NCBI RefSeq assembly: GCF_000301055.1
Contig: NZ_JH932301.1
Location: forward strand, 220,742-269,734
Length of the DNA stretch: 48,993 bases
Direction of reading: 5' to 3'
Source: Falseniella ignava CCUG 37419
GTDB taxonomy: Bacteria > Bacillota > Bacilli > Lactobacillales > Aerococcaceae
Position 1 is the first letter of the stretch, and the number at the start of each line of letters is the position of its first letter. The notes beneath the pieces are model-generated. The model worked only from the letters and a program-made list of their open reading frames with translations, ran no database searches and was not told the DNA's origin. Positions 1 through 48,993 of this stretch are shown piece by piece. The position numbers were made by a program, and so were the translations under genes.

Positions 1-64
1 CCAAGTTTGTTCAACTGAAAGAGCAGAGCTGAACAATTACCCTCATTAAAACTCCCGCAGAATC

Positions 65-106
65 AAGTAAAACAAAATAAGAGTAGAAACACAGTGGTTT
101 CTACTC
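65..106 (-). terminator. Intrinsic terminator of the phosphodiesterase gene
   Basis: Arms GAGTAGAAAC (81-90) and GTTTCTACTC (97-106) enclose a 6-base loop. Read on the minus strand the hairpin is followed by a T-rich run (complement of 65-80). It overlaps the stop codon of the gene it ends. Confidence 0.85.
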
Positions 107-619
107 TGCATCGCTTAATGAAATGAGTGACCATTGGCCGTTTTCGTAGAGAGCGCATGAGCAACTGCCATCCTTTGGCAAAGTGGTCGATCCAGGGTTG
201 ATTACGGTTAGTCGATCGATTTGCTCGATGGACTTGATATGGCTGTGACCAAATAGGACCGTATTGGCACCGAGTGATTTAGCACGGTCAAGTCGATCCT
301 CAAGAGTCTCCTCGTAACCATGGACAGCATAAATGACCACGTCACCCCAACGAAGCAATGCTTCCTTGTTCGACAAATCTTGTTGCGTAACCATGCTATC
401 CACATCAGCGTCGCAATTTCCTTTAATAAAAGTAATGTCACGCCCTACTAAAAATTCAGCTAACTTAGCTGGTTCATAAGTCGCATAGACTGGATTGCGC
501 GGACCGTGATACAGCACATCACCTAAGTGTAGGAGATAATCGCAATCACCCAAGGCTTCTAACGCTTTTTTCGTTTGGATATAGGAACCATGCGTATCGG
601 ATAGGACTCCAATTTTCAT
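101..619 (-). CDS. YfcE/MJ0936-family metallophosphoesterase
   Basis: A 172-residue cytoplasmic calcineurin-like phosphodiesterase of the small YfcE type. The metal-binding signatures appear in order: DTH near residue 8, HLGD, KGNCD, HGYE and the C-terminal GHSH. Family members cleave phosphodiester model substrates with a di-metal centre; the natural substrate is unknown. I place the start at the ATG at 617-619 because GAGGTG lies 5 bases upstream; a GTG two codons earlier would sit inside that site. It is monocistronic, with its own terminator, and divergent from ftcD. Confidence 0.88.
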   Translation of the reverse strand: MKIGVLSDTHGSYIQTKKALEALGDCDYLLHLGDVLYHGPRNPVYATYEPAKLAEFLVGRDITFIKGNCDADVDSMVTQQDLSNKEALLRWGDVVIYAVHGYEETLEDRLDRAKSLGANTVLFGHSHIKSIEQIDRLTVINPGSTTLPKDGSCSCALYENGQWSLISLSDAE

Positions 620-653
620 ATACACACCTCATTCTATTTTACGCTATACATTG

Positions 654-669
654 AAGTAGCGTGCTACTT
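654..669. repeat. Short inverted repeat between divergent genes
   Basis: AAGTAGC and GCTACTT flank a 2-base centre in the 123-base gap between the phosphodiesterase gene and ftcD. No T tract follows, so an operator is as likely as a hairpin. No regulator is identified. Confidence 0.3.
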
Positions 670-683
670 TAATTGTAACGCAT

Positions 684-711
684 TTGGTTATTAGAAGGAA
701 TATGCTACACT
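684..711 (+). promoter_or_regulatory. Probable promoter of ftcD
   Basis: TTGGTT (684-689), 16 bases, then TACACT (706-711) preceded by TG at -15/-14, an extended -10 form. The start codon is about 30 bases downstream. Confidence 0.4.
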
Positions 712-742
712 CAAGGAGAGAAAAAAGTGATGGAGGGACGAG

Positions 743-1639
743 ATGGGTCAGTTAATTCAGTGTGTGCCGAATTTTAGTGAGGGGCGCGACGCAAAAGTTA
801 TTGAAGGGTTACTAGATGTGGCGCAATCGGTAGAAGGGGTTACGTTAATCGATGCATCATCCGATGAAAGTCATCATCGAACGGTGGTTACTTTGATTGG
901 CAATCCGGCGGGCATCGAGGAAATTGCAGTACGATTGATGCGTTATGCGGTGGAGCAAATTGATTTAACCGCACATCAAGGTGAGCATCCGCGGATGGGT
1001 GCGATGGATGTCTGCCCGCTGATTCCACTGAAAGGAATTACAACGGAAGAATGCGTTGAAGTCGCTAAGCGTATTGGACAGCGAGCATCCGAAGGGCTTG
1101 CACTCCCCATTTTCCTATATGAAGCGGCAGCGTCAGTGCCAGCACGCCGAAATTTAGCGCGAATCCGAAAAGGGGAATTCGAAGCAATGGCGAATAAATT
1201 ACAACAAACGGAGTGGCAGCCCGATTATGGACCGAGTGCACCTCACCCTACAGCAGGAGTGACGGCCATCGGTGTCCGTCAGCCACTGGTGGCTTTCAAT
1301 GTAAATCTAAATACGGCGGATTTGTCGATTGCTCAAGAAATAGCGCGCAGTGTCCGGGGTTCGAGTGGGGGCTTTAAGCACTGTAAAGCGATTGGCGTGA
1401 TGCTTGAGGACCAGCAAATCGCACAAGTCTCAATGAATATGACAGATACGCAAAAGTTACCACTCTACCGAGTGTTCGAATGCATCAAACTTGAAGCAAA
1501 ACGATACGGTGTTTCGATATTAAGTAGTGAAATTATCGGGCTAACCCCAGGTCAAGCATTGGCGGATAGTGCCGCCTATTATTTACAGCTGAAGACATTC
1601 GATTATCAGCAACAAGTGATTGAAAATCATTTGATCTAG
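743..1639 (+). CDS. ftcD: Glutamate formimidoyltransferase
   Basis: A 298-residue single-domain formiminotransferase. It moves the formimino group of N-formimino-L-glutamate to tetrahydrofolate, the last step of one histidine degradation route and an entry to the folate one-carbon pool. The N-terminal VPNFSEGRD block and the GEHPRMGAMDVCP block are present; His82 matches the catalytic histidine of the family. The cyclodeaminase domain found in animal FTCD is absent, as usual in bacteria. GGAGG precedes the ATG. No hut gene is next to it, so the source of its substrate is not visible here. It ends 2 bases from the convergent acetyltransferase gene. Confidence 0.93.
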   Translation: MGQLIQCVPNFSEGRDAKVIEGLLDVAQSVEGVTLIDASSDESHHRTVVTLIGNPAGIEEIAVRLMRYAVEQIDLTAHQGEHPRMGAMDVCPLIPLKGITTEECVEVAKRIGQRASEGLALPIFLYEAAASVPARRNLARIRKGEFEAMANKLQQTEWQPDYGPSAPHPTAGVTAIGVRQPLVAFNVNLNTADLSIAQEIARSVRGSSGGFKHCKAIGVMLEDQQIAQVSMNMTDTQKLPLYRVFECIKLEAKRYGVSILSSEIIGLTPGQALADSAAYYLQLKTFDYQQQVIENHLI

Positions 1640-1641
1640 TC

Positions 1642-2085
1642 CTAATCCAACCGATACTGATACCACTCCTCGGCAACACGTTCAAAGCCAATGGCTTCGA
1701 ACATTCGCTGACTTTGGTGGTTGAAGCGATAAACATTGGCATGAACTTCATCAAAACCACAATAATCAGCTAATTCAAGGATTGCTTGAACACTCCGTCG
1801 TCCAAGGTGTTGATTTTGGAATTCAGGAGCGACGACGATGCACAATTCACCGTTATCTAGCAGAGTAATATCTCCAGCGAGTTGCCCCAAATATTTAATA
1901 TAATAACACCGGCCGTGGGTCGATAAATAGTGATACATCTTTTCAAGGACTTCGAGTGTATAGGGGGTGGTAGTATGATCCACTTGTAAGCATAATTGTG
2001 GATTTTGATACCACTCGAGGGTTACTTCAGGGCAGGGATAATAAGGAACGAGTCTTAAGGCTTGATCAATAAGAATGGCTTCCAT
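1642..2085 (-). CDS. GNAT-family N-acetyltransferase
   Basis: A 147-residue protein with a GNAT fold signature: motif A around VVAPEFQNQHLGRRS (acetyl-CoA pyrophosphate loop, Q-x-x-LG-R) and a motif B helix containing NHQSQRMFEAIGF. The substrate cannot be told from sequence. GAGGAG lies 8 bases before the ATG. It converges on ftcD with almost no spacer and diverges from the DUF1576 gene. Confidence 0.85.
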   Translation of the reverse strand: MEAILIDQALRLVPYYPCPEVTLEWYQNPQLCLQVDHTTTPYTLEVLEKMYHYLSTHGRCYYIKYLGQLAGDITLLDNGELCIVVAPEFQNQHLGRRSVQAILELADYCGFDEVHANVYRFNHQSQRMFEAIGFERVAEEWYQYRLD

Positions 2086-2154
2086 CTGTCTACTCCTCGT
2101 ATGTCGGAATTTTTAAATATTATAGCACAAATCCCTCAGGCGATTACCGGTCTA

Positions 2155-2183
2155 TTTACACGATACTTAAGGCAACGTATAAT
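2155..2183 (+). promoter_or_regulatory. Strong promoter of the DUF1576 gene
   Basis: TTTACA (2155-2160), 17 bases, TATAAT (2178-2183): near-consensus sigma-A hexamers. Their position rules out translation starts upstream of 2190. Confidence 0.75.
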
Positions 2184-2211
2184 AGAGGGACAGCTAAGAA
2201 GGAGTGGAAGT

Positions 2212-3465
2212 ATGAACCAAGTTGAGCAATCATCATTTCGTTATTTAGATTTTTATTTATTAGGCATTATGGTACTTGTGACGGGATTCTTTGCGCAAGA
2301 TGGGGCTAGTATTCTACAAGGACTATGGCAAATTACGCTGTCTCCAAGTCAATTGATCAGTGATTATATGTTGATTGGTGGGGTGGGTGCTGCCTTTGTC
2401 AATAGCGCGTTAGTTTATTTAATGATGGTCGCGCTGGCCCATTATTTAAAATCCGAATTAACGGGGATCTTAATTGCGGGACTCTTAACAGTTTTAGGTT
2501 TTGGATTTTTCGGTAAGCATATTCTCAACTCCATCCCATTAATTATCGGCGTGTATCTTTATACGAAATACCAAGGCATTTCATTTTCTCAACAAGTTCA
2601 TGTGGCGTGCTTTGTGACAGGGATTTCGCCGGCGGTCAGCTATATCGCTTTGGGGCTCGAGTGCCCCTTATGGATTTCAATACCTGCTGCAACCATTGTG
2701 GGGATTCTAATTGGAATGATTGTGATTCCATTAGCGGGACATATGTTGAACTTTCACAAAGGTTATAATTTGTATAACATCGGGTTTACAATTGGTGTGA
2801 TTGGCTTAGCCTTGCGAGGAGCCCTGCGCATGTTCGATTTACCAGTGGATAGTGTTAGCCATCTATATTTAGAAAATGATACTATAGCGACGACCTTTGT
2901 CGCGATATTGGGGCTGTTCTTAACCGTCTATGGTCTGGTCGAGAATCGAGGCTGGCGGGGGTACCGGGAATTGCTTACTCGAACTGGGAAAACATCCTCT
3001 GATTATGTTCAAGACTATGGTAAAGGCATTGTCTTAATCAATATGGGGGTCTTGGCATGGTTATGTCTAGCCTATGTCAAAATAAATGGTGGCATCATTA
3101 ACGGTCCTCTAATCGGAGGAATTTTAACCGTCATCGCTTTTGGTGCTTTTGGTAAACACCCGAAAAATTGCTTGCCGATTTTCCTTGGTGTGATGATGAT
3201 ATCGATGTTGAATATGTATGGTACATCGAATACAACGTCATTATTGATTGGGTTGTTCGGTACGACCATCGCCCCGATTAGTGGAGAATATGGCTTTATG
3301 GTAGGTATTTTGGCAGGAATGCTCCATAAGGCGATTGCATCGAATGTGGGAATTGTCCACGGTGGATTGAACCTTTATAATAACGGGTTTGCGGGGGGAT
3401 TTGTGGCGAGTTTAATGGTGCCATTACTTCAGACATTTCTGCCTCGAGATGGACAAAATGAGTAG
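2212..3465 (+). CDS. DUF1576-family polytopic membrane protein
   Basis: A 417-residue integral membrane protein with about ten hydrophobic segments and two similar halves, each with a glycine-rich FGFFGKH / FGAFGKHPKNC segment, suggesting an internal duplication. It resembles the DUF1576 family of Firmicutes; transport is plausible but unproven. The frame stays open upstream to 2062, but the AAGGAG site 7 bases before the ATG at 2212, just after a TATAAT box, fixes the start here. A lysine riboswitch lies downstream, not upstream, so it does not control this gene. Confidence 0.8.
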   Translation: MNQVEQSSFRYLDFYLLGIMVLVTGFFAQDGASILQGLWQITLSPSQLISDYMLIGGVGAAFVNSALVYLMMVALAHYLKSELTGILIAGLLTVLGFGFFGKHILNSIPLIIGVYLYTKYQGISFSQQVHVACFVTGISPAVSYIALGLECPLWISIPAATIVGILIGMIVIPLAGHMLNFHKGYNLYNIGFTIGVIGLALRGALRMFDLPVDSVSHLYLENDTIATTFVAILGLFLTVYGLVENRGWRGYRELLTRTGKTSSDYVQDYGKGIVLINMGVLAWLCLAYVKINGGIINGPLIGGILTVIAFGAFGKHPKNCLPIFLGVMMISMLNMYGTSNTTSLLIGLFGTTIAPISGEYGFMVGILAGMLHKAIASNVGIVHGGLNLYNNGFAGGFVASLMVPLLQTFLPRDGQNE

Positions 3466-3475
3466 TTGAAAAATA

Positions 3476-3529
3476 AAGTTAGCCTGGAGCCATGATTACC
3501 TATACTGCGGTATGGCGCCAGGCTAACTT
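3476..3529. repeat. Long imperfect hairpin after the DUF1576 gene
   Basis: AAGTTAGCCTGG (3476-3487) pairs perfectly with CCAGGCTAACTT (3518-3529); inside, GCCAT pairs with ATGGC and ATAC with GTAT. On the plus strand no T tract follows; on the minus strand the complement of 3469-3477 is T-rich. It may be an end structure for the DUF1576 mRNA. Its right arm overlaps the -35 box of the next promoter. Confidence 0.55.
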
Positions 3530-3556
3530 GACAAGAAATACAAACCATACTATGAT
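3528..3556 (+). promoter_or_regulatory. Consensus promoter of the lysine riboswitch RNA
   Basis: TTGACA (3528-3533), exactly 17 bases, TATGAT (3551-3556). Initiation near 3563 would place the aptamer at the 5' end of the transcript. Confidence 0.8.
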
Positions 3557-3574
3557 GAAGTAACAATTAGATGA

Positions 3575-3791
3575 ACAAACTAGGGTGAGGTTGCTGATAA
3601 TATAAGTAAAGCGCCAGCTTGAAAGGATTATTGGCCGAAGTGCACTAAACTGCACTGGGGATAGGTTGAAGAAGTCTATCACTCTGATGGGTTGTTGCCC
3701 AAACAACTTATCAAGGAGCTCCTAGCTTGTGGGCAAAAGACACGGAAATTATTTTTAATCAGACGTCGAGCTTTTGCTTAACGTTTTTTTG
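3575..3791 (+). promoter_or_regulatory. Lysine riboswitch (L box) with terminator, orphan
   Basis: The five-helix junction of the lysine aptamer can be traced. P1 is ACAAACTAGG (3575-3584) with CCTAGCTTGT (3721-3730). After GAGGTTGCT and AAGTA comes a very short P2 (AAGC/GCTT). Then TTGAAAGGA and GGCCGAAG lead to P3 (AGTGCA/TGCACT), P4 (GATAG/CTATC) and P5 (GTTGTT/AACAAC). The junction words match the lysC and asd leaders. The expression platform is visible: a terminator ACGTCGAGC-TTTT-GCTTAACGT plus seven T (3763-3790), and an alternative pairing GCAAAAG (3733-3739) with CTTTTGC (3771-3777). Lysine would stabilise P1 and favour termination. No intact plus-strand gene follows for more than 6 kb. 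Confidence 0.82.
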
Positions 3792-3943
3792 ATTATTGGT
3801 GTATTGAGTAGCATGCTTAATTGAGCCAATCGATCAAATGGCGTATCAATAATTGTAGCGGTAGCCCCGCATTATCGCAAAACTAAGAATGTTGAATGGA
3901 TTGAGTCATCAAACTATTCAAGTTCATTTTTGCAACATGTATT
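3792..3943. other. Gene-free stretch between two terminators, possible gene remnant
   Basis: About 150 bases between the riboswitch terminator and the next terminator hold no gene I can support. On the plus strand a frame open from 3825 encodes SIIVAVAPHYRKTKNVEWI, which looks protein-like but has no start. On the minus strand a frame reads ATIIDTPFDRLAQLSMLL and stops near 3758. One may be the tail of a lost lysine-regulated gene; I cannot name either. Confidence 0.25.
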
Positions 3944-3977
3944 AAGCAAGGGATGCGGAAACATCCCTTGCTTTTTT
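3944..3977 (+). terminator. Strong intrinsic terminator, plus strand
   Basis: AAGCAAGGGATG (3944-3955), loop CGGAAA, CATCCCTTGCTT (3962-3973), then T residues. A 12-bp perfect stem. It ends a plus-strand transcript although no intact plus-strand gene precedes it, consistent with a deleted gene between the riboswitch and here. Confidence 0.85.
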
Positions 3978-3994
3978 GGTGTCTATTTTTATTT

Positions 3995-4282
3995 TCACCG
4001 TATCCGTTTACTATGCGTCATCCCTCGCAACAAAAAGTAAGTTGGGTTCCCACGATAATCGGCTAACGAGCCAAGTTGTTGCTGGCAATTCGGACAGAGC
4101 AGGGCGTTTGCAAGATTTGTCAGGTCGAATTCAGCTTCAATAATTCGTGGGACTTGCAGCTTAATAAGGTTGCCGCGCCCTCCCTTTTGATACAGAGCAA
4201 TGGCTTGTTTGCAATGTTGGCATGAAACAAGGAGTGGGTAAGTATTTTTAATTTTTCGGTAATAAGGGTTTGAGTATTTCAT
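3995..4282 (-). CDS. Small zinc-ribbon protein of unknown function
   Basis: A 95-residue protein with two CxxC knuckles (C21/C24 and C63/C66) that could bind one zinc ion, flanked by basic segments. I do not recognise a named family. The ATG at 4280-4282 is preferred because AAGGAG lies 9 bases upstream; an in-frame TTG further up overlaps that site. It sits alone between the plus-strand terminator region and the mgtC-like gene. DNA or RNA binding is possible but not shown. Confidence 0.6.
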   Translation of the reverse strand: MKYSNPYYRKIKNTYPLLVSCQHCKQAIALYQKGGRGNLIKLQVPRIIEAEFDLTNLANALLCPNCQQQLGSLADYRGNPTYFLLRGMTHSKRIR

Positions 4283-4336
4283 AGGGTTCAACTCCTTCAA
4301 AATATTATGAATGCGATAGGCAAGTAGATGATTAAT

Positions 4337-4364
4337 ATAAAAAAGCTAGGACAATATCCTAGCT
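4337..4364 (-). terminator. Intrinsic terminator of the MgtC-like gene
   Basis: AGCTAGGA (4344-4351), loop CAATA, TCCTAGCT (4357-4364). On the minus strand it is followed by a run of T (complement of 4338-4343). It lies just past the stop codon at 4376. Confidence 0.8.
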
Positions 4365-4375
4365 GAATCGCTAAA

Positions 4376-5065
4376 TTAGACAAAGGTGACACTCTTAACG
4401 TTTGCCACTTCATCCCAAATTGTGCGTGTGATAGCTTCGACATCAATCTTACGCCGATCTCCAGTCATCTTAAATTGATAGTGATAACTGCCGCTATTTG
4501 TTGAGATAATAATATCTTTGACTTTCAAATGATTGCGGTCGATAATATCGTGTAAATCTTTCAACTTCGAACGTGGTTCATTAAAGTAAATATCTAAGAC
4601 ATAGGAACGATCGGTAAGCATCAGATTGATCGCAATTAAAATAAATAACATTACAATTGTACTTGATATCACAATGATAAAGTATCCAAGACCTGCTCCA
4701 ATCCCTAAGGCTGCACTACCCCAAAGGGTTGCGGCTGTAGTTAGTCCCGTTACGGTCGCATTGCGATTGATAATAATGGTTCCAGCGCCGAGGAACCCGA
4801 TGCCACTGACAATTTGTGCAATTAATCGGGATGGGTCTGAACTGATAATGCCAAGTAAGTCTGGATGTGCACGATTAAACTCAATTACACTTTCAGTGAG
4901 TTCCAGTTGGATCAAAGTAATCATGCAAGCGCTGACTGCTACAATCAAGTGCGTTCGAAGTCCAGCGGAACGGCCACTGCGCTCACGGTCAAAACCAATT
5001 AAGCTAACGCATAAAACAGTCACGAGTAAGCGAAGAAAAACATCTTGCGGATTAAGTGTGCTCAT
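4376..5065 (-). CDS. MgtC/SapB-family membrane protein
   Basis: A 229-residue inner-membrane protein of the MgtC/SapB family. The N-terminal half has about four transmembrane segments with family signatures GFDRERSGRSAGLRTH and GIGFLGAGTI; the C-terminal roughly 80 residues form the soluble ACT-like domain. Members are linked to low-magnesium or acid adaptation, not to magnesium uptake itself. AAAGGAG stands 11 bases from the ATG. It has its own promoter and terminator, so it is likely monocistronic. No Mg-responsive leader is visible. Confidence 0.88.
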   Translation of the reverse strand: MSTLNPQDVFLRLLVTVLCVSLIGFDRERSGRSAGLRTHLIVAVSACMITLIQLELTESVIEFNRAHPDLLGIISSDPSRLIAQIVSGIGFLGAGTIIINRNATVTGLTTAATLWGSAALGIGAGLGYFIIVISSTIVMLFILIAINLMLTDRSYVLDIYFNEPRSKLKDLHDIIDRNHLKVKDIIISTNSGSYHYQFKMTGDRRKIDVEAITRTIWDEVANVKSVTFV

Positions 5066-5101
5066 AGAATCAAGAACTCCTTTATAATCTACTGAGAGTT
5101 A

Positions 5102-5130
5102 ATTATACCAAATATCACGCTTAATGGACA
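5102..5130 (-). promoter_or_regulatory. Probable promoter of the MgtC-like gene
   Basis: On the minus strand an extended -10 TGGTATAAT (TATAAT as the complement of 5102-5107) is preceded at 17 bases by a weak TGTCCA. Confidence 0.5.
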
Positions 5131-5158
5131 TACACTAAAGCGGTCTTAGAACAATGCA

Positions 5159-5230
5159 AAACCCTCTCTTCGGTTTGATTCCGTTGAGAGGGTTTATCTT
5201 TCGTCAAGTTCATACTTCGCCTGAAGTATG
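5159..5230. terminator. Two hairpins downstream of the peptide transporter operon
   Basis: AAACCCTCTC (5159-5168) pairs with GAGAGGGTTT (5186-5195). A second stem-loop, CATACTTC/GAAGTATG (5211-5218, 5223-5230), follows the oppA-like stop codon directly. T-rich flanks are modest on either strand. They most likely end the minus-strand operon and protect its 3' end. Confidence 0.65.
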
Positions 5231-5248
5231 CAGAATTTAAATCAGGAC

Positions 5249-6823
5249 TTATTCATTGGTATTATCCAACCACACATTGGTAAATTCAATTTCACCGTTA
5301 ATTTTACGGCTGTCTTGATCTGCCATTGGGTGTCCTTTCACATAAGCTTTAGTAACTAATTTTGCACCCCAGTTCCAAGTTGGAATGGTTGGTAATTCTT
5401 CAGCTAAGAGTGCTTGGATTTCACGGTAGATTTCAGCGCGTTTTTCTGGATCGACTTCACGATTTCCTTCTTCAAGTAATGCATCCATCGTTTCAGAACT
5501 ATAAATGCCGTAGTTCATTGCTTGGCCGGTTCCGTATTTATAAGCTAAAGCAGAGATGTCCGGTCCAATGTATCCTTGGTGCATTGTTAATTCGAAGTCT
5601 TGTTGTTCTAAGACTTTTTCGTCATATGAACCATCATCCATTGAGTTGTGGTTTAACTTAATGCCAACCTCTTCGAGTTGTTGCGCTAAGATTGGAACAA
5701 AGTTATCCCATCCTGGATAGGTATCGATGGTTGTTTCAAAGTAGTAGCCATCTTCATTTAATTCATAACCAGCTTCTTCAATGAGTTCGCGTGCACGTTC
5801 AACGTCACGTTCTGGAACTTTCGCGTCTTCATTTAATGCCCAAGCATATTGGTAAGGAATATAGTATTCTGCAATGGATCCATTACCACGGTAGTTTTTC
5901 TCTAACATATCTTGACGATCAATCGCGTAAAGTACGGCTTCACGTAATTTTTTATCGGTGAAAATTCCGTCCTTCATATTGAAGACGATGTTCCCCATAT
6001 TTGGGAAGGAGATATCGGTCACAACGTAATCTTCATTTTCTTCCATCGTTGGGATTTCATCTGCCGGTACACCGTTACGGTTTTCATCGGTTTCGCCATT
6101 TAAGAAAGCTTGGTATGCTACATCGCCATCCGGAATAAAGCGGACAACCACTTCATCTAAGTAAGGTCCTTCTTTGAAATATTCTTCGTTCTTTTCAAGG
6201 ACTAGGTAGTCTCCGGGAATATGCTCTTTGAATTTGAATGGACCTGTACCGATCGGATGTTGATTGGCTTCGTTATCTAACCAATCTGTTCCTTCATAAA
6301 TATGTTTTGGCATAATTTGCGTTCCGTGCCATGCGATAGCGCTTAAAATGCCTGCATTCGGTTCAGATAGTTTGAAGTTAACGGTGTTTTCATCGATCAC
6401 TTCGACTTCTTCAATGTCAGCTAATGAACTTGCTGCAAATCCTTCTTCACTTAAGATTTGATCAAACGTCCATTTAACGTCTTCAGCAGAGAAAGGCTCG
6501 CCATCGTGCCATTTAACGTCGGGTATTAAGTGGAATGTTAAGTTTAAGCCATCTTCTGAAAATTCATAACTCTCTGCAATATCTGGAACGATTTCGCTGT
6601 AACCGTTAATTTTCAAGAGTTTATTCATGACGTTTTCGATGACAACTTTAGCTGCGTTGTTTGGGGCAGCATTAGGATTATATGTCTCAGGTTCAGCAGC
6701 GGTTGATACGACGAGCGTTCCACCTTCTACTGGGTCTTGAGCTTGAACTGAGCCCATTGCCATCGTATTGATTAAAGGGAACACACATAAGAGTGTTACG
6801 ATGAGTTTTTTAATCTTTTGCAT
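5249..6823 (-). CDS. Peptide ABC transporter substrate-binding protein (family 5)
   Basis: A 524-residue extracytoplasmic solute-binding protein of the OppA/DppA class. The family block PDVKWHDGEPFSAEDVKWTF and typical segments (GTGPFKFKEH, VVRFIPDGD) are present. The signal peptide (about residues 1-29) ends in SVQAQD; there is no lipobox cysteine, so cleavage by signal peptidase I is predicted rather than lipid anchoring, unusual for this class in Gram-positives. It is the last gene of the operon B-C-D-F-A, 21 bases after the ATPase gene. Peptide specificity is inferred from family and operon; nickel or other family-5 substrates are not excluded. Confidence 0.85.
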   Translation of the reverse strand: MQKIKKLIVTLLCVFPLINTMAMGSVQAQDPVEGGTLVVSTAAEPETYNPNAAPNNAAKVVIENVMNKLLKINGYSEIVPDIAESYEFSEDGLNLTFHLIPDVKWHDGEPFSAEDVKWTFDQILSEEGFAASSLADIEEVEVIDENTVNFKLSEPNAGILSAIAWHGTQIMPKHIYEGTDWLDNEANQHPIGTGPFKFKEHIPGDYLVLEKNEEYFKEGPYLDEVVVRFIPDGDVAYQAFLNGETDENRNGVPADEIPTMEENEDYVVTDISFPNMGNIVFNMKDGIFTDKKLREAVLYAIDRQDMLEKNYRGNGSIAEYYIPYQYAWALNEDAKVPERDVERARELIEEAGYELNEDGYYFETTIDTYPGWDNFVPILAQQLEEVGIKLNHNSMDDGSYDEKVLEQQDFELTMHQGYIGPDISALAYKYGTGQAMNYGIYSSETMDALLEEGNREVDPEKRAEIYREIQALLAEELPTIPTWNWGAKLVTKAYVKGHPMADQDSRKINGEIEFTNVWLDNTNE

Positions 6824-6844
6824 AGTAATTCCTTTCTAATAAAT

Positions 6845-7741
6845 CTATTCGACAGAACAATTTAAGTAATGATTCGGACTAATCTCAATCATTTCCGTAC
6901 TTTCGTGTTGGCCATAGTTCTGGTTGAAAGCATGGATCATGCGATCTAAGGCTTCATTTGTCACCTCCTTGCCATGGGCATTTGAGATTAGCACTTGGGT
7001 ATACGGGTGGCGTGCTTCTGTTAATAATTGATGCGCAGGAATATCTTCGATAATTTGGCCGTGATACATAATAAATAAGCGGTCCACGATATTACGTAAG
7101 CTTAAAATATCGTGGCTTACGATAATCATGGTATTTTGTTGGGCTTGGTGCGCATCGAGTAACATCTCTAAGACACTGGCGCGAATGGATACATCCAGCA
7201 TCGATACCGGCTCATCGGCTACGATAATATCGGGACGAATGAGTAAGCTACGTAAAATAGAAATTCGCTGTAGCTGTCCGCCAGATAATTCATGTGGATA
7301 GCGTGATAAGTAATGATCCGTCGGCGTGAAACCTGAACCTGCCAAGGCTTGGTCAATGATCGCTAAGCGCTCCTTTTGGGAGTTCCCAATTTGGTGAATT
7401 CGCAAAGGTTGCATTAAAATTTCTTGGATGGTCTGACGCCGGTCAAAGACCTCGTAAGGGTTTTGATAGATCATTTGGATTTTGCGTCGAAAGGCTTTGC
7501 GATGTTTCAGCCAATCAGAAAGTGATTTTTGATCAATTTCAATCGCGCCGTCATCTGCTTGATCTAAGGCGACTAGCAAGTTTAACAGGGTTGTCTTGCC
7601 GCTGCCAGACTCCCCAATGATGCCTACTTTTTGTTGCGGATGGATGGAAAAATTTAACTGATCGACTGCTTTAATTTGATGATGATGAATCTTGTCGGTA
7701 AAGATTTTCGTTAAATTAGTTACTTGAATAATTGGTTGCAT
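6845..7741 (-). CDS. Peptide ABC transporter ATP-binding protein, OppF/DppF type
   Basis: A 298-residue nucleotide-binding subunit. Walker A GESGSGKT near residue 43, a Q-loop in QMIYQNPYEVFDRR, signature LSGGQLQR, Walker B VADEP and H-loop VSHD are all present. The C-terminal HPYTQVLISN segment is typical of oligopeptide-type ATPases, but the cysteine-rich OppF tail is reduced. AGGAGG stands before the ATG. It lies between the OppD-like and binding-protein genes and should form the heterodimer with the OppD-like subunit. Confidence 0.9.
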   Translation of the reverse strand: MQPIIQVTNLTKIFTDKIHHHQIKAVDQLNFSIHPQQKVGIIGESGSGKTTLLNLLVALDQADDGAIEIDQKSLSDWLKHRKAFRRKIQMIYQNPYEVFDRRQTIQEILMQPLRIHQIGNSQKERLAIIDQALAGSGFTPTDHYLSRYPHELSGGQLQRISILRSLLIRPDIIVADEPVSMLDVSIRASVLEMLLDAHQAQQNTMIIVSHDILSLRNIVDRLFIMYHGQIIEDIPAHQLLTEARHPYTQVLISNAHGKEVTNEALDRMIHAFNQNYGQHESTEMIEISPNHYLNCSVE

Positions 7742-7750
7742 CGAATCCTC

Positions 7751-8536
7751 CTACTGAATCAGTCGTTGGTAATCGGCCACAAGTTGCTGTGTATAAGGGT
7801 GGGTAGGGTTATGAAAGACTTGTTCAACAGGTCCTGCTTCAACTAACCGCCCATCTTTTAGAATAAATACTTCTTCACAAATTTGCCGAACAACGGATAA
7901 ATCGTGAGTAATAATCAACTTTGTATTGTCGTAATCCAGTTGAAGCTTTTTAAGTTCGTCGAGGATACGATTTTGGGTAATCGCATCGAGTGCGGTGGTT
8001 GCTTCGTCGAGAACCATCAGTTGTGGCTCGAACAATAAGCTCATCGCAATCGAGACGCGTTGTTTCATCCCGCCAGAGAGTTCGTGTGGATAATGTTTCC
8101 TTACAATTGGATCGAGATGGAGTAAAGTAAATAAGTCGATAATTCGTTGATCGATAGCATCCTTTGGCGTATGTGGCCGGTGCGTTAAGTAAATATCGCG
8201 TAATTGTTGTTCGATGCGATGTACCGGGCTTAAAATGTTCATTGAATTTTGGAAGACGACAGAAATTTCTTCCCAGCGAATCCGATTCAAAGCTTCGGGT
8301 TCCATCGATAATAAATCCACCGAATTAAAAAGTACACTGCCACTCACACGGGTTTGTTTAGGGTTTAATAATCGGAGAACGGCGTTCATCAATGTTGTTT
8401 TTCCGCTACCAGATTCGCCAATAATGCCGTAAGTGGTATTTTTATCTAAAGTCAGTGAGACATCATGAATGACTTGATTTTCACCTTGATCTTGAAGGTA
8501 TGAGACATTTAAATTTTGAATTTGCAGTAAACTCAT
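7751..8536 (-). CDS. Peptide ABC transporter ATP-binding protein, OppD/DppD type
   Basis: A 261-residue nucleotide-binding subunit. Walker A GESGSGKT near residue 37, Q-loop VVFQNSMNILSPVHR, signature LSGGMKQR, Walker B MVLDEATTALD and H-loop ITHD are present, with the HPYTQQLV tail. At 261 residues it is shorter than many OppD proteins, lacking most of the C-terminal extension. Its ATG directly abuts the stop codon of the upstream permease gene, which shows tight coupling. Confidence 0.9.
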   Translation of the reverse strand: MSLLQIQNLNVSYLQDQGENQVIHDVSLTLDKNTTYGIIGESGSGKTTLMNAVLRLLNPKQTRVSGSVLFNSVDLLSMEPEALNRIRWEEISVVFQNSMNILSPVHRIEQQLRDIYLTHRPHTPKDAIDQRIIDLFTLLHLDPIVRKHYPHELSGGMKQRVSIAMSLLFEPQLMVLDEATTALDAITQNRILDELKKLQLDYDNTKLIITHDLSVVRQICEEVFILKDGRLVEAGPVEQVFHNPTHPYTQQLVADYQRLIQ

Positions 8537-9385
8537 TTATAACTCCTCCTGTCTCAGTGGATTAGATATTTGATTGAAGCCTTCGGCAATTAAGTGAAAA
8601 GCGTAGACGGTAATAACTAGGAACAATCCACCAAACAGAGCGACCCACCAAGCTCGGGTTAAGTAGGATTTACCATTATAGACAATCCGTCCCCAACTAG
8701 GTTGTAAAGGGTCACCCAATCCTAAGAAAGAAAGGGCTGATTCGTAGAGAATCGCACCGGATACCGAGCTAGCGGCACTGGTAATAATTGGATAGATACC
8801 ATTGGGTACGATATGACGTGTAATAATTCGCCAATCAGATTCACCCAAGGTAATCAAACTTTTAATAAAGGTGCGTTCTTTAAGGGCAATCACTTGCGAG
8901 CGCATCATGCGAGCAGCGCCCGTCCAACTCGTCAGCGCAATTACTAAAATAATATTTAGAATACTAGAGCCATACAAGGCTACAACAATAATGATAAGGA
9001 AGAAAGTTGGGACCATCATAAATACGTTGATGACTTCCGCGATAAGTCGGTCAAACCATCCGCCGTAATATCCAGCAATGGCTCCGATAATAATTCCTAA
9101 TAGATTCGAGATTAAGGCAGCAATTAAGCCAATGGATAAAGAGGTCCGTGTACCTAAAATGACCATGCTGAATAGGTCACGTCCTAATGCATCCGTTCCG
9201 AATAAATAAGTCCTAGAAGGGGGTGCGAGTAAGTCATCATTCAAAAAGGTCGGATCATGTGTAGCAATAACATCGGCAAAAATTGCAATCAAAACTAAAA
9301 TCAGCAAGAAAAAAAGTCCTACTTTGAGCTCGGTTGATTGATTGATTTGTCGCTTTATACGTGTCCATTTTTTCAGTTGAATCAC
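8537..9385 (-). CDS. Peptide ABC transporter permease, OppC/DppC type
   Basis: A 282-residue permease with one N-terminal transmembrane segment, the periplasmic LAPPSRTYLFGTDALGRDLFS block typical of OppC/DppC, and five further segments. The cytoplasmic EAA-like loop lies around ALKERTFIKSLITLGESDWR. The start is a GTG within a four-base GTGA overlap with the OppB-like stop, so translation is coupled. Confidence 0.9.
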   Translation of the reverse strand: MIQLKKWTRIKRQINQSTELKVGLFFLLILVLIAIFADVIATHDPTFLNDDLLAPPSRTYLFGTDALGRDLFSMVILGTRTSLSIGLIAALISNLLGIIIGAIAGYYGGWFDRLIAEVINVFMMVPTFFLIIIVVALYGSSILNIILVIALTSWTGAARMMRSQVIALKERTFIKSLITLGESDWRIITRHIVPNGIYPIITSAASSVSGAILYESALSFLGLGDPLQPSWGRIVYNGKSYLTRAWWVALFGGLFLVITVYAFHLIAEGFNQISNPLRQEEL

Positions 9386-10347
9386 CTCATTCTAATTCTT
9401 GGGTCAACCATCGCTTGCACGATATCAATTAAAATCATAAAAATAATGACTGAAATCGAGATAATTAAATAAATCCCATTCAATATCATATAATCTCGAA
9501 CATTGATTGAATCGATGATTAATCGCCCCATGCCCGGCCAACCGAAGATAATTTCAATCAGTGAGACCCCACTGAGTGTAAAAGCCAGTGACGAACCGAA
9601 AAGAACAATGACTGGCGAGGCAGCATTTTTTAAGACATAACGATTAAAGATATGATTGTCTTGCATGCCAGCGGCTCGGAAGAGCTGAATATAGTCATCT
9701 CCAATCACATTCAAAATCGAAGTACGTACGACACGAAAATAGATTGGAACTTGAATAATAACAATTGTTAGGACTGGCAGTACCATATGGTAACCAATAT
9801 CCAAGGCGCGTCGCATTCCAGTATAGCGCATCCGGACATTTTGCATCCCAGAGGTTGGGAACCATCCTAAGAGAGAGGCGAAAATAATAATTAAGACCAT
9901 CCCAAGCCAGTAGCTCGGAATTGCATCAATGAAGTAAGAAATATTGATTAAGGTCCGATCAAGTGTCCGGTTGTCTTTGCGAACGGAATAAATCCCCAGC
10001 GCCGTGCCGATCAATGCAGACAAAATAGTCGATGATAATGTTAAAATAAGTGTCGGTTTAAGGCGTGAGGATAGAATCGACCAGACACTCACGTTGTTCT
10101 TATACGAAAAACCTAAATCTCCACGTAATAAATTGCGTAAATAATGCCAAAATTGGATGTGGAGAGGATGATTTAAACCATACTCCATCCGAATCTTTTC
10201 AATCATTTGTTGGTTCGGATTTTCTCTTCCGGCAAGTAGTTTAATGGGATCCCCCGGAGCTAATCGAATTAAGAAAAAGGTCAGGACAAAAGTCAATATA
10301 ATGGTAAAAAGTCCTAGAGCAAGACGCTTGAGAACGTATTTCTTCAA
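9382..10347 (-). CDS. Peptide ABC transporter permease, OppB/DppB type
   Basis: A 321-residue permease and the first gene of the operon. The start of OppB proteins is clear (KKYVLKRLALGLFTIILTF), followed by RLAPGDP and about six transmembrane segments; the EAA loop lies near FRAAGMQDNHIFNRYVLKNA. I choose a TTG start at 10345-10347 because AGGAGG stands 7 bases upstream; the frame is open 15 codons further but has no such site. Confidence 0.88.
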   Translation of the reverse strand: MKKYVLKRLALGLFTIILTFVLTFFLIRLAPGDPIKLLAGRENPNQQMIEKIRMEYGLNHPLHIQFWHYLRNLLRGDLGFSYKNNVSVWSILSSRLKPTLILTLSSTILSALIGTALGIYSVRKDNRTLDRTLINISYFIDAIPSYWLGMVLIIIFASLLGWFPTSGMQNVRMRYTGMRRALDIGYHMVLPVLTIVIIQVPIYFRVVRTSILNVIGDDYIQLFRAAGMQDNHIFNRYVLKNAASPVIVLFGSSLAFTLSGVSLIEIIFGWPGMGRLIIDSINVRDYMILNGIYLIISISVIIFMILIDIVQAMVDPRIRMR

Positions 10348-10406
10348 CAGGTTTCCTCCTTTAACTAACACTTCGCTAGTTCGTGAATTCACAAACAGCC
10401 AATTTC

Positions 10407-10494
10407 ATGTTACCATAGAGCTGTAAATTTTCACAAAGAAAGCGCTAAAATTAAAGTGAAATATTCATGAGCGTGAACTCATTTTGTGAAAAAT
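10407..10494 (-). promoter_or_regulatory. Promoter of the peptide transporter operon with CodY-like and cre-like sites
   Basis: On the minus strand TTGTGA (complement of 10431-10436), 18 bases, TAACAT (complement of 10407-10412) with TG at the extended -10 position. Two AT-rich boxes, 10426-10440 and 10480-10494, resemble the CodY motif AATTTTCWGAAAATT with four and three mismatches and are inverted copies of TTTTCACAAA. A cre-like AGAAAGCGCTAAAA (10437-10450, two mismatches) touches the -35. Repression by branched-chain amino acids/GTP and by carbon is inferred; no regulator gene is in the window. Confidence 0.4.
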
Positions 10495-10533
10495 ATTGTA
10501 GTCAAGAAAAAAGCATATTGCCGCTAAAAACGG

Positions 10534-10539
10534 TATAAT
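10534..10539 (+). promoter_or_regulatory. -10 box of the sulfurtransferase pair
   Basis: TATAAT at 10534-10539, about 32 bases before the first rhodanese ATG. The -35 (AAGCAT at 17 bases) is weak. A small CCG/CGG inverted repeat lies just upstream. Confidence 0.45.
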
Positions 10540-10571
10540 GATGCCGAGGATATTTAGAAGGGGGAGAATCG

Positions 10572-11540
10572 ATGAATTTGTCACATGAAGAATTAATGAA
10601 GCAAAATTACAACCGTTCACAACCTGGAGCCGATTCAAGGTTAATGGATTCACAGCGGAAGGTGCATCCGAAGTTCTTTGTTGATGCAACATGGCTAGCC
10701 GAACATCTGGATGAGGTTGTTGTCGTCGAAGTCACTCGTGATGATGCAGCTTACCAGTTGGATCAAGTGCGAACTCGTAAGCATTATTTAGAAGGTCACA
10801 TCCCTGGAGCGATTCATTTATCGACCGATGAATTAGGAGAATTCAAGGGGTACTTTCCTTCAGCGGAAGCGATGGCGAAAGTCTTCGAGCAAAAGGGGAT
10901 TCGTTACGATACACCGGTCGTATTTTACTCTTTTTATGCGCGAGATATTATGTATATTGCGAGTCGAATGGCACTGGTGGCCTATTATTTAGGAGTGGAA
11001 TCCGTTTATTTATTAGACGGTGGTTGGCAGGCGTGGGAACGTGGTGATTATCCCATTGAAGTTGGGGAAGTTACCTTACCTCAAGTCGCATTCGGGCGCT
11101 CGGTGCCTAAGTATCCAGAATTATTAGTTCAGACGCCTGAAGAGGTTGTTCAACTTTGTCAGGCAGAACCTGAGGCAAAATTAGTCAGTGTTCGCAGTTG
11201 GAATGAGTATATCGGATCGAATCAGGGTCATGCTTGGAACAAAGGGGTTGGTGAAATAAAAGGCGCTCTTTACGGTGGAGATGATTTTTTAACGAACGAA
11301 CAAGGTTATGTAGCGAATCCTAAGGAATATCAGCCTTCGTGGGAGGCATGGGGAATCGAGCCAGAAGATAATTTGATTTTATATTGCGGTACGAGCTGGC
11401 GTGCTTCGACGTGTTTCTTTATAATGAAAGAATTGGGATATCAACACTTACGACTGTACGATGGCAGTTGGTATCGATGGTACTTAGCGCATGAAGCAGA
11501 TCCAGAGCGATTCCCAATTCAACAAGGAGATCCAAGATAA
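10572..11540 (+). CDS. Two-domain rhodanese-type sulfurtransferase (copy 1)
   Basis: A 322-residue thiosulfate/3-mercaptopyruvate sulfurtransferase-like protein. The N-terminal rhodanese domain (about 32-165; EGHIPGAIHL, LLDGGWQAW) lacks a cysteine at its active-site loop. The C-terminal domain (about 185-315) carries Cys272 in CGTSWR, followed by AST. This loop differs from the CGSGVT loop of mercaptopyruvate and CRKGVT of thiosulfate sulfurtransferases, so the donor is uncertain. A charged 30-residue N-terminal extension precedes the domain. GGGGGAG lies before the ATG. The next gene, 35 bases on, is its paralogue. Confidence 0.88.
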   Translation: MNLSHEELMKQNYNRSQPGADSRLMDSQRKVHPKFFVDATWLAEHLDEVVVVEVTRDDAAYQLDQVRTRKHYLEGHIPGAIHLSTDELGEFKGYFPSAEAMAKVFEQKGIRYDTPVVFYSFYARDIMYIASRMALVAYYLGVESVYLLDGGWQAWERGDYPIEVGEVTLPQVAFGRSVPKYPELLVQTPEEVVQLCQAEPEAKLVSVRSWNEYIGSNQGHAWNKGVGEIKGALYGGDDFLTNEQGYVANPKEYQPSWEAWGIEPEDNLILYCGTSWRASTCFFIMKELGYQHLRLYDGSWYRWYLAHEADPERFPIQQGDPR

Positions 11541-11575
11541 TTGAAAATAAAAAATTATTTAAGGAGGAAGTCGCG

Positions 11576-12460
11576 ATGGTAGGAAAGAAGCGGTGGCAGA
11601 AAGAGAATGCGCGCCACTATGTTACAAGTGAATGGTTAGCTCAGCAGTTACATGAGGGTCTTGAAATTCAAGTTGTAGAAGTATATGATCCAGTTCAACC
11701 CGGGCCGAACGGACGTAGCCGAGCTGATTATTTGGCTGGGCATATTCCGGGTGCAAGCTTATTTGACTTTACACAATTTGGACCTCGTCCAGAATATTTA
11801 CCACCCCTTGAAGTTTTACAAGAAGTCTTTGAGCAACAAGGGATCCGTTACGATCAACCTGTTGTCTTCTATGGTAGTTCATCGGTTCCTGGAATGCATA
11901 TGGCAGCCAAGACTGCGTTTGTTGCCTATCTTCTGGGTATGGAACAAATTTATATTTTAGATGGAGGCTACCAAGATTGGCTCGATGGGGGCTATGACGT
12001 TGAGTCGGATGAAGTTGCTGTGACGTCGGTGCCATGGGAGAATCCACCTAAAACCCGTCGAGTCGCTATTGTTCAAACACCTGAAGCATATCAAGCGCTG
12101 CGTCAGCAACAGACCGATCGATTAGCTGTAAGCTTCCGAAGTTTGAAAGAATACCAAGGACAAAGTGAACAAGCAGCTGGGGAGATTAAAGGCGCTGTTT
12201 ATGCGGGCGACGAAAGTTTATTTACCGAAACGTATCATATTCAACATCCGGAGAATTTTGAAGATCGTTGGCAAGAAGAGGGTATTTGCCTAGACCGTCC
12301 ACTAGTTATTCACTGTGGATCAGGTTTCCGTGCTTCAACCGGCTTCTTCTTGTTGAAAGAGCTCGGTTATGAAGATGTGATTCTCTTTGATGGCAGTTGG
12401 GCAAAATACTACCCAGCACACCTCCAAGCTCCCGACCAATACCCAATAAAAAATGGTTAA
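11576..12460 (+). CDS. Two-domain rhodanese-type sulfurtransferase (copy 2)
   Basis: A 294-residue paralogue of the previous gene. The inactive N-terminal domain (AGHIPGASLF, ILDGGYQDW) is followed by a C-terminal domain with Cys247 in CGSGFR, which fits the CxxGxR form closely. AAGGAGG precedes the ATG. The pair probably shares one transcript ending at the terminator at 12470. Keeping two copies with different active-site loops suggests different sulfur donors or acceptors; this is inference. Confidence 0.88.
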   Translation: MVGKKRWQKENARHYVTSEWLAQQLHEGLEIQVVEVYDPVQPGPNGRSRADYLAGHIPGASLFDFTQFGPRPEYLPPLEVLQEVFEQQGIRYDQPVVFYGSSSVPGMHMAAKTAFVAYLLGMEQIYILDGGYQDWLDGGYDVESDEVAVTSVPWENPPKTRRVAIVQTPEAYQALRQQQTDRLAVSFRSLKEYQGQSEQAAGEIKGAVYAGDESLFTETYHIQHPENFEDRWQEEGICLDRPLVIHCGSGFRASTGFFLLKELGYEDVILFDGSWAKYYPAHLQAPDQYPIKNG

Positions 12461-12469
12461 TGAATGACA

Positions 12470-12501
12470 AAGTCCACTGTGGTGAGCAGTGGACTTTTTT
12501 T
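12470..12501 (+). terminator. Intrinsic terminator of the sulfurtransferase pair
   Basis: AAGTCCACTG (12470-12479), 7-base loop, CAGTGGACTT (12487-12496), then a T tract to 12501. It lies between convergent genes. Confidence 0.88.
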
Positions 12502-12506
12502 ATCGG

Positions 12507-13412
12507 TTAATAAGCAATAACGCCCACCCCAACGCCTAATTGGTCGAGATGTTGACTGGCAGCTTTTTGCAATGAGGTTTGTTGTGGCAGTGGTTGATCG
12601 ATTGCTTCAATATAAGCGTCTCCGAAAATACGCTCGATACTCATATTTGGCCAGTTGGCTTGTGCAATAATCTCAAAGAGTCGCATAAAGGCAAGGATGT
12701 TGCTAGTCGGCGCCATAAATTGAGCATTATTTGGGTAGAGCAGCCAAGAATAACAATAAAAATAATGGATGGTTAATTCGGGGAAATACCGAGCTTTAAA
12801 TTCACGAGCAAGGTCGAATTCATGGCGAATCTGATTCGGATGGATACGGCTTCCTTCCATAATATGGACACTAATAATTGGGTCCTTTGGTAGTAAATAA
12901 CTCGGAAAGTCTGAACGAAATACAGTATTATCTGGCAATGTTTCCGGCCTGAAATGGGTGAATTCAAATTGTAATTCGCCCAATTTAAAGATACGAAACT
13001 TAAAAATTTGCATTAACCACGGGAAATCAGCTGACGTAATACCTCTTGGATTCGATTGATTGAATCTTAAAAAGAGATCCGAAATGGTTTGGTGAAAAAT
13101 ATCGAGCGACAATTGTTGTTGTTGATAAACTTCTAAGACGTGTTCGAGCATAATGGCTAGCGTAATAAAATTGTCCCAATGATTATCAGTAGCAACCTTT
13201 TCGCCTTTTAGTGCACGAAGTGCCAATGATTGGTAGCGTTGATGATTAAGTGAGTAATCGCGTATCATTGGTTGAATTAATGTGATATCAAATTGTTTAG
13301 ATCTGGAGACGGACTGGTTATATTGAGTGAGGATTTCAGTGAGTCGATTTAGACGGGGAATATAATTTATAAAGTATGTTTCATAACTTGATGTAATGCA
13401 TGGAACGAGCAT
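12507..13412 (-). CDS. Acyltransferase-domain protein, GNAT_C-like
   Basis: A 301-residue cytoplasmic protein resembling the two-domain family called acyltransferase domain-containing protein in Firmicutes: a helical N-terminal half and a GNAT-like C-terminal half. The segment FRIFKLGELQFEF, followed by VHIMEGSRI and YFYCYSWLLYPNN, supports that reading. The substrate is unknown. I take the ATG at 13410-13412, preceded by GGAGGT with 6 bases spacing, over an ATG 15 codons upstream. It stands alone, convergent with the sulfurtransferases. Confidence 0.55.
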   Translation of the reverse strand: MLVPCITSSYETYFINYIPRLNRLTEILTQYNQSVSRSKQFDITLIQPMIRDYSLNHQRYQSLALRALKGEKVATDNHWDNFITLAIMLEHVLEVYQQQQLSLDIFHQTISDLFLRFNQSNPRGITSADFPWLMQIFKFRIFKLGELQFEFTHFRPETLPDNTVFRSDFPSYLLPKDPIISVHIMEGSRIHPNQIRHEFDLAREFKARYFPELTIHYFYCYSWLLYPNNAQFMAPTSNILAFMRLFEIIAQANWPNMSIERIFGDAYIEAIDQPLPQQTSLQKAASQHLDQLGVGVGVIAY

Positions 13413-13498
13413 AAGGAAACCTCCAACGATTGATAGTTTTATTATATCAAATATCAAAAAATCATGCCGTATGATTATTCAATTGATAAGATTTTTGT

Positions 13499-13504
13499 TA
13501 TAAT
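13499..13504 (+). promoter_or_regulatory. Extended -10 promoter of the EIIA gene
   Basis: TGTTATAAT with TATAAT at 13499-13504, about 48 bases before the ATG. No good -35 is visible, as is common for extended -10 promoters. No antiterminator (RAT) site is seen in the leader. Confidence 0.55.
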
Positions 13505-13551
13505 AAAAGTTAAGTTAACAATATTAAGTGAATTATATAAGGAGGCGTACG

Positions 13552-14049
13552 ATGTTCAATTTTTTCAAAAAGAAAACAGAGCCAAAGAATAAAGTGGTTG
13601 AAATCTATGCTGTTGCACCAGGACAATTTGTTCCAATCGATCAAGTGGAAGACCCAGTATTTTCGAAGAAAATGATGGGCGATGGGTTTGCGATTCTACC
13701 CGACTCAGCCGCAATTTATAGCCCAGTTACGGGTAAAGTAGTCAGTGTGTTCCCAACACAACATGCGTTAGGAATCGAATCAGACGGTCTAGATGTCTTG
13801 TTGCATATGGGGATTGATACGGTCGAATTGAATGGAGAACCGTTTGATATATCTGTTCAAGAAAATCAATCGGTAACATCAAGTACACAAGTAGCCACGG
13901 TTGATTTAGTGGCTTTAGACAATGCAGGTAAGAATAATGCGATGATCGTTGTCTTTACCAATTCAGATACCGTAGTTGATCATATTGAATGGATAGCAGA
14001 CGGTCAAGTTCAAGCAAATGCGTTAGTGGCGAAGGTACACTTGAAGTAG
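13552..14049 (+). CDS. PTS glucose-type EIIA protein
   Basis: A 165-residue stand-alone EIIA of the glucose/sucrose class (Crr-like). It accepts phosphate from HPr and passes it to an EIIB domain of a sugar permease. The two active-site histidines are visible: His71 in FPTQHALGIES and His85 in LLHMGIDTVELNGE, the latter being the phosphorylated residue by homology. AAGGAGG fixes the ATG at 13552. No EIIBC is nearby, so it may serve EIIA-less permeases elsewhere. Confidence 0.92.
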   Translation: MFNFFKKKTEPKNKVVEIYAVAPGQFVPIDQVEDPVFSKKMMGDGFAILPDSAAIYSPVTGKVVSVFPTQHALGIESDGLDVLLHMGIDTVELNGEPFDISVQENQSVTSSTQVATVDLVALDNAGKNNAMIVVFTNSDTVVDHIEWIADGQVQANALVAKVHLK

Positions 14050-14119
14050 CGGCTTGACGAACAAACTTTGCAAAGAGAATTATCACATCAAATTATTTCT
14101 GAGATGAAACAAGATGTGT

Positions 14120-14125
14120 TATAAT
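14120..14125 (+). promoter_or_regulatory. Extended -10 promoter of the small anchored protein gene
   Basis: TGTTATAAT, TATAAT at 14120-14125, 35 bases before the ATG. The -35 is weak. Confidence 0.5.
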
Positions 14126-14160
14126 AAGAGTAGCTAATAAAATATCGAGGAGGAAATAAA

Positions 14161-14514
14161 ATGAGTCAAAATAATTCAAACAAACTGTGGGTTTTAGCGG
14201 GCGCAGCATTAGTAGCAGGCGCAGCATTTTTAGTGTTAAATGATGATGCTCGTGAAGGTGCGAAAGCACTAGTCAATCGTGAACGTGCGAAATTATATGT
14301 TCGTAATCACTTAGGTGGTAGCGATGCGATTATAAGTGCAATCGATCATTTACCAGATCGTGAAGTTAATGCAATTTTAGCGATGGCAAATGGAGCTTCT
14401 AAAGGAGCAAATCGCGCTTATAATAAAGGGTCCGATGTATTCAATGCGATTGTAGATCGTGCTCGCGATTTAGGCGACGATGTGACAGATGCTGTCAACG
14501 ACTGGATTAACTAA
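14161..14514 (+). CDS. Small membrane-anchored protein of unknown function
   Basis: A 117-residue protein with one N-terminal transmembrane helix (about 8-26, alanine-rich, GAALVAGAAFLVL) followed by a charged helical tail. It superficially resembles YtxH-type stress proteins but I cannot assign a family. GAGGAGG lies before the ATG. It is monocistronic with its own promoter and terminator. Confidence 0.65.
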   Translation: MSQNNSNKLWVLAGAALVAGAAFLVLNDDAREGAKALVNRERAKLYVRNHLGGSDAIISAIDHLPDREVNAILAMANGASKGANRAYNKGSDVFNAIVDRARDLGDDVTDAVNDWIN

Positions 14515-14534
14515 TTAGAGAATTTTTAATTGAA

Positions 14535-14561
14535 GGCCTCGCTTTGTCGAGGTCTTTTTTT
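14535..14561 (+). terminator. Intrinsic terminator of the small anchored protein gene
   Basis: GGCCTCG (14535-14541) pairs with CGAGGTC (14548-14554), followed by seven T. Confidence 0.82.
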
Positions 14562-14584
14562 GTGAAAACAGCGGGAGGTGCAAA

Positions 14585-15091
14585 ATGGAAAAGGAAGAAG
14601 CGTCGCTACAAGGAATTCACGAACGATGGATGCGACAAGCGTTGGAGGAAGCGGATAAAGCAGAGCAATTGAATGAAGTTCCGATTGGCGCCATTATTGT
14701 CAAAGACCAACAAATTATTGGTAGAGGATATAATGTCCGAGAAACACAACATCAAGCAACGGGACATGCGGAAATTCAAGCAATTGAAGATGCTAACCGC
14801 CACCAACAAGCATGGCGTTTAGAAGGCGCGACGATGTATGTCACGTTAGAACCTTGTCCAATGTGCGCCGGTGCCTTAATTAATTCCCGAATTCAGACAG
14901 TAGTGTATGGGGCCTCAGACCTGAAAGCGGGGTGTGCAGGGACCTTGATGAATTTATTGCAAGATGATCGCTTTAATCATCAAGTTGAAGTTATCTCCGG
15001 AGTTCTTGCAGAAGAATGCGGAGATAAATTAAGTTATTTTTTCAGAAAGTTACGCCAGCGAAAAGGGAAGAATATAGACAGAGCGGAGTAG
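14585..15091 (+). CDS. tadA: tRNA-specific adenosine deaminase
   Basis: A 168-residue zinc-dependent deaminase that converts A34 of tRNA-Arg(ACG) to inosine. The zinc and catalytic motifs are intact: His61-Ala-Glu63 and Pro90-Cys91-Pro-Met-Cys94. GGGAGG stands 7 bases before the ATG. In related genomes tadA usually lies just before the SRP RNA gene and dnaX; here those are about 14.6 kb away, so an island separates them. Confidence 0.95.
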   Translation: MEKEEASLQGIHERWMRQALEEADKAEQLNEVPIGAIIVKDQQIIGRGYNVRETQHQATGHAEIQAIEDANRHQQAWRLEGATMYVTLEPCPMCAGALINSRIQTVVYGASDLKAGCAGTLMNLLQDDRFNHQVEVISGVLAEECGDKLSYFFRKLRQRKGKNIDRAE

Positions 15092-15118
15092 ATTGTTACC
15101 TGTTTGAGTGTCATAGGA

Positions 15119-15148
15119 TTGTCAGTGCTAGGGCATCGTGATATAATT
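15119..15148 (+). promoter_or_regulatory. Promoter of the first ABC importer unit
   Basis: TTGTCA (15119-15124), 18 bases, TATAAT (15143-15148). Transcription from about 15155 would start just before the leader hairpin. A second TATAAT lies at 15132-15137. Confidence 0.6.
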
Positions 15149-15166
15149 CACTTATAATAATAAGTT

Positions 15167-15238
15167 AAAGGAGGGCGCCTATGGTTAGATGATTTGCAAT
15201 AAACATAACTAGGAATGTTAATAGAGTGGCGCCTTTTT
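15167..15238 (+). promoter_or_regulatory. Structured leader with terminator hairpin containing a Shine-Dalgarno
   Basis: GGCGCC (15174-15179) pairs with GGCGCC (15228-15233), which is followed by five T; G-U and A-U pairs can extend the stem to 15169. An inner hairpin AACAT/ATGTT (15202-15219) lies in the loop. The 5' arm overlaps a perfect Shine-Dalgarno AAAGGAGG (15167-15174) placed 6 bases before an ATG. A ribosome there would block the terminator, so translation-coupled antitermination of the importer is possible. It may instead simply be a terminator for tadA readthrough. Confidence 0.5.
15181..15192 (+). CDS. Putative three-codon leader ORF (M-V-R-stop)
   Basis: ATG GTT AGA TGA with AAAGGAGG 6 bases upstream, inside the leader hairpin. 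The initiation region is among the best in the window, yet the frame closes after three codons. Translation is unproven. A matching M-R-K-stop frame lies in the second island leader at 18460. Confidence 0.35.
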   Translation: MVR

Positions 15239-15285
15239 GTGTTGGACGGCGTCAATTGTAGTTGATTGAAAAGAAGGAGAAACAT

Positions 15286-16527
15286 ATGAAAAAAATTATG
15301 AAATGCTTGGCCGCTTTAATGTTGTTATTTACGACCATAGTTCCTTTTGGAACAACGGCTCATGCCGAGGAAATAGTTGAAATTAATTTTATGATTCCAG
15401 ATTGGGGTGCCCCTTCTGAAGAGCTGTTGAAAGAATTTGAAGAACAATCAGGCATTAAAGTCAATGTTTTACCGACAGCTTGGGATGATATTCGGGATAA
15501 ATTAGCGATTGCTGCTGCAGGGAATACAGTCGCGGCAGATGTTTTTGAAGTTGACTGGTCGTGGGTCGGAGAATTTGTTAATGCGGGTTGGTTAGCACCA
15601 ATTGAATTAGAAGATGCGGACGATTTCCCAGCATTATCACAATTTGCAGTAGATAAAACGGTATATGGTGTTCCTTATGCGAACGACTTCCGTATCGGTT
15701 ATTACAATAAACGCATGTTCAATGAAGGAGAAGTAGATGAAGATGTTACTTCTTGGGATAAAGTTATCGAAACAGCGAAAACATTAAAAGAAGCTGGTGT
15801 GGTTGAATATCCAGTTTCAATTCCGATTGAAGCGGGTGAAAATACTACGACCACTTTCTTATGGTTAGCACTTTCTCGTAACGGTGTCGTCTTTAATGAG
15901 GATGGAACGTTGAATGCTGAAGCAGCCCTTGATGCACTGACAGTTTATGAGGAATTAATGACGAATGAATTAGTCGACCTTGGTAACGTTAACAGTTCAG
16001 GATATGATTCATTTATGCCAATCGTCAATGGTGACGCAGCCTTTGTAGTTGGTCCTTCCGGACTGCTTCAAATGGTTGAAGGCGAAGATTCTGCTGTAAA
16101 AGGTGAAATTGAGACGGCCCTATTGCCAGGTAAAGAAACAACCTCTCCTGTAACAGCTTCATTCCAAGAAGGTGTAGGAATTTCACCAAATACAGAACAT
16201 CCTGACGCAGCCCTTGAATTCGTAAAATGGTATACTTCACCAGAAACTCAAGCGCGTTTATTTGATGAGTTAGGTTCACTACCAACACGTATTAGTGTGC
16301 TCGAAAAAGTCGTTGAAGAAGGTAAAATTAATATCGCGGGTGTGATGACAGAGTTAGCGGGTATGATTGAATCGCCTTTCCCACACGGTGTTCCTGCATA
16401 CTACACCGAAATGAGTGCAGAAATTTATAACGTCATTAATCAACTAGCAACTGGCAAATTAACTGCTGAAGAAGCAGCAGAGCAAATGGTTGAAAATGTT
16501 AATAAAGTGGTTGAAGCAAATAAATAA
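15286..16527 (+). CDS. Sugar-type ABC substrate-binding protein (family 1), importer 1
   Basis: A 413-residue MalE/UgpB-like binding protein. The signal peptide ends TTAHAEE, a signal peptidase I site; no lipobox cysteine lies at the cleavage site (the only nearby Cys is residue 7). The mature part has family-1 features: EQSGIKVNVLPTAWDD, DVFEVDWSWVGEF, PYANDFRIGYYNKRMF. GAAGGAG fixes the ATG at 15286. It heads a three-gene unit with two permeases but no ATPase. Substrate unknown; family members bind carbohydrates or glycerol-phosphodiesters. Confidence 0.85.
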   Translation: MKKIMKCLAALMLLFTTIVPFGTTAHAEEIVEINFMIPDWGAPSEELLKEFEEQSGIKVNVLPTAWDDIRDKLAIAAAGNTVAADVFEVDWSWVGEFVNAGWLAPIELEDADDFPALSQFAVDKTVYGVPYANDFRIGYYNKRMFNEGEVDEDVTSWDKVIETAKTLKEAGVVEYPVSIPIEAGENTTTTFLWLALSRNGVVFNEDGTLNAEAALDALTVYEELMTNELVDLGNVNSSGYDSFMPIVNGDAAFVVGPSGLLQMVEGEDSAVKGEIETALLPGKETTSPVTASFQEGVGISPNTEHPDAALEFVKWYTSPETQARLFDELGSLPTRISVLEKVVEEGKINIAGVMTELAGMIESPFPHGVPAYYTEMSAEIYNVINQLATGKLTAEEAAEQMVENVNKVVEANK

Positions 16528-16538
16528 GGAAAAGCACA

Positions 16539-16567
16539 ACAGACCAGTTATTTGCTGGTCTGTTTTT
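16539..16567 (+). terminator. Hairpin between binding-protein and permease genes, importer 1
   Basis: ACAGACCAG (16539-16547) pairs with CTGGTCTGT (16555-16563), followed by T residues. Partial termination here would lower permease levels relative to the binding protein. Confidence 0.75.
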
Positions 16568-16605
16568 GTATCAAAATATGATAGAAAGAAAAGGGGTGAG
16601 AATTG

Positions 16606-17472
16606 ATGGATAAGATTAAACGGGGCGCTTTATTTCTACCAGGGATATTGCTGATGGGAATATTAGTCCTTTATCCGATCATTAAAACTTTTTACTTGAG
16701 CTTATTAAATTATAAATTAACGCGACCGAATCAAACAAAATTTATCGGTCTGGAAAACTATATAAAAGTTATACAATCGCAAGATTTTATGAATGCGTTA
16801 ATCAATACACTATATATTTTGGTGATCGTTACAGTCGTAGTGTTAATTATCAGTATTGCGATAGGCATGTTGTTAAATATCAATTCATCAATGAGTTCTT
16901 TTCTAACAGCATGCGCCATTATTCCCTGGGCGCTACCCCCTCTAGTCAATGGGATTATTTGGCGATTTATGTTCCATCCAACTTATGGGCTAATTAACAA
17001 ATTATTGTTAAATTTTGGTTTAATTGAAACGCCTGTTTTCTGGCTAACGGATCGGTGGCAGTTGTTGATGATTGTGTCATTTGTTATTGCTTGGCGTGTG
17101 ATTCCGTTTTGTGCCATTATTGTATTAGAACGATTGCAGGCTATTCCATTCGATCTATATGAAGCAGCACAAGTTGATGGAGCCAATCGTTGGTATCAGA
17201 TGACGGATATTACCCTCCCTTTTATTGCTCCTGCGATTAAAGTTGTTTTGTTACAAGCTTTATTAGCAGGTGTTATGGCATTTGACGAGATTATAGCGCT
17301 CGCCGGCTATCGCTTTGAGACACAATCACTTCTCGTATATAATTACATGAATACATTTAGCTATCTAGACTTTGGTTATGGATCTGCGATTACTTATATC
17401 TCAATGCTCTTATCCGGGGTGTTTGGGTATTTCTACATTCGATCAATCAATATAGAAAATGCGGTGGATTAA
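16606..17472 (+). CDS. Sugar-type ABC permease, importer 1 (MalF/UgpA-like)
   Basis: A 288-residue six-helix permease of the MalF/UgpA group. The EAA loop reads YEAAQVDGANRWYQMTDITL. AAGGGGTGAG is 5 bases before the ATG at 16606, which I prefer to the TTG one codon earlier. The next permease gene begins 2 bases after its stop. Confidence 0.88.
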   Translation: MDKIKRGALFLPGILLMGILVLYPIIKTFYLSLLNYKLTRPNQTKFIGLENYIKVIQSQDFMNALINTLYILVIVTVVVLIISIAIGMLLNINSSMSSFLTACAIIPWALPPLVNGIIWRFMFHPTYGLINKLLLNFGLIETPVFWLTDRWQLLMIVSFVIAWRVIPFCAIIVLERLQAIPFDLYEAAQVDGANRWYQMTDITLPFIAPAIKVVLLQALLAGVMAFDEIIALAGYRFETQSLLVYNYMNTFSYLDFGYGSAITYISMLLSGVFGYFYIRSINIENAVD

Positions 17473-17473
17473 T

Positions 17474-18313
17474 ATGAAGAAAAGAAGTAAGGGACTTTAC
17501 TCAATTGCGGTGGTTTTATTTTTAATCTTTACCTTGGCGCCGATTGTTTGGAATTTTATTATGAGTTTAACGCCGAACAACGAACTGGTAAAATTCTCTA
17601 CGCAACTATTACCTACAACAATCTCGTTTGCGAATTATCAGAAGATATTAGATTCATCGACCAAGGCGCATCAAGTTGTTTTTAACGGATTGAAAAACTC
17701 AATCAAACTCGCATTGTACACGACGTTGATGTGTGTTCCATTAGCAACCTTAACAGCATATGGCTTTCGTCGATATCATTTCAAATGGAAGATCGGACTT
17801 TTTCGTTCATTATTGATCACAATGGTAATACCAGTCTTTGCTACCATTATTCCTATTTTTGAAATGTTTGCACAATTTAAATTAATTAACAATTTATTTT
17901 GGGTAAGTGTGATTTGCGTCACCGCCTTTTATCCGCTCTCGACTTGGATGATGTATAACCATTTTCATAGTATTTCACAAGATTTATGGGACGCTGCGGC
18001 GATGGATGGCGCGAATGAATGGTATACGGCGTGGGAGATTATTTTACCTGCCTCAAGAAATGCCATATTAGGTTGCGTATTGACGGTTATTTTGATGACG
18101 TGGAGTCAATTTCAAATTCCGATGATTCTATTGACGTCTCAATCTAATAAAGTCGTAACATTAATTTTATCGGAATTTATGACTCGTGACTCGGTAGATT
18201 ATGGTATGATTGCTGCATCAGGATTATTTACAATTTTGCCGCCACTTATTATTGCAATTATTTTCCGTCGAAGCTTAGTAAGTGGACTGTCATCAGGAAG
18301 TGTGAAAGGATAA
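17474..18313 (+). CDS. Sugar-type ABC permease, importer 1 (MalG/UgpE-like)
   Basis: A 279-residue MalG/UgpE-type permease with six predicted helices and the EAA loop DAAAMDGANEWYTAWEIILP. The start could also be an ATG five codons upstream that overlaps the previous gene; I prefer 17474, right after its stop codon. No ATPase gene follows; the MsmX-like ATPase at 26020 could energise both importers. Confidence 0.86.
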   Translation: MKKRSKGLYSIAVVLFLIFTLAPIVWNFIMSLTPNNELVKFSTQLLPTTISFANYQKILDSSTKAHQVVFNGLKNSIKLALYTTLMCVPLATLTAYGFRRYHFKWKIGLFRSLLITMVIPVFATIIPIFEMFAQFKLINNLFWVSVICVTAFYPLSTWMMYNHFHSISQDLWDAAAMDGANEWYTAWEIILPASRNAILGCVLTVILMTWSQFQIPMILLTSQSNKVVTLILSEFMTRDSVDYGMIAASGLFTILPPLIIAIIFRRSLVSGLSSGSVKG

Positions 18314-18318
18314 TGTGA

Positions 18319-18333
18319 CTCGAATTATTCGAG
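18319..18333. repeat. Palindrome after importer 1
   Basis: CTCGAATTATTCGAG: 7-base arms around one base, with no T tract. It could be a weak mRNA end or an operator upstream of the next promoter. Confidence 0.3.
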
Positions 18334-18379
18334 AAAATATCATAATCTTTATGTGAATTTATTCATTAGTGTGAATGGA

Positions 18380-18408
18380 TTGTTTAACTTAGAATTTAAT
18401 GATAAAAT
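18380..18408 (+). promoter_or_regulatory. Promoter of the corrinoid operon
   Basis: TTGTTT (18380-18385), 17 bases, TAAAAT (18403-18408) with TG at the extended -10 position. The predicted start near 18415 gives a 350-base untranslated leader. Confidence 0.55.
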
Positions 18409-18459
18409 AATCTTGAACTATGTTGCATAGATTGTTTTAGAGGAAGGAAGGGATTGCCA

Positions 18460-18471
18460 ATGCGAAAGTGA
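18460..18471 (+). CDS. Putative three-codon leader ORF (M-R-K-stop)
   Basis: ATG CGA AAG TGA with AAGGG 7 bases upstream inside the inner leader stem. Arrangement and sequence (ATG, two codons, TGATTT) resemble the M-V-R frame at 15181. Translation is unproven. Confidence 0.3.
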   Translation: MRK

Positions 18472-18683
18472 TTTAGCGTAATGGAACAAGTTTTGTTTAT
18501 TGAAGAATCCCTTGTCAACATCTAAAACTGAATATTTCAACATGCCTTCAGATTAACGGGATTGTCGTTTTTTTAAGTGAGATTAGAAAGCGTTGATGGA
18601 CCGTCAATTGTGCCAAGGGCTTGTTTGTCTATGCAATATTTGCGTTATTTTTAAACTTTAATAGATGATTTAACGAGATATTG

Positions 18684-18715
18684 CCGTTCAATCCAAAGGG
18701 GTTGATCGGTTTTTT
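18684..18715 (+). terminator. Intrinsic terminator in the corrinoid operon leader
   Basis: CCGTTCAATCC (18684-18694), loop AAAG, GGGTTGATCGG (18699-18709), then six T. It ends 50 bases before the corrinoid protein ATG, so expression needs readthrough or antitermination. Confidence 0.8.
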
Positions 18716-18764
18716 GTGTTGTTGTGAAATATAAGTGGGTTCGTAGCAAACTTGAGGAGAAGAC

Positions 18765-19436
18765 ATGGAAGAACAGGATAAATTATTAAAAAGAATTTCA
18801 GATCTCGTATTAGATATGGATGAAGAGGGCATCGTTGATGCAGTCAGGGAGTATCTCGATGCAGACTTTGATCCAGAAGTAGCTGTATTAGATGGTTTGG
18901 TTGATGGCATGAATCGCGCAGGGGAGCTGTTTGCTGAAGAAGAGTACTATGTGACCGATTTGCTGTTTTGTGCAGATACGTTCGAATTAGGAATGGAAAT
19001 CTTACAACCGATTTTAATGGAGCGAGTGGATACTCGAGCGGACTTACCGAAAGTGGTCATTGGAACTGTGGAAGGTGATACGCACGATATCGGGAAAAAC
19101 TTATGTCATATTATGCTTGAAGCAGGAGGCTTTGAGGTAATTGACTTAGGTAAAGACGTTCCACTCCAAAACTTTATTGATGAAGCTGTCGCACAAGACG
19201 CACATCTGATTGGACTGTCAGCGTTAATGACAACGACCATGGGTGGGATGCGTCGGGTGATTGAGCTTCTAGAAGAACAAGGTTTGCGTCAGCAAATTAA
19301 AGTAATGATCGGAGGCAGTCCAGTCTCACAAGCTTTTTGTGATGAGATTGGCGCTGATGGTTATTCCGAAAATGCTTTTGAATGTGTGGAGTTAGCGAAG
19401 CGATTAACTCATCACACTGAATTGGAATCAAAATGA
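18765..19436 (+). CDS. Methyltransferase cognate corrinoid protein
   Basis: A 223-residue MtaC/MtbC-type corrinoid protein. The N-terminal helical cap (about 1-90) precedes a cobalamin-binding Rossmann domain with DTHDIG (His107 is the lower axial ligand), GLSALMTTTM and MIGGSPVS. It carries the methyl group between a substrate methyltransferase and an acceptor methyltransferase. GAGGAG precedes the ATG. Its stop overlaps the next start by four bases (ATGA). It shows that the island depends on a corrinoid cofactor, which must be salvaged unless made elsewhere in the genome. Confidence 0.92.
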   Translation: MEEQDKLLKRISDLVLDMDEEGIVDAVREYLDADFDPEVAVLDGLVDGMNRAGELFAEEEYYVTDLLFCADTFELGMEILQPILMERVDTRADLPKVVIGTVEGDTHDIGKNLCHIMLEAGGFEVIDLGKDVPLQNFIDEAVAQDAHLIGLSALMTTTMGGMRRVIELLEEQGLRQQIKVMIGGSPVSQAFCDEIGADGYSENAFECVELAKRLTHHTELESK

Positions 19437-21130
19437 TTGTCAAAATAAATTTACCGGATGGGCGTCAATTGGATTACGATACAGAAAGTCGCGAATCGCT
19501 TTGGCAATGTCTGCGTCGACATGACGTATTAATTAGTGGAGACTGTGATGGGCGTGGGCGTTGTGGCCAATGTCGCGGAACAGTTTCAACTCAAGGACAG
19601 TCGCCTAAAGAGCGGCTCTTATGTCGTTATTATCCAACGCAATCGGTAGCAGTGACTAATTTTAAACTTGAGACACAACATACGATACTGACTGAAGGGA
19701 CTTTGCCTCACTTTGAGTACCGACCCGCTATTACAAAGCGCATACTGACAGCGGGAGAGGCCCAACAAGCGTCAAAACAACTCGGTTTATCTATGGATGA
19801 ACAAACCCACCAATGGACGGGAGTCTACGACCAAGGTGAGATATTCTCTATCGAACCGGGGGATACAACGGCGTGGCAATACGGTCTGGCAGTCGATATT
19901 GGGACCACAACGGTCGTCGTAACATTAGTGAACTTACTGACAGGCGAGCAGTTGGCGACAAAAAGCCAACTCAACCAACAAGGGCAATATGGCTCCGATG
20001 TTTTAACGCGAATAACGCATGTGATGGATTCAGGCTTATCAGGGTTAGATAACTTGCAAACCGCTGTTATCAATACAATTAAAGGATTGATTCAGGCGTT
20101 GCGAATTCAAACAGGGGTGAATTCGCAATATATCTATCAGATGGTTATCGCGGGAAATCCAGTGATGTTGCACTTGTTACTTGGAATTAATCCAGAGCCG
20201 TTAGGCCGTTCGCCTTATGAGTTAGTCGTTAAATCGAGTCAAAATTTTCAAGTTCATCCTGAATGGGATTGGTCTATTAATTCACGGGCACGTATTATTA
20301 CGTTGCCGATGATCTCAGCTTATGTTGGCGCAGATGTTGTTTGCGGCGCCTATGTAGCGGAACTCGATCGACAAGATCAAGCCATTGTGATCGATATTGG
20401 GACGAACGGCGAGATGATTTTAGCCTCCAACCAACATCTTCTCAGCTGTTCGACCGCAGCGGGACCAGCGTTTGAAGGGATGAACATTACATCAGGAATG
20501 AAAGCCTCGAGTGGTGCGATTGAGGAAGTGCGTTTGACGCCTGAAGGGGCAGTCTTATCAGTGATTTCAAATACAGAGCCGATTGGACTCTGTGGTAGTG
20601 GTGTATTAGCAGCATTGCGTGAGGGACTCCGATATCAATTGGTTAATGAACGTGGACGAATTATCGATCCACAAAGTCTAGCGCCGGATGATGATCGTCT
20701 TCAGTACATTGAAGTCGACGCAACAGGGAAACGTCGAATTCGTTTAGCTGAGGGAGTCTATTTATCGCAACAAGATATTCGCCAAGTCCAATTAGCGAAA
20801 GGTGCGATTATGGCCGGGATTGAACAATTGCTAGTTGAAGCTCAAACTACGGCAGAAGCTATCCAGCACGTCTATATTGCCGGACAGTTTGGAGCACATA
20901 TTGATGAGTCGAGCCTGATTGAAACAGGCATCTTACCTCAAGCTTTTAAAAATAAGTTGCACTACTTGGGGAACACATCTCATAGTGGAGCCTATATGGC
21001 ACTGATGTCACTTGACGTCCGACAGGACTTAGAAGCATTAAGTCAGCGAATTGAACCGCTCGAATTAAGTCTAATGGACGACTACCAGCGACGTTTTGTA
21101 CGCCACACACTATTTGAGAAGCGGGGTTAA
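19433..21130 (+). CDS. 2Fe-2S/ASKHA corrinoid activation protein (RACo-like)
   Basis: A 565-residue protein of the COG3894 group. An N-terminal ferredoxin-like domain has the 2Fe-2S ligands Cys38, Cys44, Cys47 and Cys64. A central linker precedes a C-terminal ASKHA ATPase domain with VDIGTTTVVVTLV, GNPVMLHLLLG and VIDIGTNGEM. Such proteins use ATP to reduce inactive Co(II) corrinoid protein back to Co(I). Translational coupling to the corrinoid protein gene (ATGA overlap) supports a partner role. The electron donor is not encoded nearby. Confidence 0.9.
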   Translation: MIVKINLPDGRQLDYDTESRESLWQCLRRHDVLISGDCDGRGRCGQCRGTVSTQGQSPKERLLCRYYPTQSVAVTNFKLETQHTILTEGTLPHFEYRPAITKRILTAGEAQQASKQLGLSMDEQTHQWTGVYDQGEIFSIEPGDTTAWQYGLAVDIGTTTVVVTLVNLLTGEQLATKSQLNQQGQYGSDVLTRITHVMDSGLSGLDNLQTAVINTIKGLIQALRIQTGVNSQYIYQMVIAGNPVMLHLLLGINPEPLGRSPYELVVKSSQNFQVHPEWDWSINSRARIITLPMISAYVGADVVCGAYVAELDRQDQAIVIDIGTNGEMILASNQHLLSCSTAAGPAFEGMNITSGMKASSGAIEEVRLTPEGAVLSVISNTEPIGLCGSGVLAALREGLRYQLVNERGRIIDPQSLAPDDDRLQYIEVDATGKRRIRLAEGVYLSQQDIRQVQLAKGAIMAGIEQLLVEAQTTAEAIQHVYIAGQFGAHIDESSLIETGILPQAFKNKLHYLGNTSHSGAYMALMSLDVRQDLEALSQRIEPLELSLMDDYQRRFVRHTLFEKRG

Positions 21131-21133
21131 GCG

Positions 21134-21967
21134 ATGTCGCATTGGAAGCGAATTGAACAGCTTGAAAGATTACATTATCCTTTTGACAGTGGCGAAGGGT
21201 TGACTTCAAACCAGCATCAATGGTTAGCAGAAACGCACGGTTCTTTAGAGGTGATGCAAACATTAATCCGTTTGCGTCAAAAGGCGACTCAAAAACCATA
21301 TGTATTAGCACCGATCGGTCATCTGATGGCGTCACAAGCACTCGGAGCGCATGTAAAATATGTAGCCACCGGCGGAGCTTATGTCACACGATGGGAAGCT
21401 CAAGCTGACTTGGATCTTACCCAAATCGTCCCGTTAATCGAATGGTTGAATCAATTGGATGAACCTGTAGGCTTCAATGACACCGGGCTTTGGACCATTT
21501 GGGAGAGCCTCATTGGCTTACGGGAATTACTTACGGTGCTTAAACGAGATGCGACGGTGCCACTCCAAGCTTTCAAACAATTGTATCAACAGTGGACGAA
21601 GCTCTTACAAGCCGAATTGAAACTCAAGCGAGGGATGATTATTCTAGGTGATCCAATTGGAATTCCCGAAATAATCGGGGATGCGTTTTATCGAGAATAC
21701 GTCATGCCTTGGCAATGGGAGTGGCTATGTGAATGGTTAACTTATGTTCGTTGCACATCAGGCGTGGTTTATGTTAATCCATTAATGGCGGATGGACTGA
21801 TCCGGTATCGAAAGACTGATTATCGGGTCATACACCACCGCTGTTCGAATGATCGATTTACCGATCAAGTTTTATTAAATCCAATGTATCAAGGGGCTGT
21901 AGTCACTCGACTGCTTGATGGCAGCGCCGTTGAATTATTAGTAACTGAAAAGGAGTACTGCAATTGA
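21134..21967 (+). CDS. Degenerate UroD-fold methyltransferase-like protein
   Basis: A 277-residue protein I read as a diverged relative of the two UroD-type methyltransferases of this operon. Its GDPIGIPEIIGDAFYREY aligns with TDPVSSGALISGKQYREF of the next gene, and LGAHVKYVATGGAY aligns with LGSQMKYPEDASPM. The N-terminus is shorter. The HxC zinc pair and the C-terminal GPGC cysteine are not found, so zinc-dependent methyl transfer as in MtaA is unlikely. It could be a substrate-binding or scaffold subunit. It starts 3 bases after the RACo-like gene and overlaps the next by four bases. Confidence 0.6.
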   Translation: MSHWKRIEQLERLHYPFDSGEGLTSNQHQWLAETHGSLEVMQTLIRLRQKATQKPYVLAPIGHLMASQALGAHVKYVATGGAYVTRWEAQADLDLTQIVPLIEWLNQLDEPVGFNDTGLWTIWESLIGLRELLTVLKRDATVPLQAFKQLYQQWTKLLQAELKLKRGMIILGDPIGIPEIIGDAFYREYVMPWQWEWLCEWLTYVRCTSGVVYVNPLMADGLIRYRKTDYRVIHHRCSNDRFTDQVLLNPMYQGAVVTRLLDGSAVELLVTEKEYCN

Positions 21968-23001
21968 ATTCAATCGAGAGGTTAGCTGCTTTTAATCAAG
22001 GGTTGCCAGTAGATCGCCCACCCTATATGTTGTTTCATGGAACATTTGGTGCGAGATTGACCCACCAAACGTATCAAGAATCTGAAGCAACTGCGGGTAA
22101 TATTGCAGCCAAGGAAATCGCTGTATACAACGCATTCGGATGCGATAATGTTTCGGTGAATTTGGGGTTAAATGGACTGGGAATCATCTTAGGGAGTCAA
22201 ATGAAGTATCCGGAAGATGCCAGTCCGATGTTAGATGTTCCATTGCTGTCATCTTTAGATGAGTTAGACAAAATTGATTTATCCAAAGTTTCTTTCGAAG
22301 CTTCTTGCTTATTACGTAAACATGATTTAGCGATTCAAATGATTCAAGACCGACTCGGTCAAGAGGTTGCAGTAGCTTATGAGCTTACAGGTCCCTTAAC
22401 TTCCGCAGCGAGCTTAATTAATATTGAGACTTTGCTGCGTGGAACTCGAAGACAACCCGAACAAGTGCATCAACTCTTAGAGTTAGTAACACAAGCAACG
22501 TTACGTATTATTGATGCCTTTGCATTAAATCATCAAACAACATTCAATATAACGGATCCAGTGTCATCAGGAGCTTTGATTAGCGGCAAACAATACCGTG
22601 AATTTAGCCAACCTTATACTCAACGCATTGTAGAGCATATTAAACAATATCAACGAGGGGAGGTGGTGATTCACATTTGCGGCGATACAACAAAGTTTCT
22701 GACCGATATTGCCAGTACTGGAGTCGATTATATCTCAATCGACCAACAAGTTGATTTGAAAACAGCGTTGGAGATTGTAGAAGAATTACCGGTAGGTATT
22801 ATCGGCAATATCGATCCAGTGAAATATCTCCTTCAAGGTGATATTAACTCAATCCAGCAACAAGTTGCCCAAAGTTATGAGGCAGCAAAGCATAGTTCAA
22901 CGAAGTATATTATTGGACCGGGATGCAGTGTGCCACTAGCCACACCGATTCAAAATGTGACGGCGTATGTGGAAGCGATAATGCATTACGGTCGAATGTA
23001 G
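21964..23001 (+). CDS. UroD-family corrinoid methyltransferase (copy 1, MtaA/CmuA-like)
   Basis: A 345-residue protein of the uroporphyrinogen-decarboxylase superfamily, methyltransferase branch. Zinc ligands typical of MtaA-type enzymes are present: His237 and Cys239 in HICGDT and Cys321 in GPGC. Such enzymes move methyl groups between a corrinoid protein and a thiol, folate or other acceptor, or demethylate substrates directly. TTG start with AAGGAG 8 bases upstream, overlapping the previous stop (TTGA). Haem synthesis is unlikely as the role because the neighbours are corrinoid-linked. The direction of transfer is not decided by sequence. Confidence 0.85.
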   Translation: MNSIERLAAFNQGLPVDRPPYMLFHGTFGARLTHQTYQESEATAGNIAAKEIAVYNAFGCDNVSVNLGLNGLGIILGSQMKYPEDASPMLDVPLLSSLDELDKIDLSKVSFEASCLLRKHDLAIQMIQDRLGQEVAVAYELTGPLTSAASLINIETLLRGTRRQPEQVHQLLELVTQATLRIIDAFALNHQTTFNITDPVSSGALISGKQYREFSQPYTQRIVEHIKQYQRGEVVIHICGDTTKFLTDIASTGVDYISIDQQVDLKTALEIVEELPVGIIGNIDPVKYLLQGDINSIQQQVAQSYEAAKHSSTKYIIGPGCSVPLATPIQNVTAYVEAIMHYGRM

Positions 23002-23018
23002 AAATAAGGAGACAGATT

Positions 23019-24236
23019 ATGAAAAAAATAATGTTAAAACTTGTAGCGGCAGTCATGCTACTAAGCGTTTTCGTTCCGAGCTTATTCACTGCAGTTCACG
23101 CAGAAGAGAAAGCGGAGCAAACCGTGAGTATTTTAGTTCCTGGTTATGATACAGGTTACTTACGTGAAGAACTTGATGCCGGTATTAAAGCTTTTGAAGA
23201 AGCTGAAGGGATTAAAGTTGAAGTCATTCCTGTAGGATGGGATGAATTAAACAGCCGTATTGTTCAATTAGTAAATGGCGGACAAGCGCCAGATATTATG
23301 CTAATTGGGACACGTTCACTTCGTCAATTCCGTGATGAAGGAATTATTCGCGACTTAGATGAATTCATTACACCTGAATTTATTGAACCGCGTGTTGAAA
23401 GTGTCTATCACACAGCAACGATTGACGGTAAACAATATGGTATTCCAATGGCGTTCTCAAGTCGTGCATTAATCTACCGTACAGACTTAATTGAAACACC
23501 GCCAACCAATTGGGACGAATTATTAGAAGTGGCAGAAAAAGTCAAAGAAGAACATGATATTTATGGATTCTACTTACCAATCGACGGACCAGGAACTTCG
23601 ATTGAATTAATGAACTTCTTCTACCAAAATGATGGCTTCCCAGTAAGTGAATCAGGTGAATTCCAACTTAATACACCTGAAATTGTTGAAACTGCAGAAT
23701 ACTTAAAACAATTCGTCGATAAAGATTTAGTTCCAAGTCCACTTGAATCTGAACGTAACGATCAAATTAAAATGTTCGTTAATGGAGACTTAGCAATGTT
23801 CGTAACAGGTCCATGGGATCAAGAAGCTTTAGAAGAACATAAAGAAGAATACCCATACGCAGTGGCACCCCTACCAGAAGGTAAACATCCAGGCGTTAAC
23901 ATTGCAACGGACTCTTACGTTATTACACAAGGAGCTAAAAATCCAGAAGGTGCATGGAAATTCATTGAATTTATGGGTCAAGAAGAATTCCAACGTCCAG
24001 TGAGTGAAGCATTCAACTGGTTCCCAATTCTTAAAGCTGAAGAAGCTGACGAAAGATTCCAAACAGACTTTATGAAACCGTTCTTAGAGACCATTGCTTT
24101 CGGTTACCCAGACCCACATACACCAAACTGGGATGAGTTTAACCGTGCATTCGTTCAAGCTTTACAAGAAACCTTGTTAGGTGAAAAAGACGGTCAAACT
24201 GCCTTTGATGAAGCTCAAAAAGAAGTCGCTGAATAA
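23019..24236 (+). CDS. Sugar-type ABC substrate-binding protein (family 1), importer 2
   Basis: A 405-residue family-1 binding protein. The signal peptide ends TAVHAEE with no lipobox cysteine. The mature part shows EEAEGIKVEVIPVGWDEL, PDIMLIGTRSLRQF and GPWDQEALEEH. The frame is open upstream into the methyltransferase gene, but AAGGAG 6 bases before the ATG at 23019 and the signal peptide set the start. It is 17 bases from the methyltransferase stop, so it is co-transcribed with the corrinoid genes. It is only distantly similar to the importer 1 protein, so the ligands may differ. Confidence 0.88.
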   Translation: MKKIMLKLVAAVMLLSVFVPSLFTAVHAEEKAEQTVSILVPGYDTGYLREELDAGIKAFEEAEGIKVEVIPVGWDELNSRIVQLVNGGQAPDIMLIGTRSLRQFRDEGIIRDLDEFITPEFIEPRVESVYHTATIDGKQYGIPMAFSSRALIYRTDLIETPPTNWDELLEVAEKVKEEHDIYGFYLPIDGPGTSIELMNFFYQNDGFPVSESGEFQLNTPEIVETAEYLKQFVDKDLVPSPLESERNDQIKMFVNGDLAMFVTGPWDQEALEEHKEEYPYAVAPLPEGKHPGVNIATDSYVITQGAKNPEGAWKFIEFMGQEEFQRPVSEAFNWFPILKAEEADERFQTDFMKPFLETIAFGYPDPHTPNWDEFNRAFVQALQETLLGEKDGQTAFDEAQKEVAE

Positions 24237-24246
24237 TTTTTAAACG

Positions 24247-24286
24247 AAAAATTTTTGCTGGGCCAATTGAGCCCAGCAAAATTTTA
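24247..24286. terminator. Hairpin between binding-protein and permease genes, importer 2
   Basis: GCTGGGC (24257-24263) pairs with GCCCAGC (24271-24277); flanking A/T runs extend the stem to about 15 bp. It occupies the same place as the hairpin in importer 1, so partial termination or mRNA stabilisation is likely. Confidence 0.65.
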
Positions 24287-24318
24287 AATCAATGGGAGTC
24301 TGAAGGAGGGATTATCAG

Positions 24319-25188
24319 ATGCGAAAACATACCGATTGGGTACCTTATACTTTGATTATGCCAGCAATTATTCTTTTGATTATTTTATATGGTTATCCTT
24401 TTTTCTTGACATTGATTCAGTCATTTCAAGAAGTGCGATTGTTTGGTGGCGAGTCGACTTGGGTAGCGTGGGGGAATTTTAAAAAGATTTTTACCGATAG
24501 TTCTTATGTAAAAAGCTTGTCGATCACCTTGCGTTATGCGATTTTTACGGTATTTCTTAAAATTGTAATTGGCTTTATATTCGCCATGTTGTTAAATAGC
24601 GATATTTACTGTAAGAAGTTCGTGCGTTTTCTGTTCCTTTTACCATGGGCAATGCCACAAATTGCGGTAGGGATTGTATGGAAATGGATTCTCGACGGTA
24701 AATATGGTTATTTAAATTACTTTTTACAGCAGATCAATGTGATTAGCTCAAATATTTCTTGGTTAGCTCGTCCAGATATTACACTCTATGTCGTCGGGAT
24801 TGTTGATGCTTGGATGGGATGGCCTTTAGTGACGATGATGTTCTTATCGGGACTAGAAAATATTCCAACGAGTCTTTATGAAGCAGCGCGTGTCGACGGT
24901 GCAGGTTATTGGTCCCGCTTTGTCAATATTACCTTAGCTCAGATGAAGAGCATTATTATGGTGACCTTAACATTGGTAACCATCTGGACTTTCAACTCCT
25001 TTAACGTTCTCTATGTTATGACGGAAGGCGGACCACTTCGCTCAACGGAAACATTAATGATGCGCGTCTATAACGAAAGCTTCCGTAATTTTAACTTCGG
25101 AATTAGTAGTGCGCTTTCGGTTTTAATTTTAATTTTCTTAGTCCTTATTACGTTCAACTATATTCGTAATATCTTGAAGGAACAGTAG
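24319..25188 (+). CDS. Sugar-type ABC permease, importer 2 (MalF/UgpA-like)
   Basis: A 289-residue six-helix permease. The EAA loop YEAARVDGAGYWSRFVNITL and the GGPLRSTETLMMRVYNESF segment are typical of carbohydrate uptake family 1. AAGGAGGG precedes the ATG. The partner permease gene follows after 8 bases. Confidence 0.9.
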   Translation: MRKHTDWVPYTLIMPAIILLIILYGYPFFLTLIQSFQEVRLFGGESTWVAWGNFKKIFTDSSYVKSLSITLRYAIFTVFLKIVIGFIFAMLLNSDIYCKKFVRFLFLLPWAMPQIAVGIVWKWILDGKYGYLNYFLQQINVISSNISWLARPDITLYVVGIVDAWMGWPLVTMMFLSGLENIPTSLYEAARVDGAGYWSRFVNITLAQMKSIIMVTLTLVTIWTFNSFNVLYVMTEGGPLRSTETLMMRVYNESFRNFNFGISSALSVLILIFLVLITFNYIRNILKEQ

Positions 25189-25196
25189 GTGATGAC

Positions 25197-26015
25197 ATGC
25201 AAAGAAAATTACGAACAGCAATTGTTATTTTAATTGGGCTTTTAATCAACTTGCCGATTATCATTATGGTTATTTCTTCGTTAAGTTCCTACTCTAACCT
25301 CTTGCAAAATCCGGTTCACAGTTTTGAGTGGCCACCGATGTGGGAAAATTATACGGAGACGCTCTTTGGTGAAAAAAGCATTATTAAACCGTTAATCAAC
25401 AGTTTGGTTGTCTCAGGGGTTACGATGGTGCTATGTACCAGCGTTGCGGTCTTAGCGAGCTATGCGACAACGCGTTATCCGATTCGATTTAAAAAAGGTT
25501 TTCTTTATACGGTCCTACTATTTCAGATGTTTTCACCCGTCTTACTCTCTGGACCACTTTATGCCATCTTTAATACGTTAGGTATTTTAGATACTCGCTT
25601 ATCACTGATTATTGGTAACACGGCGAGTTGCTTGCCGATGACGATTTGGTTATTGTATACCTATTTACAAGGGATTCCGCTCTATATCGAAGAAGCTGCG
25701 CGAATGGATGGCTGCACTTGGTATGAGAGTGTCTTCCATGTGTTGCTTCCAATGGCGTTACCGGGAATTATAACGGCTAGCTTATTTGCCTTTATTTCTG
25801 CTTGGGGAGATATTATCTTCGCCCGCTCAAGTATTTTGAATATGGCGAATAACACGTTGCCGCTAGCTATTATTCGTTTCGAAGAATATAATCGGACACG
25901 TTGGGATCTACAACTGGCTGCCAGTACGATTTCAACCATCCCAGTCTTTGTATTCTTTATGTTTATTCAAAATTCAATTGGCCGTGGGTTAATGCAAACA
26001 AGTAGTAAGGAGTAG
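25197..26015 (+). CDS. Sugar-type ABC permease, importer 2 (MalG/UgpE-like)
   Basis: A 272-residue permease with six predicted helices and the EAA loop EEAARMDGCTWYESVFHVLL. AGGTGA precedes the ATG. It pairs with the upstream permease; the ATPase gene starts 4 bases after its stop. Confidence 0.9.
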   Translation: MQRKLRTAIVILIGLLINLPIIIMVISSLSSYSNLLQNPVHSFEWPPMWENYTETLFGEKSIIKPLINSLVVSGVTMVLCTSVAVLASYATTRYPIRFKKGFLYTVLLFQMFSPVLLSGPLYAIFNTLGILDTRLSLIIGNTASCLPMTIWLLYTYLQGIPLYIEEAARMDGCTWYESVFHVLLPMALPGIITASLFAFISAWGDIIFARSSILNMANNTLPLAIIRFEEYNRTRWDLQLAASTISTIPVFVFFMFIQNSIGRGLMQTSSKE

Positions 26016-26019
26016 AACT

Positions 26020-27063
26020 ATGTCAAAAGTAACGATTGATAACGTCACAAAATCTTATAGTCGTGACACTACTATTTTTACCGATTTATCGCTGGTCTTC
26101 CCAGACAATGAATTTATCGTTATTCTAGGGCCGTCTGGTTGTGGTAAGACGACCTTGCTTCGGATGATAGCCGGATTAGAGGATTTCGATAAAGGACGTA
26201 TCTTAATTGACGAGACCGATGTCTCAAATATGAAGCCTGAGCAACGTGATATTGCGATGGTGTTCCAAAACTATGCGCTCTATCCGCAAAAGACGGTCTA
26301 TCAAAATATGGAGTTCGGTCTTAAAATGCGTAAAGTTCCAGCTGAAGAGCGTGCCGAACGTATTAAAAATGCGAGTGAAATTCTAGGCTTAGATCAGTTA
26401 TTAGATCGCTATCCAAAACAATTATCTGGTGGACAACGCCAACGGGTAGCATTAGGGCGAGCTCTAGTGCGCGATCCTAAATTATTCTTGCTCGACGAGC
26501 CTTTATCGAACTTAGATGCGAAGCTTCGAATTAAGATGCGCTCAGAAATTATCCAACTTTATCAACGAATTGGTAAAACAATGATCTATGTGACGCATGA
26601 CCAGACTGAAGCGATGACGATGGGAACACGCATTTTATTAATGAATGAAGGTTTAATTCAGCAATATGATGTTCCGGAAAAATTATACGATGAACCCGCG
26701 AATATTTTTGTGGCACAATTTATCGGAAGTCCACAAATGAATATTGTCAGTGAACCGGTTCAAAATGGGAAAGTGAAATTTGGAAATATTACGTTAAATG
26801 TGCCGGAGGGGTACCAAGGTGATCGAATTCATATTGGATTGCGGGCAGAAGATTTACAAATTGCTGACGGTGAATTCTATGAAGTATCACATACAGAAAA
26901 CTTAGGAAACGAACAATTAATCTATCTTTATGATGACCAAGGTGAGGAAATTGTGGTGCGAGATTACGAACGTACACAGCTAGAACCAGGTCAGCGTGTC
27001 GGATTAACCTTGTTAGATCATAAGATTCATTGGTTCGACCATCAGACAGGGGAGCGAGTTTAA
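26020..27063 (+). CDS. Sugar ABC transporter ATP-binding protein, MsmX/UgpC-like
   Basis: A 347-residue ATPase. Walker A GPSGCGKT (37-44), Q-loop VFQNYALYP, signature LSGGQRQR, Walker B LLDEPLSNLDAKLR and H-loop VTHD are followed by a C-terminal TOBE/OB regulatory domain (about 240-347), as in MalK, UgpC and MsmX. AAGGAG lies 7 bases before the ATG. As the only CUT1-type ATPase in the window it may drive both importers, as MsmX does in Bacillus; that sharing is inference. Confidence 0.92.
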   Translation: MSKVTIDNVTKSYSRDTTIFTDLSLVFPDNEFIVILGPSGCGKTTLLRMIAGLEDFDKGRILIDETDVSNMKPEQRDIAMVFQNYALYPQKTVYQNMEFGLKMRKVPAEERAERIKNASEILGLDQLLDRYPKQLSGGQRQRVALGRALVRDPKLFLLDEPLSNLDAKLRIKMRSEIIQLYQRIGKTMIYVTHDQTEAMTMGTRILLMNEGLIQQYDVPEKLYDEPANIFVAQFIGSPQMNIVSEPVQNGKVKFGNITLNVPEGYQGDRIHIGLRAEDLQIADGEFYEVSHTENLGNEQLIYLYDDQGEEIVVRDYERTQLEPGQRVGLTLLDHKIHWFDHQTGERV

Positions 27064-27069
27064 TTATTG

Positions 27070-27972
27070 ATGAATGCGAGAAGAATATTAGATTGTTATG
27101 CGAGTGATTTTGAGCAAATGAATCGGAAGATGCTGTTGCAATCCATAGCTGCTGCGGAAGGTCGTACGGTACTCGTTGAATTAAAAGAAAGTTTTGAATC
27201 ATATATAAAAGACTTGACCAATTCTGAATTGGCAGTGGCAGCCGGCGCGGATTTGATTTTATTGAATCAGTTGAATGTACTAGAACCGGTTATACTAGGG
27301 ATCGACCAAGCTGACCGTCCGGTTCAACGCTTAAAAGAATTAGTCGGTGTTCCGTTAGGGGTTAACTTGGAGCCGATTGTGCCGACATCTGCTCAAACCT
27401 ACGAACCATTGGAAACGATGATATCCGGTCGGAAGCTAAGTGTTGAAACACTAGACGTTATTGAGAATTTGTCGTTGGATTTCTTATGTATTACAGGGAA
27501 TCCAAAATCAGGCGTTACGAACGAAGGAATTGTACAGAGTATTCAACTTGCCAAAGAACATTATTCAGGAATCATTATGGTAGGGAAAATGCATTCTGCA
27601 GCCATTCAAGAGCCGGTCATGACAGAAGCCGTTGCGGAGCAATTTGTAGAAGCAGGAGCTGATGTGGTCTTATTACCAGCCGTTGGGACGATTCCGGGTT
27701 TTACGATGGAGGAATTCCTAGCGTGTCAACGTATTATCCGTCAATCAGGTAAGTTGGTCATGGCTGTTAATGGAGCGAGCCAGTGTTGTGCACCGAGAGA
27801 TGTAATCCGTCAGATTGCTTTGAATAGCAAAGTAGGCGGCGCTGATATCCATCACATTGGATCATCGAACAGTGGTGGTGTGGCACCTTTTGAGAATATT
27901 TATGAATTGTCGATGACCATTCGTGGAGAAAATCACACATTAAGACAATTAGCGAGATCGATTCGACGTTAG
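27070..27972 (+). CDS. DUF7916-like TIM-barrel protein, function unknown
   Basis: A 300-residue protein of a family often labelled haloacid dehalogenase-like hydrolase, a label the sequence does not support (no DxDxT motif). The start RILDCYASDFEQMNRKMLLQ, AAGADLILLNQLNV, TGNPKSGVTN and GADVVLLPAVGTIPG fit a beta/alpha barrel such as those of phosphosugar or pterin-binding enzymes. I recall it as DUF7916; the name should be checked. It has a weak ribosome site and probably relies on coupling to the ATPase gene 6 bases upstream. Its place among methyltransferase and importer genes suggests it handles the imported compound or a one-carbon carrier. Confidence 0.5.
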   Translation: MNARRILDCYASDFEQMNRKMLLQSIAAAEGRTVLVELKESFESYIKDLTNSELAVAAGADLILLNQLNVLEPVILGIDQADRPVQRLKELVGVPLGVNLEPIVPTSAQTYEPLETMISGRKLSVETLDVIENLSLDFLCITGNPKSGVTNEGIVQSIQLAKEHYSGIIMVGKMHSAAIQEPVMTEAVAEQFVEAGADVVLLPAVGTIPGFTMEEFLACQRIIRQSGKLVMAVNGASQCCAPRDVIRQIALNSKVGGADIHHIGSSNSGGVAPFENIYELSMTIRGENHTLRQLARSIRR

Positions 27973-27981
27973 GAGAAAAAT

Positions 27982-28680
27982 ATGGACGCAAAATTAGAAA
28001 AAGGTTTAACGATTTATTTTATTCGTCATGGGGAGACTTACTTCAATTTACATCAACGAACGCAAGGTTGGGTAGATCCGTTTTTGACCCCTAAAGGGAT
28101 TGAAGATATGCGCCAAGTTGGCAAGCGTCTTAGCCGAGTGCGTTTTGATGCAGCCATTGTCAGTGACTTGAAGCGTACCACGAGAACGGCGGAGATTTTA
28201 CTAGGTGAAAGTATTTATCCACGTTGGATGGTGCCAATTCGCGAATTAGCGGATTTCCGTGAGATTAGTTTTGGGAGTTTTGAAGGAATGACTGCCAATG
28301 AAACATGGGAAATACTCCGGCAATATCTCGGTTTCCCTTCGGTTGAAGCGATGTTAAATGAAACAACCGAGGCCGAGCGGCTCTCTGCACTGAAACCGGC
28401 AGATTTGCATGGTGAGGGTGAAGATTATCAAGATTATTTGGCTCACTTACATGTTGGGGCAGATAAACTGCTTGATGAGTTAGGAGATACGGATGCGACC
28501 TTACTCTTTGTGGGGCACAGTATTAATATCCGTCATATTTTACAATATTTGATTCCGAAAGAAGACCATATTCCAGAGCTTTATGATATGTATTCGATGA
28601 AAAATGGCGGGGTTATTACGATTAATAATCAATCCGGATATTTTAAAATTCACCAATACATGGATAAATTTTATGAGTAA
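27982..28680 (+). CDS. Histidine phosphatase family protein
   Basis: A 232-residue phosphoglycerate-mutase-like phosphatase. The phosphohistidine motif RHGET is near residue 16, the second arginine lies in SDLKRTTRTAE, and the C-terminal FVGHSINIRH supplies the second catalytic histidine. The length and insertions fit a small-molecule phosphatase rather than a glycolytic mutase. GGAG precedes the ATG. It may dephosphorylate an intermediate of the imported substrate; inferred only from the operon. Confidence 0.85.
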   Translation: MDAKLEKGLTIYFIRHGETYFNLHQRTQGWVDPFLTPKGIEDMRQVGKRLSRVRFDAAIVSDLKRTTRTAEILLGESIYPRWMVPIRELADFREISFGSFEGMTANETWEILRQYLGFPSVEAMLNETTEAERLSALKPADLHGEGEDYQDYLAHLHVGADKLLDELGDTDATLLFVGHSINIRHILQYLIPKEDHIPELYDMYSMKNGGVITINNQSGYFKIHQYMDKFYE

Positions 28681-28694
28681 AGGAGACGATGCCA

Positions 28695-29723
28695 ATGGAA
28701 CTCACTTCCGCTGAACGTTGGGAAAGACTTCATACGCAATCCCCATTAGATACGATGCCGGTCGTACTCTTTGATAATTTAGTGAGCGCTAAATTAATCG
28801 ACCGAACTTACCTTGAATCTGAAGCAGACGCGACATTATTGCTTGAGAAGTTATTAAAAAGTTATCAAACCTTTAAAGCAGATTCCGTCTCTTTAAATTA
28901 TTCGATGAGCGAAATCAATCAGGTGCTTGGCGGTGAAAGTAAAGTTACTCATCCAAATACTTCACGTAGTATTGTGGCTTATCCTGCCCAAGCATTAGAC
29001 GACGTTGCGGCATTGCCAGAGTTGGCATTGGAGACACTTCCGGTTACTTTAAGGTTGCGTCAAGCCATCGAACATTTTCTTAATGAGACACATGGAGAAG
29101 TCCCAGTTCGTCTTCATTTTAGAGGTCCTTTCAGTATGGTAGCAGGTTTGATTGAATCGGAGAAAATTTTACGCGGTATGCGCCGAGATCCAGAAGGACT
29201 CCATGCAGCGTTAGCTTATACGACACAATTAGCCACACAGCTCGTTGAATGTTTCAGTGATTTGGCACCGATTATCTACAATATAAGCGATCCGGTGGCG
29301 AGTGGTAGTTTAATTAGCCACAAGCAATACGAGGCGTTTGCCTTTCCATATACGCAACAACTTGTCGAAACATTGCATCAACAAAATCAACGCGTACACC
29401 TACACATTTGTGGTAATACGGAACGAGCATTACCGTTGATTCAACAAACGGGTGTGGATGCATTTAGTATGGATCAAGTGGTTGATGTGGCAAAGGCTTT
29501 TGAAATGACTGATCATCAGTTGTTGCTGATGGGCAATGTCGATCCCGTTAAGTTTTTCTTAGAGGGAACACCTGAAGAAATCAAGCAGGAAGTTGAACGC
29601 ATTGCTCAAGCCGCAAAAGATGCAAAAGGAACATTAATTCTAGCTCCAGGATGTGATTTGCCTTATGATACACCGATTGAACAAATTCAGGCCTTTATGG
29701 AAGCAGCACGCGCTTGTTCGTAA
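28695..29723 (+). CDS. UroD-family corrinoid methyltransferase (copy 2)
   Basis: A 342-residue second methyltransferase of the UroD superfamily, clearly paralogous to the one at 21964. The zinc ligands are conserved: His237 and Cys239 in HICGNT and Cys320 in APGC; SDPVASGSLIS matches the same block. I prefer the ATG at 28695 (9 bases after AAAGGAG) over the ATG two codons earlier, only 3 bases from that site. The two copies could split the work: substrate-to-corrinoid and corrinoid-to-acceptor. It is the last gene of the island, just before the SRP RNA. Confidence 0.84.
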   Translation: MELTSAERWERLHTQSPLDTMPVVLFDNLVSAKLIDRTYLESEADATLLLEKLLKSYQTFKADSVSLNYSMSEINQVLGGESKVTHPNTSRSIVAYPAQALDDVAALPELALETLPVTLRLRQAIEHFLNETHGEVPVRLHFRGPFSMVAGLIESEKILRGMRRDPEGLHAALAYTTQLATQLVECFSDLAPIIYNISDPVASGSLISHKQYEAFAFPYTQQLVETLHQQNQRVHLHICGNTERALPLIQQTGVDAFSMDQVVDVAKAFEMTDHQLLLMGNVDPVKFFLEGTPEEIKQEVERIAQAAKDAKGTLILAPGCDLPYDTPIEQIQAFMEAARACS

Positions 29724-29734
29724 AAGGGTGTGAC

Positions 29735-29763
29735 TTGCTTTCAAGAGAAACCTATGATACTAT
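29735..29763 (+). promoter_or_regulatory. Promoter of the SRP RNA gene
   Basis: TTGCTT (29735-29740), 17 bases, TACTAT (29758-29763) with TG at the extended -10 position. An overlapping TGACTT-16-TATGAT alternative exists. Confidence 0.55.
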
Positions 29764-29766
29764 AAA

Positions 29767-29846
29767 GATGCCAATGGTGGAGTCACGAACCGGGTCAGGA
29801 TCGGGAGATAGCAGCTCTAAGTGACGAAGCCATGTGGTATTTTTTT
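29767..29846 (+). ncRNA. ffs: Small signal recognition particle RNA (4.5S-like)
   Basis: About 80 nucleotides with the SRP domain IV core: ACCGGGTCAGGA on the 5' side and AGCAGCTCTAAGTGA on the 3' side. Outer helices form from ATGCCA/TGGTAT and GTCAC/GTGAC. The apical helix is AUC-GGGA-GAU, where most bacteria have UCC-GGAA-GGA: a covarying change that keeps a GNRA tetraloop. A T run follows. Position before dnaX agrees with other Lactobacillales. This short Alu-less form is the type found in the order. Confidence 0.88.
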
Positions 29847-29857
29847 ATATTCAAGTG

Positions 29858-29885
29858 AGCGCCATTCCGAAAGGAGGCGCTTTTT
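29858..29885 (+). terminator. Terminator downstream of ffs
   Basis: AGCGCC (29858-29863) pairs with GGCGCT (29876-29881) plus T residues. It gives a second stop after the SRP RNA. The remaining roughly 100 bases before the NUDIX gene hold nothing else I can support. Confidence 0.7.
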
Positions 29886-29993
29886 AATTGATTGTGATTC
29901 ATCCAGTCTTTGGAATATAAAACCCTCAAAAAATCATCAGATAGTGTATAATAGGAGTAATTAACTGGAGAAGATGTAAGTGAGGGATAATGG

Positions 29994-30416
29994 ATGCAAG
30001 TACAAGAAAAATCATGCGGCGCTGTAGTATATTATACTGACCACGGCGAAAATCATTATTTATTGATTTGTCACCGGAATGGGGGTCATTGGGCCTTTGC
30101 GAAAGGGCATGTCGAAGCAGGTGAAACAGAAATCGAAACAGCTCAACGTGAGATTCAAGAAGAAACAGGATTGAATGTTACGATTGATCCGCGCTTCAGA
30201 ACGTCGGTGAGCTATTCACCGAGTCCAGGTGTTCAAAAAGAAGTAGTTTACTTTGTAGCTTTATCCGACCAATTAACGGTGACTCAACAAATCGAAGAAG
30301 TTACCAATGTTCTTTGGTTGCCTTATTCACTTGCCTTGGAACGGCTCACTTATGAGAATGATCGAGATATTTTAACGCAAGCTCAGCAATATTTATTGAC
30401 AAAGGAAGGCGAATAA
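29994..30416 (+). CDS. NUDIX hydrolase (Ap4A hydrolase-like)
   Basis: A 140-residue NUDIX protein with a complete NUDIX box from Gly38 to Leu60 (GHVEAGE...REIQEETGL). The N-terminal SCGAVVYY and WAFAKGHVE blocks resemble diadenosine tetraphosphate hydrolases. The substrate is not proven. The stop is one base before the TTG start of the rRNA methyltransferase gene, so the two are coupled. Confidence 0.87.
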   Translation: MQVQEKSCGAVVYYTDHGENHYLLICHRNGGHWAFAKGHVEAGETEIETAQREIQEETGLNVTIDPRFRTSVSYSPSPGVQKEVVYFVALSDQLTVTQQIEEVTNVLWLPYSLALERLTYENDRDILTQAQQYLLTKEGE

Positions 30417-30417
30417 A

Positions 30418-31245
30418 TTGAGTATCCGATACCAATGTCCAGTTTGCCAGCAACCTCTGCAAATCGAAGGTCGCAGCATGAAATGTCCGAAGGGACATCA
30501 TTTTGATTTTGCTAAAGAAGGCTATATTAACTTGCTTCTACAAGGACATTCGACGAAATATGACAAATCGTTATTCCATGCTCGACGGGAATTAAATGAT
30601 CGAACGAAGCTGTATCAACCGGTTATTGATTGTATCACTCACATCTTGACGGCGAATGGATCACTAGCCCTCAAGTTGCTTGATGCTGGAACAGGTGAAG
30701 GTTACATCTTGAATCAAGTTGATCAACAATTAAAAGAACAAGGTATTCATTCCGATGCTGTAGGCATTGATATTGCCAAAGACGGTATTCGTCAAGCTGC
30801 CAAAACTTATCGAGCAATCGATTGGGTGGTGAGCGATTTGGCCAACGTACCTCTAACGGGACAACAATTTGATGGCATTTTGAATGTCCTAAGTCCCTCT
30901 AATTATCAGGAATTTAATCGATTGCTACGTCCTGGAGGGCAAGTCATTAAAGTGATTCCAAGTACCCACTACTTAAAAGAACTACGTGAGAGAATCTACA
31001 ATACATCTGATCGCTCGCAATATGATAATACTAAAGTTAAAACCTTGTTCTACCAACATTATCCCGCTGTTCAGAGCCAAATCTTAGAATACATTGTGAG
31101 ATTAACTCCGACGGATTTGGCATTACTCATCGATATGACGCCGCTGACTTGGGGGTTGAATTCTCAGCAGCGTCAACAATTATTAAATCATTCAATTGAT
31201 CAAGTGACGATGCATTTTGAAGTGTTGGTGGGGCAAACAAACTAA
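30418..31245 (+). CDS. rlmA: 23S rRNA (guanine-N1)-methyltransferase, RlmA family
   Basis: A 275-residue SAM-dependent methyltransferase of the RlmA group, which modifies G745 or G748 in helix 35 of 23S rRNA. The N-terminal zinc finger has Cys7, Cys10, Cys23 and His27. The family segment KEGYINLLL follows, then a Rossmann SAM motif (LLDAGTGEGY) and VLSPSNYQEFNRLLRPGG. TTG start with AAGGAAGG upstream. Whether it is of the I (G745) or II (G748, tylosin-linked) type is not clear. Confidence 0.82.
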   Translation: MSIRYQCPVCQQPLQIEGRSMKCPKGHHFDFAKEGYINLLLQGHSTKYDKSLFHARRELNDRTKLYQPVIDCITHILTANGSLALKLLDAGTGEGYILNQVDQQLKEQGIHSDAVGIDIAKDGIRQAAKTYRAIDWVVSDLANVPLTGQQFDGILNVLSPSNYQEFNRLLRPGGQVIKVIPSTHYLKELRERIYNTSDRSQYDNTKVKTLFYQHYPAVQSQILEYIVRLTPTDLALLIDMTPLTWGLNSQQRQQLLNHSIDQVTMHFEVLVGQTN

Positions 31246-31278
31246 GCATTTTACTATAAATTGAGAAAGGAGCGCGCC

Positions 31279-33315
31279 ATGAGTTATCAAGCTTTATATC
31301 GCGTTTGGCGACCGCAAACATTCGATGAAATGATTGGACAAGATCCGATTAAAGAGACACTGAAAAATGCGGTAAAAAACCAACAAATTAGTCATGCTTA
31401 TTTATTTACTGGTCCTCGTGGGACTGGAAAGACGAGTGCAGCTAAAATTTTGGCGAAAGCCGTCAACTGTCCGAATACCCAAGATGGCAACCCTTGTAAT
31501 GAATGTGACTTGTGTCAACGGATTACGCAAGGATTGTTAAGTGATGTAGTAGAAATTGATGCGGCAAGTAATAACGGAGTCGATGAGATTCGCAATTTGC
31601 GTGATAATGTTCGTTATGCAGCTAGCGAAGCCACCTATAAGGTCTATATTATTGATGAAGTTCATATGTTAACAACCGGAGCTTTCAATGCATTATTGAA
31701 GACGCTCGAAGAGCCACCAGAACGTGTTATTTTTATTTTGGCGACGACAGAGCCGCATAAAATTCCAGCAACGATCTTGTCACGAGTGCAACGTTATGAC
31801 TTTCAACGAATTAGTGAGACAGATATTGCCAATCATTTAGCTCATATTTTAGAGCACGATCAAGTCGCCTACGATTCAGAAGCGCTTGCGCTGATTGCTC
31901 GAGCAGCCAATGGAGGGATGCGCGACAGTCTCAGCCTGTTAGACCAAGCTATCTCTTATCATCCAGAGAAAGTGACCTTAGATGCGGCACTGAGTGTTTC
32001 AGGCAGCTTAAGTCAAGAGGCGCTCTTAGCTTATATTGAAGCCATCTATCAACATCAAGTGGAAGCTGCTTTAGCCATTGTTCGTGAACAATTAAGTGAA
32101 GGGAAGCAAACGGCACGTTTCATTGAAGAACTAATCTTATTAAGTCGGGACTTATTGTTATCTCAATATTTGGAGAAAAATCAAACGCTCTTAACCGACG
32201 CTCAGCTTGAAACCATTGAAGCAATCCCAGCGTCCTTCTACTATCAAATGATTGAATCACTCAACGAAACCCAAAATAAGTTGAGGTTTTCTAATCAACC
32301 GCAAGTTTATTTAGAGATATTTACGGTTCAACTGGCGTCCGAACAACCATCTCAGTTGGTAAGTTCCTCAGCGACACCGCAAGATTCCGAACTGGTTGCG
32401 CAAGTTGTCCAACTTAAAGAACACTTGACGCAATTGGAATCCAAAGTAGAACAATTGGCTCAATCCACTCAGCAAGGTCGTGCGGTAGTCACGTCTGAAC
32501 CGGTTTCTAGCGAACAACCATTGACTCCGCGTGAGCGCCCCAATCATCAAGCTGCTACTTATCAGCTCGATCAATCGGCGGTCTACCATGTATTGAATGA
32601 GGCGACCCATCAAGGACGTAAGCAAGTGAAGTCTGCTTGGTCTTCGATTGTTGGGCAGCTGCCTCCCCAGATGCGCCGCCTCTTTACCGATAGTGAAGTG
32701 ATCACTGCAGGGAATGGCTATATTTTACTTCGCCTCGATAGTGCCCTGTATGCAGGAGAAATCCAACATGAGATGCAAGTTCAACAGGTATTACAGCAAG
32801 CCATCGAACAAATTTTAGCAGAGTCGTACAAAGTCGTGCTTGTATTAAGTAGTGAATGGCCAACGTTACGCCAACAATACAAAGTTTTGCGCGATCAAAA
32901 TAATAATCAGCCGATTCCATTGCGAGATCGGGAGGATGAGAATGAACCAAAAAATGAGACGAACTCGCCAGAATTGTCGAATGAATCCGTGATGGCACCG
33001 GATGAGGAGCCATCGTCATTTGATATTGAAGTGTCTGAGGAACCAATGAATGATACCGTAAGGGACGAGTCTGTGCCTGAGGAATCTACTGTGGAGATTC
33101 GGGATTGGAAGCAAGGAACCAACGAAGCGGGTGCCAACGCTGAAAATGAGGTTGAATATACCGATATTTTTGGCACAGTCTACCAAGGTGAACCCGAAGA
33201 AGCAACCTCCATCGAAACAATGCAATTTTCGGAAGATCCGGAAGAAGATGCAGCAATTCGAGAAACCATCAACTTATTTGGGGAGGAAAATATATCGTTC
33301 CATTATGATCGATAG
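31279..33315 (+). CDS. dnaX: DNA polymerase III gamma/tau subunit
   Basis: A 678-residue clamp-loader ATPase. Domain I-III: start YQALYRVWRPQTFDEMIGQ, Walker A GPRGTGKT, zinc module C-x8-CxxCxxC, Walker B DEVH and sensor SRVQRYDF. Domain IV-V follows, with a glutamine-rich linker and an acidic C-terminal tail. AAAGGAG sets the ATG at 31279, with six codons of open frame before it discarded. No programmed frameshift site for a short gamma form was found by eye. First gene of the dnaX-ybaB-recR block. Confidence 0.96.
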   Translation: MSYQALYRVWRPQTFDEMIGQDPIKETLKNAVKNQQISHAYLFTGPRGTGKTSAAKILAKAVNCPNTQDGNPCNECDLCQRITQGLLSDVVEIDAASNNGVDEIRNLRDNVRYAASEATYKVYIIDEVHMLTTGAFNALLKTLEEPPERVIFILATTEPHKIPATILSRVQRYDFQRISETDIANHLAHILEHDQVAYDSEALALIARAANGGMRDSLSLLDQAISYHPEKVTLDAALSVSGSLSQEALLAYIEAIYQHQVEAALAIVREQLSEGKQTARFIEELILLSRDLLLSQYLEKNQTLLTDAQLETIEAIPASFYYQMIESLNETQNKLRFSNQPQVYLEIFTVQLASEQPSQLVSSSATPQDSELVAQVVQLKEHLTQLESKVEQLAQSTQQGRAVVTSEPVSSEQPLTPRERPNHQAATYQLDQSAVYHVLNEATHQGRKQVKSAWSSIVGQLPPQMRRLFTDSEVITAGNGYILLRLDSALYAGEIQHEMQVQQVLQQAIEQILAESYKVVLVLSSEWPTLRQQYKVLRDQNNNQPIPLRDREDENEPKNETNSPELSNESVMAPDEEPSSFDIEVSEEPMNDTVRDESVPEESTVEIRDWKQGTNEAGANAENEVEYTDIFGTVYQGEPEEATSIETMQFSEDPEEDAAIRETINLFGEENISFHYDR

Positions 33316-33335
33316 CATTTAGATGAGGTGAGAGA

Positions 33336-33830
33336 ATGAATTTAATCGTTAGCAGTTACATTAATTTGTGGATTTGGTTGATGGCATTATTATTCATTTA
33401 CTTTTTAGGAACGCGTTATAGTGCTCAGCCTCAATTAATTCGCAAATATGCGTCGTTACAAATTATTTTAGCTGCCTTAGGGGTGATGACGTTGTATCAC
33501 CAAGTAATGTACTTAGAGTCACATATTCATGGAGAATTAATTTTATCGTTGCTACTATTAATCGCAACGTTAGCGGTCCAACTGCATCTATTAAATCAGC
33601 TCGTCGTGGTCGGATCTCAAACCATGATCGGACCTTATAATACTCGGCGCGAACAAGCGTATCGTAGTACGCAGAGTGTTACTTTGGTGATAAGTTTTAT
33701 TTTATGGTTGATTACTTATTATCGAGCCAGCGAAACGGTAGTTTGGACCTGTATTGGAATCGGGGGTTTGAATCTCTTATCGATGGCATCGTATCGCATC
33801 TTCCAACGATATTTGCATCACAAGTTCTAG
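33336..33830 (+). CDS. Four-helix membrane protein of unknown function
   Basis: A 164-residue hydrophobic protein with about four or five transmembrane helices and short polar loops (RRREQ-type basic loop near residue 105). I recognise no family. GAGGTGAG stands before the ATG. It sits between dnaX and ybaB, which usually adjoin, so it looks like a lineage-specific insertion in a conserved block. Confidence 0.65.
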   Translation: MNLIVSSYINLWIWLMALLFIYFLGTRYSAQPQLIRKYASLQIILAALGVMTLYHQVMYLESHIHGELILSLLLLIATLAVQLHLLNQLVVVGSQTMIGPYNTRREQAYRSTQSVTLVISFILWLITYYRASETVVWTCIGIGGLNLLSMASYRIFQRYLHHKF

Positions 33831-33875
33831 ACAGTGAGCCTAAGAGAGACGATGCTATTTTAGGGGAAACTATGA

Positions 33876-33881
33876 TATAAT
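33876..33881 (+). promoter_or_regulatory. Extended -10 promoter before ybaB
   Basis: TGATATAAT with TATAAT at 33876-33881, 35 bases before the ybaB ATG. It gives the ybaB-recR-tmk block a start independent of dnaX. Confidence 0.5.
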
Positions 33882-33915
33882 TAAAGCACAAAATAAGATG
33901 AAAAGGATGATGAAG

Positions 33916-34239
33916 ATGGCGAAAATACCCAATATGGCTAATATGCAAGGCATGATGAAAAAAGTTCAACAAATGCAAAAAGATATGGAAAAAGAACAGA
34001 AAGCCATTCAATCTGAAATCTTTGAAGTAAGTTCTACCAATGACTTAGTGATTGTTAAAATGAATGGCAATCGTCAAATTGAGTCTCTCGAGTTGAAACC
34101 AGAATTGGTGGACCCTGAAGATATTGAGATGTTGCAAGACTTGGTCATTGCAACAGTGAACGAAGCCATCCAAAAAGTAGAAGCAGAAACAGAATCAAGA
34201 CTTGGTAAGTATACTCAAGGGTTGAACTTACCTTTCTAG
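33916..34239 (+). CDS. YbaB/EbfC nucleoid-associated protein
   Basis: A 107-residue DNA-binding dimer of the YbaB/EbfC family. It begins MAKIPNMANMQGMMKKVQQM, with the long N-terminal helix and the VKMNGNRQIESLELKPELVDP core. AAAGGA lies 8 bases before the ATG at 33916; earlier in-frame ATGs overlap that site. Conserved position between dnaX and recR. Confidence 0.93.
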   Translation: MAKIPNMANMQGMMKKVQQMQKDMEKEQKAIQSEIFEVSSTNDLVIVKMNGNRQIESLELKPELVDPEDIEMLQDLVIATVNEAIQKVEAETESRLGKYTQGLNLPF

Positions 34240-34254
34240 GAAGTAGGTGAGACG

Positions 34255-34851
34255 ATGCAGTATCCTGCGCCTATTGCAAAGTTAATTAATTCATTTACGA
34301 AGTTACCAGGAATCGGACCAAAATCAGCAGCCCGCCTCGCTTTTTACATCTTAGAGATGAAAGAAGCGGATGTGTTAGAGTTTTCTCGTAATTTAGTGAA
34401 TGTTCGTCGTGAACTCACTTACTGTAGTGTTTGCGGCAATATTACAGATGTTGATCCGTGTTTAATTTGTTCAGACGAACAGCGCGACCCATCGACGATT
34501 TTAGTGGTAGAAGATGCCCGAGATGTGATGGCGATGGAACGACTGCAAGAATATAACGGTCGCTATCATGTATTAGGTGGGGTATTATCACCCATGGAAG
34601 GAATCGGGCCAGAAGACTTAAATATTCCGTCATTACTTCAGAGGTTACAAAATGAAGAAGTGAAGGAAGTGATTGTAGCCACCAATGCGACTGCTGAGGG
34701 TGAAGCGACTGCGATGTACTTATCGCGTTTGATTAAACCTGCGGGTATTAAAATAACGCGACTGGCACATGGTTTATCGGTGGGTACGGACATTGAATAC
34801 GCCGATGAAATGACGCTCTATCGGGCGATTGAGGGCCGACGAGAATTATAA
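34255..34851 (+). CDS. recR: Recombination protein RecR
   Basis: A 198-residue RecR. Helix-hairpin-helix ([18 protein letters not shown]), zinc finger C-x2-C...C-x2-C (CSVCG...CLIC), Toprim domain with [13 protein letters not shown], and the C-terminal Walker-B-like region are all present. It loads RecA onto SSB-coated gaps with RecO/RecF. AGGTGAG precedes the ATG. Confidence 0.96.
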
Positions 34852-34871
34852 ACAATGAATGGAGCAAGAGA

Positions 34872-35507
34872 GTGATAGGTAAATTTATATCAATGGAAGG
34901 ACCAGACGGTTCAGGTAAAACCAGTGTTTTGGCAAAATTAGCTGAAATGCTTGAGCAAACCCATCCAGAATGTGTTCTAACGCTCACACGTGAGCCGGGA
35001 GGAAGTCCGATTGCGGAGCAAATCCGAGAATTAATCTTAGATCCGCATAATACAGCGATGGATGCACGGACGGAAGCAATGCTCTACGCTGCCGGTCGCA
35101 GACAGCATATGGTTGAGAAAATCCTTCCAGCGCTTGAACGTGGCGAACTGGTTATTACGGATCGTTTTGTGGATAGTTCACTCGCGTATCAAGGCGTTGC
35201 TCGTCAACTGCCGATGGAAGAAATTTGGGCGATCAATCAATTTGCAATTGGGGACCATTTGCCAGATTTAACATTGTTAATCGATATTCCAGCTGAAGTT
35301 GGTTTAGAGCGAATCTATCGAGCACGAGGGACGCGACAATTTGACCGACTGGATCAAGAAGATTTATCGTTTCACCAACGAGTCCGTCAAGCTTATCTGG
35401 ATCTAGCTCACGATAATCCGCGTTTTGTCTTAATTGATGGCGACCAACCGATTGAAAAAGTTGCCCAAACATGTTACCAAGCATTGATCAAAAATCAAAT
35501 TATTTAG
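34872..35507 (+). CDS. tmk: Thymidylate kinase
   Basis: A 211-residue dTMP kinase. P-loop GPDGSGKT near residue 10, DR(F/Y) motif in ITDRFVDSSLAYQG, and LID region RARGTRQFDRLDQED. It makes dTDP for DNA synthesis. GTG start with GGAG 7 bases upstream. Confidence 0.95.
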   Translation: MIGKFISMEGPDGSGKTSVLAKLAEMLEQTHPECVLTLTREPGGSPIAEQIRELILDPHNTAMDARTEAMLYAAGRRQHMVEKILPALERGELVITDRFVDSSLAYQGVARQLPMEEIWAINQFAIGDHLPDLTLLIDIPAEVGLERIYRARGTRQFDRLDQEDLSFHQRVRQAYLDLAHDNPRFVLIDGDQPIEKVAQTCYQALIKNQII

Positions 35508-35518
35508 GAGGAATCACC

Positions 35519-35848
35519 ATGAAATTAGTCATAGCTATTGTTCAAGACCAAGATGAATTAGATTTAGGAAATGCATTTCGCGAAGCAAAGATTCCAGCGA
35601 CCAAGTTAAGTACGACCGGTGGCTTCCTGAAAAGCGGAAACACGACTTTCCTTTGTGGGGTTGAAGATGATCAAGTTGAAAAAGTACTTGATACGATTGA
35701 ATATGTCTGCAAACGCCGCGATCAAGTTGTGACTTACCCATCAAATATGGATGTAAACTTAGAGCTAGCCAGCTCATTCCCAGTACGCGTTGAAGTAGGC
35801 GGCGGGATTGTGTTTGTCGTGCCAGTTGATCAATTCCACCGTATCTAG
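35519..35848 (+). CDS. darA: Cyclic-di-AMP receptor, PII-like (DarA/PstA/YaaQ)
   Basis: A 109-residue PII-like signal protein that binds c-di-AMP as a trimer. Family blocks: KLVIAIVQDQDE, TKLSTTGGFLKSGNTTFL, GGGIVFVVPVDQF. AGGAGG sets the ATG at 35519. It lies between tmk and holB as in Bacillus and Listeria. The regulated partner is unknown in the family. Confidence 0.93.
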   Translation: MKLVIAIVQDQDELDLGNAFREAKIPATKLSTTGGFLKSGNTTFLCGVEDDQVEKVLDTIEYVCKRRDQVVTYPSNMDVNLELASSFPVRVEVGGGIVFVVPVDQFHRI

Positions 35849-35854
35849 TCTTTT

Positions 35855-36832
35855 ATGCAAGAACAAGCAATTACGCAATACTTATATCATTTAGTTGAGA
35901 CCGGTCAATTAGCGCATGCTTATGCTTTGACCGGTTCCCATTATCCTTCAAAACAACAAGTCGTAGTTTCGTTAATTCAGGCGCTTGTTTGTACGAATAA
36001 AACGTCTCAGGGCGAACCGTGCCATCATTGTGACGCATGTTTGCGTGCTAAAAATGGTCAGATAGCCGATGTTTATACGCTGAAGCCCGCCGGAACAGTG
36101 ATCAAAGTTGATCAAGTCCGTCAAATTAACGAATGGTTAGCAACAAAACCACTAGAAACATACTTTAAGTTGGTCGTCATAGAACAAGCGGAGACCTTGA
36201 ATCTCAATGCAGCTAACGCCATGTTAAAACTGCTCGAAGAGCCAGATCCACATCGCTATTTACTCTTGTTGGTCCCGGAAATGAGTGATTTACTCCCGAC
36301 AATTCAATCGCGATTACAAGAACTTCCTATTCCTGCACCACCGTCGGCGCAACAAGTGGCAGATTGGCGAGCACAAGGTGTGAGTGAATTTCATGGACGC
36401 CTCTGGAGCGCCTTACCTGATCAAGTCGCAGATTATTGGATGGCTGAATACGATGAAGTGGCGGTCGACCAATGGATTAAATCCTTAGACCGCTTTTATC
36501 AATATTTATATACAGGAAACGATCAAGGAATTGTCTATATTCAAACCCGATTAAAAAAGCAGCTCGATTCACGGTGGTGTCGAGTGAGTTTGGACTATTT
36601 AATTGGTTTTAATTATCAAGTAATGAACGCCTTAACTGGATCCGAAGCGCCAAGTTATTATGCGGTGGAACAATTAATTCAATCGGACGGGGCGAAGCTT
36701 CATCAAGTTCTTTGCTTGAATGATTTATTATTAGAGGCGATGGAACGATTGGAAGCGAACGTATCAGCCCAATTAACCTTAGAACGACTTGTATTGAGAG
36801 CAGAGGATGCATTAGCCAATCACAATGCGTAA
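35855..36832 (+). CDS. holB: DNA polymerase III delta' subunit
   Basis: A 325-residue clamp-loader subunit. The N-terminal AAA+-like domain has a degenerate P-loop (ALTGSHYPSKQQ) and a zinc module ending CHHCDAC. VDQVRQINEWLATKP, LNLNAANAMLKLLEEP and TIQSRLQEL are typical. No clear Shine-Dalgarno precedes the ATG, six bases after the darA stop, so coupling to darA is likely. Confidence 0.9.
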   Translation: MQEQAITQYLYHLVETGQLAHAYALTGSHYPSKQQVVVSLIQALVCTNKTSQGEPCHHCDACLRAKNGQIADVYTLKPAGTVIKVDQVRQINEWLATKPLETYFKLVVIEQAETLNLNAANAMLKLLEEPDPHRYLLLLVPEMSDLLPTIQSRLQELPIPAPPSAQQVADWRAQGVSEFHGRLWSALPDQVADYWMAEYDEVAVDQWIKSLDRFYQYLYTGNDQGIVYIQTRLKKQLDSRWCRVSLDYLIGFNYQVMNALTGSEAPSYYAVEQLIQSDGAKLHQVLCLNDLLLEAMERLEANVSAQLTLERLVLRAEDALANHNA

Positions 36833-36853
36833 TGAATTAAAGGAGGCGAATTG

Positions 36854-37213
36854 ATGGAAAAAAAGACACCGAATGAATTATTACTTGAAGCTGAGCAGCA
36901 ACTTGTTGATTTGCAGCGAACACTCGCCCAACTAAACTTAGAAATAAAACAACTTGAAGAAGAAAATAATCGTCTGAGGATGAATAACGCTGAGCTCAAA
37001 CAGCAAATTATTCCGGTTATCGAACAAACATTTAATGAACAGTCAGCCCCATTTGAAACGTTAGAAGACCCAAAATCAGGGAAAGGCTATGAAAGTTTGC
37101 AGAACTTTTATCAAGATGGGATTCATGTGTGTCATGAATTTTTCGGATCTAGATTAGAACCAGGGGAAGAATGTCTTTTTTGTGTGGAAGTGTTAAAACG
37201 ATTAAAATCTTAA
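36854..37213 (+). CDS. yabA: Replication initiation control protein YabA
   Basis: A 119-residue protein with an N-terminal coiled coil (about 5-55, leucine/glutamate-rich) and a C-terminal zinc domain (GIHVCHEFFG...ECLFC). YabA bridges DnaA and DnaN to restrain initiation. AAAGGAGG lies 8 bases before the ATG at 36854; a TTG one codon upstream is less likely. Confidence 0.92.
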   Translation: MEKKTPNELLLEAEQQLVDLQRTLAQLNLEIKQLEEENNRLRMNNAELKQQIIPVIEQTFNEQSAPFETLEDPKSGKGYESLQNFYQDGIHVCHEFFGSRLEPGEECLFCVEVLKRLKS

Positions 37214-37239
37214 GCCGTGTGCAAATTGAGGTGAAGTGA

Positions 37240-38001
37240 TTGTCAAATTCAACTGAATCTATCCTGTTGAATCCAGGGGAACGTCTGGATTATTTTCTCG
37301 GTGGTGCGTTAAAAATGATTCAAAGCCAAGATTACTTTAGTTCATCCGTTGATGCAGTTTTATTGGCTCATTTTATGACAATTCCTCGTCGTTCAGATTT
37401 CCGGTTGCTTGATTTTTGTAGCGGGAATGGCATTATTCCTTTATTAGTTAGCTACCGTACTCAAGCACCGATTGAAGGAATAGAAATCCAGGCAGAATTA
37501 GTCGCAATGGCACAGCGCAATGCACAAATTAATCAACGCGAGCACCAAATTACCTTTCGACATGGCGATTTGAAAGAGTTCACAGTGGAAAATCATCATC
37601 GCTTTGATGCGATTAGTTGTAATCCTCCGTATTTTGTAGTGGGTAAGACCGAAGCGCTGCACCAGAATCCGAGCGTCGCGATGGCGCGTCACGAGGTCAC
37701 GGTTACCGTTGAAGATTGGGTTAAGCAAGCAGGGCAATTATTAAAATACAAAGGACGGTTGTACATCGTCCATCGACCAGAACGACTTGATGATCTATTC
37801 GACACATTACTTCGCTATCATTTTTCAGTTCATCGAATTCAATTTATTCATCCGAAGCCGGACCGCAATGCGAATGGCGTTTTAATGGAGGCCATTTACC
37901 ATGGTGGAAGAAATGGGGTTCGTGTGGAACCGCCAGTTGTGGTGCACCAAGCGAATGGCGAATATACCGAAGCGATGTTGGAGATTTATCGACATGGCTA
38001 A
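37240..38001 (+). CDS. trmN6: tRNA1(Val) (adenine37-N6)-methyltransferase
   Basis: A 253-residue SAM-dependent methyltransferase of the YfiC/YabB group. Motif [16 protein letters not shown] and the catalytic NPPYF motif of N6-adenine enzymes are present, followed by [18 protein letters not shown] start with GAGGTGA upstream. Its 3' end overlaps yazA by eight bases. Confidence 0.87.
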
Positions 38002-38314
38002 TTATTATTTTTATGTGCTCTATTGCAAAGATGGGACACTTTATGCAGGGTTTACGACCGATTTAGAGCGGCGGCTGGCTGCGCACAATAGTGGACGTGG
38101 TGCCAAGTATACTCGTGTTCGATCACGTCGTCCGGCGAAACTTATTTATAGTGAACAATGGTCGAGTAAATCCTTAGCGATGCAAGCAGAAGCCCGCTTT
38201 AAGCAACTGAGCCGCTCTCAAAAAGAAACATACTTAAAGAAAGCAGGCTGTGACATCCAATATCAAGAGCAGCAAGTGCATCGGGATTGTCGATCGAGTG
38301 AGGAGGAGATTTAA
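37994..38314 (+). CDS. GIY-YIG domain protein (UPF0213, YazA-like)
   Basis: A 106-residue GIY-YIG nuclease-like protein: [27 protein letters not shown] carries the YVL/YAG core and the conserved arginine, followed by [12 protein letters not shown]-like and EARFKQLSR segments. The ATG at 37994 fits the family start; an upstream open frame is a reading of trmN6. Biochemical role unknown. Its stop codon is immediately followed by the rsmI GTG. Confidence 0.9.
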
Positions 38315-39184
38315 GTGAAGATTCAATCGAGTTATCAAAGCTCCGGCGGTAAGCTCTATTTAGTGCCCACTCCGATTGGGAATCTCGATGATATGACTTA
38401 TCGAGCCATTAAGGTGCTAAAGGAAGTCGATTTTATCTTAGCGGAGGATACGCGACACTCTATCCATCTGCTCAATCACTTTGAAATTCAGACGCCAATG
38501 CACAGTCACCATGCCCATTCTCATCAAAGTGAGATCGAGCGTTGGCTTGAACAGTTAGCGCAAGGGCGCTCGATTGCTTTAATTAGCGATGCCGGGATGC
38601 CGCTTATTAATGATCCGGGTCACGAACTGGTTCAAGCAGCTATCGATCGAGATTATGCGGTAATTGCGTTGCCAGGCGCGACCGCGGCTTTAACGGCATT
38701 AGTTGCATCGGGGATGATGCATGAACATTTCACCTACTACGGTTTTGTCCCACGTAAAGAGGGCGAACGAGAAATTCTCTGGCAGCAAATTGCTCAACAT
38801 CAAGAGACAGCAATACTTTATGAATCGCCTTACCGGATTGAATCGGTCGTTCGATCTATCGTCCAAACGTTGGGAGATTCAGTCGCGATTGTGATAGCCC
38901 GAGAATTGACCAAACGTTACGAGACGTATTTGCGCGGTGCAGCAGGAGAAGTATTGGCTTATCTTGAGGCAACGCCGATTAAAGGAGAAATTGTACTATT
39001 GATTGATGGTAGTACGGCTGTTCAGCCAACAGTTGATGCCATGGAAGAGCTGAGTTTAAAAGATTATGTCCAGCATTTAATGGAAGAAGAGGGGTTGACC
39101 GCTAAGCAAAGTATTAAAGAAGTTGCTAAACGTAGAGATGTTCGTAAGCAAGAAGTTTATGCAGCTTATCACGAAATAACCTAA
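38315..39184 (+). CDS. rsmI: 16S rRNA (cytidine1402-2'-O)-methyltransferase
   Basis: A 289-residue tetrapyrrole-methylase-fold enzyme that methylates C1402 in the decoding centre. LYLVPTPIGNLDDMTYRAI, ILAEDTRHS and LISDAGMPLINDPG are the family hallmarks. GTG start directly after the yazA stop, with GAGGAGG 9 bases upstream. Confidence 0.95.
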   Translation: MKIQSSYQSSGGKLYLVPTPIGNLDDMTYRAIKVLKEVDFILAEDTRHSIHLLNHFEIQTPMHSHHAHSHQSEIERWLEQLAQGRSIALISDAGMPLINDPGHELVQAAIDRDYAVIALPGATAALTALVASGMMHEHFTYYGFVPRKEGEREILWQQIAQHQETAILYESPYRIESVVRSIVQTLGDSVAIVIARELTKRYETYLRGAAGEVLAYLEATPIKGEIVLLIDGSTAVQPTVDAMEELSLKDYVQHLMEEEGLTAKQSIKEVAKRRDVRKQEVYAAYHEIT

Positions 39185-39196
39185 GGTGAGCGCAAT

Positions 39197-40180
39197 ATGT
39201 TTTTATATGTTGGAATATTATTATTAGCGATTGCATTGTACGGCGCTTTGCGAAAGTCGAGTTGGCTCTTTAGCAAAGGGTATTTGATGTTTGCTTTGAT
39301 TTGTTTTTGGCTCGAAGCGACGTTGTGGTTCAGTCGACACGAGGTGCCCGTCTATAATCGAATTATGACGGTCCTTTATGCGGTGACGTCACTCTGTTTA
39401 CCCCTATTTATTATTGCATTGAACTGGGTGATGATTTCACGCCGTCATAGTTATTTAATCAAATCGAAAACACGGACGTATTTATCCCTCTTTTTTGCAA
39501 GCTCGATTATCGTGTCAGTTATTTTATCGTTAGGTTTATTAGTAGGGAATCAGCCAAGTCTCGTGATGCGATTTATCCAAATTTACTTTTGGATTGGGTA
39601 TTATTATCTCTGTACCTTTATAATGTATCTGCTTTTCAATTTGTTATTATACTGGCGAAGATGGCCGAACTCAGCAGATGTATTGATGGTACTAGGTAGC
39701 AAATTAAATCCCGATACAACCTTATCTTCGACCTTGATCAATCGACTGGACCTGGCGCTCGATTTGTATCAACACTATCCTGAAGCTCAGATTATTGTGA
39801 CGGGAGGTTGTCATCAAGGACAGTCAGTCAGTGAAGGAGAGCGGATGGCACAGTACTTGATACAACGAGACGTTCCTGAGGAACAAATTACGATTGAGAG
39901 TCAGGCCCAACATACTTACGATAATATTGTGAATACCCAGTCCTTGATAGACATACCAAATAAACAAGTTGTCGGTGTGACAAGTTGGTATCATTTGATG
40001 CGCGCATCCTACTTAGCATGTCGTGAACAATTGGATGCTGAATGGGTCGGCGCGATGGAGATGGGGCGCTGGCCAGTGTATGCGATGGTTAGAGAATTTG
40101 TCGGATTTTTATCGCTACATAGTGAGTTGAACTTATTGCTGATGACCTTGATGATTATTTATCAACTATTTTCAAATTAA
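39197..40180 (+). CDS. YdcF/ElyC-family (DUF218) membrane protein
   Basis: A 327-residue protein with four to five N-terminal transmembrane helices (about 1-150) and a C-terminal DUF218 domain. The latter shows VLMVLGSKLNPD, IIVTGGCHQGQSVSEGERM, ITIESQAQHTYDNI and VGVTSWYHLMRA. Relatives affect cell envelope or lipid carrier metabolism; the exact reaction is unknown. AAGGTGAG precedes the ATG. It ends the rsmI operon at a strong terminator. Confidence 0.85.
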   Translation: MFLYVGILLLAIALYGALRKSSWLFSKGYLMFALICFWLEATLWFSRHEVPVYNRIMTVLYAVTSLCLPLFIIALNWVMISRRHSYLIKSKTRTYLSLFFASSIIVSVILSLGLLVGNQPSLVMRFIQIYFWIGYYYLCTFIMYLLFNLLLYWRRWPNSADVLMVLGSKLNPDTTLSSTLINRLDLALDLYQHYPEAQIIVTGGCHQGQSVSEGERMAQYLIQRDVPEEQITIESQAQHTYDNIVNTQSLIDIPNKQVVGVTSWYHLMRASYLACREQLDAEWVGAMEMGRWPVYAMVREFVGFLSLHSELNLLLMTLMIIYQLFSN

Positions 40181-40237
40181 AAGACTTAGTGATCATTTAA
40201 CGCATAATGCGTGAAACGATCACTCAGTCTTTTTTTA
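40179..40237. terminator. Terminator shared by convergent ydcF-like and mscL genes
   Basis: AAAAGACT and AGTGATC on the left pair with GATCACT and AGTCTTTT on the right around a GCATAATGC core; T runs follow on the plus strand and A runs precede it, so it can work both ways. Confidence 0.82.
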
Positions 40238-40244
40238 ATGTAAA

Positions 40245-40619
40245 TTATTTTTTGCGTAATTCTACTAAAATATCTTGCAATAATTCGGCCTCTGAAGGTC
40301 CAGCCGGAGTTTCGTCTGGAGTAACAATTTTCTTGCCTTGGACACGTTCTAAAGCTTTTAATGTTAAGTATAAGAAGAAAGCAATTAGAATAAAGTTAAT
40401 TACAGCTTGAATAAAGTTACCAATTCCGATCGAAGTGTTGCCGATTGTAAATGCTAATTGGCTAACATCTGCGGCTCCGGTTAAAGAGACAATGAGTGGC
40501 ATAAAAATATCATCAACTAACGAATTAACAATCGCTGTGAATGAAGCCCCCATAATAATACCTGTAGCCATTGTGATGATATTATCATTCGCAATGAATT
40601 TCTTAAACTCTTTCCACAT
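40245..40619 (-). CDS. mscL: Large-conductance mechanosensitive channel
   Basis: A 124-residue MscL. N-terminal helix MWKEFKKFIANDNIITMATG, pore-lining TM1 with GIIMGASFTAIVNSLVDDIFMPLI, periplasmic loop, TM2 and a charged C-terminal helix. It opens on hypo-osmotic shock. AAAGGAAG precedes the ATG. Confidence 0.96.
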   Translation of the reverse strand: MWKEFKKFIANDNIITMATGIIMGASFTAIVNSLVDDIFMPLIVSLTGAADVSQLAFTIGNTSIGIGNFIQAVINFILIAFFLYLTLKALERVQGKKIVTPDETPAGPSEAELLQDILVELRKK

Positions 40620-40715
40620 ATGTATAATCTTCCTTTCAATCTATAGAACTTTAACTTAATTATGACAGAGGCTAGATGAAATATCAATTGTTATGGTAAG
40701 TGTAAACTCATATTT

Positions 40716-41837
40716 CTACTGAGGTTGAATATATTTTTCAATAGGATAGTCTGTTTCATTAATCTCCCATTGATGGTGTAATACTCGTTGGCTCCATTGA
40801 TAGCCGATATAAGGACCGCTCGTTAAGCCAGAAGAGCCAAGACCGCTCACAGCCCAAACGTTCGCAAGTTGTGGAACTTGGCCGAGTAGTACAGAGTAAT
40901 CTGAAGTTTGTCCACGTGTTCCAATACGAATTTTACTTGCTGCATCAAGGGTGAAGGGGTGTCCTTCAATCCACTGATTCGCTTCATCAAGTAAATCTTG
41001 CAGTGGTTCGTAATCCGGTTCTAAATCAAAGCCCGCTTCGTTCTCGTGAGTCGCCCCGATAATTAATTCTCCGTTGTTGAATGGAATAATATCGCCTTGG
41101 CCAAAAGGCATCACCACCGGCCAATGTTGATTACACCAAGCGCCCGATTGGTACACGAGGAGTTGGCCTTTTTGAGGATGAATATCAACTTGGTATCCTA
41201 AAGGTTCTAAAAGTTCGGGTAGCCATGCTCCGACGCTTAATAAGAGTTGATCAAATTGAAATAAAGTATCACCGGTGTCTACTTGAATTTGGCCATCCGT
41301 TGACTTTAAGCGAACGCGTTGATTGTGTAGAGTCCCGCCATAATGTTCAATGGCTTGACGTAATATTGCAATCAACCTTTCGCCGTGAACCCGTCCACCG
41401 CCACTGACCCAAGTTGCTGGAAATTCTGAATTAACCAATGGGAAGTATGGAGAAATTTCTTCGGAAGTTAAGGACTTAATTTCACCAATACTTGGTGAAT
41501 CAGTAATTTTTTCACGGTATTGATCGACATCTTGTTGAATGCGTCGTTCAGTTTTTCGAATTAAGAGGGCGCCGTCCACTTGATAGATTTCATCCGCAGG
41601 ATAACCATCTTCAATCAAATCATGGGTCAATTGATGATAAAACTCAGCCCCTCTGCGAACGAGCTGATACCAAGCCTGATTTCGTCGTAATGAAAACCAC
41701 GGACAAATAATGCCAGCTGCAGCTTTCGTTGCTTGTCCGGTATCATCATCAAATAAGTGTACTTTAACCCCATTGCGAGCAAGGTAATAAGCGGCTGTCG
41801 CTCCGACAATCCCCCCACCAACAATTCCTACTTCCAT
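40716..41837 (-). CDS. FAD-dependent oxidoreductase (DadA / glycine oxidase-like)
   Basis: A 373-residue flavoprotein of the D-amino-acid oxidase/dehydrogenase superfamily. The N-terminal dinucleotide-binding motif is GGGIVGATAAYYLARNG; FSLRRNQAWYQLV, HPQKGQLLVY and a C-terminal VSGLGSSGLTSGPYIG FAD contact follow. Substrate may be an amino acid or sarcosine-like amine; not resolved. AAGGAGG precedes the ATG. It follows pcp on the same strand with a 70-base gap, so the two may be co-transcribed. Confidence 0.85.
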   Translation of the reverse strand: MEVGIVGGGIVGATAAYYLARNGVKVHLFDDDTGQATKAAAGIICPWFSLRRNQAWYQLVRRGAEFYHQLTHDLIEDGYPADEIYQVDGALLIRKTERRIQQDVDQYREKITDSPSIGEIKSLTSEEISPYFPLVNSEFPATWVSGGGRVHGERLIAILRQAIEHYGGTLHNQRVRLKSTDGQIQVDTGDTLFQFDQLLLSVGAWLPELLEPLGYQVDIHPQKGQLLVYQSGAWCNQHWPVVMPFGQGDIIPFNNGELIIGATHENEAGFDLEPDYEPLQDLLDEANQWIEGHPFTLDAASKIRIGTRGQTSDYSVLLGQVPQLANVWAVSGLGSSGLTSGPYIGYQWSQRVLHHQWEINETDYPIEKYIQPQ

Positions 41838-41897
41838 ATAAGAACCTCCTTAATTTGTTATAGAAACATTTGTTTAAATCAATAGCTATGTATCTCG

Positions 41898-41913
41898 GCT
41901 TAAACGTTTAAGC
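41898..41913. repeat. Perfect 16-bp palindrome at the end of pcp
   Basis: GCTTAAACGTTTAAGC overlaps the pcp stop codon and lies about 60 bases before the oxidoreductase start. Its AAACGTTT core recalls cre sites, but the outer bases do not fit. It could be an operator or a short hairpin. Confidence 0.35.
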
Positions 41914-42549
41914 GATTGTGCCACCGACAAGATTCAGATCGGTCTGATAATGGATGATGGTATTTAAGGCAATGACTAAACCGCGAGTAATATCATCGAG
42001 TGCCATCGAAGGTTGATTCGATTTTTGGACGACTTGTTCGGGAATATACGGAACATGAATAAAGCCACCACGAGATTCGGGGTATGACTTTGTAAGAATG
42101 TCCAAGATACCATACATCAAATGGTTACAGACAAAGGTTCCAGCGGAATTTGAGACCGAAGCAGGGATGCCAGCGGCACGAAGTTGGTGTACAATAGCTT
42201 TAATCGGTAACGTTGAGAAATAAGCTGCTGGACCGTCCTTTCGAATGGGTTGATCGATGGGTTGTTGCCCGAGGTTATCTTTAATTAGCGCATCGTCCAG
42301 GTTAATCGCTACTCGTTCAGGGGTGATTCCATATCGTCCACCTGCTTGACCTATAGCAACCACAATATCCGGTTGTTCAGCTTGAATCACAGCTTCAACC
42401 CGTCCAATGGCTTGGTAAAAAGCGGTAGGGACTTCCAGTTTAATTAAGTCTGCTTTTACCAATGTTGGATCGAGTTGGCGAACGGCTTCTAAGGCAGGAT
42501 TTACTTTCTCTTGATTAAAAGGTTCAAAAGCAGTTATTAATATTTTCAT
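41908..42549 (-). CDS. pcp: Pyrrolidone-carboxylate peptidase
   Basis: A 213-residue cysteine peptidase that removes N-terminal pyroglutamate from peptides. The catalytic residues are visible: Glu in GGRYGITPERVAINLDD, Cys in NSAGTFVCNHLMYG and His in GGFIHVPYIPEQ. The ATG at 42547-42549 has GGAG 9 bases upstream and matches the family start MKILITAFEPF; a TTG five codons earlier would include that site. It may work with the peptide importer at 5-10 kb. Confidence 0.94.
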   Translation of the reverse strand: MKILITAFEPFNQEKVNPALEAVRQLDPTLVKADLIKLEVPTAFYQAIGRVEAVIQAEQPDIVVAIGQAGGRYGITPERVAINLDDALIKDNLGQQPIDQPIRKDGPAAYFSTLPIKAIVHQLRAAGIPASVSNSAGTFVCNHLMYGILDILTKSYPESRGGFIHVPYIPEQVVQKSNQPSMALDDITRGLVIALNTIIHYQTDLNLVGGTIA

Positions 42550-42645
42550 CGATGAGTTCTCCAATCACAAATAAAATCGAATGATCCATTATTTCCATCA
42601 TACTTTACTACGACCATAGAAACAATCTTTAGAAAGGAATATGAG

Positions 42646-43494
42646 ATGCAATCTATCACAGAACAGCTTGTTCGCCAATATTTTCCCAAGCGAAACCAGA
42701 AAAGTCACAAAGGCATGTATGGTAACGTCTTATGCATTGGCGGCAATGAATCAATGGGCGGTGCGATTATATTAGCGTCAGGCGCAGCGCTTTATAGTGG
42801 AGCTGGAACAGTGACTTGTGCGACAGACGCGGTCAATCGAACAGCTCTCCATGCGCGATATCCTGAAGTGATGTGGCTTGATTGGCAGGAAATCTGCTCA
42901 GATGATTTGAGTCGCTACCAAGTAATCCTAATCGGGCCGGGCATGGGACAAAGTGAACTTGCAATACAGTTGCTTGAAAAAGTGTTAAAGACTGTTACAC
43001 CGTCGCAATGCTTGATTATTGATGCGGATGGGTTGAATTTATTAGCTGATCATTTACCTTTACGATTGGCCTGTCAAGCTAAACAAATCATCTTGACGCC
43101 TCATCGCATCGAGTGGCAACGGATCAGTGGGATTGGACCTGAACAAGAAGCCATTCAAGTGCATCAAAGAGCGGTTCAATCGCTGAATGCTACCGTCGTC
43201 TTAAAAGGTGCACCGACCCAAGTCTACCTAGGTGAACAAGTATGGCAAAATACAACTGGAAACCCAGGACAATCTGTTGGAGGAATGGGCGATACTTTAG
43301 CAGGGATGGTTGCCGGAATGTTAGCCCAAAATTCATCGGAACCATGGAGCATTCTCAATGCAGTGTATCTTCATAGTTATATTGCTGATCAGTTGGCAAA
43401 GAATCAATATATTTGCCTACCAAGTCGAATCATTGAGGCGATTCCAGAAACAATGAGGCATTTTTCACAATATTCAAAGGGATTCAATGATTAA
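42646..43494 (+). CDS. nnrD: ADP-dependent (S)-NAD(P)H-hydrate dehydratase
   Basis: A 282-residue ribokinase-fold repair enzyme (YjeF C-terminal / YxkO type) that restores damaged NADH and NADPH. HKGMYGNVLCIGGN, AGTVTCAT, LIGPGMGQS, IDADGLNLL, ILTPH and the nucleotide site GNPGQSVGGMGDTLAGM are present. The epimerase partner domain (NnrE) is not fused and not nearby. AAGGA precedes the ATG. Confidence 0.92.
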   Translation: MQSITEQLVRQYFPKRNQKSHKGMYGNVLCIGGNESMGGAIILASGAALYSGAGTVTCATDAVNRTALHARYPEVMWLDWQEICSDDLSRYQVILIGPGMGQSELAIQLLEKVLKTVTPSQCLIIDADGLNLLADHLPLRLACQAKQIILTPHRIEWQRISGIGPEQEAIQVHQRAVQSLNATVVLKGAPTQVYLGEQVWQNTTGNPGQSVGGMGDTLAGMVAGMLAQNSSEPWSILNAVYLHSYIADQLAKNQYICLPSRIIEAIPETMRHFSQYSKGFND

Positions 43495-43600
43495 TGATTT
43501 ATTTTTGACGGCGCTCGTGTTACAATAAAATGGTGTATCTATGCCAAAATGATAGGTTATAATATATATGAAGGACTACTTGCACAAAGGAGATTATTAA

Positions 43601-46003
43601 ATGGCAAATTTTCTTAAAAATTTAATTGAAAATGATAAAGGAGAACTTCGCCGTACAAGTAAAATGGCGGACCAAGTTATCGCTCTAGAACCGCGTTTCG
43701 CACAAATGAGCGATGAAGAATTACGCGGTATGACAGCCGAATTTAGAGAGCGTTTAGCTAAAGGTGAAACACTCGACGATATTTTAGTTGAAGCTTTTGC
43801 AGTAACTCGTGAAGCTGCGCGTCGTGTGCTAGGATTATTCCCTTACAAGGTACAAATTCAAGGTGGGATTATTTTACACGAAGGAAATATTGCTGAGATG
43901 AAGACCGGGGAAGGGAAAACCTTAACCGAAACCATGCCTGTTTACTTAAACGCGCTTGATGGCAAAGGAGTTCACGTTGTTACCGTAAACGAGTACTTAG
44001 CAACACGTGACTCGGCAGAGATGGGGGAAGTTTACCGTTTCTTAGGTTTAACCGTAGGACTTAACTTAAACTCCATGAATGCGAATGAAAAACGCGAAGC
44101 ATACTTATGCGATATTACGTATAGTACAAATAATGAGTTAGGGTTCGACTACCTACGTGACAACATGGTTGTTTATGAGAACCAAATGGTTCAACGCCCA
44201 TTGCACTATGCGATTGTTGACGAGGTAGACTCCATCTTAATTGACGAAGCTCGTACACCATTAATTATTTCGGGTCAATCCGGAAAATCAACGGCACTTT
44301 ATACGCGTGCAGACTATTTTGTGAAAGGTCTAAAAGAAGACGAGGACTATACGATTGATATTACGTCAAAATCTATTGCCTTAACGGATACGGGCGTGGA
44401 TAAGGCAGAGCGTGTGTTCCGATTAGAAAACTTATACGATGTGGATAATACTGCACTTGTACACCATATCGACCAAGCACTCCGTGCCAACTACATTATG
44501 TTATTAGATATTGATTATGTCGTCGATGAAGGCGAAGTAAAAATCGTCGATCCATTTACCGGACGGATTATGGACGGACGTCGCTATTCTGATGGATTAC
44601 ACCAAGCAATTGAGGCTAAAGAAGCGGTTGAGATTCAAGATGAATCGAAGACTATGGCGACAATTACCTTCCAAAACTACTTCCGTATGTACGATAAACT
44701 AGCTGGAATGACCGGGACTGCAAAGACGGAAGAAGAAGAATTCCGTGAAATCTATAATATGAACGTCGTTCAAATTCCGACAAACCGTCCAATTGCCCGT
44801 AAAGACTATTCAGATTTACTATATCCGAACTTGAGATCGAAGTTCTCAGCGGTTGTAAAAGATATTAAAGAACGCCACGAAAAGGGCCAACCAATCTTAG
44901 TCGGGACCGTAGCAGTTGAAACGTCCGAACACTTATCTCATCTACTTGATCAAGCGGGTGTACCCCACGAAGTGTTAAACGCGAAAAACCACTTCAAAGA
45001 AGCGGAAATTATATTACAAGCAGGGCAACGTGGTGCCGTAACCATCGCGACGAACATGGCTGGACGTGGAACGGACATTAAATTAGGTAGCGGTGTGAAA
45101 GAACTCGGAGGTCTTTGTGTTATTGGGACTGAGCGTCACGAAAGTCGTCGGATTGATGATCAGTTACGTGGTCGTTCAGGACGTCAAGGGGACCCAGGTG
45201 AGTCACAATTCTACTTATCTCTTGAAGATGACTTAATGCGACGTTTTGGATCAGAAAGAATTCAAGGCTTATGGGAACGTCTCAATGACGGTGAACATGA
45301 GGATGAAGACTTAGCGATTCAAAGTGGTATGCTCAGTCGTCAAGTAGAATCTGCTCAAAAACGAGTTGAAGGAAATAACTATGACACACGTAAAAACGTT
45401 CTAGAATATGACGAAGTGATGCGGGAGCAACGTGAAGTTATTTACGGACAACGTCAACAAATTATTCAAGGCGATGAACCATTAACACCATATATTAAAG
45501 CGATGATTCGCCGAACAATCGAACGTCAAGTTGCCTATGCAACAGAAGGTGAACGTAAAGATTGGCAACTTGAATCCCTATTAGAATTTGCCCAAAATGC
45601 GATTGTGAGCCCAGATTCAATCTCGCTAGCAGATTTGCAAAATAAAGACCGTCAACAATTAGTAAATTACTTGATGGGACTTGCCGATGCAGTTTACCAA
45701 TCTAAGAAGGAGCAACTCAATACACCGGAACAACTGGCTGAATTTGAAAAAGTCGTTGTCCTACGTGTTGTTGATGCCAAATGGACGGATCATATCGATA
45801 TGATGGATCACTTACGTCAAGGTGTTGGATTACGTGCTTATGCGCAAACTAACCCATTAACTGAATATCAAATGGAAGGGTACGAACGTTTCGAAGATAT
45901 GGTGTCAGCCATTGAGTATGATGTAACGAGATTTATTATGAAAGCTCAAGTTCGTCAAAACGTTGAGCGTGAGCAAATTAATCGTCCGGTTAATACGAAT
46001 TAA
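43601..46003 (+). CDS. secA: Preprotein translocase ATPase SecA
   Basis: An 800-residue SecA motor. Walker A in [15 protein letters not shown]-like [16 protein letters not shown], preprotein cross-linking domain, [13 protein letters not shown], the arginine fingers in [16 protein letters not shown] and the helical scaffold ([20 protein letters not shown]) are in order. It ends in QINRPVNTN and lacks the C-terminal CxCxSGxxYxxC(C/H) zinc motif of longer SecAs. AAAGGAG precedes the ATG. Confidence 0.96.
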
Positions 46004-46049
46004 TCGATAACTCAAAATATTAAAAGATAAAATGATAAATTCATAAATC

Positions 46050-46162
46050 AATCGATGCTGTAGAGGTAGCTCATTAGGGTTTGCAAAATCTTAACGGCGC
46101 CAAGCTTAGGAAGTGAGATTACCACTCAACTTGCTTGGCCTCTGAATTCAGCATCGATTTTT
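46050..46162 (+). ncRNA. Branched RNA structure/terminator between secA and prfB
   Basis: AATCGATGCTG (46050-46060) pairs with CAGCATCGATT (46149-46159), followed by T residues. Inside, AGAGG (46062-46066) pairs with CCTCT (46139-46143) and GCCAAGC (46099-46105) with GCTTGGC (46133-46139, one-base overlap). A further AAGT-GAG/CTC-ACTT hairpin (46111-46132) tops the latter. It is larger than a plain terminator and may be a riboswitch-like leader of prfB or a small RNA. I match it to no known class. Confidence 0.55.
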
Positions 46163-46214
46163 AATCACCAATGTAGCGAGATAATGACTGAAAAAGCGAA
46201 TGGAGGAGAATAGG

Positions 46215-47316
46215 ATGGAACTCTATGAGATTGAAAATCTTTTTTCAGATTTAGGCGAACGTCTAGCGGACTTTAGGAGGTCCCTTTGACTTAGACGCAA
46301 TTAGAGAAGCGATTGACCACTATGAAGCAGAGATGTTGGAGCCGACTTTCTGGGATGACAATGAGCATGCCCAACAGGTGACACAACAACTTAATCATGA
46401 AAAAGAACGTCTTGCACAAATTGAAGGTTTGATCGATCAGTATTCCGAAGTGGAATGCGGGTTGGAGCTATATCGTGAGACGCAAGATCAAGAGTTATAT
46501 CAAGAAGTTGAAACAATGATTCATACGCTTTCTCAACAAGTTGAGCGTTTTGAGACAGCGCGCTTGTTGTCAGGAGAATATGATAGTAATGATGCAATCC
46601 TTGAGATCCATCCGGGAGCCGGGGGAACAGAATCCCAAGACTGGGGAGAGATGTTGCTTCGTATGTACACTCGGTATTGCCATTCGCATAATTTAACTGT
46701 GAACGTCATTGATTATCAAGGTGGCGATGAAGCTGGCTTGAAAAGTGTGACACTAGAAGTTAAAGGTTACAATGCGTATGGCTTATTGAAATCTGAAAAA
46801 GGCGTTCATCGCTTGATACGGATTTCGCCGTTTGACTCCAATAGTCGCCGTCATACGTCCTTTGCGTCGGTCGAGGTGACACCGATTATTGAACACTCGA
46901 TAGAACTTGAGATTATGCCAGACGATTTGCGGATTGATACCTACCGAGCGAGTGGAGCGGGTGGACAACATATTAATAAGACGGATTCGGCCGTCCGGAT
47001 TACGCACTTACCAACAGGAATTGTTACCCAAAGTCAGTCTGAACGGTCGCAAATTCAAAACCGTGAACAAGCATTGAGTCTCTTAAAAGCAAAACTTTAC
47101 CAACGTCAGTTGGATGAACAAGCGGAACAACTTGCAGAAATTAAAGGGGAGCAAAAGGACAATGCCTGGGGATCGCAAATCCGATCCTATGTCTTCCACC
47201 CTTATTCGATGGTGAAAGACCATCGGACTTCCTATGAGATAGGAAATGCTGATAAAGTCATGGATGGAGAAATCGATGATTTTGTCGAAGCTTATTTGAA
47301 ATGGTCTGTTGAATAA
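46215..47316 (+). CDS. prfB: Peptide chain release factor 2, programmed +1 frameshift
   Basis: RF2, 366 residues after frameshifting. Frame 1 starts at ATG 46215 (GGAGGAG upstream) and reaches CTT-TGA-C, with TGA at 46287-46289. An internal Shine-Dalgarno-like AGGAGG lies just before, as in the classic autoregulatory site. Reading resumes with GAC at 46288, so the product is join(46215..46286, 46288..47316). The release motifs are RISPFDSN (SPF, for UGA/UAA) and GAGGQHINK (GGQ, peptidyl hydrolysis). Low RF2 favours frameshifting and so its own synthesis. Order secA-prfB-ftsE-ftsX is typical. Confidence 0.97.
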
Positions 47317-47391
47317 TTGGTATCGAAATGAAATCAATTTGTGATACAACCTCGTTATACTAGAGACTTCAGTGAGAAAGGAAGTTGAATT

Positions 47392-48069
47392 ATGATTCTC
47401 ATCGAAAATGTAACCAAACGCTACGATAATGGTGTTGTAGCGCTAGATCATATTAATTTAAGAATCGAACAAGGAGAATTTGTCTATTTAACGGGAAAAA
47501 GTGGTTCTGGCAAATCGACTTTGATGAAATTATTATACTTTAAAGAACTACCACAGACTGGGAAAGTAACCGTTGGAACCTTTAAGTTACACCGTTTGCG
47601 CCGTCGACGCGTGGCTGAATTGCGCCGTAGCTTAGGAATCGTCTTCCAAGATTATAAGATTTTACCGCGCTTGACGGTCTTCGAGAATATTGCTTATGCC
47701 ATGGAAGCCACCGGGGCAAGTCGCAAAGCCATTCAAAAACGAGTCGAAGAAGTGATGCAGTGGGTAGATATTGCGGTTTTACGCGATCAATATCCCGATC
47801 AATTATCGGGCGGTGAATTACAACGCGTTGCGATTGCACGAGCCATTGTGAATCAACCTAGAATACTTCTAGCTGATGAACCGACTGGAAACTTAGATGT
47901 GGCGCACAGTCAAGAAATTGTCCGTCTCTTGGAACGCATTAATCAAACTGGAACGACCGTCTTGATGGCGACACATAACTTGAACTTAGTTGAACAGTTC
48001 CCGCATCGAGTAGTATCACTCGAGCATGGACGAATTGTTAAGGATACGCAAGGAGGGGTGAAACGATGA
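47392..48069 (+). CDS. ftsE: Cell division ATP-binding protein FtsE
   Basis: A 225-residue ABC ATPase. Walker A GKSGSGKS near residue 35, signature LSGGELQR, Walker B LLADEPTGNLD and H-loop ATHN. It forms a complex with FtsX that activates peptidoglycan hydrolases at the cell wall. GAAAGGAAG precedes the ATG. The stop overlaps the ftsX start by four bases. Confidence 0.96.
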   Translation: MILIENVTKRYDNGVVALDHINLRIEQGEFVYLTGKSGSGKSTLMKLLYFKELPQTGKVTVGTFKLHRLRRRRVAELRRSLGIVFQDYKILPRLTVFENIAYAMEATGASRKAIQKRVEEVMQWVDIAVLRDQYPDQLSGGELQRVAIARAIVNQPRILLADEPTGNLDVAHSQEIVRLLERINQTGTTVLMATHNLNLVEQFPHRVVSLEHGRIVKDTQGGVKR

Positions 48070-48950
48070 TTTTTTTACGTAATTTTACCCGCCATATTCG
48101 CGATGGTTTTCGCAATCTGTTTCGCAACGGCTGGATGACAGTGGCCTCATTAATTGTGATGATTCTAACGCTGTTTACGTTGGGAAGTTTGATGTTTATT
48201 ATGAGCAACGTCGATAACATTACGAACGATATTGAAGCGGGCGTTAATATCCGAGTGCATATCAATCTGGACGCTACAGAGGAACAGATTGATGAATTGG
48301 GAGAAGCTATCAAGCAAATCCCAGATGTAGAACAAGTGACTTACCGTTCAAAGGAAGATGAGTTGGATGAATTGGTCGAGTCGATTGAAGAATTCAAGTT
48401 AGTATTTGGCGATAATAATCCACTCTATAATGTTTTCCTAGTAAGTGTCCGTGATAATTCACAAATCGAACCGGTTGCGAATGAAATTAAGCAACTTCCG
48501 TATGCTAAAGAGGTGAATTATGGTGAAATTGACACTGAAAATCTCTTGCAAGTCTTAAATTATATTCGCATCGGGATGGCCTTTGCTTCGGCGGTCCTTG
48601 TTGTCATTGCCTTAGTGGTTATCTCGAATACAATTCGAATTACTATTGAAGCGCGTCAAAGTGAAATTGAAATTATGCAATTGGTCGGCGCACATCGCCG
48701 GTATGTTCGAGCACCTTTCATCTATGAAGGAGCCTTTATCGGATTATTTGGGGGAGCAGTCGCATCGGGGTGTGTATACTTAGCTTACCAAGCACTCCAT
48801 AATGTGGCGATTGAATATAATGACTTAAGATTGTTACAATTAACGCCAATGTGGCCTTTAATGAGCTATATTATTATCGTGCTTCTAATCTCTGGTATCT
48901 TGCTCGGTATATTAGGGGCAAGACGCTCGGTAGGCCGACTGATTGAATAA
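48066..48950 (+). CDS. ftsX: Cell division protein FtsX
   Basis: A 294-residue permease-like partner of FtsE. A cytoplasmic N-terminus and TM1 (about 20-45) precede the extracellular domain (about 55-165), then three more helices with the FtsX domain, including EARQSEIEIMQLVGA. GGAGGG lies before the ATG inside the ftsE end. Hydrolase partner not in the window. Confidence 0.95.
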   Translation: MIFLRNFTRHIRDGFRNLFRNGWMTVASLIVMILTLFTLGSLMFIMSNVDNITNDIEAGVNIRVHINLDATEEQIDELGEAIKQIPDVEQVTYRSKEDELDELVESIEEFKLVFGDNNPLYNVFLVSVRDNSQIEPVANEIKQLPYAKEVNYGEIDTENLLQVLNYIRIGMAFASAVLVVIALVVISNTIRITIEARQSEIEIMQLVGAHRRYVRAPFIYEGAFIGLFGGAVASGCVYLAYQALHNVAIEYNDLRLLQLTPMWPLMSYIIIVLLISGILLGILGARRSVGRLIE

Positions 48951-48955
48951 GAGAG

Positions 48956-48985
48956 AAAGTAGACCTTTTGGGGTCTACTTTTTTT
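48956..48985 (+). terminator. Intrinsic terminator after ftsX
   Basis: AAAGTAGACC (48956-48965), 6-base loop, GGTCTACTTT (48972-48981), then further T residues. It closes the prfB-ftsEX unit. Confidence 0.88.
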
Positions 48986-48993
48986 ACTGTAAG

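Follow-up and report, generated by a model that had tools for sequence, protein, structure and literature searches.

In bacterial aromatic O-demethylase systems the methyl group mostly passes to H4folate via a dedicated methyltransferase. The OdmB/VdmB aromatic O-demethylases of acetogens share with the locus described here a UroD superfamily methyltransferase, a corrinoid protein and an ATP-dependent activase. A methyl-selenide system, SdmABC, was reportedly described by Niess and Klein in 2004, as papers citing that work relate. SdmABC of Methanococcus voltae and M. maripaludis likewise pairs a corrinoid protein with UroD-type methyltransferases and is linked to selenium supply (PMC11097638). 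An M. maripaludis operon similar to the one described here is up 5.6-7.8 log2 on selenium depletion (PMC11097638). Dimethylselenide is assumed there to need no active transport, although the authors leave room for such transport, whereas importers are attached to the locus described here.

The closest described systems are the mlp gene clusters (MGCs), for which Kountz and Balskus proposed a role in methyl-selenide or methyl-sulfide demethylation (PMC10418091, preprint). The UroD superfamily, as the introduction of that preprint sets out, includes O-, S- and halogen-demethylases. A His-Cys-Cys zinc site is tied to S or Se substrates, while the O-methyltransferases carry carboxylate or non-coordinating residues there, and ClMlp2 is reported to methylate selenide with methylcobalamin as donor (PMC10418091). 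The clusters are reported from obligate anaerobes only, whereas the host family here belongs to Lactobacillales, and the main text contains none of the words sugar, Lactobacillales, Facklamia, Aerococcus or facultative. Among the open-access matches listed, by title and abstract opening, no importer-linked or GH123-linked corrinoid system was found. An earlier description of the present operon exists in part, for its core, in PMC10418091; the literature consulted gave none for the importer or sugar link.

Results

Organization of the operon

The window (the whole stretch of DNA analysed, 48,993 nt of Falseniella ignava CCUG 37419, genome G000) contains eleven genes, all on the plus strand at 18765-29723, that the ORF list and profile searches resolve as one operon with neighbour gaps of -4 to 82 bp when the SBP start is set at 23007 (Table 1). 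SBP was searched from start 23007 or 22923, and its likely start is 23019. A sequence-only reading had recognized corrinoid methyl-transfer genes and a sugar-type importer joined in one operon here, and all of the parts that it named were recovered on this strand. As in published MGCs (PMC10418091), the genes share one orientation and are not interrupted by any divergent gene; CorP, RACo, UroD1 and P3, the last a candidate Mlp under the 25% identity rule of that preprint, lie within the spacing of <=2 kb used there, and UroD2 lies 5.7 kb beyond UroD1. GC content is 38-40% in the importers versus 44% in the core, so the two halves may differ in origin.

Riboswitch control of the operon was considered and rejected, since G000 yielded no cobalamin riboswitch and nothing in Rfam matched, up to E 1, the 601 bases around the gap 5' of the corrinoid gene (18250-18850). 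Promoter and terminator scans came close to the shuffled expectation (43 vs 40.0, sd 7.7, and 17 vs 12.0, sd 3.5, respectively).

Table 1. Features of the operon and its upstream flank.
Feature	Position	Strand	Evidence
GNAT_C (N-acyltransferase-like) protein, divergent	12507..13457	-	PF18164 E 1.5e-31
SBP0, CUT1-type solute-binding protein	15262..16527	+	SBP_bac_1 E 7.6e-36; ORF start TTG, likelier near 15286
perm0A, importer permease	16603..17472	+	BPD_transp_1 E 2e-11; 53% identity to G209 homologue
perm0B, importer permease	17459..18313	+	BPD_transp_1 E 2.8e-13; 48% identity to G209 homologue
Intergenic region, possible regulatory region	18314..18764	.	451 bp, between perm0B and corrinoid gene
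Corrinoid protein (CorP, methyl carrier)	18765..19436	+	PF02310 B12-binding E 3e-27; PF02607 B12-binding_2
RACo/Ram-type ATP-dependent corrinoid activase	19433..21130	+	PF14574 RACo_C_ter E 9e-69; PF17651 Raco_middle
Short degenerate UroD homologue, Mlp1 type (P3)	21134..21967	+	Tree, hhalign, zinc-ligand columns, fold
UroD1, Mlp2-type zinc methyltransferase (H237, C239, C321)	21964..23001	+	PF01208 URO-D E 2e-62; His-Cys-Cys
SBP, CUT1 solute-binding protein	23019..24236	+	PF01547, PF13416; longest ORF from 22923
Importer permease A	24319..25188	+	PF00528 BPD_transp_1; best NCBIfam match UgpA (PRK10561), below cut-off
Importer permease B	25197..26015	+	PF00528 BPD_transp_1
Importer ATPase with MalK-type OB domain	26020..27063	+	PF00005 ABC_tran E 9.5e-36; OB_MalK, TOBE_2
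DUF7916 protein, TIM-barrel model	27067..27972	+	PF25509 E 4e-108
Histidine phosphatase	27982..28680	+	PF00300 His_Phos_1
UroD2, Mlp2-type zinc methyltransferase, importer-linked subclade (H239, C241, C322)	28689..29723	+	PF01208 URO-D E 9e-53; His-Cys-Cys

The corrinoid core

The corrinoid protein carries the motif D105-x-H107-x-x-G110, invariant across five aligned sequences. At the N-terminus of RACo a ferredoxin-like Cys cluster can be read by eye, with a weak NqrF match at residues 3-57 that stays below cut-off. P3, of 277 aa, matched nothing in Pfam or NCBIfam, and as a direct query of the genome collection it returned 17 pattern matches, none of them confirmed. A profile built from four Lactobacillales members nonetheless aligned with 21 Clostridial short Mlp1 proteins (hhalign E 1.9e-28) and with ten full UroD enzymes (E 7.7e-15), the tree placed P3 with the Mlp1 type (support 0.998), and its predicted model resembles MtaA/UroD folds. 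Judged by profile and predicted fold, this degenerate protein is a UroD homologue of the short Mlp1 type of Kountz and Balskus, much as the sequence-only reading had supposed for a degenerate third UroD. In its zinc site, His is replaced by Tyr and the first Cys by Asn.

UroD1 is 36% identical to the Mlp2-position protein of C. ljungdahlii, and both UroD1 and UroD2 fall inside the clade of that protein (107 tips, support 0.962), in which the His-Cys-Cys zinc site is present in 107/107 members. The two enzymes thus have the zinc site of Mlp2 and Mlp3 in type 1 MGCs, and differ in their zinc ligands from OdmB/VdmB, in which a carboxylate or non-coordinating residue stands in place of the zinc-site Cys (PMC10418091). 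UroD2 groups with importer-linked enzymes of Aerococcus sp. HMSC062A02 (G076) and of genome G325 (support 0.957). No Mlp3 is encoded in the operon, and neither UroD1 nor UroD2 groups with the Mlp3-position protein in the tree; the operon therefore falls outside the strict definition of type 1, which calls for Mlp2 and Mlp3. The core is the published MGC set without Mlp3 (PMC10418091), that is, a corrinoid protein, a bacterial Ram/RACo activase and Mlp1- and Mlp2-type UroD proteins, here with two Mlp2-type paralogues and with CUT1 importers, DUF7916 and a phosphatase added to the operon.

Importers and accessory proteins

A second CUT1 importer, SBP0-perm0A-perm0B (15262-18313), precedes the corrinoid gene by 451 bp. 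Because no ATPase gene accompanies this set, the ATPase within the operon may serve both importers. The sequence-only reading had passed over this second importer and the divergent GNAT_C protein. At E <= 1e-40, SBP has matches in 5 of the 76 genomes of the family set and SBP0 in 9 of the 76. Sequence relatives of the binding protein in the PDB are CUT1 binding proteins of a general kind, along with fusions, and thus say nothing about the ligand. The UgpA-like permease had suggested import of a glycerophosphodiester, an idea that was dropped as no diesterase was recognized in the operon.

DUF7916 homologues lay with sugar genes in both plasmid contexts inspected (n=2), and the predicted model (pLDDT 69.5, two sequences) gave generic TIM-barrel matches only. 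DUF7916 was discarded as a marker, since 160 of the 395 genomes of the order set have it.

Gene context in relatives

New here is the finding that Mlp2 paralogues of relatives lie beside CUT1 importers, GNAT_C and GH123, in Aerococcaceae and separately in Lachnospiraceae. GH123 is a family of beta-N-acetylgalactosaminidases. In G076, a relative of UroD2 (44%) heads the series UroD-ROK-HAD-GH123-SBP0-perm-perm-GNAT_C-ATPase, with both importers on a different contig from the core. Homologues of GNAT_C accompany an SBP0-type importer in G138, Facklamia hominis (G209), G122 and G076, and are found in four Lachnospiraceae mlp loci as well. In a comparison of 80 named loci, a single clade (support 0.996) unites ten of the Mlp2 paralogues; within 10 kb at most on each side, a CUT1 importer or GH123 lies near the Mlp2 paralogue in 10/10 loci of this clade versus 3/70 others, a comparison that ignores kinship and for which the clade was chosen once the contexts were already known. 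GH123 was confirmed by Pfam in five loci. Locus L097 has an uninterrupted series of genes from mlp1 to GH123, spaced by -11 to 87 bp. In the tree, two distant lineages have separate clades of importer-linked Mlp2 paralogues. The binding proteins of the Lachnospiraceae clusters share only about 20-25% identity with those of the window, so the importer association arose separately or has diverged far.

Parts of the sugar module also occur alone. G122 has GH123 beside SBP0 and GNAT_C and no RACo, which indicates that such a module can exist apart from the corrinoid system; its SBP importer has neighbours that look, by eye, FolD-like and glycine-cleavage-like. G138, a genome without RACo, carries homologues of the phosphatase (62% identical), DUF7916 and GNAT_C with SBP0. 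The 48,993-nt window itself contains no GH123, and hence not the proposed GH123-linked selenosugar module of GH123 beside an importer and an Mlp2 paralogue.

Selenium, glycine-reductase and acceptor genes

The own genome has selD, selA and selB over their cut-offs and two glycine-reductase-type systems with two full-length GrdB loci; genes for selenocysteine and grd genes are thus features that it has in common with type 1 MGC genomes. GrdX, GrdC/GrdD and YedE matched their models over cut-off, and YedF scored just below (108.2 vs 110). The second grd set adjoins a dihydropyrimidinase gene (over cut-off) and an amidase-like gene, and the models leave its substrate unsettled. Full-length GrdB occurs in 5/7 RACo genomes versus 26/395 overall, and in 5/5 SBP genomes versus 10 of the 72 genomes, out of 76 in the family set, that the GrdB search covered, kinship being ignored in both comparisons.

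MTTB, the enzyme of MttB-type quaternary amine demethylation, was found in 0 of 10 genomes searched, the own genome included, in agreement with the sequence-only reading, and a Pfam scan of ten operon proteins gave no match to MtaB. That reading had noted that an MtaB- or MttB-type enzyme usually starts related pathways; the view that one should do so finds no support in the UroD superfamily, which has O-, S- and halogen-demethylases of its own (PMC10418091). The only PF00809 match of the genome is a dihydropteroate synthase (over cut-off, contig C1), and the PF00809 search placed no H4folate methylase homologue within 20 kb, as in MGCs; the dedicated H4folate methyltransferase of the OdmB/VdmB systems was likewise not found. 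MetH was rejected as the methyl acceptor because the only B12-binding match of the genome is the operon's own. MTHFR/MetE was rejected as a partner because G000 has no MTHFR, and the frames that contain its two PF01717 matches, of 388 and 402 aa, are too short for a full-length MetE.

Discussion

In this study, we compared a corrinoid operon of a Lactobacillales family with described methyl-transfer systems. Our reading starts from gene content, family membership, zinc ligands, the presence of selD, selA, selB and grd genes, and context in relatives; from these we infer every reaction, substrate and acceptor, and the division of roles between UroD1 and UroD2. The operon probably demethylates methyl compounds of sulfur or selenium, as suggested by its His-Cys-Cys enzymes. 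That it is a variant mlp gene cluster acting on methyl-selenium or methyl-sulfur compounds which dedicated sugar-type importers supply, we consider an even prospect. More tentatively, the operon and its relatives may constitute a system for selenosugar utilization, a possibility to which we give somewhat less than even weight. The main selenium metabolite of human urine is 1beta-methylseleno-N-acetyl-D-galactosamine.

In such a scheme, a CUT1 importer would bring in an amino sugar with a methylated selenium (or sulfur), which would be processed by sugar-handling enzymes, namely DUF7916 and the phosphatase in this operon and GH123 in its relatives. UroD2 or UroD1 would then take the methyl group from a selenolate or thiolate bound to zinc and load it onto the corrinoid protein in its Co(I) state, and the other UroD enzyme would pass it to a thiol acceptor; UroD-type enzymes in both roles, as the sequence-only reading had envisaged, seem likely. 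RACo and ATP would re-reduce oxidized corrinoid, and freed selenide could pass through SelD to the selenocysteine of glycine-reductase-type enzymes.

According to PMC5372522, rats assimilate selenosugar selenium as well as they do selenite, and use of selenosugar needs a demethylation step of unclear mechanism in which intestinal flora may take part. For that step our analysis points to candidate enzymes and importers of bacteria and to candidate host genera, and it offers a concrete substrate hypothesis for importer-linked mlp clusters; if it is true, some bacteria may gain selenium from a methylated selenium sugar in human urine. The analysis further extends mlp clusters to a family of Lactobacillales in which the members studied here have glycine-reductase-type enzymes. 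Should the substrate be a methylthio sugar instead, the operon would still represent a new branch of methyl-sulfur salvage.

Selenium-independent salvage of methyl-sulfur, in which the methyl groups of methylthio compounds (e.g. products of methylthioribose or methylthioadenosine) would pass to homocysteine or another thiol, is rather unlikely. It has been proposed for about 10% of MGCs (PMC10418091), and G188 has an intact core with no selD over cut-off, indicating that selenium is not obligatory. A gene for O-acetylhomoserine sulfhydrylase (TIGR01326 over cut-off) comes after the core in G182, and the own genome lacks MTHFR but has two core-MetE-like genes, which makes another methyl source for methionine plausible. 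However, core-MetE-like genes without MTHFR are also present in G195, G244 and G305, none with a RACo match, no methionine-salvage genes were recognized by eye in the window, the own genome is that of a selenium user, and full-length GrdB occurs in 5/7 RACo genomes.

It is doubtful that the importer half is ordinary amino-sugar uptake, co-transcribed by chance with an unrelated methyl-chalcogen salvage core. The sugar modules of G122 and G138, both without RACo, and the difference in GC content fit such an origin, but chance accounts poorly for importer-linked Mlp2 paralogues in separate clades of two distant lineages, for the unbroken run in L097 and for the GH123 operon headed by UroD in G076.

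The reading as a variant mlp gene cluster is also to be weighed against methyl groups from sarcosine, methylamine or creatinine-derived compounds, which would pass to the corrinoid protein and supply glycine-reductase-type enzymes with carbon or electrons. This is quite improbable. The dihydropyrimidinase and amidase-like neighbours of the second grd set would suit it, as would a second corrinoid protein and UroD beside such a grd set in G325 and the position of the operon near grd genes in G209 and G325; yet with no MTTB in the 10 genomes searched and no PF00809 methyltransferase beyond dihydropteroate synthase in the own genome there is no visible route for N-methyl use or methyl oxidation, and the zinc site favours S or Se.

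O-demethylation of a methylated sugar, polyol or glycerol phosphodiester, the first choice of the sequence-only reading, is very improbable, since the UgpA-like permease and the sugar genes near DUF7916 on two plasmids are outweighed by the His-Cys-Cys sites of both UroD enzymes and by a sole PF00809 protein that is dihydropteroate synthase. The sugar itself, which the reading took from the importer type, was right in direction, given the relative of UroD2 beside GH123, a ROK kinase and a CUT1 importer, and similar sets in Lachnospiraceae clusters.

An operon combining a variant mlp gene cluster with a sugar-type importer

Family scans bore out the gene set proposed by the sequence-only reading, a corrinoid operon with its own sugar-type importer. 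Its eleven genes, taken from the open reading frames of the window, lie on one strand with intergenic gaps of -4 to 82 bp and encode a corrinoid protein (CorP), a RACo-type activase, two URO-D proteins (UroD1 and UroD2), a CUT1-type binding protein (SBP), two permeases, an ABC ATPase, a DUF7916 protein and a histidine phosphatase, together with a 277-aa protein that matched no family in these scans. The CUT1 importer is in the operon as described, but that reading missed a second importer (SBP0, perm0A and perm0B) upstream. By eye, both binding proteins (likely starts 15286 and 23019) have an apparent signal peptide ending in A-x-A with no lipobox Cys, which is odd for a Gram-positive importer.

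Features of the window and of the F. ignava genome (G000)
Feature	Location	Strand	Remarks
Operon	18765-29723		eleven genes
277-aa protein	21134-21967		degenerate UroD
Second importer	15262-18313		ends 451 bp upstream of corrinoid gene; no adjoining ATPase gene
GNAT_C protein	12507-13457	divergent	upstream of operon
SRP RNA, small type	29761-29850		immediately 3' of UroD2
Lysine riboswitch	3577-3729
Core-MetE-like gene	G000:C2:715157-716296 (L183 3158-4297)	minus	in-frame TGA

In its core, the operon is a variant of a system that Kountz and Balskus have already proposed (PMC10418091). Our UroD tree has 265 homologues, drawn from the window, 80 named mlp loci and six loci of Lactobacillales; the three Mlp proteins of one locus (L131) were assigned from the Clostridium ljungdahlii gene order in PMC10418091. 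The degenerate 277-aa protein falls in the Mlp1 clade (71 tips, support 0.998), in agreement with profile comparison of its group (Mlp1 at 1.9e-28, Mlp2-type at 7.7e-15). UroD1 and UroD2 group with the Mlp2-position protein (clade of 107 tips, 0.962), within a Lactobacillales subclade (12 tips, 0.996), and are 36% and 30% identical to that protein and 24% and 26% identical to the Mlp3-position protein. Neither window enzyme lies in the Mlp3 group of the tree, a group whose outline is uncertain (support 0.217); since no Mlp3 was found, the operon falls outside the strict type 1 definition.

The zinc-site residues His-Cys-Cys are present in 107/107 members of the Mlp2 clade, UroD1 and UroD2 included. 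In the degenerate protein the zinc His is Tyr and the first Cys is Asn; the Mlp1 clade has Leu-Cys-Cys in 44/71 and His-Cys-Cys in 10/71. According to PMC10418091, His-Cys-Cys goes with S/Se substrates, and O-methyltransferases have a carboxylate or a non-coordinating residue instead; the same paper reports methylcobalamin:selenide activity for C. ljungdahlii Mlp2.

Distribution in the Lactobacillales

RACo_C_ter was found in 7/395 genomes of the order: F. ignava itself, five other members of its family and one genome from a different family. Two (G188 and Aerococcus sp. HMSC062A02, G076) carry a CorP-RACo-UroD-degenerate UroD-UroD core with no importer within the stretch examined. The order is UroD-SBP-PermA-PermB-ATPase-DUF7916-degenerate UroD-CorP-RACo-UroD in G325. 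G182 has CorP-degenerate UroD-UroD-RACo with an O-acetylhomoserine sulfhydrylase gene next in line. Facklamia hominis CCUG 36813 (G209; Facklamia belongs to the Aerococcaceae, Lactobacillales) has importer-DUF7916-RACo-UroD; three UroD genes and the genes for a corrinoid protein and an unassigned 231-aa protein are found elsewhere. Genes of glycine-reductase type (grd) lie close to the operon in both G209 and G325. G249, which shares the genus label of G076, retains a broken remnant of the core in several frames (L041 9128-11570); its MTHFR is also a remnant.

Importers, GH123 and a candidate substrate

1beta-Methylseleno-N-acetyl-D-galactosamine is a beta-GalNAc glycoside of methylselenol; a cell that uses it would have to combine an importer for sugars with a beta-N-acetylgalactosaminidase and a demethylase for methylselenol. 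We hypothesize that such a methylated selenosugar is the substrate, an idea formed before GH123 was identified in relatives. This compound is described as the predominant human urinary selenium form (PMC4425141; PMC5372522), its use needing a demethylation step of unclear mechanism (PMC5372522).

GH123 is absent from the window. In G076, a run of UroD-ROK-HAD-GH123-SBP0-perm0A-perm0B-GNAT_C-ATPase has gaps of -16 to 33 bp, save 467 bp ahead of perm0A; its 568-aa protein matches GH123 at 1.1e-81 as well as solved beta-N-acetylgalactosaminidases, and its UroD is the nearest tree relative of UroD2 (44% identity; pair support 0.855, with G325 0.957). GH123 also adjoins SBP0 in G122, which lacks RACo. 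In G138, SBP0 occurs with DUF7916 (52%) and phosphatase (62%) genes and adjoins allantoin genes; the SBP0 importer adjoins allantoinase, allantoin permease and allantoate deiminase genes in L214/L215 (G138, G244), the scan covering G138 only.

Of 76 family genomes, 5 have an SBP match (E <= 1e-40) and 9 an SBP0 match (one of them truncated, another with 35% identity); full-length GrdB is present in all 5 of the former and in 7 of the latter. Against a base rate of 10/72 family genomes searched for GrdB, the hypergeometric values are 1.8e-5 for SBP and 2.7e-6 for SBP0, uncorrected for relatedness.

Among the named loci, CUT1 binding protein and permease genes occur in 11/80 (10 by a cruder count), GH123 in five and GNAT_C in four, all of the latter two Pfam-checked. 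L097, from a metagenome-assembled genome labelled Dorea, reads mlp1-corrinoid-mlp3-ram-mlp2-mlp2'-GNAT_C-SBP-perm-perm-GH123 with gaps of -11 to 87 bp. The mlp2' proteins, importer-linked second Mlp2 paralogues, form a single clade of ten (0.996), and CUT1 or GH123 accompanies 10/10 of their loci versus 3/70 others, a Fisher value (1.7e-10) that is descriptive only because the clade was picked after the contexts were seen, some of the same loci had seeded the search profiles, and the loci are related. Four hosts are Lachnospiraceae (L086, L090, L093 and Merdimonas), as the others presumably are. In the tree, the importer-linked UroD enzymes of Aerococcaceae form a clade apart from mlp2', pointing to at least two origins of the link. 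As far as literature searches show, there is no precedent for the importer and GH123 link, its recurrence in two lineages or the selenosugar hypothesis; the word 'sugar' is absent from the main text of PMC10418091. In Peptacetobacter hominis (L138 2134-14794), a CUT1 importer with ATPase is embedded in an mlp cluster. Next come FchA-, FolD- and MetF-like genes (best matches, below cut-offs), an arrangement that would fit passage of the methyl group into the folate pathway in this organism.

Selenium and one-carbon background

MTTB was absent from 10/10 genomes searched, in keeping with the earlier statement that no MttB-type enzyme is seen. A search for methyl-THF enzymes or metH, which that reading had proposed, returned no MTHFR in the F. 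ignava genome (1.77 Mb, six contigs), where the single B12-binding match is the operon's own protein and the sole pterin-binding protein is dihydropteroate synthase (contig C1). No cobalamin riboswitch was matched in this genome.

Of 13 genomes tested for selD, 11, among them F. ignava, scored above cut-off; the two exceptions are G188 and G249, so that in G188 the core stands without selD. In F. ignava, selA and selB are also above cut-off, and a grd set on C2 (L062/L063) lies with GrdX, selD, selB, selA and both component C subunits. Full-length GrdB occurs in 26/395 order genomes versus 5/7 with RACo (hypergeometric 1.6e-5, uncorrected for relatedness). A second grd set, on C1 (L064 13119-18228), adjoins a dihydropyrimidinase gene and what we take to be an amidase-like gene, which suggests a creatinine to sarcosine route; its model scores (betaine 413, glycine 402, sarcosine 400 bits) all fall below cut-off and do not settle the substrate. 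Relatives and these creatinine-type genes point to a possible urinary niche for F. ignava. G325 has a further corrinoid protein and UroD near a grd B-component set (L068 9729-14594) whose substrate the models do not settle; these two proteins may form a separate methyl-transfer unit.

The core-MetE-like gene of F. ignava likely encodes a selenocysteine MetE-like protein. Its TGA stands at a Cys position of the G305 and G195 homologues, and it adjoins the selenium genes YedE (above cut-off) and YedF (just under). Passages of one review's selenoprotein table (PMC9312934) name no MetE-like family. The same TGA is present in G182 and G325, each time adjoining a YedF-like frame, and the G244 match contains one TGA.
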